Source: Girardinichthys multiradiatus (Eukaryota; Chordata; Actinopteri; Cyprinodontiformes; Goodeidae). From it: a stretch of DNA of 64,000 bases. The DNA lies in contig NC_061808.1 in assembly GCF_021462225.1 (NCBI RefSeq), forward strand, positions 18,513,119 to 18,577,118, written 5' to 3'. Shown here in pieces: positions 1 through 64,000 of this stretch (within the stretch, counting starts at the first letter, position 1; each line of letters begins with the position of its first letter). Both the position numbers and the translations under genes were made by a program. The notes beneath the pieces were generated by a model that made no database searches, had not been told where the DNA came from, and saw only the letters and a list, made by a program, of their open reading frames with translations.

Positions 1-849
1 CCCACTCTGCACCCAGGTTTGATCCCCTGTCTCATCAAAAGGGCTGTGAAGAATGAAGCGTGATGAAAAACTGAATGAGATTTATCTGCTCCTGCCCACC
101 TTCCTCCCCTTTACACTGAGATGAGCTTCTAAGCAGTGAGTGGAATAAGGCTGTGACATGCCAACAAATGTGGATCTCGATGTGTTTGAGATGCCAATGA
201 GTCTGAACAAAAACTTTGATTTAATGTCCCTTTTCTTTTTGCAATCTTGTTATTATTTAATAAGGACGGGCAGGTAAGCAAAAACAGGAAATGTGACGAG
301 AGATACCTGTTTCATAAAAAAAATAAACAAAGAGTTATCTAAATTGTAATGAAAAGGGTAGCATTAATTCCAGTATTGCTGTCAACAGCTTTTACCTGCT
401 TGCTTTTTAAAGGACGTTTCAGACTCTGTTGGACCATTTATTACCCTGCTTATGAGCACCAGTTTCACTAATGATTTCAAGTAATTGTCCCTTCTTGTTT
501 TAAACATTCATGATTCAACCACCTTTCATAAAGCCCAATGTTTGATAAATTAGGCAATTTTCTCATACACAAAAAAAAAAAAAAAAAATACTAGTGCACA
601 ACTTTTTTTCTGTTTTCTACTACAAGGTACTTTGTAAAAGTTGCAGTCAGGATTTGGCTTTGCCAGAGGTCTCCATTGATCTGACCTCTGGACATGGCAA
701 ATGGTAAATGGAATCGGCGTTTATATGTCCCATTTTAATTCTAATACAGTCTTTAACATTGCCCTTGACGAGGTTGGAATTCATAGGGTAATGTTCTTCA
801 GTGGATCACTTTGAATTTGACAAATAGATGTTTCTTTGGTAAATTGGAA
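1..849. other. Intergenic sequence, no gene seen
   Basis: AT-rich sequence with a short A-run near 570-590. I see no splice-bounded coding exon, RNA gene or recognisable element on either strand. Confidence 0.5.
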
Positions 850-1060
850 AATCAATCTTCCCCGACTGACTGTGTTGGGTCTGGAGTTTCTTTCGGCTCC
901 ATTTTGGAGCCAATTCCATTCACGCTGTAATATCTTGTTATGCTGATGATACACGGATCTATGTACACCTAATGGCACTTTTATTATTTTTTAGCCTGAA
1001 TATTCTTAATGAGCTAAAATGCTGGATTGCAAACAACTGTCTTTAGTTCCTATCTTGCCA
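850..1060 (+). mobile_element. LINE reverse-transcriptase fragment
   Basis: Reading the + strand from 891 gives a short stretch resembling the catalytic segment of non-LTR reverse transcriptase. It contains CYADDTRIYVHL, with the Tyr-Ala-Asp-Asp box encoded at 939-950. It fits L2/Rex1-type LINEs, in which YADDT followed by an aromatic and a hydrophobic strand is usual. Stops and frame breaks surround it and no other LINE domain is readable, so it is a dead remnant. The clade is uncertain. Confidence 0.5.
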
Positions 1061-3223
1061 AGTATGTTGGGATATTGAATAATGCATTTTAAGTTAGTCT
1101 TAACTTCAATATAATAATGGCTATTTGTAAAAACATGAAGTTTTTGTCACTTCTGATACATTTACAATTTCTATAGTGCATACATGGGAGTGTAATTTGC
1201 ATTGCTTGTACTGTTTTAGAACATCTTATGTTACTATCACCATGAAGGTGCAAAGATATGCGGCAAAGGTCCCAGGGTCAGGAATCAAATCCTGAATGAC
1301 TGTGTCAAAGACCGACAGCCTTCATATGTGGGTGCCCACTCTACCACTACACCACTATATTATTTCTATATTTAAGGAAAACTTGACTATCTTGGTATAA
1401 AACTGAGTTCTCCCGACTGGACAAATAGTTATTAGCTGAAATAATCAAAAAACTGGTCAATCTGCCATGTCGCTGGAGAGACTTCAAACACTCAGTATGC
1501 TAAGGTGAATGAATCTTCTTAGTGCAGACAGAGCATCTGCATAGTGTAGCATAATATTAAGTAAAGCAATAATTGGGTCAGTGCTTTGACTTTTAAATAG
1601 CACTTGTATTAAAAAATGTGCTTGTGTTGAAAATACAGTATGCTGTATGGTATCTAGGAGTTGCAGTACTTATGCAACAAATCTTTTATTAATCTGTCCA
1701 AAAACACACAGCTGGAGTTAAAAATGCCTACGCTACAAATGTAGATGTGCTGGAAGATTCACAGCAGTAGGATGGGGTTTACAAAACAGCAAGCTTACTG
1801 ACGTTATGTTCTCTCCATCACATATCCATGCTAACCTAACAAGTCATTTAGTGACTTTTTGACTGCAACTGGACATTTAACAAACACATCAAACTTAACA
1901 ATTGTTAAGAGATTTCTTTTAAAGCTAAGTTCGGTTGCTATGCCAAAACTCAATTTTACTATTAACTGGTTCAGAGCTTTGCAGCTAGACTTCTATCAGG
2001 ATCCAGGGGAAAAGTCTCACTAATTCTTAGCATCATTCCACCTACTTCCTGGTAAATACACTTGGTTTTATAGCTGCTTGTTTTTATTTTTTCTGCATGG
2101 GTTGTGTCCTAATTAATTTTCCCATATTCAATTTCTACACTGATCCTCTAACAGCTCCTTGTTCTAGATTTGCTAAAATTGGAAAATGGGCCTTTGCTGT
2201 TGCAGCCACCACAGCCTCCCACTGTTTAACAAGTGTGCTCCCTCTACATAAACTTTAAACCTTTAGCTCAAAATATGTTGATATACCTTGGCTTTCAGTC
2301 CCACCTGACAATCTTAGCATTTTAGTAAATTGTCTTCTGTTTCACATAGTCACTTATTTTTCTGCTTCTATTTGATTTTGATTGCTCTGTTGGCTAAGAT
2401 AATGTTACACAGTTACAAGTTACAAGTTACACAGCATTTTGGTGAACTTTAGTTGTTTTAATCACAAAGTTGATTTACTCTGATTTATAATGCATTTTAT
2501 TCCCTGGCTAAAATGATCAACCGTGGGGCTGCATTCATGGATAGCAATAAGGGGTTGATAGAGCTTGTGATAAACCTGCAAAAAAGTATTTTTGATCTTT
2601 CTAAACTGTCTGACAGTTGGATGAAGTCAGTGTCTGATCGTCGAGGGTGAAGACACTGCGGCGCAGCCTCCCATTCACTCTGACCGTTTTCCCTTCAGTT
2701 CCACCTCATAAAATTTAGGTCAGGGAACAAAGCACTGTCTCTGCTAGACCGTAGCACGGTGCCAGGGCCCTTCACATACGCCTCTCCGACCCTCATCGCT
2801 GTAACCTTTCACATCCACCCCTCTACACTGTCACAGAGGGAAAAACATGCTACAACACAGTTGTTTCTGATGTGAAACTCTGAAAAGCACATTTGCAGAT
2901 GGTGGGCCACCTTGTGGCCTGTTTGTGTAATTACACTTTATTTATATATTAGTGAATTTTTTTAAGTCTGATTTGCAGACGTGTCTGAAACGCCTTTTGA
3001 CGCTTTGTGTAGGATTGTGGGTCGTATTGATAAAAACGGACAGGCTAAGAAAAGTTACCTAAAATATATATTGCACGATTTTGACATTATTCCAATGAAG
3101 CTCATTCTGATTAAAATGGCTGTATCTACACAAATATACATACATACTTCCTTTTTATGGTTATTTTATTTCTTCTAAAGCTTCTATATTTATACTTAAT
3201 GTCACTGATGTCTGTACGCAATC
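1061..3223. other. Intergenic sequence, no gene seen
   Basis: No coding exon is supported. Around 1270-1350 there is a short tRNA-like stretch on the minus strand (a B-box-like match near 1280), which could be a decayed SINE. About 2620-2850 is more GC-rich than its surroundings, but I cannot assign it. A 65-codon open frame near 2981 has no family signature and no splice context. Confidence 0.45.
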
Positions 3224-3906
3224 TTAAGAACCACAAGTGCTTTACAGTAAAATAGATTTACATAAAATAAAAATAAAAACACAGCAGATATTAGGGCATG
3301 ATGATAAAACAGCAACACATACACATAAAAACATCACACACCTCAAATCAAAAAGACGGTCACAATAAACAAATCTTCAGCTGCATCTTCAAACTCAACA
3401 GAATCAAGACAGTATTAAGATGGAGGCACAGCATTCCCCAAGGTGGGGTCTTTAGCAGTGGTTTAAATCACCCCGAGAAATCTGCTACTCTGACCCTCAG
3501 AGGAAGACTGTTCAATACTCTGTTACGGAGAACAGTAACAACATGCCTTTTCTGTTTTAGATCTAATCTAAGAAAATCCAAGAAGAAACTAATCAGAAGA
3601 TCTAAGACAAGTGTACAAGATTAAAAGTTAAATAATATGCCCTGAAGATTGATTATTTACATTCGGTTCCTCTGAATTACAGAAGGAAAACCCCACCAAA
3701 TACCACACAGAGATAGATGAGTCATCCTTCAGTCGATAAATCTTAGGCATTTTTATAGATTTACCTAAAAATATGAGAAATAACTGCGCCACAAAATTCA
3801 AAACTAGTTATGAAAATTTCATCTCTGTTGATTGATTAATTGGAACGGCCGAGAACAAAGAAACAGACTTTGTAAAATTTGTAGAAACTAGATTGTCTGA
3901 AAACAA

Positions 3907-4248
3907 ATGCATCCATCCATCCATCCATCCATCCATCCATCCATCCATCCATCCATCCATCCATCCATCCATCCATCTATCCATCCATCCATCCATCCAT
4001 CCATCCATCCATCCATCCATCCATCCATCCATCCATCCATCCATCCATCCATCCATCCATCCATCCATCCATCCATCTATCCATGCATCCATCCATGCAT
4101 CCATTCATCCATGCATCCATCCATCCATCCATCCATGCATCCATCCATCCATCCATGCATCCATCCATCCATGCATCCATCCATCCATCCATCCATTCAT
4201 CCATGCATCCATCCATCCATCCATGCATCCATCCATCCATCAATCCAT
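3907..4248. repeat. CATC tetranucleotide microsatellite, unit 1
   Basis: Nearly pure (ATCC)n for about 170 bp, then a degenerate half carrying ATGCATCC variants. Its open frames (repeats of Ile-His-Pro-Ser, or Met-Asp-Gly-Trp on the other strand) are artefacts of a repeat with no stop in several frames. Confidence 0.95.
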
Positions 4249-4494
4249 TGGTTTTCTAGAATTACAGTTTCTGGACAAAGATGTTGAGTCACCCTGGACG
4301 GCTGAATATTCACAATAAAAAAAAACTCTAGAAAGTTTGAAAATATTTTTGAACAGCTCCTAAAACTAAAACGTCTGACTCTTTAATCTTCATCACCCGC
4401 AGTACTATCTTCAACCACTTGATGTCCCTCTTCTGTCTCTCCTGCTGTCATCTCCTCTCTCCTGGTCAAGCTCCTGTTAGAGAAGCTGCTCCTC

Positions 4495-4794
4495 GCCGGG
4501 TGTGGTGGCTCTCACCTGTAATCCAAGCTACCTGGAGGCTGAGGCTGGAGGATTGTTTGACCTCAGGAGCTCTGAGCTGCGGTGGGCTGTGCGGATCGGG
4601 GGTCCACACTAAGTTCAGTATAGATATGGTGACCCTGGGGGAGCCTGGGACCACCAGGTCTTCTAAGGAGGGGTGAACCGGCCCAGGTCGGAAACGGAGC
4701 AGGTCAAATCCCCCGTACCGCCCAGTAGTGGGATCGCCCCTGTGAATAGATGCTGTAGTTCAGCCTGAGCAACACAGTGAGACCCAGTCTTTTT
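4495..4794 (+). ncRNA. SRP RNA (7SL) gene, copy 1
   Basis: This is the RNA scaffold of the signal recognition particle, which pauses translation and targets ribosomes to the ER. The 300-nt length equals vertebrate 7SL. The 5' Alu domain begins GCCGGGTGTGGTGG, followed by CCTGTAATCC and GGAGGCTGAGGCTGGAGG. The S domain contains GACCACCAGGT and the helix-8 hairpin GGTCGGAAACGGAGCAGG (4686-4703) with its GGAA tetraloop, which binds SRP54. AGTAGTGGGATCGC follows in the 3' strand. It ends in a T5 tract at 4790-4794, a Pol III terminator. No obvious CRE or TATA was recognised upstream, so activity is inferred from intactness. An Alu-like retrocopy is unlikely because the complete S domain is present and no A-tail is seen. 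Confidence 0.94.
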
Positions 4795-6375
4795 ATCCTC
4801 GTCACTACACTACTGTCACACCAACACTTACAAATTAACATCTAACAGCTGCTTAATCACTCATTTTAGCTTCTTATTTTACTAAAACCTTTATACTGTA
4901 GCTGTGATCCTTGTCCAACACCGCCTCCTACTGGAGGACAACTGACACTACATCAAGTTTTACATCTTCAATGCTTCAAACATTCTGAGACATTTAACTG
5001 ATAAAACCTGGACAGGTAAACAACCACCAACAACACATAGATGAGAGCCTTCAGCTGTCCGACTTCAGCCAGAGAAAGTTACGGTTTCAGTGTTCACAGC
5101 TTTTCAGTATATCATTCCTGTGATTGGACACACACAATGTTTAACATGCCAGTGGGAACTTGTATAACAGAGAACCATCTGAATATGTTTTTACCAGATA
5201 AGCAGGAGGGAAATAATTTTTTTTTTATATAAAACAAGAAATATTTGAACAAAGTTTGAAAATTTACAGTGATAATGTGCTACTATATCTGCAGTAAGAT
5301 ATTTTAAATAGGTTCAGTAGAGATCAACTATTGGCAGATTGTTTTGAAGCGCTGTAAAGTCCAAATGAGGAAAGACTCTGAATGTTCAGCTAATATAGAC
5401 CTCCTTTTTTCCTGGCAATATCAAAACAGAGCCTGAGGTATATAATGATGGTAATACTTACAACACTGATCTTTATTATGAGTGGAACCCTAAGGAATAA
5501 TCAGGGGAAAAAAATCTTCAAGTATCTACTTAATAGGACATATTAAAACAAATATACAAAGTGTTTCAGAAATGAATACAGGCAGGTTAATAATTAAACT
5601 AAACAATACAAAGAAGGTTACTGTAGCAGGAGACTTAAACACAAAACAGCAAAGTAAGTAAGCAAATGTTTAATGGAGCACCCTTCACAGGTTAAGAACC
5701 ACAAGTGCTTTACAGTAAAATATATTTACATAAAATAAAAATAAAAACACAGCAGATATTACGGCATGATGATAAAACAGCAACACATAAACATAAAAAC
5801 ATCACACACCTCAAATCTAAAAGACAGTCACAATAAACAAATCTTCAGCTGCATTTTCAAACTCAACAGAATCAAGACAGTATTAAGATGGAGGCACAGC
5901 ATTCCCCAAGGTGGGGTCTTTAGCAGTGGTTTAAATCACCCTGAGAAATCTGCTGCTCTGACCCTCAGAGGAAGACTGTTCAATACTCTGTTACGGAGAA
6001 CAGTAACAACATGCCTTTTCTGTTTTAGATCTAATCTAAGAAAATCCAAGAAGAAACTAATTAGAAGATCTAAGATAAGTGTACAGGATTAAAAGGTAAA
6101 TGATATGCCCTGAAGATTGATTATTTACATTCGGTTCGTCTGAATTACAGAAGGAAAACCCCACCAAATACCACACAGAGATAGATGAGTCATCCTTCAG
6201 TCGATAAATCTTAGGCATTTTTATAGATTTACCTAAAAATATGAGAAATAACTGCGCCACAAAATTCAAAACTAGTTATGAAAATTTCATCTCTGTTGAT
6301 TGATTAATTGGAACGGCCGAGAACAAAGAAACAGACTTTGTAAAATTTGTAGAAACTAGATTGTCTGAAAACAAA

Positions 6376-6757
6376 TGCATCCATCCATCCATCCATCCAT
6401 CCATCCATGCATCCATCCATCCATCCATCCATGCATCCATCCATCCATCCATGCATCCATCCATCCATGCATCCATCCATCCATCTATGCATCCATCCAT
6501 CCATGCATCCATCCATCCATCCATGCATCCATCCTTGCATCCATCCATCCATGCATCCATCCATCCATGCATCCATCCATCCATCCATCCATCCATCCAT
6601 CCATCCATCTATGCATCCATCTATGCATCCATCCATCCATCCATCCATCTATGCATCCATCCATCCATGCATCCATCCATGCATCCATCCATCCATCCAT
6701 CCATGCATCCATCCATCCATCCATCCATCCATGCATCCATCCATCCATCAATCCATT
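6376..6757. repeat. CATC tetranucleotide microsatellite, unit 2
   Basis: Same position in the second tandem unit. It is about 380 bp of ATCC repeats interspersed with ATGCATCC variants throughout, lacking the long pure run seen in unit 1. Confidence 0.95.
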
Positions 6758-7001
6758 GGTTTTCTAGAATTACAGTTTCTGGACAAAGATGTTGAGTCAC
6801 CCTGGACGGCTGAATATTCACAATAAAAAAAACTCTAGAAAGTTTGAAAATATTTTTGAACAGCTCCTAAAACCAAAACGTCTGACTCTTTAATCTTCAT
6901 CACCCGCAGTACTATCTTCAACCACTTGATGTCCCTCTTCTGTCTCTCCTGCTGTCATCTCCTCTCTCCTGGTCAAGCTCCTGTTAGAGAAGCTGCTCCT
7001 C

Positions 7002-7301
7002 GCCGGGTGTGGTGGCTCTCACCTGTAATCCAAGCTACCTGGAGGCTGAGGCTGGAGGATTGTTTGACCTCAGGAGCTCTGAGCTGCGGTGGGTTGTGTG
7101 AATCGGGGGTCCACACTAAGTTCAGTATAGATATGGTGACCCTGGGGGAGCCTGGGACCACCAGGTCTTCTAAGGAGGGGTGAACCGGCCCAGGTCGGAA
7201 ACGGAGCAGGTCAAATCCCCCGTACCGCCCAGTAGTGGGATCGCCCCTGTGAATAGATGCTGTAGTTCAGCCTGAGCAACACAGTGAGACCCAGTCTTTT
7301 T
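7002..7301 (+). ncRNA. SRP RNA (7SL) gene, copy 2
   Basis: Same 300-nt gene as copy 1, with a complete Alu domain, a complete S domain with the GGAA hairpin, and the T5 terminator at 7297-7301. It differs from copy 1 by three transitions in the helix-5 strand around 7090-7102 (GGGTTGTGTGAATC instead of GGGCTGTGCGGATC). Two of these remove a CpG, the pattern expected of methylated CpG decay. This copy may therefore be slightly less constrained, but no indel or truncation is present. Confidence 0.92.
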
Positions 7302-8881
7302 ATCCTCGTCACTACACTACTGTCACACCAACACTTACAAATTAACATCTAACAGCTGCTTAATCACTCATTTTAGCTTCTTATTTTACTAAAACCTTTA
7401 TACTGTAGCTGTGATCCTTGTCCAACACCGCCTCCTACTGGAGGACAACTGACACTACATCAAGTTTTACATCTTCAATGCTTCAAACATTCTGAGACAT
7501 TTAACTGATAAAACCTGGACAGGTAAACAACCACCAACAACACATAGATGAGATCCTTCAGCTGTCCAACTTCAGCCAGAGAAAGTTACGGTTTCAGTGT
7601 TCACAGCTTTTCAGTATATCATTCCTGTGATAGGACACACACAATGTTTAACATGCCAGTGGGAACTTGTATAACAGAGAACCATCTGAATATGTTTTTA
7701 CCAGATAAGCAGGAGGGAAATACATTTTTTTTTATATAAAACAAGAAATATTTGAACAAAGTTTGAAAATTTACAGTGATAATGTGCTACTATATCTGCA
7801 GTAAGATATTTTAAATAGGTTCAGTAGAGATCCACTATTGGCAGATTGTTTTGAAGCGCTGTAAAGTCCAAATGAGGAAAGACTCTGAATGTTCAGCTAA
7901 TATAGACCTCCTTTTTTCCTGGCAATATCAAAACAGAGCTTGAGGTATATAATGATGGTAATACTTACAACACTGATCTTTATTATGAGTGGAACCCTAA
8001 GGAATAATCAGGGGAAAAAAATCTTCAAGTATCTACTTAATAGGACATATTAAAACAAATATACAAAGTGTTTCAGAAACGAATACAGGCAGGTTAATAA
8101 TTAAACTAAACAATACAAAGAAGGTTACTGTAGCAGGAGACTTAAACACAAAACAGCAAAGTAAGTAAGCAAATGTTTAATGGAGCACCCTTCACAGGTT
8201 AAGAACCACAAGTGCTTTACAGTAAAATATATTTACATAAAATAAAAATAAAAACACAGCAGATATTACGGCATGATGATAAAACAGCAACACATAAACA
8301 TAAAAACATCACACACCTCAAATCTAAAAGACAGTCACAATAAACAAATCTTCAGCTGCATTTTCAAACTCAACAGAATCAAGACAGTATTAAGATGGAG
8401 GCACAGCATTCCCCAAGGTGGGGTCTTTAGCAGTGGTTTAAATCACCCCGAGAAATCTGCTACTCTGACCCTCAGAGGAAGACTGTTCAATACTCTGTTA
8501 CGGAGAACAGTAACAACATGCCTTTTCTGTTTTAGATCTAATCTAAGAAAATCCAAGAAGAAACTAATCAGAAGATCTAAGACAAGTGTACAAGATTAAA
8601 AGGTAAATAATATGCCCTGAAGATTGATTATTTACATTCGGTTCGTCTGAATTACAGAAGGAAAACCCCACCAAATACCACACAGAGATAGATGAGTCAT
8701 CCTTCAGTCGATAAATCTTAGGCATTTTTATAGATTTACCTAAAAATATGAGAAATAACTGCGCCACAAAATTCAAAACTAGTTATGAAAATTTCATCTC
8801 TGTTGATTGATTAATTGGAACGGCCGAGAACAAAGAAACAGACTTTGTAAAATTTGTAGAAACTAGATTGTCTGAAAACAA

Positions 8882-9126
8882 ATGCATCCATCCATCCATC
8901 CATCCATCCATCCATCCATGCATCCATGCATCCATCAAACCATCCATGCATCCATCCATCCATGCATCCATCCATCCATCCATCCATCTATCCATCCATC
9001 CATCCATCCATCATCCATGCATCCATCCATGCATCCATCCATCCATCCATCCATGCATCCATCCATCCATCCATGCATCCATCCATCCATCCATCCATCC
9101 ATGCATCCATCCATCCATCAATCCAT
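8882..9126. repeat. CATC tetranucleotide microsatellite, unit 3
   Basis: Same position in the third unit and the shortest of the three at about 245 bp. An ATCAAACC interruption and a phase slip (CATCATCC near 9010) break the repeat. Confidence 0.95.
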
Positions 9127-9371
9127 TGGTTTTCTAGAATTACAGTTTCTGGACAAAGATGTTGAGTCACCCTGGACGGCTGAATATTCACAATAAAAAA
9201 AACTCTAGAAAGTTTGAAAATATTTTTGAACAGCTCCTAAAACTAAAACGTCTGACTCTTTAATCTTCATCACCCGCAGTACTATCTTCAACCACTTGAT
9301 GTCCCTCTTCTGTCTCTCCTGCTGTCATCTCCTCTCTCCTGGTCAAGCTCCTGTTAGAGAAGCTGCTCCTC

Positions 9372-9671
9372 GCCGGGTGTGGTGGCTCTCACCTGTAATC
9401 CAAGCTACCTGGAGGCTGAGGCTGGAGGATTGTTTGACCTCAGGAGCTCTGAGCTGCGGTAGGCTGTGCTGATCGGGGGTCCGCACTAAGTTCAGTATAG
9501 ATATGGTGACCCTGGGGGAGCCTGGGACCACCAGGTCTTCTAAGGAGGGGTGAACCGGCCCAGGTCGGAAACGGAGCAGGTCAAATCCCCCGTACCGCTC
9601 AGTAGTGGGATCGCCCCTGTGAATAGATGCTGAAGTTCAGCCTGAGCAACACAGTGAGACCCAGTCTTTTT
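9372..9671 (+). ncRNA. SRP RNA (7SL) gene, copy 3
   Basis: Third full-length 300-nt copy, with all Alu- and S-domain landmarks intact and a T5 terminator at 9667-9671. Substitutions relative to copy 1 include GGTAGGCTGTGCTGATC in the helix-5 strand, CCGCTCAG for CCGCCCAG, and TGCTGAAGTT for TGCTGTAGTT. Copies 1-3 lie head to tail about 2.4-2.5 kb apart and are all transcribed rightward. Confidence 0.92.
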
Positions 9672-11010
9672 ATCCTCGTCACTACACTACTGTCACACCA
9701 ACACTTACAAATTAACATCTAACAGCTGCTTAATCACTCATTTTAGCTTCTTATTTTACTAAAACCTTTATACTGTAGCTGTGATCCTTGTCCAACACCG
9801 CCTCCTACTGGAGGACAACTGACACTACATCAAGTTTTACATCTTCAATGCTTCAAACATTCTGAGACATTTAACTGATAAAACCTGGACAGGTAAACAA
9901 CCACCAACAACACATAGATGAGATCCTTCAGCTGTCCGACTTCAGCCAGAGAAAGTTACGGTTTCAGTGTTCACAGCTTTTCAGTATATCATTCCTGTGA
10001 TTGGACACACACAATGTTTAACATGCCAGTGGGAACTTGTATAACAGAGAACCATCTGAATATTTTTTTACCAGATAAGCAGGAGGGAAATACATTTTTT
10101 TTTATATAAAACAAGAAATATTTGAACAAAGTTTGAAAATTTACAGTGATAATGTGCTACTATATCTGCAGTAAGATATTTTAAATAGGTTCAGTAGAGA
10201 TCCACTATTGGCAGATTGTTTTGAAGCGCTGTAAAGTCCAAATGAGGAAAGACTCTGAATGTTCAGCTAATATAGACCTCCTTTTTTCCTGGCAATATCA
10301 AAACAGAGCTTGAGGTATATAATGATGGTAATACTTACAACACTGATCTTTATTATGAGTGGAACCCTAAGGAATAATCAGGGGAAAAAAATCTTCAAGT
10401 ATCTACTTAATAGGACATATTAAAACAAATATACAAAGTGTTTCAGAAATGAATACAGGCAGGTTAATAATTAAACTAAACAATACAAAGAAGGTTACTG
10501 TAGCAGGAGACTTAAACACAAAACAGCAAAGTAAGTAAGCAAATGTTTAATGGAGCACCCTTCACAGGTTAAGAACCACAAGTGCTTTACAGTAAAATAT
10601 ATTTACATAAAATAAAAATAAAAACACAGCAGATATTAGGGCATGATGATAAAACAGCAACACATAAACATAAAAACATCACACACCTCAAATCTAAAAG
10701 ACGGTCACAATAAACAAATCTTCAGCTGCATCTTCAAGCTCAACAGAATCAAGACAGTATTAAGATGGAGGCACAGCATTCCCCAAGGTGGGGTCTTTAG
10801 CAGTGGTTTAAATCACCCCGGGAAATCTGTTACTCTGACCCTCAGAGGAAGACTGTTCAATACTCTGTTACGGAGAACAGTAACAACATGCCTTTTCTGT
10901 TTTAGATCTAATCTAAGAAAATCCAAGAAGAAACTAATTAGAAGATCTAAGATAAGTGTACAAGATTAAAAGGTAAATTATATGCCCTGAAGATTGATTA
11001 TTTACATTCG

Positions 11011-11349
11011 ATTGATACTACATCAAGCTGGTAAATCAATGCTTTACTCAGTTGATAAAATTATTTCAGTTGAACGATCATTTGCATCATAAGTGAAGGA
11101 GAAAAGATCGTTTTACTTGACTGTTTCTGTGAAATATGTTACTCTGGTTATTTGTTGTGACTTTCCTGAATCAGAGATGATATCATTCAGTAGAAGGAAG
11201 TTAGTTTCAATGTTTACAGCTTCTCTCCTATCGAAAACTGTGAAATGTCCTAGTGGTTATATTACGTTTACTGCTGTGTTCACTAGGCTTTGTTCAGCTG
11301 CCAGTATTGGTTGAGTTTAATATACAGTTGTTTTTTTATTTGCAATGCT
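11011..11349. other. Short intergenic gap
   Basis: Sequence between the broken end of the fourth tandem unit and the next transposon relic. I recognise nothing in it. Confidence 0.4.
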
Positions 11350-12210
11350 TAAAGTGACTTGCAAAAGTATTTGTACATTTTGAACCTTTTACATTTTGTC
11401 ACACTACAAATACAAACTTTAATGTGTTTTATTGGGATTTTATGTGACAGGTCAACACAAAGTAGGGCATATTTGTGAAGTGGTTGGACAATTATATGCG
11501 TTTTTATTTATTTGTTTATTTATTATTTTTACCAAATCAAAATCTAAAAGTTGAATGGCTACGTCTTTAAAGCTTTCCACAGATCTAAAATTTTATTTTG
11601 GTCTCTACTGGCACATTCTGACACATTGATATGTTTTGATATCATCAATGGCATTGTATCTCTGGCTGTATGTTTTGGGTCATTTTCCCGCTGGAAGGTA
11701 ATTCTCTGCTGCAGTCTCAAGTCTTTTTTAGCTTCTAACAGCTTTTATAGTTTTTCAATATTGCCCTGCGTGTAGCTCTATCCATCTTCTTATAAAATCA
11801 GTTTCCTCATCCTTGCAGAAGTAAAGCATTCCCACAGCATGACGCTGCCACCACATTATTTCATCATTAGGGGTAATCAAGTTGATGAGCAGAAATATTT
11901 TTCAAACATAGCGCTTTGCATTTAGGGCAAGTCCATTTAAGTCTCATCTTACCAGGGCGTCCTTTTCCTCATTTTTCTTCTCTAAATGGCTTTTTACAAA
12001 CTATAAACAGGATTTCTTGCGGCTTTCCTTCAACAGGGGCCGTCTTCTTGCCAGTGTTTCAGATTTGTGGAGTGTGTACCTAATGGTTGTCCTGTTGACA
12101 GTTCCCCACTGTAGCTGTGGATCCCATTAAAATACACTGAGCTTCATGGTTATAACATGATAAAATGTGGAAAGTGTCATGGTGTACAAATACTTTTGCA
12201 AGGTACTGTA
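11350..12210 (-). mobile_element. Decayed Tc1-like DNA transposon
   Basis: Terminal inverted repeats match: CTTGCAAAAGTATTTGTACA at 11358-11377 pairs with its reverse complement at 12183-12203. Each lies next to a decayed TACAGT-type end. The interior contains GCATGACGCTGCCACCAC (about 11839-11856), the reverse complement of the Tc1 transposase segment encoding Gly-Gly-Gly before the Trp-Gly block, so the dead transposase reads on the minus strand. At about 860 bp and with no open frame, it is internally deleted and inactive. Related fragments occur at 31.5, 46.1 and 55.8 kb. Confidence 0.75.
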
Positions 12211-13057
12211 ATACCCAACATTACACCTTGAAATGACCCTTTTTACTGCACACTAGGTCTATGAAAGGGAAAACAACAGCAACAGACGTGGTTACAGACT
12301 GGACTTCACACATTGGACATGAGTCATAAATGTCATTTGTGTTTGAGTATATACCTCACTCACAATTACTGCAGTGTTGATGTTTATACACTCAGAAGTG
12401 TTTCAATTATCTTTTTCCCAATCAGGTGCTTAAAAGAAGTCTCCCCTCAGCTACTTCCAAGAAACACTACCACATATCAACTTATTTCAAATGTTTCATT
12501 AATAAGTGTTTCCAAGAAAAACCTAACAGATTAGGAGGTGTGAGAGGAGTTTAATGATGAAATTAGTGAATATACAGATTGCTGACACTTTTGCTAAACA
12601 GGATAAGATGCACACATCATATTACAAGGATGTGTAAGTACAAAGACTTTCAGTAAGTAGGTTTCTCAGAATATTCTAGAAAAATGGTACACATTTTGGT
12701 TAGTATTGAACAATGTTGTGCTTCTCTTCTGGTTACAACAGAACTGTTCAAATCAGCTTTCTCCTTTATTTTTCTTTTCTTACACTCTCAACTCTCTTGG
12801 ACAGCCTTAAATGCCAAGTATTAGAAATGTCTGCCCTTGCCCAAGCTCTTCAAAATTCCTGTGATGGTGGAACATGTTTTTGTGTGGGAGGACTGTTCTG
12901 CCAAGCAAAGCTGTTTTAGTCCTGATTCTTTTTTTTCTCACAAGAAAATCTTGTTCTTGCACCGCCAAATGCTTTCTCGTGACGGGGGCCAAACAAGAAA
13001 GGGCCTATAACAAGTAAAAGGTCGCCAGCAGCTTTAATTTAGTCTAACTCTTGGTTT
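12211..13057. other. Intergenic sequence, no gene seen
   Basis: Several 60-75-codon open frames exist on both strands but none shows a protein family signature or splice context. Nothing else was recognised. Confidence 0.4.
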
Positions 13058-14382
13058 TACAGTGCAATTCAAAAGTAATTACCCCTTACAGATTTTTAAT
13101 GTTGTGTGCATTTTGTGCTAATTAAATGTTCTAGATCTCAAGGAAATAAAAATCACCTGAGTGAACACAAAATTCAACATTCAAATGATGATTTTAGGGA
13201 AAAAGCTATCCAAACCAAGCTGGTCCTTTGGGGAACAGTAACTTGCCTCGCTGTTAAATCAAGAATTAACTGCGATAAACCACATTAGTTTGGTTCAGTT
13301 TCACTAGCCATGCCCATGCCTGATTCCTGCCTGTCCTATAGACAGACACAAATCAATTAAATGGAACCTGCCTGACAAGATGAAGTAGGCTAAAAGATCT
13401 CTAAAAGCAGCACATCAGACCCCAATCTACATACATTCAAGAACGGGTCAGAAACAAATCAATAACAGATATTGTTCTGAGTGTTTTTAAAGCCAATTAT
13501 AATGCTTTCAGATTCCAGCAAGCCAGCAAACTTCACAGAACTAGTCAGCCTACCAAAATTACTGCAAGAGTGCTTTAAAGACCCACCAGGCCTCCCTTGC
13601 CTCAGTTAAGGTTAGTGTTCATGTGTGTATAATAATTAAAGAGACTGGGCAAAAACAGCATCCATAGAATGGCTCTACAACAATTGCTGACCAAAAAAGA
13701 TTAAAAAAAAAAAAAAATGAGTTTCATATTGCCAAAAAAAAAACATCTTGATGAACCCCAAGACATTTGGTAAAATATTCTGTCGACTGACAAGACAAGA
13801 ATTGAACTTTTTGGAAGGTTTATGTTCTGTTACAGCTTTTGTGAAACTAACACAGCATCTAGAAAAAGACCAAACCTGCACTAAAACATGGTGGTGGTAG
13901 TTTGTTGTTCTGGGGCTGTTTTCCTCCTTTTGGACCAGGATGACTTTCTGTAGATGATGCAACCATGAATTTGCTCTACTGGAAAATCCTGAAGGAGAAT
14001 ATCCATTTGCGACCTTAAGCTCAAGTGTACTTTAGGTGTAAAGCAGGGCAATGATTTGAAGCACACCCTCCTGTGTTGCTGAATTAAAACAATTTTGCTA
14101 AGAAGAGCAAGCCAATGCTCCTCCACAGAAATGACTCATTGCCAGTTATCACAAATGTGCTGGCAAGGGTGGCACAATCAATTATAGGTTTTAGCGGGTA
14201 AATCCGTTTTTCACAGGGCCATGGTGGTTTGGATAGCTTTTAATCATATTACTATTTTGTACTCACGCAGGTTGTCTTTGACTAACATTAAAATAAGTTT
14301 GATGATCTGAAATATTGAGGAATGACAAAAAAGCAAAACCAAAAGAAATCTCTAGGGGGGCACATACTTTCTCAGAGCAATT
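13058..14382 (+). mobile_element. Decayed Tc1-like DNA transposon
   Basis: The left end is TACAGTGC at 13058, followed by AAAAGTAATTACCCC. The right end near 14345-14380 is an imperfect reverse complement (GAAATCTCTAGGGGGGCACA, then ACTTTCTCAGAGC). On the + strand around 13884 the residues KHGGGSLLFWGCFPPFG are readable, matching the conserved HGGG..WG block of Tc1 transposases. Frameshifts and stops elsewhere, plus an A-run at 13700, show that it is dead. Confidence 0.7.
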
Positions 14383-14539
14383 TTTGTGTATGCTACATAC
14401 AAGAAAGTTAGAACTGAAGGTCAAAATTGAATACATTTCCAGTATATTTTACCCCCACAGAGACTGTAAACCTCCTCCAAATGTACATTTTTCTTAAAGA
14501 TTCCCCACGCTTGTAGCATCATTTACACTGAAAAGCTAC

Positions 14540-14705
14540 GAGGGAATTCTGAGTGGGTTTTTGGGGAGCCCCTTGAGCATTTCTCAACGCAGTAAGTCCT
14601 CAACGTCGCCCTCACCTATTTGCAGCTGGTGCTCCGCAAAGCGAAACGGCACGGCACAGACTGTGGAAATCACCACGAGACGTGTCGATATTCAAGGCCC
14701 AGTCA
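14540..14705. promoter_or_regulatory. CpG-richer segment upstream of batf
   Basis: About 0.7-0.85 kb before the batf start, a short stretch is richer in GC and CpG than its flanks (for example CAACGTCGCCC, GCTCCGCAAAGCGAAACGG). It includes an IRF-like GCGAAACGG and an NF-kB-like GTGGAAATCACC. These are eye matches only. A regulatory role is inferred from position and base composition. Confidence 0.25.
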
Positions 14706-15108
14706 TCCATGCTAGAGGTTTGGGATAAGAGGTCTCTGGAGGATTGAGTCGAAACGCAGCATCATATGCAACCGCCAAAAAAGGGGAAGAGGATATACCC
14801 CCAATGTCTGTTTGATACATATGGCCTACAAAAACTAATATAGGGCTGCACATAAGGACATTTGTCTCCTTTAGAATGCTAATTGTTATTAGGTTGTAGT
14901 AGTTTTGTAAACTTACACAAAGTCTCAAATACCCCAAAGGTGTTAATAAGTTAAACTGAATGTAATATGTCAGTTCTCTGGAATTTACACAATTAGTTTG
15001 AGTTTTAAGTTTCCATCAGACATGTGACTTCCAGTCTAATGCAACTTACCCAGATTCTTACCAGAAGCCACATCAGATACAGATAATTTGGTATACAACT
15101 ACTCTCAC

Positions 15109-15170
15109 AGTGTGTGTGTAAGTGTGAGTGTGTGTGTGTGAGAGAGAGAGCGAGAGAGAGAGAGAGAAAG
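15109..15170. repeat. GT/GA microsatellite in the batf promoter or 5' UTR
   Basis: (GT)n runs are followed directly by (GA)n runs, ending about 220 bp before the batf start codon. The first batf exon probably begins near here, so the repeat may lie in the 5' leader or core promoter. No TATA box is evident. Confidence 0.85.
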
Positions 15171-15390
15171 CGAGATAGGGTGAAAGAGGAGGAGTGTCAG
15201 AGAGGGAAAGAAAAGAGGGAAGAAAAGACTCATTGCTCATTAAGCGGTAAGCCAAGTTCTTTTCAAGACTTGCTCTGCAAAGACTTTCCCTCACCGACAC
15301 ACGCGTACACACACACACCCATACACATCTCTTCAAAAACCCAAAGCAGAAGTGGACAGGAACGGCAGTTTTCAGTCGCTGCGGTTGGCT

Positions 15391-15453
15391 ATGGCTCAGG
15401 GCTCTGACAGCAACGACACAAGCTACAAGTCCCCATCACCTGGAAGCAGACCG
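15391..15453 (+). CDS. batf: batf coding exon 1
   Basis: 21 codons, MAQGSDSNDTSYKSPSPGSRP, rich in Ser and Pro like other BATF N-termini. It ends at CCG before the donor GTAAGC, in phase 0. The 5' UTR lies just upstream in the GT/GA-rich stretch. Confidence 0.93.
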
Positions 15454-18400
15454 GTAAGCGTGCAGTTTTGTTTTGTGTACCTTCTCAAATAATCCAGGAA
15501 TAGTTTTACTGAAGGAGTAAACACATAAATCAAACATCTGCCACCTAGATTTTTCTCTGTTTAATGCACACCGGGGCTCCTATCTTGAGTGGCTCTTTTT
15601 TCACAGCTTCTTGGGGTGTTTCACTTGCACACATGGGCTGGAGGCATGACTCGCTTCAAGTGTAGGCTTTTTTGAATTGCACAACTTATCACTTGCCCAA
15701 GCGGTGGGAATCCTTGTTTTTTTTTGCAATTTTCAAAACTGTGAATGACTTAAGAGCTGCCAGGAAGACGCATTTGTGTGACTATCATCCTTCTGTATCA
15801 ACTGCCTTCACGTGTGCAAGCCTTTGATGATAATGGCAATTCCGTTGGGAGCATCTGGTTGCTTTCAGACTACATCACAAACAATAGACAGTTGTTATAT
15901 CTTTGATGTACAACTGAATCAGCATTTTGAGATGGATTAGTTATTGCGATACCAAGAAAACTGAGCGTTAGGGACATGAAACAGGGTGTGCGTTACACCT
16001 AACCGATGACTCAGCCACTCCCTGACCCTACCCTTCGCATTCGGCACATTGCAAACCCCGTCTCCTTTCAAACTGCCATTGACACGCATAGCACTGCCAT
16101 TTGCAGACGCCAGTAATAGCTAGAATGTCAAAGAAACTTATTTTGGCTGGTTTTAGCACTGTATGTATCGCGTCAACTGAAAAGTGGTTGTGTTTTTGCC
16201 AGAGCTCCTCAGACGATGTGAAGAAAGTGATGCGGAGAGAAAAGAACCGGATTGCAGCACAGAAGAGCCGGATGAGGCAAACTCAGAAAGCTGACAGCCT
16301 TCACTTGGTGAGGAAACTAAAGACTTTGCCACAAACATCCCACCCTACAACATAAACATGAACATCAAGTGTTGCAGATGATCTTTTTTTGCAAAACATG
16401 GTCTAACAGAGGTACAGTTAACTACAGGATGTGTTAAAGATTGCTGTAGGTACCAAAAACAGGTAGCTTGACCTTAATTTACAACATTACCTCTTTGCCC
16501 AGGAGCCCAAGCAGAACATGACATCTCTGGGAATGGGTTGGTACTATATTTACAAAATGCTACCTGACCATGTGGCGATGTGTCATGGCTTCTGTTGGGC
16601 TGCACACTTTGGCGGTTCTCTGTGTGTTTGCAGAAGATTAACGAATAAATTAACACGTGTGGGCATTGAAAATCCAGCGCCAAAGACTGCAGCCCTGCCG
16701 AGCTCGATGACAGGAGTGTGTGTTCAGTCAGCTAATTTCATGTGCTAGTGGTCATCTCTGTTGACTTAGATTGATTTCCAGGTCCAGGTGTTCTCTTCTA
16801 CAAAACACATCAAAAGTAATTCAACAATTATCTATGAAATTCACACGTTCTACTTTTCTCTAACCTTTTTATTAATTAAAGAAAAGGACAATTTATGCCA
16901 TGATAGTGTGCTCTGCTGCCACTCTGTTTTCAGAACATCAGTTTCTGTGAACTTTATCAGATGCCCTGAAGAGATTTTGACCTTCAGAAAAGCCACATTG
17001 TAGGCTGTAGTAGATTCTGTGAAACAGATCTGAATGCATGAAACTCCTTTCAGTGAAACATGCCGTATTTTATCAATCTCTTTAAAGCCCTGTCGCATTC
17101 ACAAAGAACACCAGGGGACCACAGAACATGCTCTGTGGTTTTGCTTTCATCGTCTCACTAGATAAACAGGAAGGTGAATTTTTCCCTTGCTGTGACACAG
17201 TCTCTTATTTCCTGTTTCTTCTGTAGTATTTTCTTCTGTGTAAATTAGTTTGAATGTTGTGTGTCGTGGGCAGCAGGGGAGAAAAAAGGGCTGTCACTTC
17301 TTGTAAAGCTCTGATAGTAGTGGGCTGTATTTGGCTAAGTGACGCAAGTACATGGGGTTTACCCAGAGCTTATGTGACAGTAAGGACCTGAAGGTTTTGG
17401 TCATGGTGAGATGACCTTTATAGCGCCTGAGTGGAAGATTTCTGCTCCACAATTCCCACACAAAAAAAAATAAAAAAATTGAAGACAAAAAAGGAAAAAA
17501 AAGCAAATTTTCTGGTTGTGACGTACAATTAACTCAAACTTGATGATCAGTGTATGCATCAAGCTGTTTTGGAAAGTGTAGCTCTCAAACCCTTTGAATG
17601 GCAATGTCTCACACTGCGATGCTGCTGCAAGACTTTGCAGGTGGTTTCTCTTGTTTTTCCAGACTTCTGCAACACAGTTTGATACCCTATCTTACAGCAT
17701 TACAAAAGATGCTGCATAGTTACCTCGCTTTTTTTTTTTTTTATTTCAGTGAGGAAGTAAAGTCTACAACTTTATTTATTGACTTTTGTCTCAAAAGATC
17801 TAGTTTATCACCTCCACTGAAATAAATCAATATTATTTTAATGGTTCATATAATATTTATATTATAATTACTTTATAAGGAAATAACTTCCTAAGGGAAA
17901 GTATAGTAACAGTATAAATTACTAAAATAAAATAAATCAGTTGAGAAACTCTTAATACTTGGTCTAGCACAAAAGAGTTAGCCTGCTTTATCTGATTTCA
18001 CATTGTTTGCTTAAGAATGATGCACACCCATATAGGAAAGAAAATTTTCCCAATAAAAAGGCTTTATGTAGTCGTTGAAAACACTTGCATAAAATAATTT
18101 GAAGGCCTTTTCCATTGTTGAATTAGTGGAAGCCACAAAGCCACTAACCTGCAAATAAAATATCTATTAGACATTTATTTAGGCTTTTCACATTAAAAAG
18201 TACAAAACTAGAATAACAGGTGCAAATTTACATTACATCTATAACCTGTATCTGATAACATAATGTCGTTAAAACGTGCTTTGAAGTGAGCAAAAGAAGA
18301 TTTTTGATCATATTTATCCTAAATACATTGAAAAGATGTCCAATGCTAGTTGAAAATGTGAGCTATTATTCATATGTTAATCCACATGTAAGGAACTGAT

Positions 18401-20638
18401 GGGAAATTCATATCTGTCATGTACTGACAAAACAAATCATTGCTAGTGGTTCCAGAGCAAGGTACTTTACCTACAGTGGTGGTTTTTAGCAGAATGCTAA
18501 AACACTAGCATGCTAACATGCTAATAAGTCAACAAACTCATGTTTAGCAAGATTATTTTAGCATGCCAGTAATAGGTAAAGGCTGTTGGTATAAAAAACA
18601 TCTGAAACTGGTGAAATGCCCCTTATTTTCAGTTGTTTTGTTCTAAAATGTAATCATATGATTCGTTAAGAGAATAACTTTCTGTGTGAGGAGGGAGTCC
18701 CTGGGGGACTCCTCAGAGTTTCAAGGGAGATTCAGTGAGTAACAAAGAAATAATATCAAATGTTTACATAAAAACTTTGTAATGTTTTTAACTTTTGTTA
18801 AAAACATAAGAACTTTTGTTCAGAAATACTTTTTCGTGAATAGTCTGGCTGTGTAATTGCAGCATCGAAGGTGTATCAAACAGTATCTTGGCCCAGTTTT
18901 TTTGTGTATATGGCATCATGTTTCTGGATTATAATCATCCAGGAATTTTGCTGAGGAAGTAACATTTTTGTTTACCATCCCTGAAAAACCCTGCTCTGAA
19001 ATGAAAGATGTTGAAAAAGCAGAAACGAAATTGCAACCTAAAATTTAACAGCACTCCACGATATTGTCTTATTTTTCTCTCAAAATCCCACCACTAAACC
19101 CCTCAAAGTTGTATATGAGGTCAAAAATGCAATGTATACAATAAAGTTTTTTTGTGATACTGTACAATATTAATTTAAAGTTATAGTGTTTTAATTAGTT
19201 CTTTTTAATGCTTTATACTCTTACATTTTCTATGAAAATATTGTAAGTATTTATAATAAGAGTCAGAAAACACATTAAATGAACATCTGAAGATAATTAC
19301 TCTTATGTTTTTCCAAGTGTAGATGTCAAAGGTCAGAGTAGAGTTTTAAGAAATGCTTAGAGCTAGAAATGTAACCATTGCCCGATAATAACTGTTTATT
19401 TTACTGAATTATTGAGATAAATGGGCATACAAATCCTAAAACCTGGCTTATAATACATTGTTATCTTGAAAACCTTGTATCACTCTCATTTATTTTTGTT
19501 CTGATGTCGGTTTGGGCCACCTATGATCAGCCCCGAATAACACCAAGTATCTTCCAGCTACTAAATATTATGTATTGGACTCATATAACCACATTTCCTC
19601 ACAGTACACTATAGGTAGACAATAGAAAATTGCTGCCAATTGTCATACATCCAAGCTCATATGAAATGTCTCCCCTGGTTGGCACAAATTGATGCATGGT
19701 TCGTATGTCTTGTAGTAGAATTTTTTGCTGTTTCATACCAGAAAAAGTCAGGTACAAAATAAACAAAACTCCATTAGTGTAGTGACAAACACAAACACGT
19801 AAAACAGAATGGTATAACACAATCTAATTGCTTTTATTTTTAAACAGTAAAGCAACAATTATTGCAACAGATGTTAAATAATATGACACTAAAGTTTTTA
19901 TAGTTTTACTAATGTTATCTATAATCTTTATGGACTGTGCTTTTTTGCAAGTATAATTATTTCCATGCAGCTAAATTTGGCTTTTTTGTAAGTGTGAGGA
20001 AAGTGCACTTGGGATCTTTGAGCCAGTAGTGTTCAGCAACAGGTTGGGAAGGGGCAGCAAGGCTCTACTCTATGCTGAGACAAGTCAGTCACTTTAACTT
20101 TCTATGGCATCTTAAAAGGACTTTACACCTTGAGAGTGTAGGAACAGTTTTGAAACAGTTTTGAAAAGATAACTCTTTAAAACTTTGTTAAATCTTGATG
20201 TGTTTATTGTATACTTATCCGATAGAGTAAAAGGACTCTTTCATTATTTTGGGGGTCCGAAGCTGAAATGTTTTAAAAGTCAAATATCTGTGGACAGATA
20301 CAAGAAAAAGAGAAGTTTAAGCATAAAAGCAGATAAAATAACCTTACGTTACCTAGTTTTGCTTAAGAGCATAGAACCAAGTTCGGTCATTTTGAGCTCA
20401 GATCTGACATCTGGTCTGTGTGTTTTTCCAGGAGAGTGAGAACCTGGAGAAGGAGAACGCCGCCCTGAGGAAGGAGGTGAAGCAGCTTACGGAGGAGGCC
20501 AATTACCTGTCATCTGTGCTGAGCAGCCACGAGCCCCTGTGCACCGGACTGGCTCCCCAGACCCCTGAACTCCTCTACCCTACTCATCAAAGCAGCTACC
20601 ACCGCCAGCACATTAGCGTACCACACTACCAGCGCTGA
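15391..20638 (+). CDS. batf: batf, basic leucine zipper ATF-like transcription factor (gene span, three coding exons)
   Basis: Nuclear AP-1 family factor that pairs with JUN proteins and cooperates with IRF4/IRF8 to drive lymphocyte and dendritic-cell gene programmes (family knowledge). The exons join in phase 0 (15391-15453, 16203-16307, 20432-20638) into 124 residues, against 125 in human. Residues 1-24 are Ser/Asp-rich. The basic region (about 28-46) contains RREKNRIAAQKSR, with the DNA-contacting N..AA..(S/C)R pattern. The leucine zipper (about 54-80) starts at the SLHLESENLEKEN junction and runs through NAALRKEVKQLTEE. The C-terminal tail is short and lacks the transactivation domain of FOS, as in all BATFs. 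The conserved SVLSSHEPLC follows the zipper. I call batf rather than batf3 from the tail and from linkage to flvcr2 about 1.5 kb downstream. The start is the first in-frame ATG of exon 1. Confidence 0.95.
15454..16202 (+). other. batf intron 1
   Basis: 749 bp with donor GTAAGC and acceptor TTTTTGCCAG. A perfect AP-1 heptamer TGACTCA sits at 16007-16013, which BATF-JUN could bind. A single 7-mer can occur by chance. Confidence 0.9.
16203..16307 (+). CDS. batf: batf coding exon 2 (basic region)
   Basis: 35 codons from SSSDDVKKVMRREKNR to KADSLHL, carrying the whole basic DNA-binding region and the first zipper leucines. It is phase 0 at both ends, with acceptor CCAG and donor GTGAGG. Confidence 0.96.
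16308..20431 (+). other. batf intron 2
   Basis: 4.1 kb, AT-rich. A GCTAGCATGCTAACATGCTA-like low-complexity patch at about 18490-18560 is typical of fish DNA. No coding exon, RNA gene or intact transposon is recognised. Open frames of 60-85 codons on both strands look random. Confidence 0.8.
20432..20638 (+). CDS. batf: batf coding exon 3 (zipper and C-terminus)
   Basis: 68 codons plus TGA (20636-20638). It begins ESENLEKENAALRKEVKQLT, continuing the leucine heptads, then SHEPLCTGLAPQTPELLYP and a His/Tyr-rich end. Acceptor TTTTTCCAG. The 3' UTR runs to a probable poly(A) site near 21.45 kb. Confidence 0.96.
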   Translation, partial: ESENLEKENAALRKEVKQLTEEANYLSSVLSSHEPLCTGLAPQTPELLYPTHQSSYHRQHISVPHYQR

Positions 20639-21443
20639 CCTGCCTGATGGCCTGCAGCGAAAACAGTTGACTGACCTCAACAGACAAAGACTGACAGGAG
20701 ACGTGTCTTTTTTATTCTTAAAACATTGTTAAGGTGAGACAGGCTAACTTGTCCATTAAACAACATGCCAAAACTCTCAACAGTAGTATTGAAGACATAT
20801 TTATTTTGCTTCTCCATGTCTCCTTGCTTTCTGATTGTGAATCTATATCTGAGTTTAAATTTCTTGGTAAGGAGAATTATCAGGTAGTCTATGTTTACAA
20901 CAAAAGAGGAATATTGTGCTTACATGTTAAATTCTTATTTTTAGTGTTTCAGAGAGCACCTTTTGTCATTTTATGTCTTGTGTTCTTCGTGTTTCTAATG
21001 TGTTTTTTGTGTGTAAACGCTCAGGAGCTTTGACAGTGTTGATTGTGGACAAAAAGAATGTAAATGTAAAAAGAAAGCTGGAAATGTGGGAAAGGGTAGT
21101 GGGAGGATCCAGCGTATGTATTTATTAAATTTGATGCTTTTCTTTTTCTGAAACATCATCTGTAAACCTTCAGGGTTCATGTTATTCTTTTGTTTGCAAA
21201 GACAGCTTGGTTGTAAAGTCTGCACAGGTGCTGATAATGCAACATGTGACCAACGTTTTATTTCTCTCCTCAGTCGCCTCTAGGGGGCACTGTTTAACCG
21301 TGTTAGAGATTAAAATACAGTAGCTTATATTTATAAAGCATAAAATTAATATTTTGTGAACTGCTCTGTGTGTGGATAAGGATTAATTTAAGACAATGAG
21401 CTCCACTGTTACCCTTTGCTTGTGCTACACTTGTGGTGATCTA

Positions 21444-21449
21444 AATAAA
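21444..21449 (+). other. batf: Candidate batf polyadenylation signal AATAAA
   Basis: Canonical hexamer about 800 bp after the batf stop codon. Another AATAAA follows near 21540, so the used site is uncertain. Confidence 0.45.
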
Positions 21450-21599
21450 ACGGCCTGTTATCTGCAGTACATTAAAGCAGGAAGTACATGTAATCAACTG
21501 GCAATAATTGTTTTTATTTTATCACCTGACTCGTTTGAAATAAAGTAGATAGTTTCGCACTCACTCACGGAGATTTCTGGGCGTAACTAATTAATTATT

Positions 21600-22100
21600 A
21601 TATAGCCTGGGCCAAACTGTTCAAACAGCGTCAATAAAGTAGTTTATGTTAAACTCCGCCCCGGTGGTCGACTTTAACCGACTTCTTTTAAGATTTTAAC
21701 GTGGCGGGTTTTGGTCCGGGTGGAGGGTCACAGCAGGCGTCCAAACACGTGTTAAATCGACCTCTATATCAATTCTTATTTATGAAATATCCCGCTGCTC
21801 TTTTCTGCTTAACTTAACGATATCCTGAGGGGGATAGTTAGACTGCTAAACTTGTTTTCGGGAAGGAAACGCTCTGTTAACTCTGAGCGGTACATTACTA
21901 CTATGTTATAAACCTACAACAAAAGCATAAACGTTCTTGAACTCTTTGGCTTCGCTGAAGATATAAATATGTAACGATTTCTGGTCGGTTTTTAGATATA
22001 TAACTCTTATTTTTACGAGACACTACAGAAAAGCGCTGCATGACCCGTGAAGTACAGTAAGGTTGTACTCTATGAGTGGCTCCGCTGAGAAGACTTGAAC
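21600..22100 (+). promoter_or_regulatory. flvcr2: Probable promoter and 5' leader of flvcr2 exon 1a
   Basis: Sequence between the batf 3' end and the flvcr2 exon 1a ATG. It contains a GC-box-like CCGCCCC (21656-21662), an E-box CACGTG (21746-21751), and rising CpG density that continues into the exon. The compact spacing makes this the only place for the exon 1a promoter unless a distal 5' exon exists. The transcription start is not visible. Confidence 0.4.
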
Positions 22101-22676
22101 ATGAGCGAGAAACAAGCGCAGGAAGACGCCAAACTAAACCCAGAGGACCTGGAGAACCATGTGAACCTGGAGGCGGGCGACGCTTCCACGCTCCGCGGCG
22201 ATCAGACTCGGGAGGACGGTCACGGGGCGCCGCAGCAGACCCGTCTGTACAAACACCGCTGGTTGATCGTCTTCCTGTTCAGCTCCTATTCGATGTGCAA
22301 CTCGTATCAATGGATCCAGTACGGAATCATCGGGAACATCTTCACGAGGTTCTACGGCGTGGAAGCGTTCACCATAGACTGGCTGTCCATGATCTACATG
22401 CTGACCTACATCCCGCTGATCTTCCCGGTGACCTGGCTGCTGGACAGGAAGGGTCTCCGGGTGATCGCGCTTGTGGGAACGGCGCTCAACTGCACCGGGA
22501 CGTGGATCAAAGTGGTCAGCGTCCGACCCGACCTGTTCCCCGTCACCTTCCTCGGGCAGTTCTGCAGCTCCTTGGCGCAGGTCTTCATCCTGGGGATGCC
22601 TTCAAAAATCGCCTCGGTGTGGTTCGGTTCGGAGGAGGTGTCCACCGCCTGCTCTATCGGAGTATTCGGGAATCAG
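22101..22676 (+). CDS. flvcr2: flvcr2 alternative first coding exon 1a
   Basis: 192 codons. A hydrophilic cytosolic N-terminus of about 50 residues is followed by TM1 (from [18 protein letters not shown]), TM2, TM3, TM4 and the start of TM5. It ends Gly-Asn-Gln in phase 0 at donor GTGATG. It keeps the TM1 Trp (residue 71, in QWIQYG). The exon is strikingly CpG-rich, unlike all other exons here. The start ATG has A at -3. A near-cognate TTG two codons upstream is not needed. This is the canonical FLVCR2 first exon by similarity ([25 protein letters not shown]). Confidence 0.95.
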
Positions 22677-25600
22677 GTGATGCAAATTTGTGCTGGATAA
22701 TAACTGGGTCAAATGAACTTCTCACCTATTTTCTGAATTGGTCTCTTGCTTCAAAGATTTACTGTCAGTTTCTTAATTCGTTTTTATGGCGCACAAGAAC
22801 TGCCATATTCCAAAAATAATCTCTATTTTATCGTGTTATTTTATTTTATTATTGACAATTAGGTATAATGCTTTCAGATCTACAAAATGTTGCATGAATG
22901 GAGCAAGTGGGACCCAAGAACGTTTTCTACTGACCAGATAGGACCCATTAACACTTTTTTGTTAATTCAATTTTTCCAAGTACCAAAAATAATAAAAATG
23001 AAAAATTATATCTTGGCATATGCTTTTGTAGCCTTCTGCAAGTTTTTAGTAAAACTTTATAAATGTGTGACTTAGGTACACGAATAAGAAAGAAAGTTAT
23101 TTGAGGTGAATTGTTACTTTTGCCCCATTTGTTAGTATGGTAATCGTATTGATTAATTAATTTATTTCTGTAATTATTCTTTATTTCGTCTGTTCTGATC
23201 TTCCATACAGTTTAGCACCTTTACACATTTGACATTGTCACTAAGTAGTATTTTACATTTCTCTTTTAAGACGCAATTAAGAAATTAGGAAGAAGTTTCC
23301 TCATCCTTTGATGTTTGATTTTGTTGTTCATGGCTTCATTTGGAGAACCCATCAGGGCTCTGTTACAAACTTTGCTCCAAAACTAGGGCAGCACTCTTCT
23401 TACTGGCATGAAGCAGACATCGACATTACAGATGGCAAAAGTGCAAACTACATATCTACCCAATTTTTCAAAACCATTATTCACATTTACTTTCATAAAC
23501 TTGTTATAAACTTGTATTTCAGGTACCCTGTTCAATGCTGCACAGTGTTTAAAGATCTGCTGGATCCATTATCAAAGACACAACAGTAGAAATAACAGTC
23601 AAAGGTTTCTGTGCAAATAACTCTTGAGTCATCCTATCATGAATTTGACAGTAAGAGACCATGATGGGGATGTTGTAACTGAGAGCAGTAGCTTAATGTG
23701 GGACAGAGTTTCAGTAATGTGATAAAAAGATGTCAAAATGCATAAACAAAAAATAAATAGGAAAGAAGAAAACAAAAACAGATACACAAAGATTGTGAAC
23801 AATACTGGAACAAGTGACTTCATTTTCATTATATCAGAAAGTATTACATGAGTATTTTCTTACAAAAACCTCATAGAAAGTTATTGTTTGCAATCTGCGG
23901 AGAACTGTTGCAAAGACTTTAAAAATCAACTATTTGCAGTAAGTTTCTGTCATTTACATGAATTAGCGTTCACAGGATGAGTTTTTACTTTTATGTTTAA
24001 TTTTTATTCAGAGATTTAGTTGAGGAAGTCTGAGTTGGTAAGAATGGTTCTGGAAGGATTGTAATATCTCAACATCACATGACAGAGCTGAAGGTAATGA
24101 ATATGTGGACATTCTTGTACGATCACATGCATAATGATAGAGGATGGACCTGGAGACACACCACTAGTTATTCCAGAGCACTCGCATCTTCCTGCACAGC
24201 AAGCAGTTTGGAATTGAACTCTGGAATCCTAAGGACGCTCACTCCAAAGATCCAGGCAGGGGCCTGGTTCAGGATGGCTGAAATGCCGCAAAACAATACT
24301 TTGAAAGGAAACCGTGCAAATTCCGAATCTATCATTGATGAATGGCTGCAGTTCAAGGCTGCAAAGAGCCTCGCTCCCGGCCTTGTTTTCCTGCAGGGGA
24401 GTTTGAGGCCCCTTGACAGAAAACTCTCCCCTGGCTCTAGATTGGAAATTGGGGCTTCAGGTGATCAAGCTGAGCTGTTACAAATACCTGAAACCAAGCT
24501 TTACCATCGCCGGTGGGTCATGCTTTTTCTCTTCAGTGCAGTCTCAGCTAACAACGCCTTCATGTGCTTCCAGTATGGCATCATTAGCAACATTTTCATG
24601 CGCTTCTACAATGTGGATTCTCTGGCCATCGACTGGTTGTCTATGATGTACCTGCTCACTTACGTGCCACTTATTCTGCCTGTCCTCTGGCTCCTGGACA
24701 ACAGGGGAATCCGGGATGTGGTCCTTGTAGGGTCAGCCTTTAACTGCATTGGTACCTGGATAAAAATTGGCAGTGCCAGTCCCGACATGTTCCTGTTGAC
24801 ATTTTTTGGACAGTTTGTGTGCTCGGTAGCTACAGTGTTTGTTCTTGGTATACCTTCTTACCTTGCCTCAGTGTGGTTTGGAGAGAATGAGGTTTCAACT
24901 GCTTGTTCCATTGGTGTTCTGGGAAATCAGGTTGGTCTAGAACTTGTCTTAAAAGTTTTACTTAGATTGTGTAGTTTAAAGAGAATAGAAATGATTTCAT
25001 TTGATTGTAAGTCCAAGAAAGGGAAACTAATGTGCATGGTTTGGTGATACTGAAGTCTAATGTTTAAAAGCTTAGCCATTTGTTCACTCATACACTTATT
25101 ACACATGTTTAAGGTAAAAAAAAACTATTTAAAATGTGTGGTTGTGTAAAAGAACTAGGACACAAGCTTAAATATATATTTACATTTCGATCTCAAATTT
25201 CTTTTATTCTTTTTCTCTGAAAAACCAATTGATTTAATTTCAGGTAAATATCGAAAAGTAACTTTGTTTATCTCATTAAACAAAATGTAATAACTAAAAT
25301 ATGCATTATAACTAAGGAAAACATTAGGACACTCTAAAAGCTAGTGATAACCCCTTTAGCTAAAAAAAACATCTTGTATCCGTAACTTCAGCTGTAAGGT
25401 CTTAGATGGGTTTTATAGCATGTACAACCCATTTCAGGCCACCTTGCAGCATGTCAATGGGATTAAGATCTGGGCTTTGACTAGGCCCTGAACCAAAGTG
25501 TCCAGTTCTGCTTCAGCTTGAGTACGTTTTATTACTTGATGTTCTTTATTGATGTTCTCAAGTTTTACTCTACTGTGCCTGCCTATGGTACACAGAATTC

Positions 25601-27490
25601 ATAGTAGTTCTATGTTGGTGATTTCTTCTTTCTAAATCCTCCTTGTTCTCCATCCTCTCAATGTGCACAGCTAAGAAGGGGTTGGAAATGTTTTAGGCGA
25701 TTGTGGAGAACAATCAGTATGTTAAAAATCCTTTTCTGGAACACTGAAATAAACACATTTGTTGATTAAGATGGCCATTTCTACCTAGAATAGCAAGGTT
25801 AACTAGCTGGTTAATTGGTCTTTGTAATCAGCTGCTGTATTTTTCCATTAATAGAGCAGATAAGATAAAAATGTCTCACTGCAAATTGATCTGTACTTAC
25901 CATCCTGAGGCAATGGGAGTGCCCACCTTCCATTGTCTGACCTGGAGGCGTCATTGAGGTGCCTGGACCTAATGCTGGATCCACTGCTGGGCCAAGTAGA
26001 TTTACAGATTTTACAGAGTCTAAAACACATGAAACAGCCTATAATTATTTTGTAACAAATTAATAATTTCCATTATTCTGTCTAAATAATTTGATTTGGT
26101 AGGCATCCTGGTTGTCATGCATTGGACCGCCCCTTTGCTGCTTGCCTGAATGGAGTAACTTTGTGAAGTTGTATGGGTCGTGCAAGGAAAGATGTAAATA
26201 CTCACGAAATGTGGACATCTATCTGGCCTGATAACTCTGTGTGTCAATTTGTGCTCTAAGGCCCACTGTCTCAGGTCATATTTAAAGCTGCTGGTCACCT
26301 CAGCATCATCATTTGCTTCCTTTTCTGAGTCAGGGGATCAATAGTCCACACCAGTGTGAAAGTCAAAACTATCTAAAGTCTCAATAACACTGTCCCTGCT
26401 ACAACTACAACTCTGACTCCCAGGTACACTGTTGCAATTAATATCAATGCCTCGATGTTCATGCTTGCTGTCAGAATAACGACAGCACCACACACACCTG
26501 ACAGAAAGACAAGACTGATTTATAAACACACAACTAAACCTTTGGTGTGTGTTATAAACATTAATAAATGTGAACTTATGGCCTTTAAAACTTCATTTTA
26601 AAGCATGCCAGTTAAAATTAGGTCATCAGGCATACCATTTACAAAGGATCAGAAAAATACAAGCTCTGTAAACTTTTACCCTCTAATTCAAAAGACTTGA
26701 AAAAAGCGTAACTGATCTTTCACTGCCAGGTTGTACTCTGCTTACTAAGGCTGAAGGCAGTTTTTGAACAAGATTTCATCTTAAATTATTATTTTTACAT
26801 GTGGCAAAAATGTTCTATATGTAATTTCTTAGTTTTTTTCTGTATGGTAATGTGATATAGATTTTTTTCTTTGCCTTAATGCTACACCCCTGACTTTTGT
26901 GTGGTTATGTTTACACTTTGTTCAACCCACATTGTTCTGTGTGCCTTAATAACATTAGTCTACCACAATAACACAAGAGACAATGTAGACGACGTAGAAG
27001 TTTTAGCTAGCGTTAGCTGAAGAGGTGCAAGGTGGTGTCGACTGGTTGAAATTAGGGTGACCAGATAAAAAAAAACAAAAAACGAATGCGGGACAACAAG
27101 GATGGTTAGGGACATTGGTGGTTCTAGACAGGGGCCAGTGCCACTGAAGAACTGGTCTTGTCCCCTGTTATAGCCCCTGTACTGAAGATCAAAGTCAATT
27201 TCTTCTGATGATATGTGCTGGCACGAAAACCGTAACTGATTGGTCCCTTGCACTAATTTCATTTTTTACCCTTACAGTTTTACTTTAACATCCATCCATC
27301 CATCCATCCATCCATCCATCCATCCATCCATCCATCCATCCATCCATCCATCCATCTATTGTCTTCCACTTGTCCGCGGTCGGGTCATGGGGGCAGCAGC
27401 CTAAGCAGAGAGACCCAGACTTCCCTCTCCCCAGCCACTTGGGCCAGCTTGTCCGGGGGACCCGCAAGGCGTTCCCAGGTGTTAGGTTGA

Positions 27491-27543
<53 letters not shown>

Positions 27544-30500
27544 TATTCATGTTCACTATTATCACTCACATGCAGACTTTGCTGAAGTATCTAAAAAGTC
27601 ACATGCAGATGTGACTCAGTGTTCTGGAACAGTCTGTACTGAAATTGTTACTTTGATCTGTATGCAACTGCTTCTGTATCTACTCCCTAGCTGAGAATCT
27701 CTAAATGTCATACACACTCCCTTTTTGTAACTTAAAATGTTTGTTCACTCTTCTGTATAATAAACCCTGATGAGAGTCTGCACCTTGGTAACTTCACACT
27801 GCAGCTGGTGTCAGTTTACCCTCGCAGCGAGAAAAGAAAGAGTCTCTGTCTCACTTCTGTTTGATTGACTGTGGTTTGACCTGATCACTCAATCCACCCT
27901 AACACCAGGCCAGGCAAGAAACATAGTCCCTCCAGTGTGTCCTGGGTCTTCTTCTGGGACTCCTCTCAGTGGGATGTGCCCGGAACACCTCACCTGGGAG
28001 GCGTCCAGGAGGCATCCTAACCAGATGCCAGAGCCACCTCAACTGGCTCCTCTCGACATGGAGAAGTAGCGGCTCTAGTCAGAGTCCCTCCTGGATGACC
28101 GAGCTTCTCACCTTATTTCTAAGGGAGAGCCCAGACGCCCTGCGGAGGAAACTCATTTTGACCGCTTGTATATGTGAACTCGTCCTTTCGGTCACAACCC
28201 AAAGCTCATGACCATAGATGAGGGTAGGAACGTAGATTGACCGGTAAATCAAGAGCTTCTGTTTTTGACTCAGCTCTCTCTTCACCACGACAGACCTGTA
28301 CAGCGCCCACATCACTGCTGACGCAGCACCAATCCATCTATCGATCTCCCGCTCCATTTTTCCCTCAAGATACTTGAACTCCTCGACTTGAGGCAGGACC
28401 TCCCCCTCTAACCGGAGAAGGCAATCTGCCCTTTTCCGGCTCAAGACCATGGCCTCGGACTTGGAGGCATCGATTCTCATCCCAGCAGATTCACACTCGG
28501 CTGCGAAGTGCTCCGGTGAAAGCTGTAGATCACGAGCTGATGAAGCCAATAGGACCACATCATCTGCAAAAAGCAGAGACAAAGTCCTAAGGCCACCAAA
28601 ACAGATCCCCTCAACACCTTGGCTGTGCCTAGAAATTCTGTCCATAAAAGTTATGAATAGAATTGGTGACAAAGGGCAACCTTGGCAGAGTCCAAACCTC
28701 ACCGGAAACGAGTCTGACTTACTGCCGGCAATGCGGATCATGCTCTGGCACCGGTCATACCTGCTACCCCATACTCCCGGAGTACCCCCCACAGGATTCT
28801 CCGAGGGACACGGTCGAACACCTTCTCCAAGTCCACAAAGCACATGTAGACTGGTTGGGCAAACTCCCACGCACCCTCCAGGACCCTGCTGAGGGTGTAG
28901 AGCTGGTCCAGTGTTCCACGACCAGGATAAACCACACTGCTCTTCCTGAATCTGAGGTTCGACTATCCGACAGACCCTCCTCTCCAGAACCCCCGAATAG
29001 ACCTTACAAGGGAGGCTTAAGAGTGTGACTCCCTTATAGTTGGTCTGCCAATCCAGTGGAACTGCCCCCAATGTCTACGCGATGGTGGAGAGTCGCGCTA
29101 ACCAACACAAACCTACAACATCCAGAGCCTTTAGGAACTCCGGGCAAATCTCATTCACCCCAAGGGCCTTACCACAGAGGAGCTTTTTAATCACCTCAGT
29201 GACCTCAGCACCAGGGGTCGGAGAGTCCGCCCCAAGGTCCCCAGGCTCCACTTCCTCAGTGGAAGACGTGCCGGTGGGATTGAGGAGGACTTCAAAGTAC
29301 TCCACCCACCGACCCACAACGTCCTGAGTTGAGGTCAACAGCACACCCTCCCCACTGTAAACAGTGTTGGGCATTCCCAGCAGACCCTCAAGATTCGTTT
29401 GGGTCTGCCAGGTCTGACTGGCATCCTCCCCCACCATCGGACCCAGCTCACCACCAGGTAGTGGTCAGTGGAAAGCTCCGCTCCCCTCTTCACCTGAGTG
29501 TCCAAGACATGAGGCCGCAAATCAGATAACACAACAACAAAGTTGATCATCGAACTGCGGCCTAAGATGTCCTGGTACCAAGAGCACATATGGACACCCT
29601 TATGCTTGAATATGGTGTTAGTTATGGACAATCCATAATGAGCACAGAGCAATTCCAAAGCGAATTGAATACAATTCTTCTTCTTTTTCTTAATGGCGGA
29701 AAGCAAACAACTTCACCAATATACACTGCCACACAGGGGGGTGAGCGTGTGACCAATGTACGGTCCTTAATGCAGGCTGTCCTGGGATCAAATCCTGGCC
29801 TGTTGATGTTTGCTGCATTCCTCTCCACTATTGCAAGTCAACCTACTTAAAAAAAATAAGGGCCTATACTGTCTAAAACAATACCTTTAAAAAATTGGAC
29901 CCTGATCAAAATTCAATTTCTGACAGGGATCCAATCTAATCTGTTGGCTACTCAGAAGGCAGCCATGACAAAAGGGAATTTTTCATAATATAAACCAATT
30001 TGGACCACAATGATGAGGAGTTTTGAATAATAATTTATAGTTGCAAAACATCACTGGTAGCAACCAGTCTGCATAAAAATATGGGTTCAACAAGGTTTTG
30101 CATTATTTGTGGTTAAGAAATGGTCACATTCTCTGGTATCATATCTCATTTAAACATCCACGTCAAGTTTCATAATGAGGTTTGAGCTGTTTGATGTGAT
30201 GTCTTAAGCATGAAAAACTCTTCCACAACCTAAAATAATGCTGACAAAAATAACAAGCATCCATAAATACCCACAACCCCACTTAAGGAAAAAAGCAATA
30301 TCCCCTGTAAAGTTTCACAAAAAGGGCTGCATGGTGGCACAGTTGGTAGCACTGTAGCCTTACAGCAAGAATGTCCTGGGTTCAACTCCTGGCCCAGGGT
30401 CTTTCTGCATAGAGTTGGCATGTTCTCTCTAGGTAGCCCAGCTTCCTCCCACAGTCCAAGGTTAATTAGTCTCTCTGAATTGCCCTTAGACATGAGTGGT

Positions 30501-33500
30501 CGTGTGTCTCTATGTTGCCCTGCAATAAACTGGTGACCCGTCCAGGGAACCTAATTATCTTGGATAAACTTAATTTAATTACTTGTTACCAATTGAAGCA
30601 ATTCGTTTAAGTTGGATCAACTCTTCTCTTTTTACAGTGTGGAGGTCATTTTGCCTATTTCCATCTTGAAATATCACCTGGATCTTGTAATTCCCCTCAG
30701 AGTTTACATGTTGATAACAGTTAGTATTCGGTACTGAATTATCTTGTTACAACAGGGACTTTTATGTTGTTCAAACTAACCGGCAATAAATTAAAGGACA
30801 TTTCAGATTTAATTTGGTTCACTTAGACTGCAATAAGGTGTCACTTGTTTTCATTTTTAAACTAGTTTGTTCTCTTCTGTGTTACTGTGTTCATTTACAC
30901 ACAGCTGGGTTGTGCCATTGGGTTCCTCTTACCCCCGATCCTGGTGCCTAACGTGAACGACATGGATGAGCTGGCCAACCACATCCGAACTATGTTCTAC
31001 ATAACAGCAGGAGTGGCGACATTTCTCTTCATCCTCGTTGTTTTTGGTAAGATAAATCTGGGCATAAAAATAAAGTCTACTCACTACCTTTCTTATCTGA
31101 CTATAAACCTATTAAGTGTTGATCTTTTTCAGATGTATTTAGTAGACAGTTTTTAAAAAATGTAATCTTAATGTAGTTTTGAATGAGTAGAAATTAATGA
31201 GTTTTGAGCCTGTATCAGCTGCAGCCGTTTAAATGTTAATAGCAAATGATGCCCCTAAACCTTGTGAAGATGCTTGATCTGCTATAGTGCATAAAAAAAT
31301 AGCATTTGTTGAAAACAGCTAAGTTTATTTTCCAGGTGAGACTTTAGTTTACTTATTGCTTTGACCGACTTTAAGTCCTACTGGGTTTGGAGAAGTCTGG
31401 AAAAACCTGGAATTAGATTTTAGCGCTTTCCAGGTATGGGTTCATATTCTTATGGCCTTCTGTCACAAAAAAACATTCTTCTTGCTGCTCTTCCATAATG
31501 CTGACAACAGATTATCTCACTTAAGCAATGGATCTCTGCAGCTCCTCCAAAGTTGGCAAGAGTGTCTTGGCTGCTTCTCTTTCTATTTTCAGACTGTGGG
31601 CTGAACAGTGCTGTAATGGGTCAAAACCTTGGAATATTGTTTTGTAACACCTGTCTGGTGTGTTCCTTGGTCTTCATGATGCTGCTCTTTCTGTGACAAA
31701 CCTGTGGGGCTTTTGCAGAACAATGTTTATACTGAGATTAAATAACGCAAAGTATTTACTAATTAGGTGACTTCTGAAGGCAATTGGTTGCACTGGGCTG
31801 AAGAGGTATGCACACCACTTTTACATTTTCATTTGTGAAAGCTTAAAAAAATATAATTTTCTTTTAACTTTAGAGTTATGGACTACTTTGTGTTGGTTTG
31901 GGACATACAATCACTATAAAATGCATTGACGTTTTGGGTTGTAGGTCACAAGATCGGAAAAAGTTCAACAGGTATGAGCGTGTCATACGACATTTCATTT
32001 AGATACAACAAAACAATGAAGATGAAAACGGAAATTGTCAGTGATGGACTCAAGTTCATTGGAAAAATGACTGCTGGTCCCCCTTCATGTCATTTTTTTT
32101 TCCAACAGAGCTCAGACCTTTAGTGTGGGTCATATTGTGTGGGTCTCTTCTTGTCCTGGCTAATGGGGGTTCTTTAGTCAGCAAATCTTTGCAGTGATGG
32201 TTTTAATTTCCACACTCTGACTGAAAGCACTATTCAAGAAACGGGAAAAAACTGATGACGTGTGTGCGCACTGGGAGATTCACATAAACGAGCATTGTAG
32301 TATTAGTCCAGTCAGGAGAAATGTCCTGGCTGAAATGCCTGGACAAAAATCAACAGTATTATTTTGTCACAGCCGGGTTTGTTACTGATGCATCAGAAAC
32401 AAAGAACCTATGGCCACAGGAGGATTCAGCACATTGTCGTAAAAGGGAAGTGGTGCGACTTGTGATGATGTACAGGATGCGTGATGTTTTGAAAAGTGCT
32501 AACATGTAGTGATCTTTGAATTTCTGTGGACCGTGCATTTTCTCTCCCTTAACTTCCTACTTTAACATTTTCATCCAGAAAAATTGTTTGTGCAGCAGAG
32601 GAAAATGGTGCATGAGAATACCGCTGTCTTCTTTGAGAAGAGAGAGGGTGGGGGCGCTCGTAAGCACTTCAGCATTCCTTAAAACAAAAGGATGTTTGTA
32701 AAGGCATTTACATGTAGTACCATGCACAACATTTAGAATAACCTCTGTGTCAGTGCGACTTTGTGTTGTGTGATAGTCTCTTGTGAATAACTGCAAACTT
32801 CAGCTAATTTCTACATGTGACCAGCTGAATGTGGTGTTGAGTACATTTTCTGATCTGACAACTTTAAATGTGTGGCTACAATTATTTAGTTTTTGATACA
32901 GTAACATAGTTAAACATCTTTTTTTTTAATCCAAATTCATCTTACGGTATCATATGTTAACAGTTTTTTAAAAGAGAATTTGATAAAAAACTAAAATTGA
33001 AAAACTGTCTGCAAAACGTTTTTAGCAGAGTACAATTTTTGCCAGAGATAATATTACAATTATTCACTATTTATTTGTTTAATACTGTTTGTCTTTATTT
33101 CTTGGCTCAACACCATATAATACTAAAGTAACTGTGTAATGTTAAGCCCTTGCCTTCTTGAAATCAGGTCACATTTTCGTGGCTTAACTTTTTAATGACA
33201 GAAATGTTGCATACCAGTGCACTAAGCTGGAGAAACATAGCTTAGTTTTGCATTAGGACTGGGTAATATGCAAATCGTTACCATATTTCAAATGAAAAAG
33301 CAATTTCAGAAATGCTTTTTCATTTTAAGAATGTGGCTGCATTGTTTGTCTCATAAATGAAATTATTAATCAATCATCCTATTTGCATTTTAATTTTCTC
33401 CTTCAAGACTGCTCATTCTTTCACTTAATTAAAATGAAAAAGAAAAAGACATTTGAGATTTATTTTTCAAAATGTACCCCAGCAAATAGATACCAAAATT

Positions 33501-36500
33501 CAATTTGAAATGTAAAATTTGAAAATGAAAAAGCATTTCCATTGCTTTTTCATTTTCGTGGTCTGCCACAAATTGAGCTCGGCCCTGCTGCAATTCAATC
33601 AATTTCTTGGCACGTTTGCAATGTAATGCAATGCAGACGTGCACAGCGCCCCCTACCGAACAAGATGGGTAGCTCGGTCAGCAGGGAACTGAGGAAGAGC
33701 GGCTGCTGACGTCACTCTGCTGCACCCGCCGCTTGGAATGCTTTTCCGTTTTCGAGTTCTGGGCAGTACTTTGCGGGCAGACCACAAAAACGAAAAAGCA
33801 ATGTCTGCTTTGTTTTCTTTTTGATTATGGCATAAAATGTGCAGTCTTGAAGAAGAAAATGCAAATGCAAATAGGATGATTGATTACTGATTTTATTTAT
33901 GGGCCAAATAATGCAGCCACATTCTTAAAATGAAAAAGCATTTCTGGAAATGCTTTTTCATTTGAAATATGGTAACAATTTGCTTCCATAGGGTAAGGGT
34001 GTTTATGTTATCTCTGTTCAAACATTTCACAATTTTGAAATCAGCTTTTTTAAAACTGAGATTTAGCACTTTTGTTTGAATCTGTTTTTTTTTTTGTTAC
34101 CTAATTCTGCTATTAATGAAGTGATTTAAAAGATAAAAGCAATACCTAATTTACTTAAAAGAAGAAAAAGATTAAAAGGTGCTTAAAGTTTTTTATTTTA
34201 TTTTGTTTTTTAAAAAGTTACTTAGCTTGATATGCTGTTTTTTCCCCTTTGCTGAACTAAGAACAGTTAAGACATAAACTTAAATAATATGACAAATTTA
34301 CGTTAGCTCTGGCCACCAAAGATAAGATAAACTAACCTAAACTATCCACCCATTGTCTGTACCCTGTTGTCCATGCAGGGTCGCAGGGGAGATTATAATT
34401 TATAATTTCTTATTGTAATAAGAAGTTTGAGTTACTGTGGCAGCTTTAAGTTAATGGTGAAAGTATTGTCACGATTGTTTCTTTTACCATTTTTCCACTT
34501 TTGGTTTCATGAGAGCATCAATAAATATCAATACATTTGAAAATATGATTAAATGCAGTTACTGTGTCCCGTTTTGTGATAAAAATCCCACTTCTTTCTG
34601 TAAATGGTGTCCTGGAGAAGCCTATTTCAAAATAAGTATGTTGTCCAAAGCTACCGCACCCTGTTGACGGTCAGACGTCTTGGAGCTCCACCGGTACTTG
34701 GACCCCGGAAACAGTCACCACTCTATCTAAAGACTCTTAAAGGAACGACTCTCAACCAGTTTCTAACTTTTAGCTCCTTTAATCTAAGTTAAGGCAGAAG
34801 AATGATTACAGAGATCAGCGCTGAGGCTCCCGTCTCGGACCATCGCCGTCTGTTAGAGGATGACGAAGAGCCTCGATAGAAGGTCACATGTTGTTTTTAT
34901 ATCTGGCACTCCAATGCAATGGATGTGCACTCCCTCAGTGATAATCAGTAGACTATGTGTCACCATTGTGGTGTCTATCTGTTAGATTGTGTAATCTAAG
35001 TGCGCTGTAGCTTTTTAATCAACCCAGTTATACCGGTTGCTCCACTATCAACCCCAGTGCCCCAGCTTCAGGTCATTTCTGACAAACCTTGGGCCGTTTA
35101 TCCTTGTAATGTGTGTCGATGAGCATTCTTATCCTATTGTAACAAAAGGGAAACATTAGAACTTATACTTTACTTCACTATGGTATAAAAGGGGAAAACA
35201 GCTATGAGCATATTAATAAAGGTTATTCCTAACAATGTTTATAAGATCAGTATTTATATTTGTGGGGCTTTGACTGCTAGTGACATGCAGTCACATTTAT
35301 ACAGTTGCCTAAAATAGTCTGCAAAGAAACTAGAAATACTTCTTTATTGTCACTTTTATTGATATCACGATAATAGCAAAAAAATATTATGATAATAGTT
35401 TAAGCCTATAGCTCCCATCCCTAGGGTACATCTTGGACAGGTCGGCAGTCTGTCATAGAGACACTCAAGGCAAACAACCATGCAATTTAAAGTAACCATT
35501 AGACATAACAGTCATGTTTTTGGAATGTGGGAGGAATATCCAGAGAGAACCCACGCATGGACGGGGAGAACATGGAACCTGAAAAACTAGGCTAAACTCA
35601 GCTCAGAAAAGCTAAGCTAAAAATCTAAAAGAATACTACATAAATTAAGCTAAACAAAGCTAAGAAAAGCTAAGCTAAGCTAAAATGCTATAACATGCTA
35701 AAATAAACTAAGTAGAACAAAGCTTACCTAAGAAAAGATTTGCTAAAACAAGCTACGATAAATTAAACTGAGATAACTAAGATAAGAAATGTTACGCTAA
35801 GCTAAAAAGCTAAAGCAAAATAAACTAAGCTAAGCTGGGCTTGAGAAACTAAGAATAACAAATCTTTGTTTTGACCATACTGGCATGAAGATCATTTTAA
35901 ACACTGTATACACTTTTAGCAAAAAAACAAAACAAAAAGATATGAAAAAAATAAATATTTACTTGAATTTCCTTTTTCATTCCACTTGATGTGTTTGAGA
36001 AAAGTTTAGTTTTTGTTTTTCTTAAAAAAGAAAAAACTCCTCAAATACAGGGGTTGGACAATGAAACTGAAACACCTGGTTTTAGACCACAATAATTCAT
36101 TAGTATGGTGTAGGGCCTCCTTTTGCGGCCAATACAGCGTCAATTTGTCTTGGGAATGACATATACAAGTCCTGCACAGTGGTCAGAGGGATTTTAAGCC
36201 ATTCTTCTTGCAGGATAGTGGCCAGGTCTCTACGTGATACTGGTGGAGGAAAACGTTTCCTGACTCGCTCCTCCAAAACACCCCAAAGTGGCTCAATAAT
36301 ATTTAGATCTGGTGACTGTGCAGGCCATGGGAGATGTTCAACTTCACTTTCATGTTCATCAAACCAATCTTTCACCAGTCTTGCTGTTTGTATTGGTGCA
36401 TTGTCATCCTGATACACAGCACCGCCTTCAGGATACAATGTTTGAACCATTGGATGCACATCGTCCTCAAGAATGGTTCGGTAGTCCTTGGCAGTGACGC

Positions 36501-39500
36501 GCCCATCTAGCACAAGTACAGGTCCTTCTCAAAAAATTAGCATATTGTGATAAAGTTCATTATTTTCTATAATGTAATGATGAAAATTTAACATTCACAT
36601 ATTTTAGATTCATTGCACACTAACTGAAATATTTCAGGTCTTTTATTGTCTTAATATGGATGATTTTGGCATACAGCTCATGAAAACCCAAATTCCTATC
36701 TCACAAAATTAGCATATTTCATCCGACCAATAAAAGAAAAGTGTTTTTAATACAAAAAACGTCAACCTTCAAATAATCATGTACAGTTATGCACTCAATA
36801 CTTGGTCGGGAATCCTTTTGCAGAAATGACTGCTTCAATGCGGCGTGGCATGGAGGCAATCAGCCTGTGGCACTGCTGAGGTCTTATGGAGGCCCAGGAT
36901 GCCTCGATAGCGGCCTTTAGCTCATCCAGAGTGTTGGGTCTTGAGTCTCTCAACGTTCTCTTCACAATATCCCACAGATTCTCTATGGGGTTCAGGTCAG
37001 GAGAGTTGGCAGGCCAATTGAGCACAGTGATACCATGGTCAGTAAACCATTTACCAGTGGTTTTGGCACTGTGAGCAGGTGCCAGGTCGTGCTGAAAAAT
37101 GAAATCTTCATCTCCATAAAGCTTTTCAGCAGATGGAAGCATGAAGTGCTCCAAAATCTCCTGATAGCTAGCTGCATTGACCCTGCCCTTGATAAAACAC
37201 AGTGGACCAACACCAGCAGCTGACACGGCACCCCAGACCATCACTGACTGTGGATACTTGACACTGGACTTCTGGCATTTTGGCATTTCCTTCTCCCCAG
37301 TCTTCCTCCAGACTCTGGCACCTTGATTTCCGAATGACATGCAGAATTTGCTTTCATCCGAAAAAAGTACTTTGGACCACTGAGCAACAGTCCAGTGCTG
37401 CTTCTCTGTAGCCCAGGACTGGGGAATGCGGCACCTGTAGCCCATTTCCTGCACACGCCTGTGCACGGTGGCTCTGGATGTTTCTACTCCAGACTCAGTC
37501 CACTGCTTCCGCAGGTCCCCCAAGGTCTGGAATCGGCCCTTCTCCACAATCTTCCTCAGGGTCCGGTCACCTCTTCTCATTGTGCAGCGTTTTCTGCCAC
37601 ACTTTTTCCTTCCCACAGACTTCCCACTGAGGTGCCTTGATACAGCACTCTGGGAACAGCCTATTCGTTCAGAAATGTCTTTCTGTGTCTTACCCTCTTG
37701 CTTGAGGGTATCAATAGTGGCCTTCTGGACAGCAGTCAGGTCGGCAGTCTTACCCATGATTGGGGTTTTGAGTGATGAACCAGGCTGGGCGTTTTAAAGG
37801 CCTCAGGAATCTTTTACAGGTGTTTAGAGTTAACTCGTTGATTCAGATGATTAGGTTCATAGCTCGTTTAGAGACCCTTTTAATGATATGCTAATTTTGT
37901 GAGATAGGAATTTTGGGTTTTCATGAGCTGTATGCCAAAATCATCCGTATTAAGACAATAAAAGACCTGAAATATTTCAGTTAGTGTGCAATGAATCTAA
38001 AATATATGAATGTTAAATTTTCATCATGACATTATGGAAAATAATTAACTTTATCACAATATGCTAATTTTTTGAGAAGGACCTGTATTGGGCCAAGGGA
38101 ATGCCATGATATGGTAGCCCAAACCATCACTGGTCCACCCACATGCTTCACTCTGGGCATGCAACAGTCTGGGTGGTATGCTTCTTTGGGGGTTCTCCAC
38201 ACCGTAACTCTCCTGGATGTGGGGAAAACAGTAAAGGTGGACTCATCAGAGATACATGTTTCACATTGTCCACAGCCCAAGATTTGCGCTCCTTGCACCA
38301 TTGAAACCGACGTTTGGCATTGGCATGAGTGACCAAAGGTTTGGCTATAGCAGCCTGGCCGTGTATATTGACCCTGTGGAGCTCCCGACGGACAGTTCTG
38401 GTGCAAACAGGAGAGTTGAGGTGCACATTTAATTCTGCCGTGATTTGGGCAGCCGTGGTTTTATGTTATTTGGATACAATCCGGGTTAGCACCCGAACAT
38501 CCCTTTCAGACAGCTTCCTCTTGCGTCCACAGTTAATCCTGTTGGATGTGGTTCGTCCTTCTTGGTGATATGCTGACATTACCCTGGATACCGTGGCTCT
38601 TGATACATCACAAAGACTTGCTGTCTTGGTCACAGATGCGCCAGCAAGACGTGCACCAACAATTTGTCCTCTTTTGAACTCTGGTATGTCACCCATAATG
38701 TTGTGTGCATTTCAATATTTTGAGCAAAACTGTGCTCTTACCCTGCTAATTGAACCTTCACACTCTGCTCTTACTGGTGCAATGTGCAATCAATGAAGAC
38801 TGGCTACCAGGCTGGCCCAATTTAGCCATGAAACCTCCCACACTAAAATGACAAGTGTTTCAGTTTCATTGTCCAACCCCTGTATATCCTTCATTCTTTC
38901 AGTATATTTCACTATTTCTGACTTATAATGTTGTATTTCCTTCATTAATTTAAATCATGATACATGTTTTTAAGCAACATATGGATCCGTTCATTACTTT
39001 AGAGGTGATTTTATTCCACTTCATTTCATCATATAACACATATACACACAACACATTCACGCGTCAATGCAAAATGCCATGTGTGAGGGCTGTCCTGCTG
39101 GGAGGACCATCTGTAGCCCAGCAACAGTCCTGTGAGTCAGCAGGGCAGACAAAGTCCTGCGAATGAGACATTTGCATGAACTGTGTGCAGAGAGGTGAGA
39201 GAACAAATTTGGCAGCCACACTAGTTTGTCAAAAGACATTGACCAAACATGTGTGCAAAAATTAACAACTTGCTTTACAAAAAGTTCTTTTTTGTAAATT
39301 TCGTTATTTCTTTTCCGATTTTCTACAAAACCTAGAGATTGGAAATTGGTCACAAAAATCTAATTGATGGCATCTCTACCTGGAAGATTCCTACTCACTA
39401 TTTTTACTGTGTTCACTGGTTACGAAGGCCTTTGAGAGAAAATGCTGACCAAAAAACACACAAACACACATCTGACTTTTTCCAGTCCACACCAAATACT

Positions 39501-42500
39501 GAACGTTAGTAAGAGAATAATGCATTATGCAAAGGTGTTTGAGGGGGTCTTTATTGAAAACAGTGGGTGACATAATCACAAATGATGAGGGATGCACCCA
39601 TTTGAACATTTGAGCCGATAATGATATTTATGGTATGAATATATCATATCATATCAATGATATGATATTTATGTTATGGCCGATAACCAATCGTTTCCCT
39701 ACCTTTTTCAACACCAGGACACAAATGGCAACAAGATGGACATAAACATCAGATGTTAATATCAACCCAGTTTTGCTTATGGGACCAATACCAACACGTT
39801 AAAAAAATGACTAACATCAGCTGATACTGGTTTATAGTTGATTTCTTAATGTATTTCTTTAGATGGTCCCATGATGTTACACAAGAAACCAGGTTGTTGA
39901 GGTAGTGCCCTAAAATTAATCCACATGTGTGCCTTCATTTAAGAGATGGTAATCTTAGTGTGAACTTCTAACACTGAAGAAAGTAATAAAAACACCAACT
40001 GACCTAAAATAGGAAACATTGAATGTAATTTATTTTTAGACAGTGAAAAAATTGTCCTTTTATAAAGGGGTTCATGTTACACTTTTAAAATGTGTCTGTA
40101 AATATTTTAATTTTACTGTACCTTACCTCTTTTTTTTATCTCCATACATATCAGTTTTCCAGGAGCGCCCGAAGCTTCCTCCAACGCAGGCGCAGGCCAC
40201 AGCTCGCAGAATCCCACCAGAAGAGTACTCCTATACAGCCTCCATCCTCAGGCTGCTTCGAAACAAACCCTTTGTCCTCCTCATCATATCTTATGGTCAG
40301 TCAAAATGCTTTAATCTAGTTAATATAATTAGGGCTAGTAATAAATTCTGTGATATAGTGGATTTAATATTTATAATTGGTTATTGATTTTAGAATTTTA
40401 GAAACATCAAACTATGTTTATATCCTTGTTGGATTAGCATTGACATCAATACAGTAAAGGATTTACAGGAAAGCCCCAAGACACTTTCTTTATCGTCTAA
40501 CAAGGTACATCTTATCACTTAGCCGTGCATGTATGCATACACGCAACTATTATGTTTTTTTGAATACCTACTGAGATCATAGTGAACTCTCCCTGAATTG
40601 GTGGAAAGTTTGCTCATCTGCCAATGTTTAACTACTAGGTTGCATCAGTGTGACTGAAAGATCAAATGATAAGTCCATATTTTAATTCCTGGAGTTCCAA
40701 GAAGAAATCAGTTACTTACACATTGAGTGAATAATTATAAAATCACTTGGGTTCTTCCACTTCTGTGTAACAACTATAAACAGTCAAAATAATGTTTTTT
40801 GGTGGTTTGACCTTCTCCATTTAATGTCATATGACACACTAACTGGATAAGAGTTTAGAGCATCAGCTGTCATTGGTTGTCAGTCTCTGTCCTTTTGTCT
40901 TTATACAAATGAAGCTTTGGGTCAAAGTTCACTGGACTCAGCCACCTTTACCTGTCTCTGTCAATATACTGAGCTCATGTTGATGTTCCTTAGTGTTAGG
41001 TTGGATTCAAGAAACTCATTCAGTCTGAAATATCCACAAATCCTTATTTTTATTACTATAAATTGTTCTTCAAAAATACAGTAAATAGTTTAGTATTCGA
41101 GGGCAACAATTCAATGCATTAAATAGTTTTTACATAAATACAGGAAAAAACTGGAAATGCATACTTAACATTAGTACATTTATTTATTTATCAATAATTA
41201 TAAACATGTTTAAATAATTTATTTAATACAAATAATGACTAGAAATTAAATATGAAAAAAAATGTATTAACTTTTCTATTTATTATATTTTTAAAAGCAT
41301 AAACAATTATTTAAGTATTACTCGTACTCATCGTCTTTTGCTTCATCCGGGACCGGGTCGCAGGGGCAGCAGACTCAGCAGAGACGCCCAGACGTCCCTC
41401 TCCCTAGAAACCTCCTCCAGCTCCTCCATGGGGAGCCAAAGGCGTTCCCAGGCCAGCCAAGAAACATAGTCCCTCCAGCGTGTCCTGGGCCGACCCCTAG
41501 GCCTCCTCCCGGTGGGATGTGCCTGGAACATCCGGTATAGATGCCACCTAAACTGGCTCCTCTCGATGTGGAGGAGCAGCAGCTCTACTCTGAGCTCCTC
41601 CTGGATGGCCGAGGTCCTCACTCTAAGGGAGTGCCCTGCCACCCTATGGAGGAAGCTCATTTCAGCCGCTTGTATCCGGGATCTTGTTCTTTCGGTCATG
41701 ACCCAAAGTTCATGGGCATAGGTGATGGTAGGAACGTAGACCGACCGGTAAATCGAGAGTTTCGCTTTTTGGCTCAGCTCTTTTCACCACAACGGACTGG
41801 CACAAGCCCCCTCCACCCCCCCCCCCCCCCCCCCCCCCCCATTACTGCGGCAGCCGCAATGATCCGTCTGTTGATTTCCCGCTCCATTCTTCTCTCATTC
41901 GTGAACAAGACCCCGAGATACTTAAACTCCTCCACTTGAGGCAGGAACTCCCCTCCAACCTAAGGAGGACAAGCCACCCTTTTCTGGTCGAGAATCATGG
42001 CCTTGGCCTTGGAGGAGCTGATCTTCATTCCAGCTGCTTCACACTCGGCTGCGAACCACCACAGAGCATGCTGTAGGTCTTGGCTAGAGGGGAGCAGCAG
42101 GACCATGTTATCCGCAAAAAGAAGAGACGAAATCCACTGGTCCCCAAACCAGACCCTTGGCTGCGCCTAGAAATCCTGTCCATTAACGTTATGAACAGGA
42201 CTGGTGACAAAGGGCAGCCCTGCTGGAGTCCAACATGCACCGGGAACAGGTCCGACTTAGTGCCGGCAATGCGGATCAAACTCCTGCTCCGCTTGTACAG
42301 AGACCGGATGGCCCCTAATAAAGGGCCCGCGACTCCGTACTCCTGGAGCACCCCCCACAGGGCACCACAGAGGAGCTTTCTCCAGGTCCACAAAACACAT
42401 GTTGACCGGTTGGGCAAACTCCCATGAACCCTCGAATACCCTGCAGAGGGTGTAGAGCTGGTCCAGTTTTCCACGGCTGGGAATGAAACCACACTGCTCC

Positions 42501-45500
42501 TCCTGAAGCCGAGGTTTGAATATCGGCCGGACTCTCCTCTCTAATACAGTGGCATAGGCCTTACCAGGGAGGCTGAGGAGTGTGATCCCCCTGTAGTTGG
42601 AACACACCCTCCAGTAACCCTTCTTATGAAGGTGGACCACCACCCCAGTCTGCCAGTCCAGAGGCACTGTCCGCAACTGTCACGCAATGTTGAAGAATCG
42701 TGTCAACTATGACAGCCCCACAACATCCAGAGATTTGAGGAACTCAGGGCAGATCTCATCCAACCCCGAAGCCTTGCCACTGTGGAGTTTTCAACCACCT
42801 CGATGACTTCAGCCTGGTGATGAAAGAGTCTAACCCCGAGTCCCCATCTGCTTCCACCAGGAAATGTGTGACAGCAGGATTGAGGAGATCCTCGAAGTAC
42901 TCCTTCCACTGCCCGATAATGTCCCCAGTCGAGGTCAGCAGCTTCCCACCCCCACTGTAAACAGTGCTGGCGAAGCACGGCTTCCCCCTCCTGAGGCGCC
43001 GGATGGTTTGCCAGAATAGCTTTGAGGCCAACCAGTAGTCCATCTCAATGGCCTCACTGAACTCCTCCCAGGCTCCGAGTTTTTGCCTCTGCCACAGCCT
43101 GGACCACAGCATGCTTGGCCTCACGGTACCCGTCAGCTGCCTCAGGAGTCTGACAAGCCAACCACAGCCGATAGGACTCCTTCTTCAGCTTGACAGCATC
43201 CCTTACTGCCAGTGTCCACCACTGGGTTTGCGGATTGCCGCCGCGACGGGCACCCCAGACCTTACGGCCACAGCTACGGGCAGCAGCATCGACAATAGAT
43301 GTGGAGAACATTGTCCACTCGGACTCTGTCTCCAACGTCTCCTGGAATCTGATCTAAAGCTCTCCTGGAGGTGGCAGTTGAATACATCCCTGGCTGAGGG
43401 CTCTGCCAGATGTTCCTAGCATACCCTCGCTATATGCTTGGGCCTGCCAAGTCTGTCCGGGTTTCTCCTCTTCCAGCGGAACCAACTCACCACCAGGTGG
43501 TGATCAGTGGACAGCTCAGTCCCTCTCTTCACCCGAGAGTCCAAAACAAGCGGCTAAAGGTCTAAAGACACGACAACAAAGTCGATCAACGACCTCCTGT
43601 CTAGGATGTCCTGGTGCCAAGTGCACTGATGAACAACCTTATGCTTGAACATGGTGTTTATTATGGACAATCCGTGACTAGCACAGAAGTCCAATAATGA
43701 AACACCACTCAGATTCAGATCGGGGAGGCCATTCAGCAGAATAATGGAGTCCCCGGGAGGTGCACTATGCAGCACCCCGACAATGACGCCATGAAGGCAG
43801 GGTGCTCCACACTACCGCAAGTCAGAGACCTGTCCCCAACCCAAAGGCGCAGGGATGCGACCCTCTCATCCACTGGGGTTATCCCCAACACAAGACGGCT
43901 GAGCTGGAGGGTAACAAGCAAACCTACCCAGCTTGCCACCTCTCCCCGCGGGCTCCTCCAGAGTACGAGAGAGTTCAGCCTCTCTAGAGGAAATGGGTTC
44001 CAGAGCCCACGCTGTGCGTGGAGGTGAGCCCTACTATTTCTAGTCAATATCTCAGGCTCCTTCCCCCCCAGCAAGGTGACATTCCACGTCCCTAGTGCCA
44101 GTCTAAGCATCTGGACATCGGGCCACCGAGATCCTCTTTGCACCAGTCCCTCACTGTTCCCCCTGCAGATGGTGGGCCCACTGGGGGATGGCCTCGCGTC
44201 TCTCGTTCGGGCTTGGCCGGGCCGGGTCCTGCGAGGAGCAACCTGGCCACGACCCCAGGCCTGGCTCCAGGGTAGGACCCCGGCTCCACCGTACCGGGCG
44301 ATGTCACGTGGCTCACGTGGGTCCTCATGAAGGTTTCTTCAACTGCTATTTGTCTGACCCGTCACGTATTTAAGTATTTATGTAATTTAAATATTTACAG
44401 TGAGATGAAATATTTCATGAATTTGGAGTTATATAACATTTATTTTATTTATTTATTGTAGAACTTTTATTTTTACTTTTATTTTACTTTATCTGTTTTT
44501 TTGATTGGTACCATCAAAGTCGAGGAGATTGCTAGAGACAGTTATTTTATGATGGAGTGTAGCACAGAAATGTATAATAATTAAATAAATACTAAATTAT
44601 TAATATAATGATTTAAACATAATTAATAAAAATGTTAATTACATTTATGTATTTTTTATTTAATAAATTGTTGCAACATTTAAAGAATTATTGATAAATC
44701 TTTATGTCTATGTAATCTCTTAGTATGTTTTTATTTAAATGAACAAATTATTTATTGGTTAGATTGTGCATGCCACTGTGTGAAGAAGGGCACTGGTGAC
44801 CACAAACTGATAAAACATCCACAGGAGTTTCCTGCAGATGTTAAAAGGACTGCAACCTCCTCAGGACTTACAACGTGCCCTGTCCCTTCCTGTACAGATG
44901 GTCAGTGCTACAAGTCCAGTCCAGCTTGCTTTCCAGCCACAGCCCGAGGTATTTGTAGTAGTCTACAATCTTGACTTTGACTGCCTCAATCAGAACTGAT
45001 TGTGACTTTAGTCTGGACCTCTTAAAGTCAATGACCAGTTCCTCGGTCTTCGTGTGTGTTGAGCTGACGATGGTTCCTGTGGCACCAAGTCCTTCACCAG
45101 TTTACTATATTCATCCTCTCTGTCATTCCTGATACATCCTAAGATGGCTGTGTCATCTGCAAACTTCTGAATGTGTCACAGCTCCATTCTGTGTCACATG
45201 CTGTGACACAGAATGTGACACAGCACCAAGTTGTAACAGAAGTCCGAGGTGTACAGGGTACACTTGCATATTGAGGCCTATCCTTGAGGTAACTTGAGAT
45301 TCAAGTGACCAGGCAGGGGTCCATCTGCACGCTATGTCGCTTATCCTGAAGTAAAGGGGGCTAGATGGTGTTGAAGGCACTGGAGAAGTCCAAAAAAAGG
45401 TTCCTCACTGTGACTTTTCCATTATCCAGGTGTGGATGGGCTCGATGTAGCAGGTAGAGGATAGCATCAACCATGCCAACACCTGCTCGATATGCAAACT

Positions 45501-48500
45501 GCAGACAGTCCTGGGCATATTGTACCTTGGATCTAAGGAGACTGAGAAAGAGCCACTCAAAAGTCTTCATTAGATGTGAAGTGAGTGCCACCGCTCGGAA
45601 GTCATTCATCTCACTGGACCGGTTCTTTTTGGGATCTGGAACTATGCATGATGTCTTTCATACTGTGGGCACTCTTCCCTGCTGCAGGGTGAGGTTGAAA
45701 ATATGCTGGAGTGGTTCACCAAATTCTGCCACACATTTCTTCAGTAATTAGGGGAAAACTTGTCAGGGTCTTCTGCTTTCCTGGGGTGAAGCTTCCTCAG
45801 TTTACCCCTAACCTGGGGTTGGTGGCGGATGAGGGAGGTTGCTGCAAGACCTGAGGGGAGGTGTTTTGAGATGTCTGACTACCCAAAGTACAGTTTTTGA
45901 TAAATGGGTTAAAGAATTTGATATAATTGTTTCTCTTGACAGGTCTGAACGTGGGTTGCTATTATGCTATCGGAACTCTGCTTAACCGCATGATCATCGA
46001 TCAATACCCTGTAAGTTGAAAATTAATTTGCAAATATCTCTGACTCGGACATTGTTTTTTTTAATATGCACTAATCAATCAGTCCAATCATGGGAAATGA
46101 ACAATTTTCCCCTGAATGGCTCTGACAAGTTTGTCAGCTTATCAAATACTGAAAAATCAGATTTTGTTCTGTTTGCTAAATGCATCAAAACTGAAAACTC
46201 ACATTTTTGGTATTTATTTAATTGGGATTCCACATGCTAGACCAACACAAAGCTGTGCATAATTGTACAATGGAAATAAAATCAAACATGGTTTTTAATT
46301 TTTTTGCCAAGAATAATATGACAGTGTAGCTTTCATATGTGTTCAACCACTTGCATTCTTATAAGCAGGGTTTCCAAGTAGTTTTATTATATATTTGTTC
46401 TGTTCATTTTCCAAGTGTTGATAAGTATGGAAAAACGTGAGAACTAAGTGTCCAAAAAGTTCAGAAAAGTACAGAATTGATAACTCATGTTGTTATCTAA
46501 TAGATAAAAAGCATAATTTCTTGGTAAAATAAAGGGCTTTTTTCATTGATTTGTATTTAGATGATGACATCTATTTTTGGTTTGCAACATCACGACTTGG
46601 AGTTTTGTCCATCTTATTGATCAGTTTGGTTTTTAAATTACTGACAGATAAATACACCTTTGTTTACTGTATAAAACTCTATTTCAAAACCTTTTTCACA
46701 TATAGATCCTTTTACTTTTAAATTTTAAACTGGAAAGTAGGTTGTTGAAAGGGGTTTGGTTTGGATGTCACAGAAAGTATTGATGTTCCTTGTACTTGGT
46801 GAAAGGTGTATTTTTGTGAGTGGAAGGTACTGATTACAAGCTGATGGATCAGTGTTTAATCTAAGTAAGGATTTTAACTGATCTAACTTTGCCCAGATGT
46901 GGACAAAAAGCAAAATGGACATTTGCCACCATCGTGAATTGGAAGCCAGCTTTAAGCATTTTGTTTATCATGATTTGTGTGGAAAAAACAAAAACAGGGA
47001 AATGTTTTACTCAAATGTCAATACTGTCATAAAAGCCATGTATCCTTTCCGTCCACTTCACAATTATGCACTATTTCGTGTTTTTCTGTCGCATAAAATC
47101 CCTGGTTGTTCTTTGACTAAGGAAGGCACTGTACAGCTTATGTCACGATTCTCTGGTGTTATGTTTTGATTTTTATCTATGTTCATTTTGGTCAATTTAT
47201 TGTTGGGTACTGTTCTCAGTTTGTTCTTTTATGTGTTTTATCCTGTTTTCCTTTAGTGTTGATGTACATGTTTGCATTATTTCTCTGTTAGATATGCTTC
47301 CTTGTGTCTCTTTCTCTGCTCTCATTTGCTCATTACTCTTCTTTCCCTCAGCTTTCATTTGTCTCAGCTGTTTCTCATACTCACCTGATTACTCACACCT
47401 GCATTCTGTCATGTCTCCATTCTTCAGGATTTAGGCTCACCTGTTGCATTTGCTTCCTGTTGTATTTTCCTGTTACTCTCACAGTTTTCGTGTCATTCTC
47501 TACTGCCTGTGTTCCTTGTCCTGTTTCCTCGAGCTTCTTGTAAGTTTCTCATTTTTATTTAATAAATCATGCTCAATAAAAGCTCCAGCCTGCGCCTGGG
47601 TCCTCCACCTCCCCCAGTGACAACTTATTTCCGTTAATTAACAGTCTTTTTGCAGCCTGTTAAGACCTTGCGCTCACTTCATCTTGCCGTGTTGCGTGTT
47701 TGTTTGATATGACAGGGCGAAGAGGTGAATGCTGGAAGGATTGGGCTCACCATTGTCATTGCAGGGATGGTCGGTTCCCTCATCTGTGGAGTTTGGCTCG
47801 ACAGAACTAAGACATATAAGTAAGTGAACGTGAGGGAAGCAGATCCTCAGAAAAAAGTAAAAATCGTGTATAAGGAGAGATACAATTATCTGTCACATGC
47901 AGCCAAATTTCTAAGATTGAGATTTTAGAAGTTCATAATCCAAAATCAGAGACCGAGTTTTCATTTTTCCCCTAAGCATATATACAAGCTGTTTTGCTCT
48001 TGTTGTCTCTTTCCTTTTTGTTTCTTCTTTAGTGTTTATCTGTTGGCTGTTTGGTCTGTGGGGCTGTTTAATCAGGTGCAGCATGCTGTTACAACAGTGA
48101 CCCCTCTGATCTTCCTCATGGGTTCTCAGGCTGTGTACTGATGCTCATTATCCTCAGCTATTTTATTTACAAGAGTTGTGTAGTGCAAATGGGGTAATGC
48201 AGAAAGATTATTTCCCCTGATTAAAAAAAAAAAACTGCTACAGCACAATAAGATTTTGCTTTTTAGTACAGTGGGAAAAGTTTAACAGATTTGCTTTTCA
48301 TATTCAATTAATTCAGCTCTTGCTGCAGGGATTTGTTGGCTTTAGCTTTTGACAAACAAACACCACTTTTCAATGTGGTTTAAGCACCCTGGCGCTGCAA
48401 CAGTGGGCAAAGCTCACCTTTCTTGTACAGAAATCATCCGTAAAGGCTAACTGTAAGGCCCTGAAACATATCTAAAACCTACCGGACCAAAGAAACATTG

Positions 48501-51500
48501 ACGTTGATTTTAGCAGTCAGTGAGACAGTCGCCAGCTCCCTGTCAGTCCTGCTGTATGGGCTGACTATAGCAGTCAAATATAAAACAATAAATCATGTGA
48601 AAAAGTTACACTTTTCAGTTACTGTGATACAACTCACCGTAGCTTGGATATTAGAAAACCACGGCATCACATTATGGTGCAGAAGGCCTCTGGCTGGTCA
48701 GTGTTTGCTCTGCATTAAATGTTTGCTCTGTAAAATGTCATTTAATTTTTGAGAAACGTGAAGCTCAAAACTTTATTCAGACATTTTGAATTTCTCACAT
48801 TTTATGTGTTTTTTGTTTTTTTTACAGACAAACTACTCTCGCGGTGTACATCATGACTCTTGTGGGGATGATCGTATACGCTGCAACACTCAAGCAGGGA
48901 AAACTCTGGGTGGTGTTTATCACTGCTGGATCACTTGGGTATTCTTATTTCTAACTAAACTTGTTTAAATTGTAAAAATAGTGACTTGAAACATTTGGTG
49001 TATGGGTTGTTAAGACGCCTAGTTGCATAAATTAATACCTGCATAAAATGGCCCTACTTCAGTCTAGGGCTGCTCAGGCATCTATTCCATTTAAAGGACA
49101 GTCTTAAATGTGATATTTTCTCTGATACCTTCGTGTTGAACCTTCACTTCACAACTAAGTATTTATTTTTTCAGATGTAGGGTATGAGAGTTAAGCCCAG
49201 AATTATTCATACACCTTTCAGATTTACATTTGAAGTTATTTTCATTTAACCAAAAACTGTTGTTTTGTTAGAAATGAGACAATGATTTGTTAGAAGATAA
49301 TAAAACGTAAAAGGAGGGTCAGTTCAAAAAAAGAATTGTTTTCATTCCCTTTTCATTAAAAAGGTGCATATCAAGAAAATATTTATATCCTTTTCGATAA
49401 TCAGTGGAAAAAAACTATTGACATAACAGCAATCATACCTGACATATAGCAGCTTTTTCCATGTATCCATTGTTGGTTTTTTTTGGTGAAATTATCTTTG
49501 GTTGGAAAGTCTCATTGCCATCACCCTAATATTTAGCTCCTTCAACAGATCTGAACCACCCTAAAATGTTACAGCAATATTACTTTCAATCAGAAGAAAC
49601 ATGTTGGTGAAATAAAAAAATAACTTTAAATCTGCCAGAAGGTGTATATTGACAACAAAACACAAGCAAAAAAAGCCATATAGTTTACTTCAATAATCTC
49701 AAAGATTACCCACTGCAAGTGAATTACAAAATATATTAAAATATAGAAATAATAACATCATACAATAAACAAATCATAAATAAGAAAAAAGAAAATGACA
49801 ACTGCCATGAGAAATAATTAAAAAAAGACCGTGTTGTTTCTCCCAAAGAAATTTACTCACATTTTAGTAGAGCTACTGCAGGATCTTATACATTCATTAA
49901 TTTTGACAAAATATATTGAAGAAATCCCTTTGACTTCTTGTATTAGTTGCTAGAAAGTCATCGAGTTGTACTGGTAGTTTGTGTCTTTTCATTTTTGGTT
50001 GTTCTGTGCTCTAGATTTCCCTTTATAAATTATTCCGTCCAACATGGGACATTTCAAACAACTTTCAAACTATTCAACTTAAACATTTTTTTTACTATTT
50101 TGTATAATTATGTGGACATTCTATCTAAAGTGTAAAGACATTATACCAAACCAAACATATATTGTTCTTAATATTTGCTGCCTACAAAAAAGAACTGATA
50201 TAATTTGTAAAACAAAAGAAAAAACAAATGCAATTTTTTCATCTGCTGCTATAATTTCTCATAATCAAACCATATTCATCAGCAAAGAAAAAAATCTGTG
50301 TAAATACAGCATACAGTGATTAGTTTTAATTTATTTTGCATTAGAGAACTGCCTGAATGACCTTTACTTAATGTCAGTTCTGTGGAAGGAAAGCTACTTC
50401 TTGCAGTTGCTTTATAAAAGTATCTGATGCGAGGACATTGCTGTTAGATGCAACATTTCCACTGCTATAAAGCAATAGAAAGATCACAGTTCATTCAGTA
50501 GGTACAAAGTTTTCCTCCACATGTAAAGTGTTTCGAAAAACTATGCAATGAGCCTGTAGATGTAATACTGAGACTGTATAAAACTAATATTATCAGTTTA
50601 ATAAATCAGACTGCAGCTCAACAAAATACTTTCTGTTATCTGTGTATGTTTGTTGCTCCAGGTTCTTCATGACAGGCTACCTGCCTCTGGGTTTTGAATT
50701 TGCAGCTGAACTGACGTACCCGGAATCGGAGGGAACTTCCTCGGGATTGCTGAACTGTTCAGCACAGGTAAAGCTGAGACTCCTGCAAGCCTACAATAAT
50801 GCAATAATAAGAAAATAGTGACAGGAATAGGAGAAATAAATACATTTAAGAGTAGCAGTTTGCAGAAACCTTTTAATGCATTTTTGGTTAAGTGATCCAA
50901 GTAGATCTATCTTCATGTTTTGTGGTTACTGTGAGGGTGTTTGTGAGTGCATGCAAGCACCTGCCTTATTCCTAACTGAGGATGTTCTGCACACATAGGT
51001 GTTTGGCATCCTATTCACCATCTGCCAGGGGAAAATCTTTGACAAGTTTAACACGTTGGCGGGAAACATCTTCCTTTGTGTATTTCTGCTGGTAGGCTCA
51101 ATAATGACAGGTATGACATTTCTAACTATATAATACAAGATTGGAGTCATTTCCAGTAATTGTTTTCTAATCATTCATAACAAGGTGTGCAACACTGATC
51201 TTTGCCTTTCCAAACCTCTGTTACTGTTTTACTAACACCTCTGTGGATGGTGGTACATTCCAAGAATGTTGCTCTTTGCTTCTGTGTAATTTGAGGCTGT
51301 AAAAGGTTACATTTCAGCAAACAAATAAATTATTTTATAGCATGATGTCTGCTTTGTTTTGCTGTAAAATTTTATATGCAAAGACACCGGTTTAATCCTC
51401 AAGGATTAGAGAATAAAAGGAATAATTTATTTTCATACTACACAGGTCAGTCATTTTACACAAACAAAACATTTTTTTTAAATATCAGGAGCACTGCTAA

Positions 51501-54500
51501 ACAGATATTGTATGCTTGGTAACTAAGCCCAGTGCTGGAAAAGAAAATAGGGAAATCTATAGAAAAATGAACATATGCAGAAAAACGTGCAAAAATATGC
51601 AGATTTTTTTTTGTTTTTGTAAAATAAATGCCATTGAAAAATTACAATTTATCAGCTACTTTTAATGTCTAATAATTATTTATGCAGCTGCTGTGCAGCT
51701 ATATACACATTAGCAGTGTGTTTTCAGTCATTAAAGGTGACTGACCTGCCTCAGTCAATACAAAACCACTAAAGTGTTTTTGCACGGCCAATCGAGAGTT
51801 TTATGAGCAATGTGTAACTTTTAACAATACGCATTATGCGCTGAGGCGATAAACCTAGTGCTCGCTAGAAAAACATGAATCTGTGATGAGACTTCATGCT
51901 TTCAAAGGTCAGGAGACTGACTCATTTATTTACTCGGCATTCAGAATATCAATAACTTGTTTTTGATATAATCGTTTTAAAGGAAAATGACTTTGTAAAA
52001 AACAAAAAGCTTGCAGTTGATTTGTTTTCCTTGTGCAATGTATTGTTATTCATTTTCTCTTCTTGGAAAATAAACATTTCTGTTAAGCTTTTTATACCTG
52101 CAGAAGACCTATATGGCCTGCAGAAGATATGGCTTCTCTGCGTAGGTTTTTACTGTTTCTCTGTTTCTGCACAGTCTTTAAAATATACAGCCTGTTACAA
52201 CATATTATGGGGCACCAGTTAAGACTGTAATGTTTCATCTTTTATGCACCACCCACAATTGCATATTGTTGCTGTCACTACCATCATTTAGGTTTTTATA
52301 AAGTGTAACATTTTTTGCTTTTTTCTATAATGTGAGAATTTTATTGCGTCTCATGATCTTGTGTTGGCTCTGCATGTTTCTTTGTTGTTGCAGGCTTAAT
52401 TAAGTCTGATCTACGGAGACAAAATGCAAACAGACTGGCCAAAGAAGAGGTAAGTGTTGAAGCAAGGTAAGGGGGTGGTGCTTGTGTAGTTTGCTCGTGG
52501 TAGTCAAGGAAAATAGATAATGGGAATATTAAGGGGAAATGGCTTAATAATGAGAGAGGTCACCATAAAAAACATGAGTGTTAAATTATTTATTAGAGAT
52601 TATATATATACTGTATATGCCTTTAGCAGAGTTAAAAGTGTTTTCTTATAACAATTGTCATTAGTGTGACAAGTCAGAAGTATTTTGTGCATCCTTGTCA
52701 CATGTTTGCTTTTAGGGCACGGAGTGACATTTGTACCTCATGGTGCTCCAGGAAATACCCAACGATGTTCATATGTTTATTTTTGTGTCATATGTATTTT
52801 GCACACAGGTGTACTTAAACACAACATCATTGTCATCAGCAGAATTGAGGCCTGGAAAAGAATACAATTACAAGCAGATGTGTGATAAACAAGTCTTAGC
52901 TAACATACACTGCCCGTCCAAAACAAAGAAACGGTGATATTTTTTGATGGACCATCTTTGTGGCTGATGGCAGCACACAAGGTGGTGTCATTATTTTCAA
53001 AGTGTTTACAGTGTGAAAGGTTGCCGAAGGTATTCCCATCCAAAGATGCATTTGTTTTCCAAGATCTTACTTTAAAGGTCAACTTCAAAAACTAAGAATG
53101 TTTCCTGATCCACAAATTTGCAATTTCAGCCCAATAAATCCTCAGATTCATAGGGGCATGGTCATTTAAATCATGTCACCAGAGTGTTTCTCAAGTTTTC
53201 ATGGATAGTGTTTGCAAGTTGTTCTGTTGTGCACAAACATCTGTGAAGGGATCATGGTGGTTTAATATGGATACATATCTTAGTCCTCAGTCTAGTTGCA
53301 GCAGTGGTATCTTATTAATGATGTTGGTCCTGCGAACTCAGGTGGCTTAGTCTTCAGATAATTTGATGCAAAACTGGCCATGCTGGTCTCATGCCAAGGC
53401 TGCAACCTGGTATCTATCTAAATAATTTATTGGACCACTTTTGGCGGCAACATAACTTTGTGTTTCCACCTCGATGCAACAAAAAGAAGTACAAAAATCC
53501 ACACTCAGTGACCTGAAGAGGCCTCTTTCACATAGAGATAAGGGTTCGCCTGTTTAAAAGGCTCCCAGTTGGGGAGTAGCACACACACACCTCCAAATTG
53601 TACATAGACTGATTGTGGAGATCAAAAGAAGTTATTAATTGTTCAGGCAATTTATAAACAATCTATGTCACTCTTTCAAGGAGAATCAGTCACATCATAT
53701 ATGTGGAGGAAGAAGAATGGGAACTAGAAGTCATAGAGTTTATGATGCAATTATACAATGCGAGGCACTCTGTGCGAAAAGCCCCTTTACCTGAATCCTC
53801 TTGTGCTGTTGAGAATAGTAATAATAATAATAATATAATGATACCAATAACATCAGCATATTTTATGTATAGGTTTTATGTACAGTCAATGTCAGAAAGG
53901 ATAAAAGGATCATAGTATAAAATAAAATGGAGAAAGCAGCAGACAACATGCTAGTGTTTGACCCTTCCCAGCTTGGCTGTAACTGATGGTGGAGGTGCAG
54001 AAACCTCCTATATTTAGAGGGATATTACTTTTTGTGAGAGGATGCTCTGGTGGTGATGTGAAACTCTTGTTGTTAGCGTTCTGATAAGATATGCAGGAAA
54101 GCATTAGGAACAACCTACAGTGTTTGTAGAGTACTAATAGCAGACTAGCGCCATGATTGCCTTCACACTAAAATAAGGTTTTCCAAATTTGCCCGTATCT
54201 AGAGACATTTAAAAAGGTTGTGAAGTCCTGGTGACACTGGTTATCTTAGTCCAGTGTGAAGGTGGCCATAAGGAATTAAAAGTTGGTCAGAGTGAAATTA
54301 AGGTGAAAACTCAATAATTACTGGAGCACTCTTCAAAAAGGAGCCTCTTGCTTTGGTAAATTCAGATGGGAATTGTTTTTCTTTATTTGGCCTGGCAGTG
54401 CATGTTTGTCTACATCTGCAATCAATCTAGATACCACTGCTCTTGTGATTCACCCTGTTCTTGAACTGTTCACTCATCATGTTTTTCTAATTCTGGATGG

Positions 54501-57324
54501 GTCTCCAAGCTTTGTGGTGAAGTTACTGCTGAATGCTGACAGTGAAATCTAAGGTTTCATGTGCACAAATTCCTCACTTTCATCCTAGATGTCACCTCAA
54601 ACTACAGTTTGATCTTTGGAAACATGCACCTTTGCACTTTCTGCTAGACAAATAGGCACTGATTTTGACCTTTTCTTTAACCATAATACTTTCAATCTTG
54701 GTCAGTTTCTCATGAACTTCATCCCAGACTGGAGCCTCATGCTTTTGTAAATGCTTAATAAGTGATTGGCAGCTGTTGTTTTAGGCGGAGAAGCGGATGT
54801 TGGAACAAGACTACGGAGCAACAGCCCAAATCTCATCCCAGCCAAAAACTCCTCCCTCTCAAACCTGATCAAACAAAAAAATTCTCTGTTCACAAAGAAT
54901 TTCCTCAAATTTTAGCTCTACACACTGAATCAGAAAGGTAGGAGCACAGAGCAATCACACAACAATGTTGATCATCTTTGCACCTGCTCTACACTTTTCA
55001 CTTTGCACTGTTAAATCTTCCTCCTCAGTCTTTCTCTGTAAAGATCAATGTTTCATTAATCATGAAAATGAATTCTTTTTTTTTTTTAAACTGCTTCACT
55101 CTTAATTGCCTGAGGTGATATTTTACCACATTTAGTGACTAATGTGAGGTTTTATTGATCATTTAGCAAAAACAAAAACTGAAAATATAGTAAACAATTT
55201 ACAAAAAGGCGTACACATTTTGTTTTGGACTGTGCTGCAGAGAAAACATTTGACTAACTCACCCTAAGAAGGAGATTTTTTTTGGCATGTAACAATTACA
55301 TAAGCAAAAATGATCTTTCACAGCAAAGAGTATTTTTGTTCTCTATTTTTTTAATGATTCTTCTATTAAATCATTCCAAGTTCTACCGTAATTTGTGCTG
55401 TGTTTGTTCACACATCAAGTTTAAAAATCTAACTAACCTCTGTTTAAGAGTTTTTCTTAGTTGAAATGCCTTTTCAAGTATGACTCAAAGGAAATCTGTT
55501 TGGAATTTACCAGATCATACTTTTAGTGTTTGTTTTCCTCATAATTTGCATGATTACTCTTAGTAGTCATGTTTTCTTTATCATACTCCCACCATCATGC
55601 TTTACTGCCAGTCCATTTGCTGTTTATATTTACATGCAGCCACAATGCAAATAGATGTTAATTGTGAATTAACTCCCATCTACATTTGAAGTGTGGAGTA
55701 ACTAAAGCTGTAGAAATCCCGACAAGTCCCCCCAAAACTTTGCACTTGCAAAGTACCTGGTAAAGGTTCGGTGCCTGGTAAATGCATCATACCCTTTGTG
55801 GCTGCAGCATTACAAAATGTCAAAAAGGTCAAACACCGACGTGTTTTATTGGGATTTTATGTGATAGACCAACATGAATTAATTGCATAATTGTCAAGTA
55901 TTGTCGCTCATTTTAAATCAGATTTATGCCTGGACTTTGACTAGGCACATTAATCTGTTTTGGTCTTAGCCATTTTATTGTAGCTTTGCTTTGCGATTTA
56001 GTAAAAAGCTTTACTTTCTTATTTGACCTCACCTTCTTCCACGTTTGCTGTTTGCAGGTGGTGCACTGGGATTTATTTAGGGGTATCGGTGTAACACTGC
56101 TGAATCTAAATGCACGCCAAACTTTTCAGATTTTTATCTGTAAAATATATCCTTTTACTTCTACATCACACTTATGCAGTACTTGGAGTTGCTATATCAG
56201 ATGAAATCCCAATAAAAAACATAGATGTTTGTGGTTCTAACAGGATAAAAGGTTTTTAATCGGTGAAAGAGCAATGGGTTACTGTGGTTTAGGATTACTA
56301 TCTCTTAGCTACAAAGGATTTTAGCTTGCCTGTCCACTGGCACCTTTCTGATCTCATGTTTTTAATAGGCAAGAACAAGGTAGGTTGTCATATTTGCTAA
56401 ATCTAAAGCTCCCTAGAGGGCGTTGTTGAAACATGTTGGTCCTGATATTTCCAAGCTAGTGGTGAGAGATCAGCTACATGTCCATGTCAGCAGTTTGATT
56501 CTTTGACATTGACGTTGAAGGAGCTTCGGTGCATTTTCACATTAAAATGTAACTATTCAGTTTTTCTGTATTCCTCCTCTAAGGCTTTTACACATTGGGT
56601 TTATAATTATACCCTTATTGTCATTTAAAAGTATATCAATTATATATTCTGTCAGTTAATTGCGTTTTAGAGGTTGTTTCGACTAAAACCTGAAATGGCA
56701 CATTTGAAATTGAAAGGTCTTATAAAAAAATATAATTTTTTCTGAAGCCTCCTTTTTTTCCTATGTACATAATATTGGGACAAGCAGCCCCACAACCTGG
56801 ATGGTTGTCAAAAGTTTTTATTTGGTAGTCTGTATGTTGCATCACATTTCTTTGAGAATTGAGATTAAAGTAAAAAGTCTGACAACCAACCATGTTCTGC
56901 CTTACAGCAGCTGAAATCGAAAACATCATAGTGAGCAAATGGCCTTTCATGTTTTTTCTCTTTGCTGTTTAAGAAGTTGCATGAAGAGATGCATGAATTA
57001 TAATCAAAACTGACGTGGTAGAAAGGTTCTTAATTTTGGAAGGAAGAATTAATCAATCACTAACTTCAATTAAATGTCCTCAGTCTTTAATACAGGTGTA
57101 ACATTAATATCAGGCATATTTTTTGTACAAATATTGATGTAATCGTAAGCAAACTAGATAGTCTAATAACATGTTTGGCTAAATATCCAAGTTAAGTGGC
57201 TGCTGTTGGTGTATCTGAAGACATTTGTAGTAAACAACACTTCTCTTTTCATTTACAGGAACCTACTGATTCCACCACGGGAAACTTGGACTTACCCACC
57301 ATCATCAAAGAAGTCCAGTTTTAA
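22101..57324 (+). CDS. flvcr2: flvcr2, SLC49-family major facilitator transporter (gene span, 10 coding exons plus alternatives)
   Basis: Plasma-membrane carrier of the FLVCR branch. Mammalian FLVCR2 imports choline at the blood-brain barrier and was earlier linked to heme (established knowledge). Exons 1a, 2-9 and the distal last exon join in frame to 493 residues (human 526). Twelve TM segments are readable: TM1-4 and half of TM5 in exon 1, the rest of TM5 and TM6 in exon 2, TM7-TM12 across exons 3-9. Family landmarks are NSYQWIQYG in TM1 (Trp71), [12 protein letters not shown] in TM5 (Gln192), [17 protein letters not shown] in TM7 (Tyr294), [42 protein letters not shown] and SAQVFG in TM11 (Gln416). 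These correspond to choline-site residues of the human proteins as I recall them. Every junction is GT-AG with compatible phase. Alternative first exon 1b and an alternative terminal exon are listed separately. The symbol flvcr2 rather than flvcr1 rests on sequence match and linkage to batf. Confidence 0.95.
22677..24078 (+). other. Interval between first exons 1a and 1b
   Basis: 1.4 kb with no second copy of exons 2-10, so exon 1a has no private downstream exons here. It must contain the promoter for exon 1b if that exon is transcribed separately. A splice-acceptor-like TTTTTATTCAG ends at 24011. If a 5' UTR exon exists upstream of 1b it could join there. Joining exon 1a to that site would hit a stop codon within four codons. 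Confidence 0.5.
24274..24930 (+). CDS. flvcr2: flvcr2 alternative first coding exon 1b
   Basis: 219 codons from the ATG at 24274. That ATG has the best context here (A at -3, G at +4). The frame is open back to a weaker ATG at 24079, which would add 65 residues. It encodes the same topology as exon 1a: cytosolic N-terminus, TM1 from [18 protein letters not shown], then TM2-TM4 and half of TM5. It ends Gly-Asn-Gln in phase 0 at a weak donor, GTTGGT. About 60% of the 144 aligned membrane-domain residues match exon 1a (my hand count), with no frameshift or stop, so it appears to have been under selection. The TM1 segment reads NAFMCFQYG, with Cys where exon 1a has Trp. Spliced to exon 2 it gives a 520-residue carrier. 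Confidence 0.9.
25340..25560. mobile_element. DNA transposon relic (Tc1-like)
   Basis: The block TCAATGGGATTAAGATCTGG, then GCTTTGACTAGGCC, matches the region upstream of the transposase catalytic core that recurs in many fish Tc1-like elements (a similar block is at about 55930). No ends or open frame are visible. Confidence 0.45.
25850..26540 (-). pseudogene. Degraded ORF fragments, possibly transposon-derived
   Basis: Minus-strand frames give [16 protein letters not shown], later [18 protein letters not shown], separated by a stop and frame changes. The DLR.WA...LTH pattern resembles a short conserved motif in a family of fish repeat-borne proteins. I cannot name the family with confidence. 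It lies antisense in the flvcr2 intron and has no intact reading frame. Confidence 0.3.
27291..27357. repeat. CATC microsatellite forming the Rex3 3' tail
   Basis: About 16 ATCC units directly abut the Rex3 3' terminal sequence (GTCTTCCACTTGTCCGCGG). It therefore reads as a (GATG)n tail of the minus-strand element. Confidence 0.85.
27480..27904. mobile_element. Solo LTR inserted in Rex3
   Basis: 425 bp beginning TGTTAGG and ending CCTAACA (7-bp inverted ends, TG...CA). It is flanked on both sides by the 5-bp duplication CCAGG (27475-27479 and 27905-27909). An AATAAA lies at about 27760 in the + direction. The Rex3 sequence resumes exactly after it. The host element class (gypsy-like or retrovirus-like) cannot be told from the LTR alone. 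No internal coding region is present. Confidence 0.82.
27488..27546. repeat. AT dinucleotide microsatellite
   Basis: (AT)n with two GT interruptions inside the solo LTR, probably expanded after insertion. Confidence 0.9.
28079..29071 (-). pseudogene. Rex3 reverse transcriptase, broken
   Basis: A 330-codon open stretch in the Rex3 copy. About residues 130-330 align with RTE-type reverse transcriptase and the region after it ([32 protein letters not shown]). Upstream of that the frame departs from the family (out-of-frame stretch at residues 45-100). The overlapping minus frame at 28738-28935 carries the displaced segment ([20 protein letters not shown]). It is therefore a frameshifted pseudogene. 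Confidence 0.8.
30322..30549 (+). mobile_element. tRNA-like SINE family, copy 1
   Basis: It starts with a tRNA-like promoter region: A-box-like TGGCACAGTTGG and B-box-like GGTTCAACTCC. A conserved body follows (GCATGTTCTC, TTCCTCCCACAGTCCAAGG) and then GGTGACCCGTCCAGGG. The same family appears on the minus strand at about 35.43 and 57.75 kb. It is a widespread fish interspersed repeat. I give no family name. Confidence 0.65.
30905..31046 (+). CDS. flvcr2: flvcr2 coding exon 2
   Basis: 47 codons plus 1 nt: [17 protein letters not shown], then [19 protein letters not shown]. It completes TM5 and encodes TM6. It enters in phase 0, so it is compatible with both exon 1a and exon 1b. Donor GTAAGA. 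Confidence 0.96.
31490..31985. mobile_element. Tc1-like transposon fragment
   Basis: The segment AATTAGGTGACTTCTGAAGG, then CAATTGGTTGCACTGG, is the right-hand non-coding block of a common fish Tc1-like family. It is followed by GGAAAAAGTTCAACAGGTATGA, which matches the inverted end seen at 11.38 kb. There is no open frame. The fragment is 5'-truncated. Confidence 0.6.
33270..33983. mobile_element. Fold-back element with 143-bp inverted arms
   Basis: The left arm 33270-33412 is the near-perfect reverse complement of the right arm 33841-33983. Weaker pairing continues inward to about 33460 and 33797. Each outer arm itself contains a hairpin built from AAATGAAAAAGCA and its complement. A third such hairpin lies at about 33530-33558, and a diverged pair (GTGGTCTGCC with GGCAGACCAC) nests further in. 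There is no coding capacity. The arms may be the terminal inverted repeats of a non-autonomous DNA transposon. I found no clear target duplication. Confidence 0.8.
35425..35575 (-). mobile_element. tRNA-like SINE family, copy 2 (partial)
   Basis: The minus-strand match to the copy at 30.3 kb includes GGACAGGTCGGCAGTCTGTC and GGAATGTGGGAGGAA. The tRNA-like head is missing because the sequence passes into the AGCTA repeat. Confidence 0.5.
35580..35865. repeat. Degenerate AAGCTAAGCTAA repeat
   Basis: About 285 bp in which GCTAA/AAGCTA motifs recur at irregular spacing, a decayed short-period satellite. Confidence 0.7.
36100..36513 (-). pseudogene. Outer Tc1-like transposase, C-terminal fragment
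   Basis: The frame carries [18 protein letters not shown] (second catalytic Asp) and [18 protein letters not shown] (Glu), ending AAKGGPTPY. These are the last two members of the DDE triad. The 5' portion is cut off at the nested insertion. Confidence 0.88.
36517..38087 (-). mobile_element. Inner Tc1-like transposon with ~200-bp inverted repeats
   Basis: Bounded by TACAGGTCCTTCTC and GAGAAGGACCTGTA, including the TA target duplication (36517-36518 and 38086-38087). The inverted repeats (36517 to about 36717, and about 37886 to 38087) are nearly identical over their full length. They carry the motif CAAAAAATTAGCATATTGTG-type at the tips and again at the inner edges, as expected of paired transposase sites. 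One continuous transposase frame lies inside. This is the youngest-looking autonomous element in the window. Confidence 0.95.
36795..37757 (-). CDS. Tc1/mariner transposase, uninterrupted reading frame
   Basis: Cut-and-paste transposase of 320 residues (Tc1 family about 340). The N-terminal paired-type helix-turn-helix (about 1-50) includes [20 protein letters not shown] second DNA-binding part is followed by the RNase-H-like DDE domain. FSDESKF supplies the first Asp, [12 protein letters not shown] the second, and [12 protein letters not shown] the Glu, with 34 residues between the last two (DD34E). The frame ends SAKGFPTKY. There is no stop or frameshift, and the inverted repeats are intact. 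Activity cannot be judged by eye, because the GRPR-like hook reads GRKKCGRKR and substitutions could inactivate it. It is antisense to flvcr2 and lies in its second intron. Confidence 0.93.
   Translation of the reverse strand: MGKTADLTAVQKATIDTLKQEGKTQKDISERIGCSQSAVSRHLSGKSVGRKKCGRKRCTMRRGDRTLRKIVEKGRFQTLGDLRKQWTESGVETSRATVHRRVQEMGYRCRIPQSWATEKQHWTVAQWSKVLFSDESKFCMSFGNQGARVWRKTGEKEMPKCQKSSVKYPQSVMVWGAVSAAGVGPLCFIKGRVNAASYQEILEHFMLPSAEKLYGDEDFIFQHDLAPAHSAKTTGKWFTDHGITVLNWPANSPDLNPIENLWDIVKRTLRDSRPNTLDELKAAIEASWASIRPQQCHRLIASMPRRIEAVISAKGFPTKY
38088..38696 (-). pseudogene. Outer Tc1-like transposase, N-terminal fragment
   Basis: It starts [20 protein letters not shown], with helix-turn-helix residues [20 protein letters not shown]. 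It stops early after TRIVSK, then continues in shifted frames with [20 protein letters not shown] (first catalytic Asp) and [20 protein letters not shown]. The inner transposon interrupts it directly after that. Confidence 0.85.
40155..40295 (+). CDS. flvcr2: flvcr2 coding exon 3
   Basis: Completes a split Val codon, then encodes [10 protein letters not shown] and [20 protein letters not shown] (the central cytosolic loop), and opens TM7 with LLIISYG. Acceptor CATATCAG, donor GTCAGT, ends in phase 1. Confidence 0.95.
41320..44366 (-). mobile_element. Rex3 (RTE-type) retrotransposon, near full length
   Basis: 3.05-kb minus-strand insertion flanked by the 12-bp duplication TATTTAAGTATT (41308-41319 and 44367-44378). 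The order on the minus strand is endonuclease start ([15 protein letters not shown], about 44090), endonuclease end ([19 protein letters not shown], about 43650), then reverse transcriptase ([20 protein letters not shown], about 42200) and a C-terminal [17 protein letters not shown] (about 41470). Both conserved sites used to recognise Rex3 in fish (GACAAAGGGCAGCCCTG and ACCACCCCAGTCTGCCA) are present. Several frameshifts, the lost Ala-Asp-Asp frame and a C-run at about 41816-41840 show that it is inactive. Confidence 0.93.
44770..45880 (-). mobile_element. L2/CR1-like LINE fragment
   Basis: A minus-strand frame at 45361-45609 reads [20 protein letters not shown], then [20 protein letters not shown] and [13 protein letters not shown]. 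These are finger and palm blocks of LINE reverse transcriptase, ending in the first catalytic Asp block ([10 protein letters not shown]). Downstream protein matches are scattered and frameshifted to about 44770. A 5'- and 3'-truncated dead copy. The exact clade is uncertain. Confidence 0.75.
45943..46010 (+). CDS. flvcr2: flvcr2 coding exon 4
   Basis: Rest of a Gly codon and 22 codons, [22 protein letters not shown]: most of TM7, with the Tyr aligned to the substrate-site Tyr of the human proteins. Acceptor CTTGACAG, donor GTAAGT. Confidence 0.96.
46060..47137. mobile_element. Tc1-like transposon relic (tentative)
   Basis: ATTGGGATTCCACATGCTAG and CCAACACAAAGCTGTGCATA (about 46221-46262) match one side of the fish Tc1-like family. 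TCCACTTCACAATTATGCAC and GGCACTGTAC near 47055-47133 match the opposite side. The middle has no recognisable transposase, and the two ends could belong to separate insertions. The LTR-like repeat starts directly after its right end. Confidence 0.4.
47141..47622. mobile_element. LTR-like repeat, copy A
   Basis: Begins TGTCACGATT and ends CCAGTGACA (inverted TGTCAC/GTGACA). Flanking 5-mers are GCTTA and ACTTA, a near duplication. Two AATAAA motifs lie about 50-60 bp before the end. Related to the copy at 59.8 kb. Features fit a solo LTR but no internal element is present, so the class is unproven. Confidence 0.5.
47716..47819 (+). CDS. flvcr2: flvcr2 coding exon 5
   Basis: 34 codons plus 2 nt: [20 protein letters not shown] and [14 protein letters not shown], encoding TM8 and the basic loop after it. 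Acceptor TGACAG, donor GTAAGT. Confidence 0.97.
48828..48938 (+). CDS. flvcr2: flvcr2 coding exon 6
   Basis: Completes a Lys codon, then [20 protein letters not shown] (TM9) and [17 protein letters not shown] (start of TM10). Acceptor TTTTTTTACAG, donor GTATTC. Confidence 0.96.
48939..50661 (+). other. flvcr2 intron 6
   Basis: 1.7 kb. Apart from the transposon relic at about 49.2-49.65 kb, nothing was recognised. Confidence 0.75.
49193..49655. mobile_element. Internally deleted Tc1-like element
   Basis: It starts AAGCCCAGAATTATTCATAC and ends near CTGCCAGAAGGTGTATATTG, which is an imperfect inverted copy of the left TTCATACACCTTTCAG. The family normally has longer elements. No transposase frame remains. 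Confidence 0.45.
50662..50767 (+). CDS. flvcr2: flvcr2 coding exon 7
   Basis: Completes a Gly codon, then [20 protein letters not shown] and [15 protein letters not shown]: the end of TM10, the highly conserved TYPESEG loop and the start of TM11 with its Gln. Acceptor GCTCCAG, donor GTAAAG. Confidence 0.97.
50999..51110 (+). CDS. flvcr2: flvcr2 coding exon 8
   Basis: 37 codons plus 1 nt: [37 protein letters not shown], completing TM11 and TM12. Acceptor ACACATAG, donor GTATGA. The intron before it is only 231 bp. Confidence 0.97.
51111..52393 (+). other. flvcr2 intron 8
   Basis: 1.3 kb, AT-rich. Nothing was recognised on either strand. Confidence 0.75.
52394..52449 (+). CDS. flvcr2: flvcr2 coding exon 9
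   Basis: Completes a Gly codon, then [18 protein letters not shown], the start of the cytosolic C-terminus (human IKADLRRQKANKE). Ends in phase 0 at GTAAGT, so it can join either terminal exon. Confidence 0.95.
52906..54403. mobile_element. Decayed DNA transposon, ~1.5 kb
   Basis: Left end TACACTGCCCGTCCAAAACA (52906). The right end, reading inward from about 54403, is an imperfect inverted copy (TGCACTGCCAGGCCAAATAA). No intact transposase frame remains. End motifs resemble a Tc1/mariner family common in fish. Confidence 0.5.
54785..54868 (+). CDS. flvcr2: flvcr2 alternative terminal coding exon (proximal)
   Basis: Directly after a good acceptor (GTTGTTTTAG) there are 27 codons in phase 0, [20 protein letters not shown] then KTPPSQT, and a TGA. 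Joined to exon 9 (..NRLAKEE) this gives a 499-residue form with a longer charged tail. It reads like a cytosolic C-terminus: charged, Gln/Ser/Pro-rich, no hydrophobic stretch. A possible donor (GTAGGA) at about 54937 could make this an internal exon with its stop upstream of it. I infer it from sequence only, and chance is possible for a frame this short. Confidence 0.65.
   Translation, partial: AEKRMLEQDYGATAQISSQPKTPPSQT
55795..56235. mobile_element. Tc1-like transposon relic
   Basis: TTTTATTGGGATTTTATGTG (55840) at the left and TGCACGCCAAACTTTTCAGA (about 56112) with AAATCCCAATAAAAAACATA at the right are the two ends of the family seen at 11.4 and 31.5 kb. In between is CTGGACTTTGACTAGGCACA from the internal region. 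A short internally deleted copy. Confidence 0.6.
57259..57324 (+). CDS. flvcr2: flvcr2 terminal coding exon (distal)
   Basis: 21 codons plus [24 protein letters not shown], after acceptor CATTTACAG in phase 0. It gives the 493-residue form. The acidic and Thr-rich tail is plausible for the family, whose C-termini vary. Confidence 0.85.
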   Translation, partial: EPTDSTTGNLDLPTIIKEVQF

Positions 57325-57749
57325 AGAAATGTAATCTCTCCTGCTTTTAACATGAAGTACTGATGATCATGAAACCTCCAGATCCTTTTCCCTTCTGAAT
57401 AGACTGCAAGACAAATCTGTGAAACAATGCTGCCATGACAGTTTGATCTGTCAGTGTTTTTTATGTTTATTAATACTACCTGGCTAAAAGAGAGCAACAA
57501 TGTTTGATATTTTGTTATACTGTCTTTAGATTTGAATACATTTCAGATTAGCTTTCACATTTAGGTGTTTAATTATGTCCAGAGTTGCATTGTGAATTTT
57601 TAGGGGATGATGGAAATACTGAAATTATAACTCTTTTTCTTTTGCTGTGCAAATCTCGTGAGGTGAGATATTTTTACCACCAGAGTTTTTTTTCAGTGAA
57701 AAAGCCTGCTGAATAATACTAAGAGCATGTACACACTTTACAAAAACAG

Positions 57750-57905
57750 TCACAATCCAGAGGAATCCAGAGTACCTGGAAAGAACAAACAGAAACACAG
57801 GGAGAACATGCCAACTCCATGCAGAGACGTCCTGGTCAGAATTCGAACCAAGGACCTTCCTGCAGCAAAGCTATAGCGGTAATAATTGAACCACCATGCA
57901 GGCTC
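57750..57905 (-). mobile_element. tRNA-like SINE family, copy 3
   Basis: Minus-strand copy: GGGAGAACATGCCAACTCCA and AATTCGAACCAAGGACCTTC (reverse of the B-box region), ending CACCATGCAGG. It lies in the probable flvcr2 3' UTR. Confidence 0.6.
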
Positions 57906-57980
57906 AACTACTTGTTTTTGTACCCCAAATTATGTTCCTGGCTGAGGCGTTTGAGGTTTCTAACATGTAATCATTTTAAG

Positions 57981-57986
57981 AATAAA
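57981..57986 (+). other. flvcr2: Candidate flvcr2 polyadenylation signal AATAAA
   Basis: First canonical hexamer after the distal stop codon, 657 bp downstream. Alternatives follow at 58311 and about 58496. Confidence 0.35.
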
Positions 57987-59764
57987 GAGATTTGTGTGTT
58001 AATCAAATTAAGGTATGGGCTAATCACAAATTATAAAAAAAACGAACTCTACTTCTAAATTAGTAAAATAAGTTAAGAAGCATCAAATAAACCTTCACAC
58101 TTACCTACAGACATTTACCCATGCTTCCTTTGAGCACAACACTTTAGAGTTATCATACTTGATATTTTTAACACGCACTGATGTGATTCATGTGGAATAA
58201 GATGTTTTTGGCTAATATAAAAGGAAGGATATTTTCAAAGAGCAGACAGCTACAAGTGTGTTAAAGGTCACATTTAAGGCGTTAGCACTCAGTACTAATG
58301 TCACTTTAAAAATAAAATGCATTCTGACCTTTCACTGATACAACATTCTGCAAGTTTCCTATATGCCTTCTTGTGTTAACTGGTCACTTTGTTTTGATGG
58401 TTTTAAGCATAATCATTGTGGCAGTTTTGCCTGTAGGTGAGTAAATACACTCTTACTCTGTTCTTCTAGACGTATTTCTGTAGTTAGACTTAGGAAATAA
58501 ATATAAAGTATCACCTATTTCCTTAAAAACGGTGTTTTATTTTTGCCATGTTCTAGTTTTCAGCTGACATTACATAACTTAAATGAAAGTAAACCTTGTT
58601 AACTGAAAACAGACACCCAGATGCTGTAACACAGTCTCTAGAGGGCGCTCTTCATCTATTTCTCTTCTTGACCAGTGCCACCATAACAGTGGAACACTTG
58701 AGTTTTGTCAAATTTTTAACATGTCAAAAATGATCTCTCACCACTATTCTGTCATTTCCAGCAGTTGTTGTTGCTTGATAGAGATCAGTTATTGACATTT
58801 TAAAACATTTTTACCACAACTACAAGATGTGACTTTTCAAAATATTCAAGGCAAGAGAAGCAGCTCAGTAAAACAAGAATAAAAACATCTACCCAACTTG
58901 ATGTAACTTTTAATTATTGCACTACTTTTTTTTTTTTCAACATAAATCCAGGTGGTGGCTTTAATTGATTAATTTATTGTTTTTTATTGTCAATTAGCAT
59001 CGATTATTATGTCAGTAGAAAAATTTCCAATCCATAGCAGTCCACAGTAAGAAAGGCAGAGAAAAAATTAAGAAATTAGAGTATTATAAATGAATTTGTA
59101 CATATATTCATGTTTAACATGAAATAAAACAGTTTTCTATGGATTATTCTTAGCATTACTTTTCACATTATGTGTATCTTACATTTTATTATTTTCTGCA
59201 AGGTTAATTTCAAACCTTAATTCACCACAGCAAGTAAAAGCCTAACATTAACATTTTATCATTCTGTTAGCACGATACAAATAGCACCAATCAAAAAGAG
59301 AGGCATGTTTAAAGAGCACAGTGTTATTATATATGGTCTAACTATAAATCAGCTCCAAGTCCACATGCACACATAGGAGCTCTGTCCACTAAACAGTGGT
59401 TGGAGGTTTTATTAAAGCTTACTTAAACAATTGTGTTTTGAGAATTATTAACCCCCTAACATTCGCCACAAAATGGTTCAAGAACTGCTGGGAGCACATG
59501 CCAAAGCCTGGTTTCTCTGTAAAGATAACACTCAATGTTTTAGAAATAAATTGTGACATATTGATGTCAAAAAATGCACTGGCCCTCGCTGGCCTGTCCA
59601 GGGCCCCCCAAGCTTTTAGGTAAAAGAGATGTTGAGTAAACATTCACTTAAGAAAGGTTAGAGGAAGTGCTTGTATGATAAGAGAAGAATACATTCAGAT
59701 TACAGGAAAGCTGTTAAGCTGCCATCACAAGCATTTTAAAGATACATGAGCTATTTAAAATATT

Positions 59765-60246
59765 TGTCATGATTTGAGGGTGTTTTGGTTTTTGTTTGGG
59801 ATTTATTTATTGTTATATTCAGTTTGTGTTTTGGATCCTGTTTTTGTTTATTATTTTGCTGGTTTTGCTTTAGTTTTTTATTATTGTTTTTTAGGTAATG
59901 TCTTGCAAGTCATGTTTCTCTATTCTCTTTGGATTTCTGTTTTGCTCCAGTTACGTTTTGTTCTCCCTGCCTCTGTCAGCCATAGCAATCAGCTTCATTC
60001 GGTCCACCTGCATCATGCAATCAGTCTTTTTTGTTTCACCTATACCATGCTTCATATACACACCATCGTTCTGTTTACTTGTCATGGAAACATCACTTCT
60101 ATTTATCGTCCATGCCTGTTAATGATTTGTTCCTGCCTCCACCTTGGAGTTATTTGTTTTGACTTTAAAATAAACCGTCTTTACTTATGGTTAAGATGCC
60201 GCTCTGTCTGCATTCTGGGGTCCTCCACCACACCAAACTTGACAAG
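59765..60246. mobile_element. LTR-like repeat, copy B
   Basis: Begins TGTCATGATTTGAGG and ends AACTTGACA. The end region GGTCCTCCACCACACC is like copy A at 47.6 kb, with AATAAA about 75 bp before the end. No clear target duplication. The 159-codon + frame in it is a by-product of a T-rich strand (Phe/Leu/Cys-rich, no family match). Confidence 0.45.
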
Positions 60247-60429
60247 AACTTAATAACCTACCTTAGATCCCTAAAATCAGACCTCTGTTAGAATTTTAGA
60301 TTCAGAAAACTGAGACCATGAAAAGTAATTTCAAATATTTATGCACGTTTTATGACAATTCTGTACAATTCAACGTAAAACACACAAATATGTTAGGGGC
60401 CAAATATAAGGACTAAAAAGTTAGAAAAC

Positions 60430-61025
60430 CCAGATGCATGACTGTGCACACCCTTAAACTTTACTTTAAACAACCTTTTCATTCAGTTTCAGCATTCAGT
60501 CTACTTTTTTAGGAGCCAAGCAGCCTACCACATTTTCCATTGGCTATATTTTACCAGTCTACCTTGCATAGGGTCTCCAAAATCTGTAAGATTGTGAAAG
60601 TATCTCTTGTCCACAACCCTCTCTGGGCAACCTCACAGATCTTCTGTTAGATTCAGTTCTGGACTGTGGCTAGGCCATCCTGGAACTGTAATTTTCTCCC
60701 AGTGATTCCATTGTTTTGATGACTTTGATACAATATATGCTTGGAGTCACAGTCATGGGGAAATCTTCATCTTCTTTCTGAAGGCGTTCTTATAATCCAT
60801 TCCAACTTGACAAAAACTCTAGTCGCATCTGAAGAAATGTAATTCCGGATCTTGATCCTGCCACCACCATGTCTCACTGTGGGTTTGGTGATCTTTTGGT
60901 GGTGTGTTGTGTTTTTATTGTAGCAATTCTTCAACAAGGTTTTGGAAGATTTTAGCCAGACCTGGGTTATATTTTACAAACCTCCTACTTAGTCCAGACA
61001 TGTGGAGAACATAGCAGATTGTTGT
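60430..61025 (-). mobile_element. Tc1-like transposon relic
   Basis: GATCCTGCCACCACCATGTC (about 60856) is the reverse complement of the transposase HGGG block. Upstream TTCAGTTCTGGACTGTGGCT and AGGCCATCC is the usual neighbouring block. No open frame, ends not defined. Confidence 0.55.
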
Positions 61026-62883
61026 CACATGTAAAGCACAGCTATTACCAACATTAAATCACTACAACACTTTCAGTTTCTATTTTGTTTTTTATCTGTT
61101 TCAGGAGAACATTTAGTTATAAACTACATAAAGGAAGCAGACGACGGAAATCATCATTAGTGAAACACAAGAAAGGTGCATCAGTGACTCTCACGTATAT
61201 GAGCCTAAGAATGCAAATAGTCATGTGTGTGATATTCTGCCTTGTTACACAGAAATTCATGTTTAGCAACCATTCACCTGGTAAAACAACCTAAACAAAC
61301 CTTTTCTAACTGCATTTCAAAACTATTTTGGATAGCAAACAAAATAGTTATCAGGTCTATTTGGGTTGTTTTAAATTCAGAGATCAAGTAGGGTCAATTA
61401 CAAATATGTATTTAGTTGTATTAGAGTAAAAAATGGCTGATGTAAGTCACCCTTCTCAGAATTTTATTTGTAAATATTTTAAAAACCATGTGTAATTTCC
61501 TTCCACTTCACCCAGATGCAGACTTTGTGCACATACATTTTTAATGAAATGCATTAAGATTTGTGATTGTAAAATGAAAACAATTTGAAAAATGTTCAAG
61601 TGGTATAAATATTTCTGCAAGACAGACTGAAAAGAAATGAAAAAAAAAAACAACATAGTTGAAAATGTTGGCCTGAGGACAAATGTATAGATGTAAGAGA
61701 GGAGACTTGATGAAAATACAACAAAAAGCTTGTTTTAAACTGCAGTAAAACACTTTCACAATAGAAAAGTACTTTCCAAATGTTTCTATTTGCTGGTTGT
61801 CTAAATATGATTGGTGGCAGGACAAGGACAGACCAACCAATAATAACCATAAAAGTGTTTGTATGATACTTGTGACCCTGATTATTGATTAGTGTAGAGC
61901 TGTACTAGTAATACTCATAAAACAGCTCCAACAAACCAGATTCAGTTTTTATATAACTGTATGTGCGATTTTTTTTTTTTTTTTTACATTTTCTAAAGAG
62001 GATCTCTTTTCAGTTCATTACCGATTCAGACTTGGAGCCACTGTAGTAAAGAACTGAAAATGCAGGTACAGTACCGCTTATGGCCAGATGATGGTGTGAT
62101 AGGCATATATAATTTAATGAATCTTAGTCATTAGTGTATCTCCGTGTGTGCGCAGAGGTTCCCGACAGGCCTAGACAGTGAGCAGAAGAGGAGCTGCAGT
62201 GGTCCAGTTATAGTACTAATTTGAAACAACAACATTTATTTTCAGTAAATCAAGCACTGCAGTCACAGAGGCAAAGTCAGCAAATCATTTTGCAAAGGTC
62301 CCCTCATTAGAATTAGCAATACTGCAAATGCAGCAAATTTATGTGAGCCACTTTTCACTGAGAAAAGGCCACAGAAGGCAGGTCAGACATGGGGTCACAG
62401 CAGCTGTCCACACTGCTTCTCATGGATGAAGCACTCTCATTGCAGGTGCAAGTATTTGGAAGGATAGACCCATGTTATACTACACTGCTTTGTGCTAAAA
62501 CTTTCTTATTACAGATGATCTGTGTGTCTGTCCTTGTACATTTTGGGAAAATATTAGGTGGCCACATCAGGCTTCAACTCTGTGATGTCGTCCAGTTGAG
62601 CTCCATCAGAACCAAGATGGCTGCTTGCTTTGTCTGCAGCGGACAAGGTGTAATCAGCTTTCTGGTATTTCTTCTTCTGATATAGCTTTGTTTTTTAAAG
62701 GACCAATACAATCACATTGTCATTTACAAAGACTTCATACAAAAAATACTTTGTTTATGATGGTAGTAGAGTTTGCTTAGTAAACTTTAGACTTATCCTT
62801 AAAAACGTTCTATATCCATTCAGGTTTTTTTGTAAGACATTATTTTTTCATGGAAACCTTCCTTGTATAGATCAACAGTACTG
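61026..62883. other. Intergenic sequence, no gene seen
   Basis: No exon, RNA gene or transposon with recognisable ends. Open frames up to about 100 codons occur on both strands without family signatures. A T-run lies at 61971-61985. Confidence 0.45.
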
Positions 62884-62923
62884 GTACATTCAGGTATATA
62901 TATAGATATATACCTGAATGTAC
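62884..62923. repeat. 40-bp near-perfect palindrome
   Basis: GTACATTCAGGTATATA is followed by its reverse complement TATATACCTGAATGTAC across a short TATAGA centre. With one gap the pairing extends outward to the GTACTG on the left and CAGTAC on the right. It abuts the left end of the next transposon. Confidence 0.85.
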
Positions 62924-63856
62924 AGTACAGACCAAATGTTTGGACACACCTCATTCACAAAGTTTTCTTTATTTTCATGGCTATGAATATTGTAGCTTCA
63001 CACTGAAGGCATCAAAACTATGAATTACCACATGTGGAATTATATACTGAACAAAAAAGTGTGAAAAAACTGAAAATATGTCTCATATTCTATGCACAAA
63101 GACATGGTGGTTGGAACCAAAGATCTCAAACTTGGACTCATCAGACCAAAGCACCGATTTTCACTGGTCTAATGTCCATTCCTTGTGTTCTTTAGCCCAA
63201 ACAAGTCTCTTCTGCTTGTTGCCTGTCCTCAGCAGTGGTTTCCTAGCAGCTATTTTACCATGAAGGCCTGATTCACACAGTCTCCTCTTAACAGTTGTTC
63301 TAGAGATGTGTCTGCTGCTAGAACTCTGTGGGGCATTGACCTGTTCTCTAATCTGAGCTGCTGTTAACCTGTGATTTCTGAGGCTGGTGACTCGGATGAA
63401 CTTATCGTCCGCAGCAGAGGTGACTCTTGGTCTTCCTTTCCTGGGGCGGTTCTCATGTGAGCCAGTTTCTTTGTAGCGCTTGATGGTTTTTGTGACTGCA
63501 CTTGGGGACACTTTCAAAGTTTTCCCAATTGTTCGGACTGACTGACCTTAATTTCTTAAAGTAATGATGGCCACTCGTTTTTCTTTTCTTAGCTGCTTTT
63601 TTCTTGCCATAATACAAATTCTAACCGTCTATTCAGTAGGACTATCTGCTGTGTATCAGCATAAATCAGTGTATCAGCACTAGAATATAAGACATATTTT
63701 CAGTTGTTTCACCCTTTTTTGTTCAGTATGTTATTCCACATGTGTTAATTCATAGTTTTGATACCTTCAGTGTGAAGCTACAATATTCATAGTCATGAAA
63801 ATAAAGAAAACTCTTTGAATGAGAAGTTTGTGTCCAAACGTTTGGTCTGTACTGTA
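62921..63856 (-). mobile_element. Internally deleted Tc1-like transposon
   Basis: Ends TACAGTACAGACCAAATG and CGTTTGGTCTGTACTGTA, with about 150-bp inverted repeats (TTTCTTTATTTTCATGGCTA on the left, complement on the right). The minus strand keeps the 5' half of the transposase gene only. The catalytic second Asp and Glu are gone, so it is non-autonomous. 936 bp against about 1.5 kb for a complete member. Confidence 0.9.
63161..63517 (-). pseudogene. Tc1-like transposase, N-terminal fragment
   Basis: 118 codons: MKVSPSAVTKTIKRYKETGS (helix-turn-helix end), HENRPRKGRPRVTSAADDKF (GRPR-like hook), then the second DNA-binding region to HKEWTLDQ. Beyond a frame change about 63090-63150 reads LWSDESKFEIFGSNHHVF (first catalytic Asp), after which the gene is deleted. 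The usual start lies further upstream, after a stop (GLS at about 63545). Confidence 0.88.
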
Positions 63857-64000
63857 TATCGTATTGTTGTGGCTCCTGTGGCCATTATTGGAAGTGTTTT
63901 GGATAGAAAAGAAGGAAAGCGGTTAGAACATTCAGCAAGGATCCTGAGGATGGCTACATTGAAGAGTAAGAACCTCCATATACAGCACTATATACAACAG
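63857..64000. other. Right edge, unassigned
   Basis: 144 bp after the last transposon. Nothing was recognised. Confidence 0.4.

Follow-up and report, generated by a model that had tools for sequence, protein, structure and literature searches.

A probable pair of alternative first coding exons in fish flvcr2b, with a predicted change in the choline pocket

Introduction

The substrates of the FLVCR family are still argued, heme being the older claim. FLVCR2 has lately been described as a carrier of choline and ethanolamine (PMC11168923), and the pocket of the human protein is formed by Ser99, Trp102, Gln191, Asn222, Ile226, Phe324, Tyr325 and Gln447 (PMC13160678). In human FLVCR2, the exchange Q191A abolishes the transport of both choline and ethanolamine, and W102A significantly reduces choline transport (PMC11168923). 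Isoforms are also described within the family, as FLVCR1b is a shorter isoform of FLVCR1 (PMC10998817). Outside the family, the UGT1 cluster consists of tandem first exons, each encoding an N-terminal substrate-recognition part, followed by a set of common exons (PMC1885805), and first exons of this type possess a promoter each (PMC3325998).

Here, we analyse a stretch of 64 kb from the genome of Girardinichthys multiradiatus (contig NC_061808.1), referred to as the window throughout, for which an earlier note had proposed two diverged first coding exons feeding one flvcr2 carrier body. Among the literature matches listed for FLVCR2, fish and first exons, a set with subscription papers mostly outside it, there was no description of an flvcr2 exon pair.

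Results

One carrier gene with two first coding exons

On its plus strand, the window contains a single FLVCR2 gene with two first coding exons and one shared body. Exon 1a (22101..22676) encodes the cytosolic N-terminus, TM1-TM4 and the start of TM5, and exon 1b, the alternative first coding exon (24274..24930), encodes the same half-module. Both have exactly the extent that the earlier note had given them, both start with ATG and are open, and both end with GGN AAT CAG directly followed by the donor GT, i.e. with the Gly-Asn-Gln in phase 0 that had been read there before. Several other fish proteins begin at the second Met of 1b (MPQNN... or alike; 24283) and not at MAEMPQNN.

The shared body opens with exon 2 (30905..31046), whose acceptor at 30905 reads ...cacacag and which starts in phase 0, the matching phase that had been claimed, and ends in phase 1. 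It continues on the same strand with exons 3 (40155..40295), 4 (45943..46010), 5 (47716..47819), 6 (48828..48938), 7 (50662..50767), 8 (50999..51110), 9 (52394..52449) and 10 (57259..57324), the last of which includes the stop codon and was placed via the tail of the database isoform X2 (P0004). Splicing of these exons to 1a gives an isoform a of 493 aa, and splicing to 1b an isoform b of 520 aa. A tblastn search of the complete window, on either strand, with the shared half and the two modules as queries returned one downstream set and two first-exon modules, with no second set of exons 2-10 and no third module, all other matches having E values of at least 0.024. The single downstream set of the earlier note therefore stands for the window, but its numbering as exons 2-9 has to be corrected to nine exons, 2-10, with the stop codon ending at 57324.

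The window also harbours repeats and mobile elements. At 3224-10868, repeat units of about 2.4-2.5 kb are arranged in tandem. They include four copies of a 300-base stretch (at 3224, 5692, 8199 and 10569; identity to the first copy 97-98%), which are separated by CATC arrays. All three mobile-element traces lie in introns of the carrier gene on the minus strand: a reverse transcriptase fragment in intron 1 (28079-29074; Pfam RVT_1), an uninterrupted Tc1/mariner-like transposase frame of 332 aa in intron 2 (36795-37793; Pfam DDE_3) and a second reverse transcriptase fragment in intron 3 (42025-42540; Pfam RVT_1, below the Pfam cut-off).

Promoter and splice signals

The CpG observed/expected ratio is 0.97 for exon 1a, as in an unmethylated promoter region, and 0.38 for exon 1b, unlike such a region, which fits different promoters for the two exons. 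Two TATA-like matches were found upstream of 1a and none upstream of 1b (23774-24290). The AG adjoining the ATG of 1b is a poor acceptor (pyrimidine tract 0.41), and given that better acceptor-like sites are located at 24012, at 24200 and, inside 1b, at 24397, 1b may be preceded by a non-coding exon, or minor splice forms may occur. Mutually exclusive internal exons would each have an acceptor as well as a donor; here, both exons start with ATG, and the acceptor candidates for 1b are the sites just given. If each exon has its own promoter, neither of them needs an acceptor, and we lean towards promoter choice between 1a and 1b. The site at 24397 (cctgcag) is a strong acceptor-like site in phase 0 with the donor of exon 1a, and several fish proteins read LQW at this position.

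Both first exons in other fish

For the comparison with other species, we used the best 120 of 381 protein matches to exon 1b, the best 120 of 784 to exon 1a and the best 120 of 470 to the 1b module of gar. Besides the window's own two proteins, the matches listed comprise 257 proteins with 137 modules of the 1a type and 128 of the 1b type, and from these numbers no lack of 1b can be deduced for paddlefish, carps, catfish or tetrapods. Each module was assigned to the class of the closer of the two window modules by identity, no module having its two identities within 6 points. The two window translations and the two spliced window products are left out of the final counts, and P0004, which is identical to the window, is kept.

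The translation of 1b together with exons 2-10 corresponds letter for letter to the database protein isoform X2 (P0004) of Girardinichthys multiradiatus, a goodeid. Isoform names such as X1 and X2 may denote computed models. In 11 comparisons of a 1b with a 1a isoform, hand-picked from the listed matches and covering 10 species, the shared halves were identical end to end in four (Mastacembelus 301/301, Cyclopterus 308/308, Hypomesus 304/304, Pygocentrus 302/302), and the first modules of these same pairs agree at just 85-91 of 147 positions. In four further pairs (Clinocottus, Epinephelus, Anguilla and Oryzias X6/X2), the shared halves are identical over the first 262-284 residues and then diverge, and the Odontesthes pair has 269 of 269 aligned residues in common, with a gap. 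Less alike are the shared halves of Antennarius (284/298) and Oryzias X10/X2 (229/287). Three controls, each comparing different flvcr2 genes of one species, gave 225/304, 237/301 and 236/301.

Both exons with one shared half hence recur in many fish, and the simplest model put forward there, a first-exon choice that swaps the first third of the carrier, is supported by the identity with isoform X2 and by the shared C-terminal halves. The recurrence also bears on the assembly. A single set of exons 2-10 in this window would also be seen if a second full gene had collapsed and its exons 2-10 were missing; however, proteins of many other fish have this order and this shared half too, so that such an artefact has next to no probability.

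Among the matches listed for exons 1b and 1a, 27 entries derive from short contigs (<18 kb), 15 of which carry a first exon only and 12 a shared half as well (nine with 1a, three with 1b). Contigs of 1.7-4.3 kb that hold a full carrier frame must have lost the introns, and therefore we infer that they are very likely transcripts. The three contigs with 1b spliced to a shared half, which make up all of the transcript-like evidence for 1b, are of the flvcr2a type and none is flvcr2b. The ratio of nine to three spliced contigs may reflect a wider use of 1a.

Seven of the 257 proteins among the matches listed, one of them from the gar Atractosteus (P0013), are single models that contain a 1a module, a 1b module and one shared half in the order of the window. 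Taken literally, they would make 1b an internal exon of a long protein beginning with 1a, in which a linker connects the two modules, and the in-frame site at 24397 would suit such a splice. However, the linkers begin at different points, as if predictors had forced two first exons together, and we therefore read these models as gene predictions joining two alternative first exons. Since the half of TM5 at the end of 1a would moreover stay without its other half, an internal exon is very unlikely.

Assignment to flvcr2b

For both exon 1a and exon 1b, the best match among solved structures is FLVCR2. Isoform b scores 637 bits against human FLVCR2 (8qcx) versus 590 against FLVCR1 (8ubw), with similarity over the whole chain, and 108.8 bits for the Pfam family MFS_1 (cut-off 33.4). 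Exon 1a alone reaches 225-233 bits with FLVCR2 chains versus 197 with FLVCR1. As a sorter of proteins into flvcr2a and flvcr2b, the C-terminal half left 109 of 235 proteins undecided and was dropped, and a tree of 1b modules was used instead. In this quick tree of 129 rows, all ten rows named flvcr2b and none of the 26 named flvcr2a fall into one branch (42 rows, support 98), and the flvcr2a rows form no single branch. By this tree, the window gene is classified as flvcr2b (SLC49A2, choline/ethanolamine carrier family).

Residues of the choline pocket

Residue numbers follow human FLVCR2, and pocket positions were taken from the alignment to solved chains; an AlphaFold2 model of isoform b (52 sequences) had a mean pLDDT of 49 and was left out of the pocket analysis. 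The first four pocket residues (99, 102, 191 and 222) are encoded by exon 1. Window exon 1a keeps all of them (Ser99, Trp102, Gln191, Asn222), together with Gln101, and the shared exons keep Tyr325 and Gln447 and exchange Phe324 for Tyr and Ile226 for Cys. In the alignment, isoform a consequently combines Trp102, Gln191, Tyr325 and Gln447, the choline pocket. Exon 1b reads Ala99, Met101, Cys102, Thr191 and Asn222 in the window, i.e. isoform b has Cys and Thr where the choline pocket has Trp102 and Gln191. On the basis of these residues, we place isoform b in the FLVCR2 family as a pocket variant and not as a choline carrier.

Among the matches listed, residue 191 is Gln in 136 of 137 1a modules, with Met in the remaining one. 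At the same position, the 128 1b modules listed have Thr (115), Ala (5), Ser (4), Met (3) or Asn (1), and Gln in no case. Residue 101 follows the same division among these matches, with Gln in 136 of 137 1a modules (one gap) versus Met in 123 of 128 1b modules. The 1b module of gar has Met101, Trp102 and Thr191. The exchange of Ser99 for Ala means little, since Ala99 is also normal in mouse. Loss of Trp102, an idea for a hallmark of 1b that came from the window alone, was dropped, as 123 of the 128 1b modules among the matches listed keep this residue.

Twelve of 147 columns are class-specific (at least 85%); one of them belongs to the pocket, and two others adjoin Trp102. A single pocket residue in twelve such columns is no statistical enrichment, so that the argument depends on what is known of Gln191; it leans on the human mutant Q191A, whereas Thr is the usual residue in 1b. 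On these grounds, an altered choline/ethanolamine transport by isoform b appears likely. A protein that has lost a Gln essential for transport in human FLVCR2 and has kept its similarity over the whole chain might also transport nothing itself and serve isoform a or FLVCR1 as a regulatory or dominant-negative partner. However, the retention of Thr191 (115/128) and Trp102 (123/128) among the matches listed is more in line with a functional pocket than with an empty one, and FLVCRs are described as uniporters (PMC11168923). A regulatory partner is thus improbable, and a transporter with a changed pocket is the reading that we follow.

Age of the exon pair

In a tree of 76 modules, the 1b modules form one clade (support 100/100; stem branch length 0.41) with gar at its base. 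The 1a module of gar is incomplete and has no TM1. Above gar, this clade contains the flvcr2b branch (99/95) and a second branch holding the flvcr2a rows (92/82). The 1a and 1b modules of fish cluster to the exclusion of human and mouse FLVCR2, but the support is weak and the alternative is not rejected (AU p 0.376), so that the duplication may also predate the split from tetrapods. A teleost-only origin was rejected, as uniting all teleost modules without gar and paddlefish, a group named after the tree had been seen, costs 48.6 log units (AU p 0.014). From the position of gar and the AU result, the duplication most likely predates the divergence of gar and teleosts and has most likely passed through the teleost genome duplication.

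As to its origin, exon 1b could have been left over when a tandem duplicate gene lost its 3' exons, and then have been captured by the neighbouring gene, which would change the history of the pair and leave its present working the same. The location of 1b between 1a and the shared body, where remains of a lost or nested duplicate might be located, and the long 1b stem branch are in line with such an event, but the window contains no relic of a second set of exons 2-10, although relics are not expected after such a time. We regard capture from a tandem duplicate as possible but rather unlikely, and continue with a duplicated first exon.

A protein model from Larimichthys (P0012) has two tandem modules of the 1a type without a shared half, which are sisters in the tree (100/95), and the second of them has Met191 and Ser222. 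In croakers, further first exons may have been added to the array.

Constraint and loss of Trp102

The membrane parts of the window exons 1a and 1b are identical at 91 of 147 positions (62%) without a gap, in agreement with the 60% or so estimated in the earlier note. A codon-level comparison, made for the two window exons, with other fish compared as proteins, gave a pN of 0.22 and a pS of 0.80 (saturated), with 95 of 158 differences at third positions. Because of this excess at third positions and the low pN relative to pS, both exons are considered to be held as protein-coding, and the view that the duplication is neither fresh nor dead is upheld.

Between eight hand-picked percomorph sequences each, mean identities in flvcr2a are 91.1% for 1a and 91.2% for 1b, and those in flvcr2b 92.1% and 85.8%. 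When both flvcr2a modules came from one species (three pairs), the values were 90.4-91.1% for 1a and 88.4-95.2% for 1b, and nine hand-picked species with both flvcr2b modules (36 pairs) gave means of 91% for 1a and 79% for 1b. A division of labour in which flvcr2b would rely on 1a and flvcr2a on 1b is hence only half right: both exons are equally conserved in flvcr2a, and 1b evolves faster in flvcr2b. Among the matches listed, 1b has lost Trp102 solely in the flvcr2b branch, in four species, where it is replaced by Cys (Girardinichthys multiradiatus), Gly (Oryzias latipes) or Arg (Eucyclogobius and Gasterosteus). Counted by row of the same matches, these are 6 of 42 in the flvcr2b branch, with the window sequence and the medaka gene each represented twice, versus 0 of 87 others. 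Taken together, the faster evolution and the Trp102 losses point to a weaker or changing constraint on 1b of flvcr2b.

Such a pattern raises the question of decay, i.e. of an exon 1b in the window that is open but rarely or never used and has lost Trp102 by drift. The lower conservation of 1b than of 1a in flvcr2b, the restriction of Cys102 to Girardinichthys multiradiatus among the matches listed and the Arg or Gly of three other fish of the flvcr2b branch would all agree with it. However, 1b is open across 219 codons, its membrane part is still 92% identical to that of Poeciliopsis, 90% to Xiphophorus, 86% to Cyprinodon and 79% to Nothobranchius, and the 1b module of the goodeid Xenoophorus is 99% identical to that of the window and keeps Trp102. 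A decaying exon is quite improbable in view of these values; nevertheless, in Girardinichthys multiradiatus 1b may be heading towards another function or towards loss.

Discussion

Our analysis makes it quite probable that flvcr2b has two alternative first exons of old duplication, one for an ordinary carrier (isoform a) and one for a carrier with an altered pocket (isoform b). According to this proposal, either first exon, equipped with a start codon and a phase-0 donor, would be joined to the same exons 2-10, most likely from a promoter of its own as in the UGT1 cluster. The first exon would have been duplicated, alone or with more of the gene, before the gar-teleost split, and flvcr2a and flvcr2b would both have inherited the pair through the teleost genome duplication. 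With the exon-1 pocket of human FLVCR2, isoform a is expected to be an ordinary choline/ethanolamine carrier. Isoform b, with Thr191 and Met101 next to the shared Tyr325 and Gln447, would show little or no transport of choline and ethanolamine and probably keeps another function, e.g. another substrate, presumably for more than 300 million years. It counts against the proposal that the database isoforms may be computed models.

Whether isoform b has a different substrate or is a silent or regulatory protein is, in our estimate, about an even call, in which the different substrate holds one half. The most far-reaching version of the proposal is correspondingly tentative, and we put it slightly below even: that ray-finned fish possess, through exon 1b, a second, non-choline FLVCR2 carrier per flvcr2 gene, made by a half-pocket swap and retained in both genome-duplicate copies since before the gar-teleost split, with Trp102 changed in single lineages, that of the window among them.

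A natural and old pair of isoforms, in which half of the pocket differs and half is shared, represents a ready-made experiment on the residues that determine the substrate. The pair further suggests that choosing between first exons can endow a carrier with a second specificity, without a second gene, and that transporter gene counts in fish miss hidden paralogues of this kind. Already known are the isoforms as public database entries; new are the old pair, its occurrence in both flvcr2 genes and the change of Gln191.

Compared with known systems, the teleost flvcr2a and flvcr2b database isoforms (X1, X2 etc.) are the same kinds of product as described here, but their names are silent on the exon pair, its age and the pocket change. 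FLVCR1a and FLVCR1b likewise are two isoforms of one FLVCR gene; FLVCR1b differs in being a shorter isoform, and the accessible text of PMC10998817 names no replacement module. With FLVCR2/SLC49A2 of human and mouse (PDB 8qcx, 8qcy, 9qu4, 8vzn), the fish gene has the whole carrier body and the MFS family in common, and isoform a has the same exon-1 pocket residues. The aligned human and mouse chains are 1a-like (Gln101, Trp102, Gln191), whereas exon 1b of the window replaces the pocket residues 99, 102 and 191. Finally, the locus shares with the UGT1 cluster the arrangement of tandem homologous first exons for an N-terminal recognition part before one common exon set, with matching phases. UGT1 has about a dozen first exons and encodes a sugar transferase, whereas flvcr2 has two and encodes a membrane carrier; each UGT1 first exon has its own promoter, and the same may hold for the flvcr2 exons; unlike in UGT1, the pocket of flvcr2 is built from both halves of the protein.
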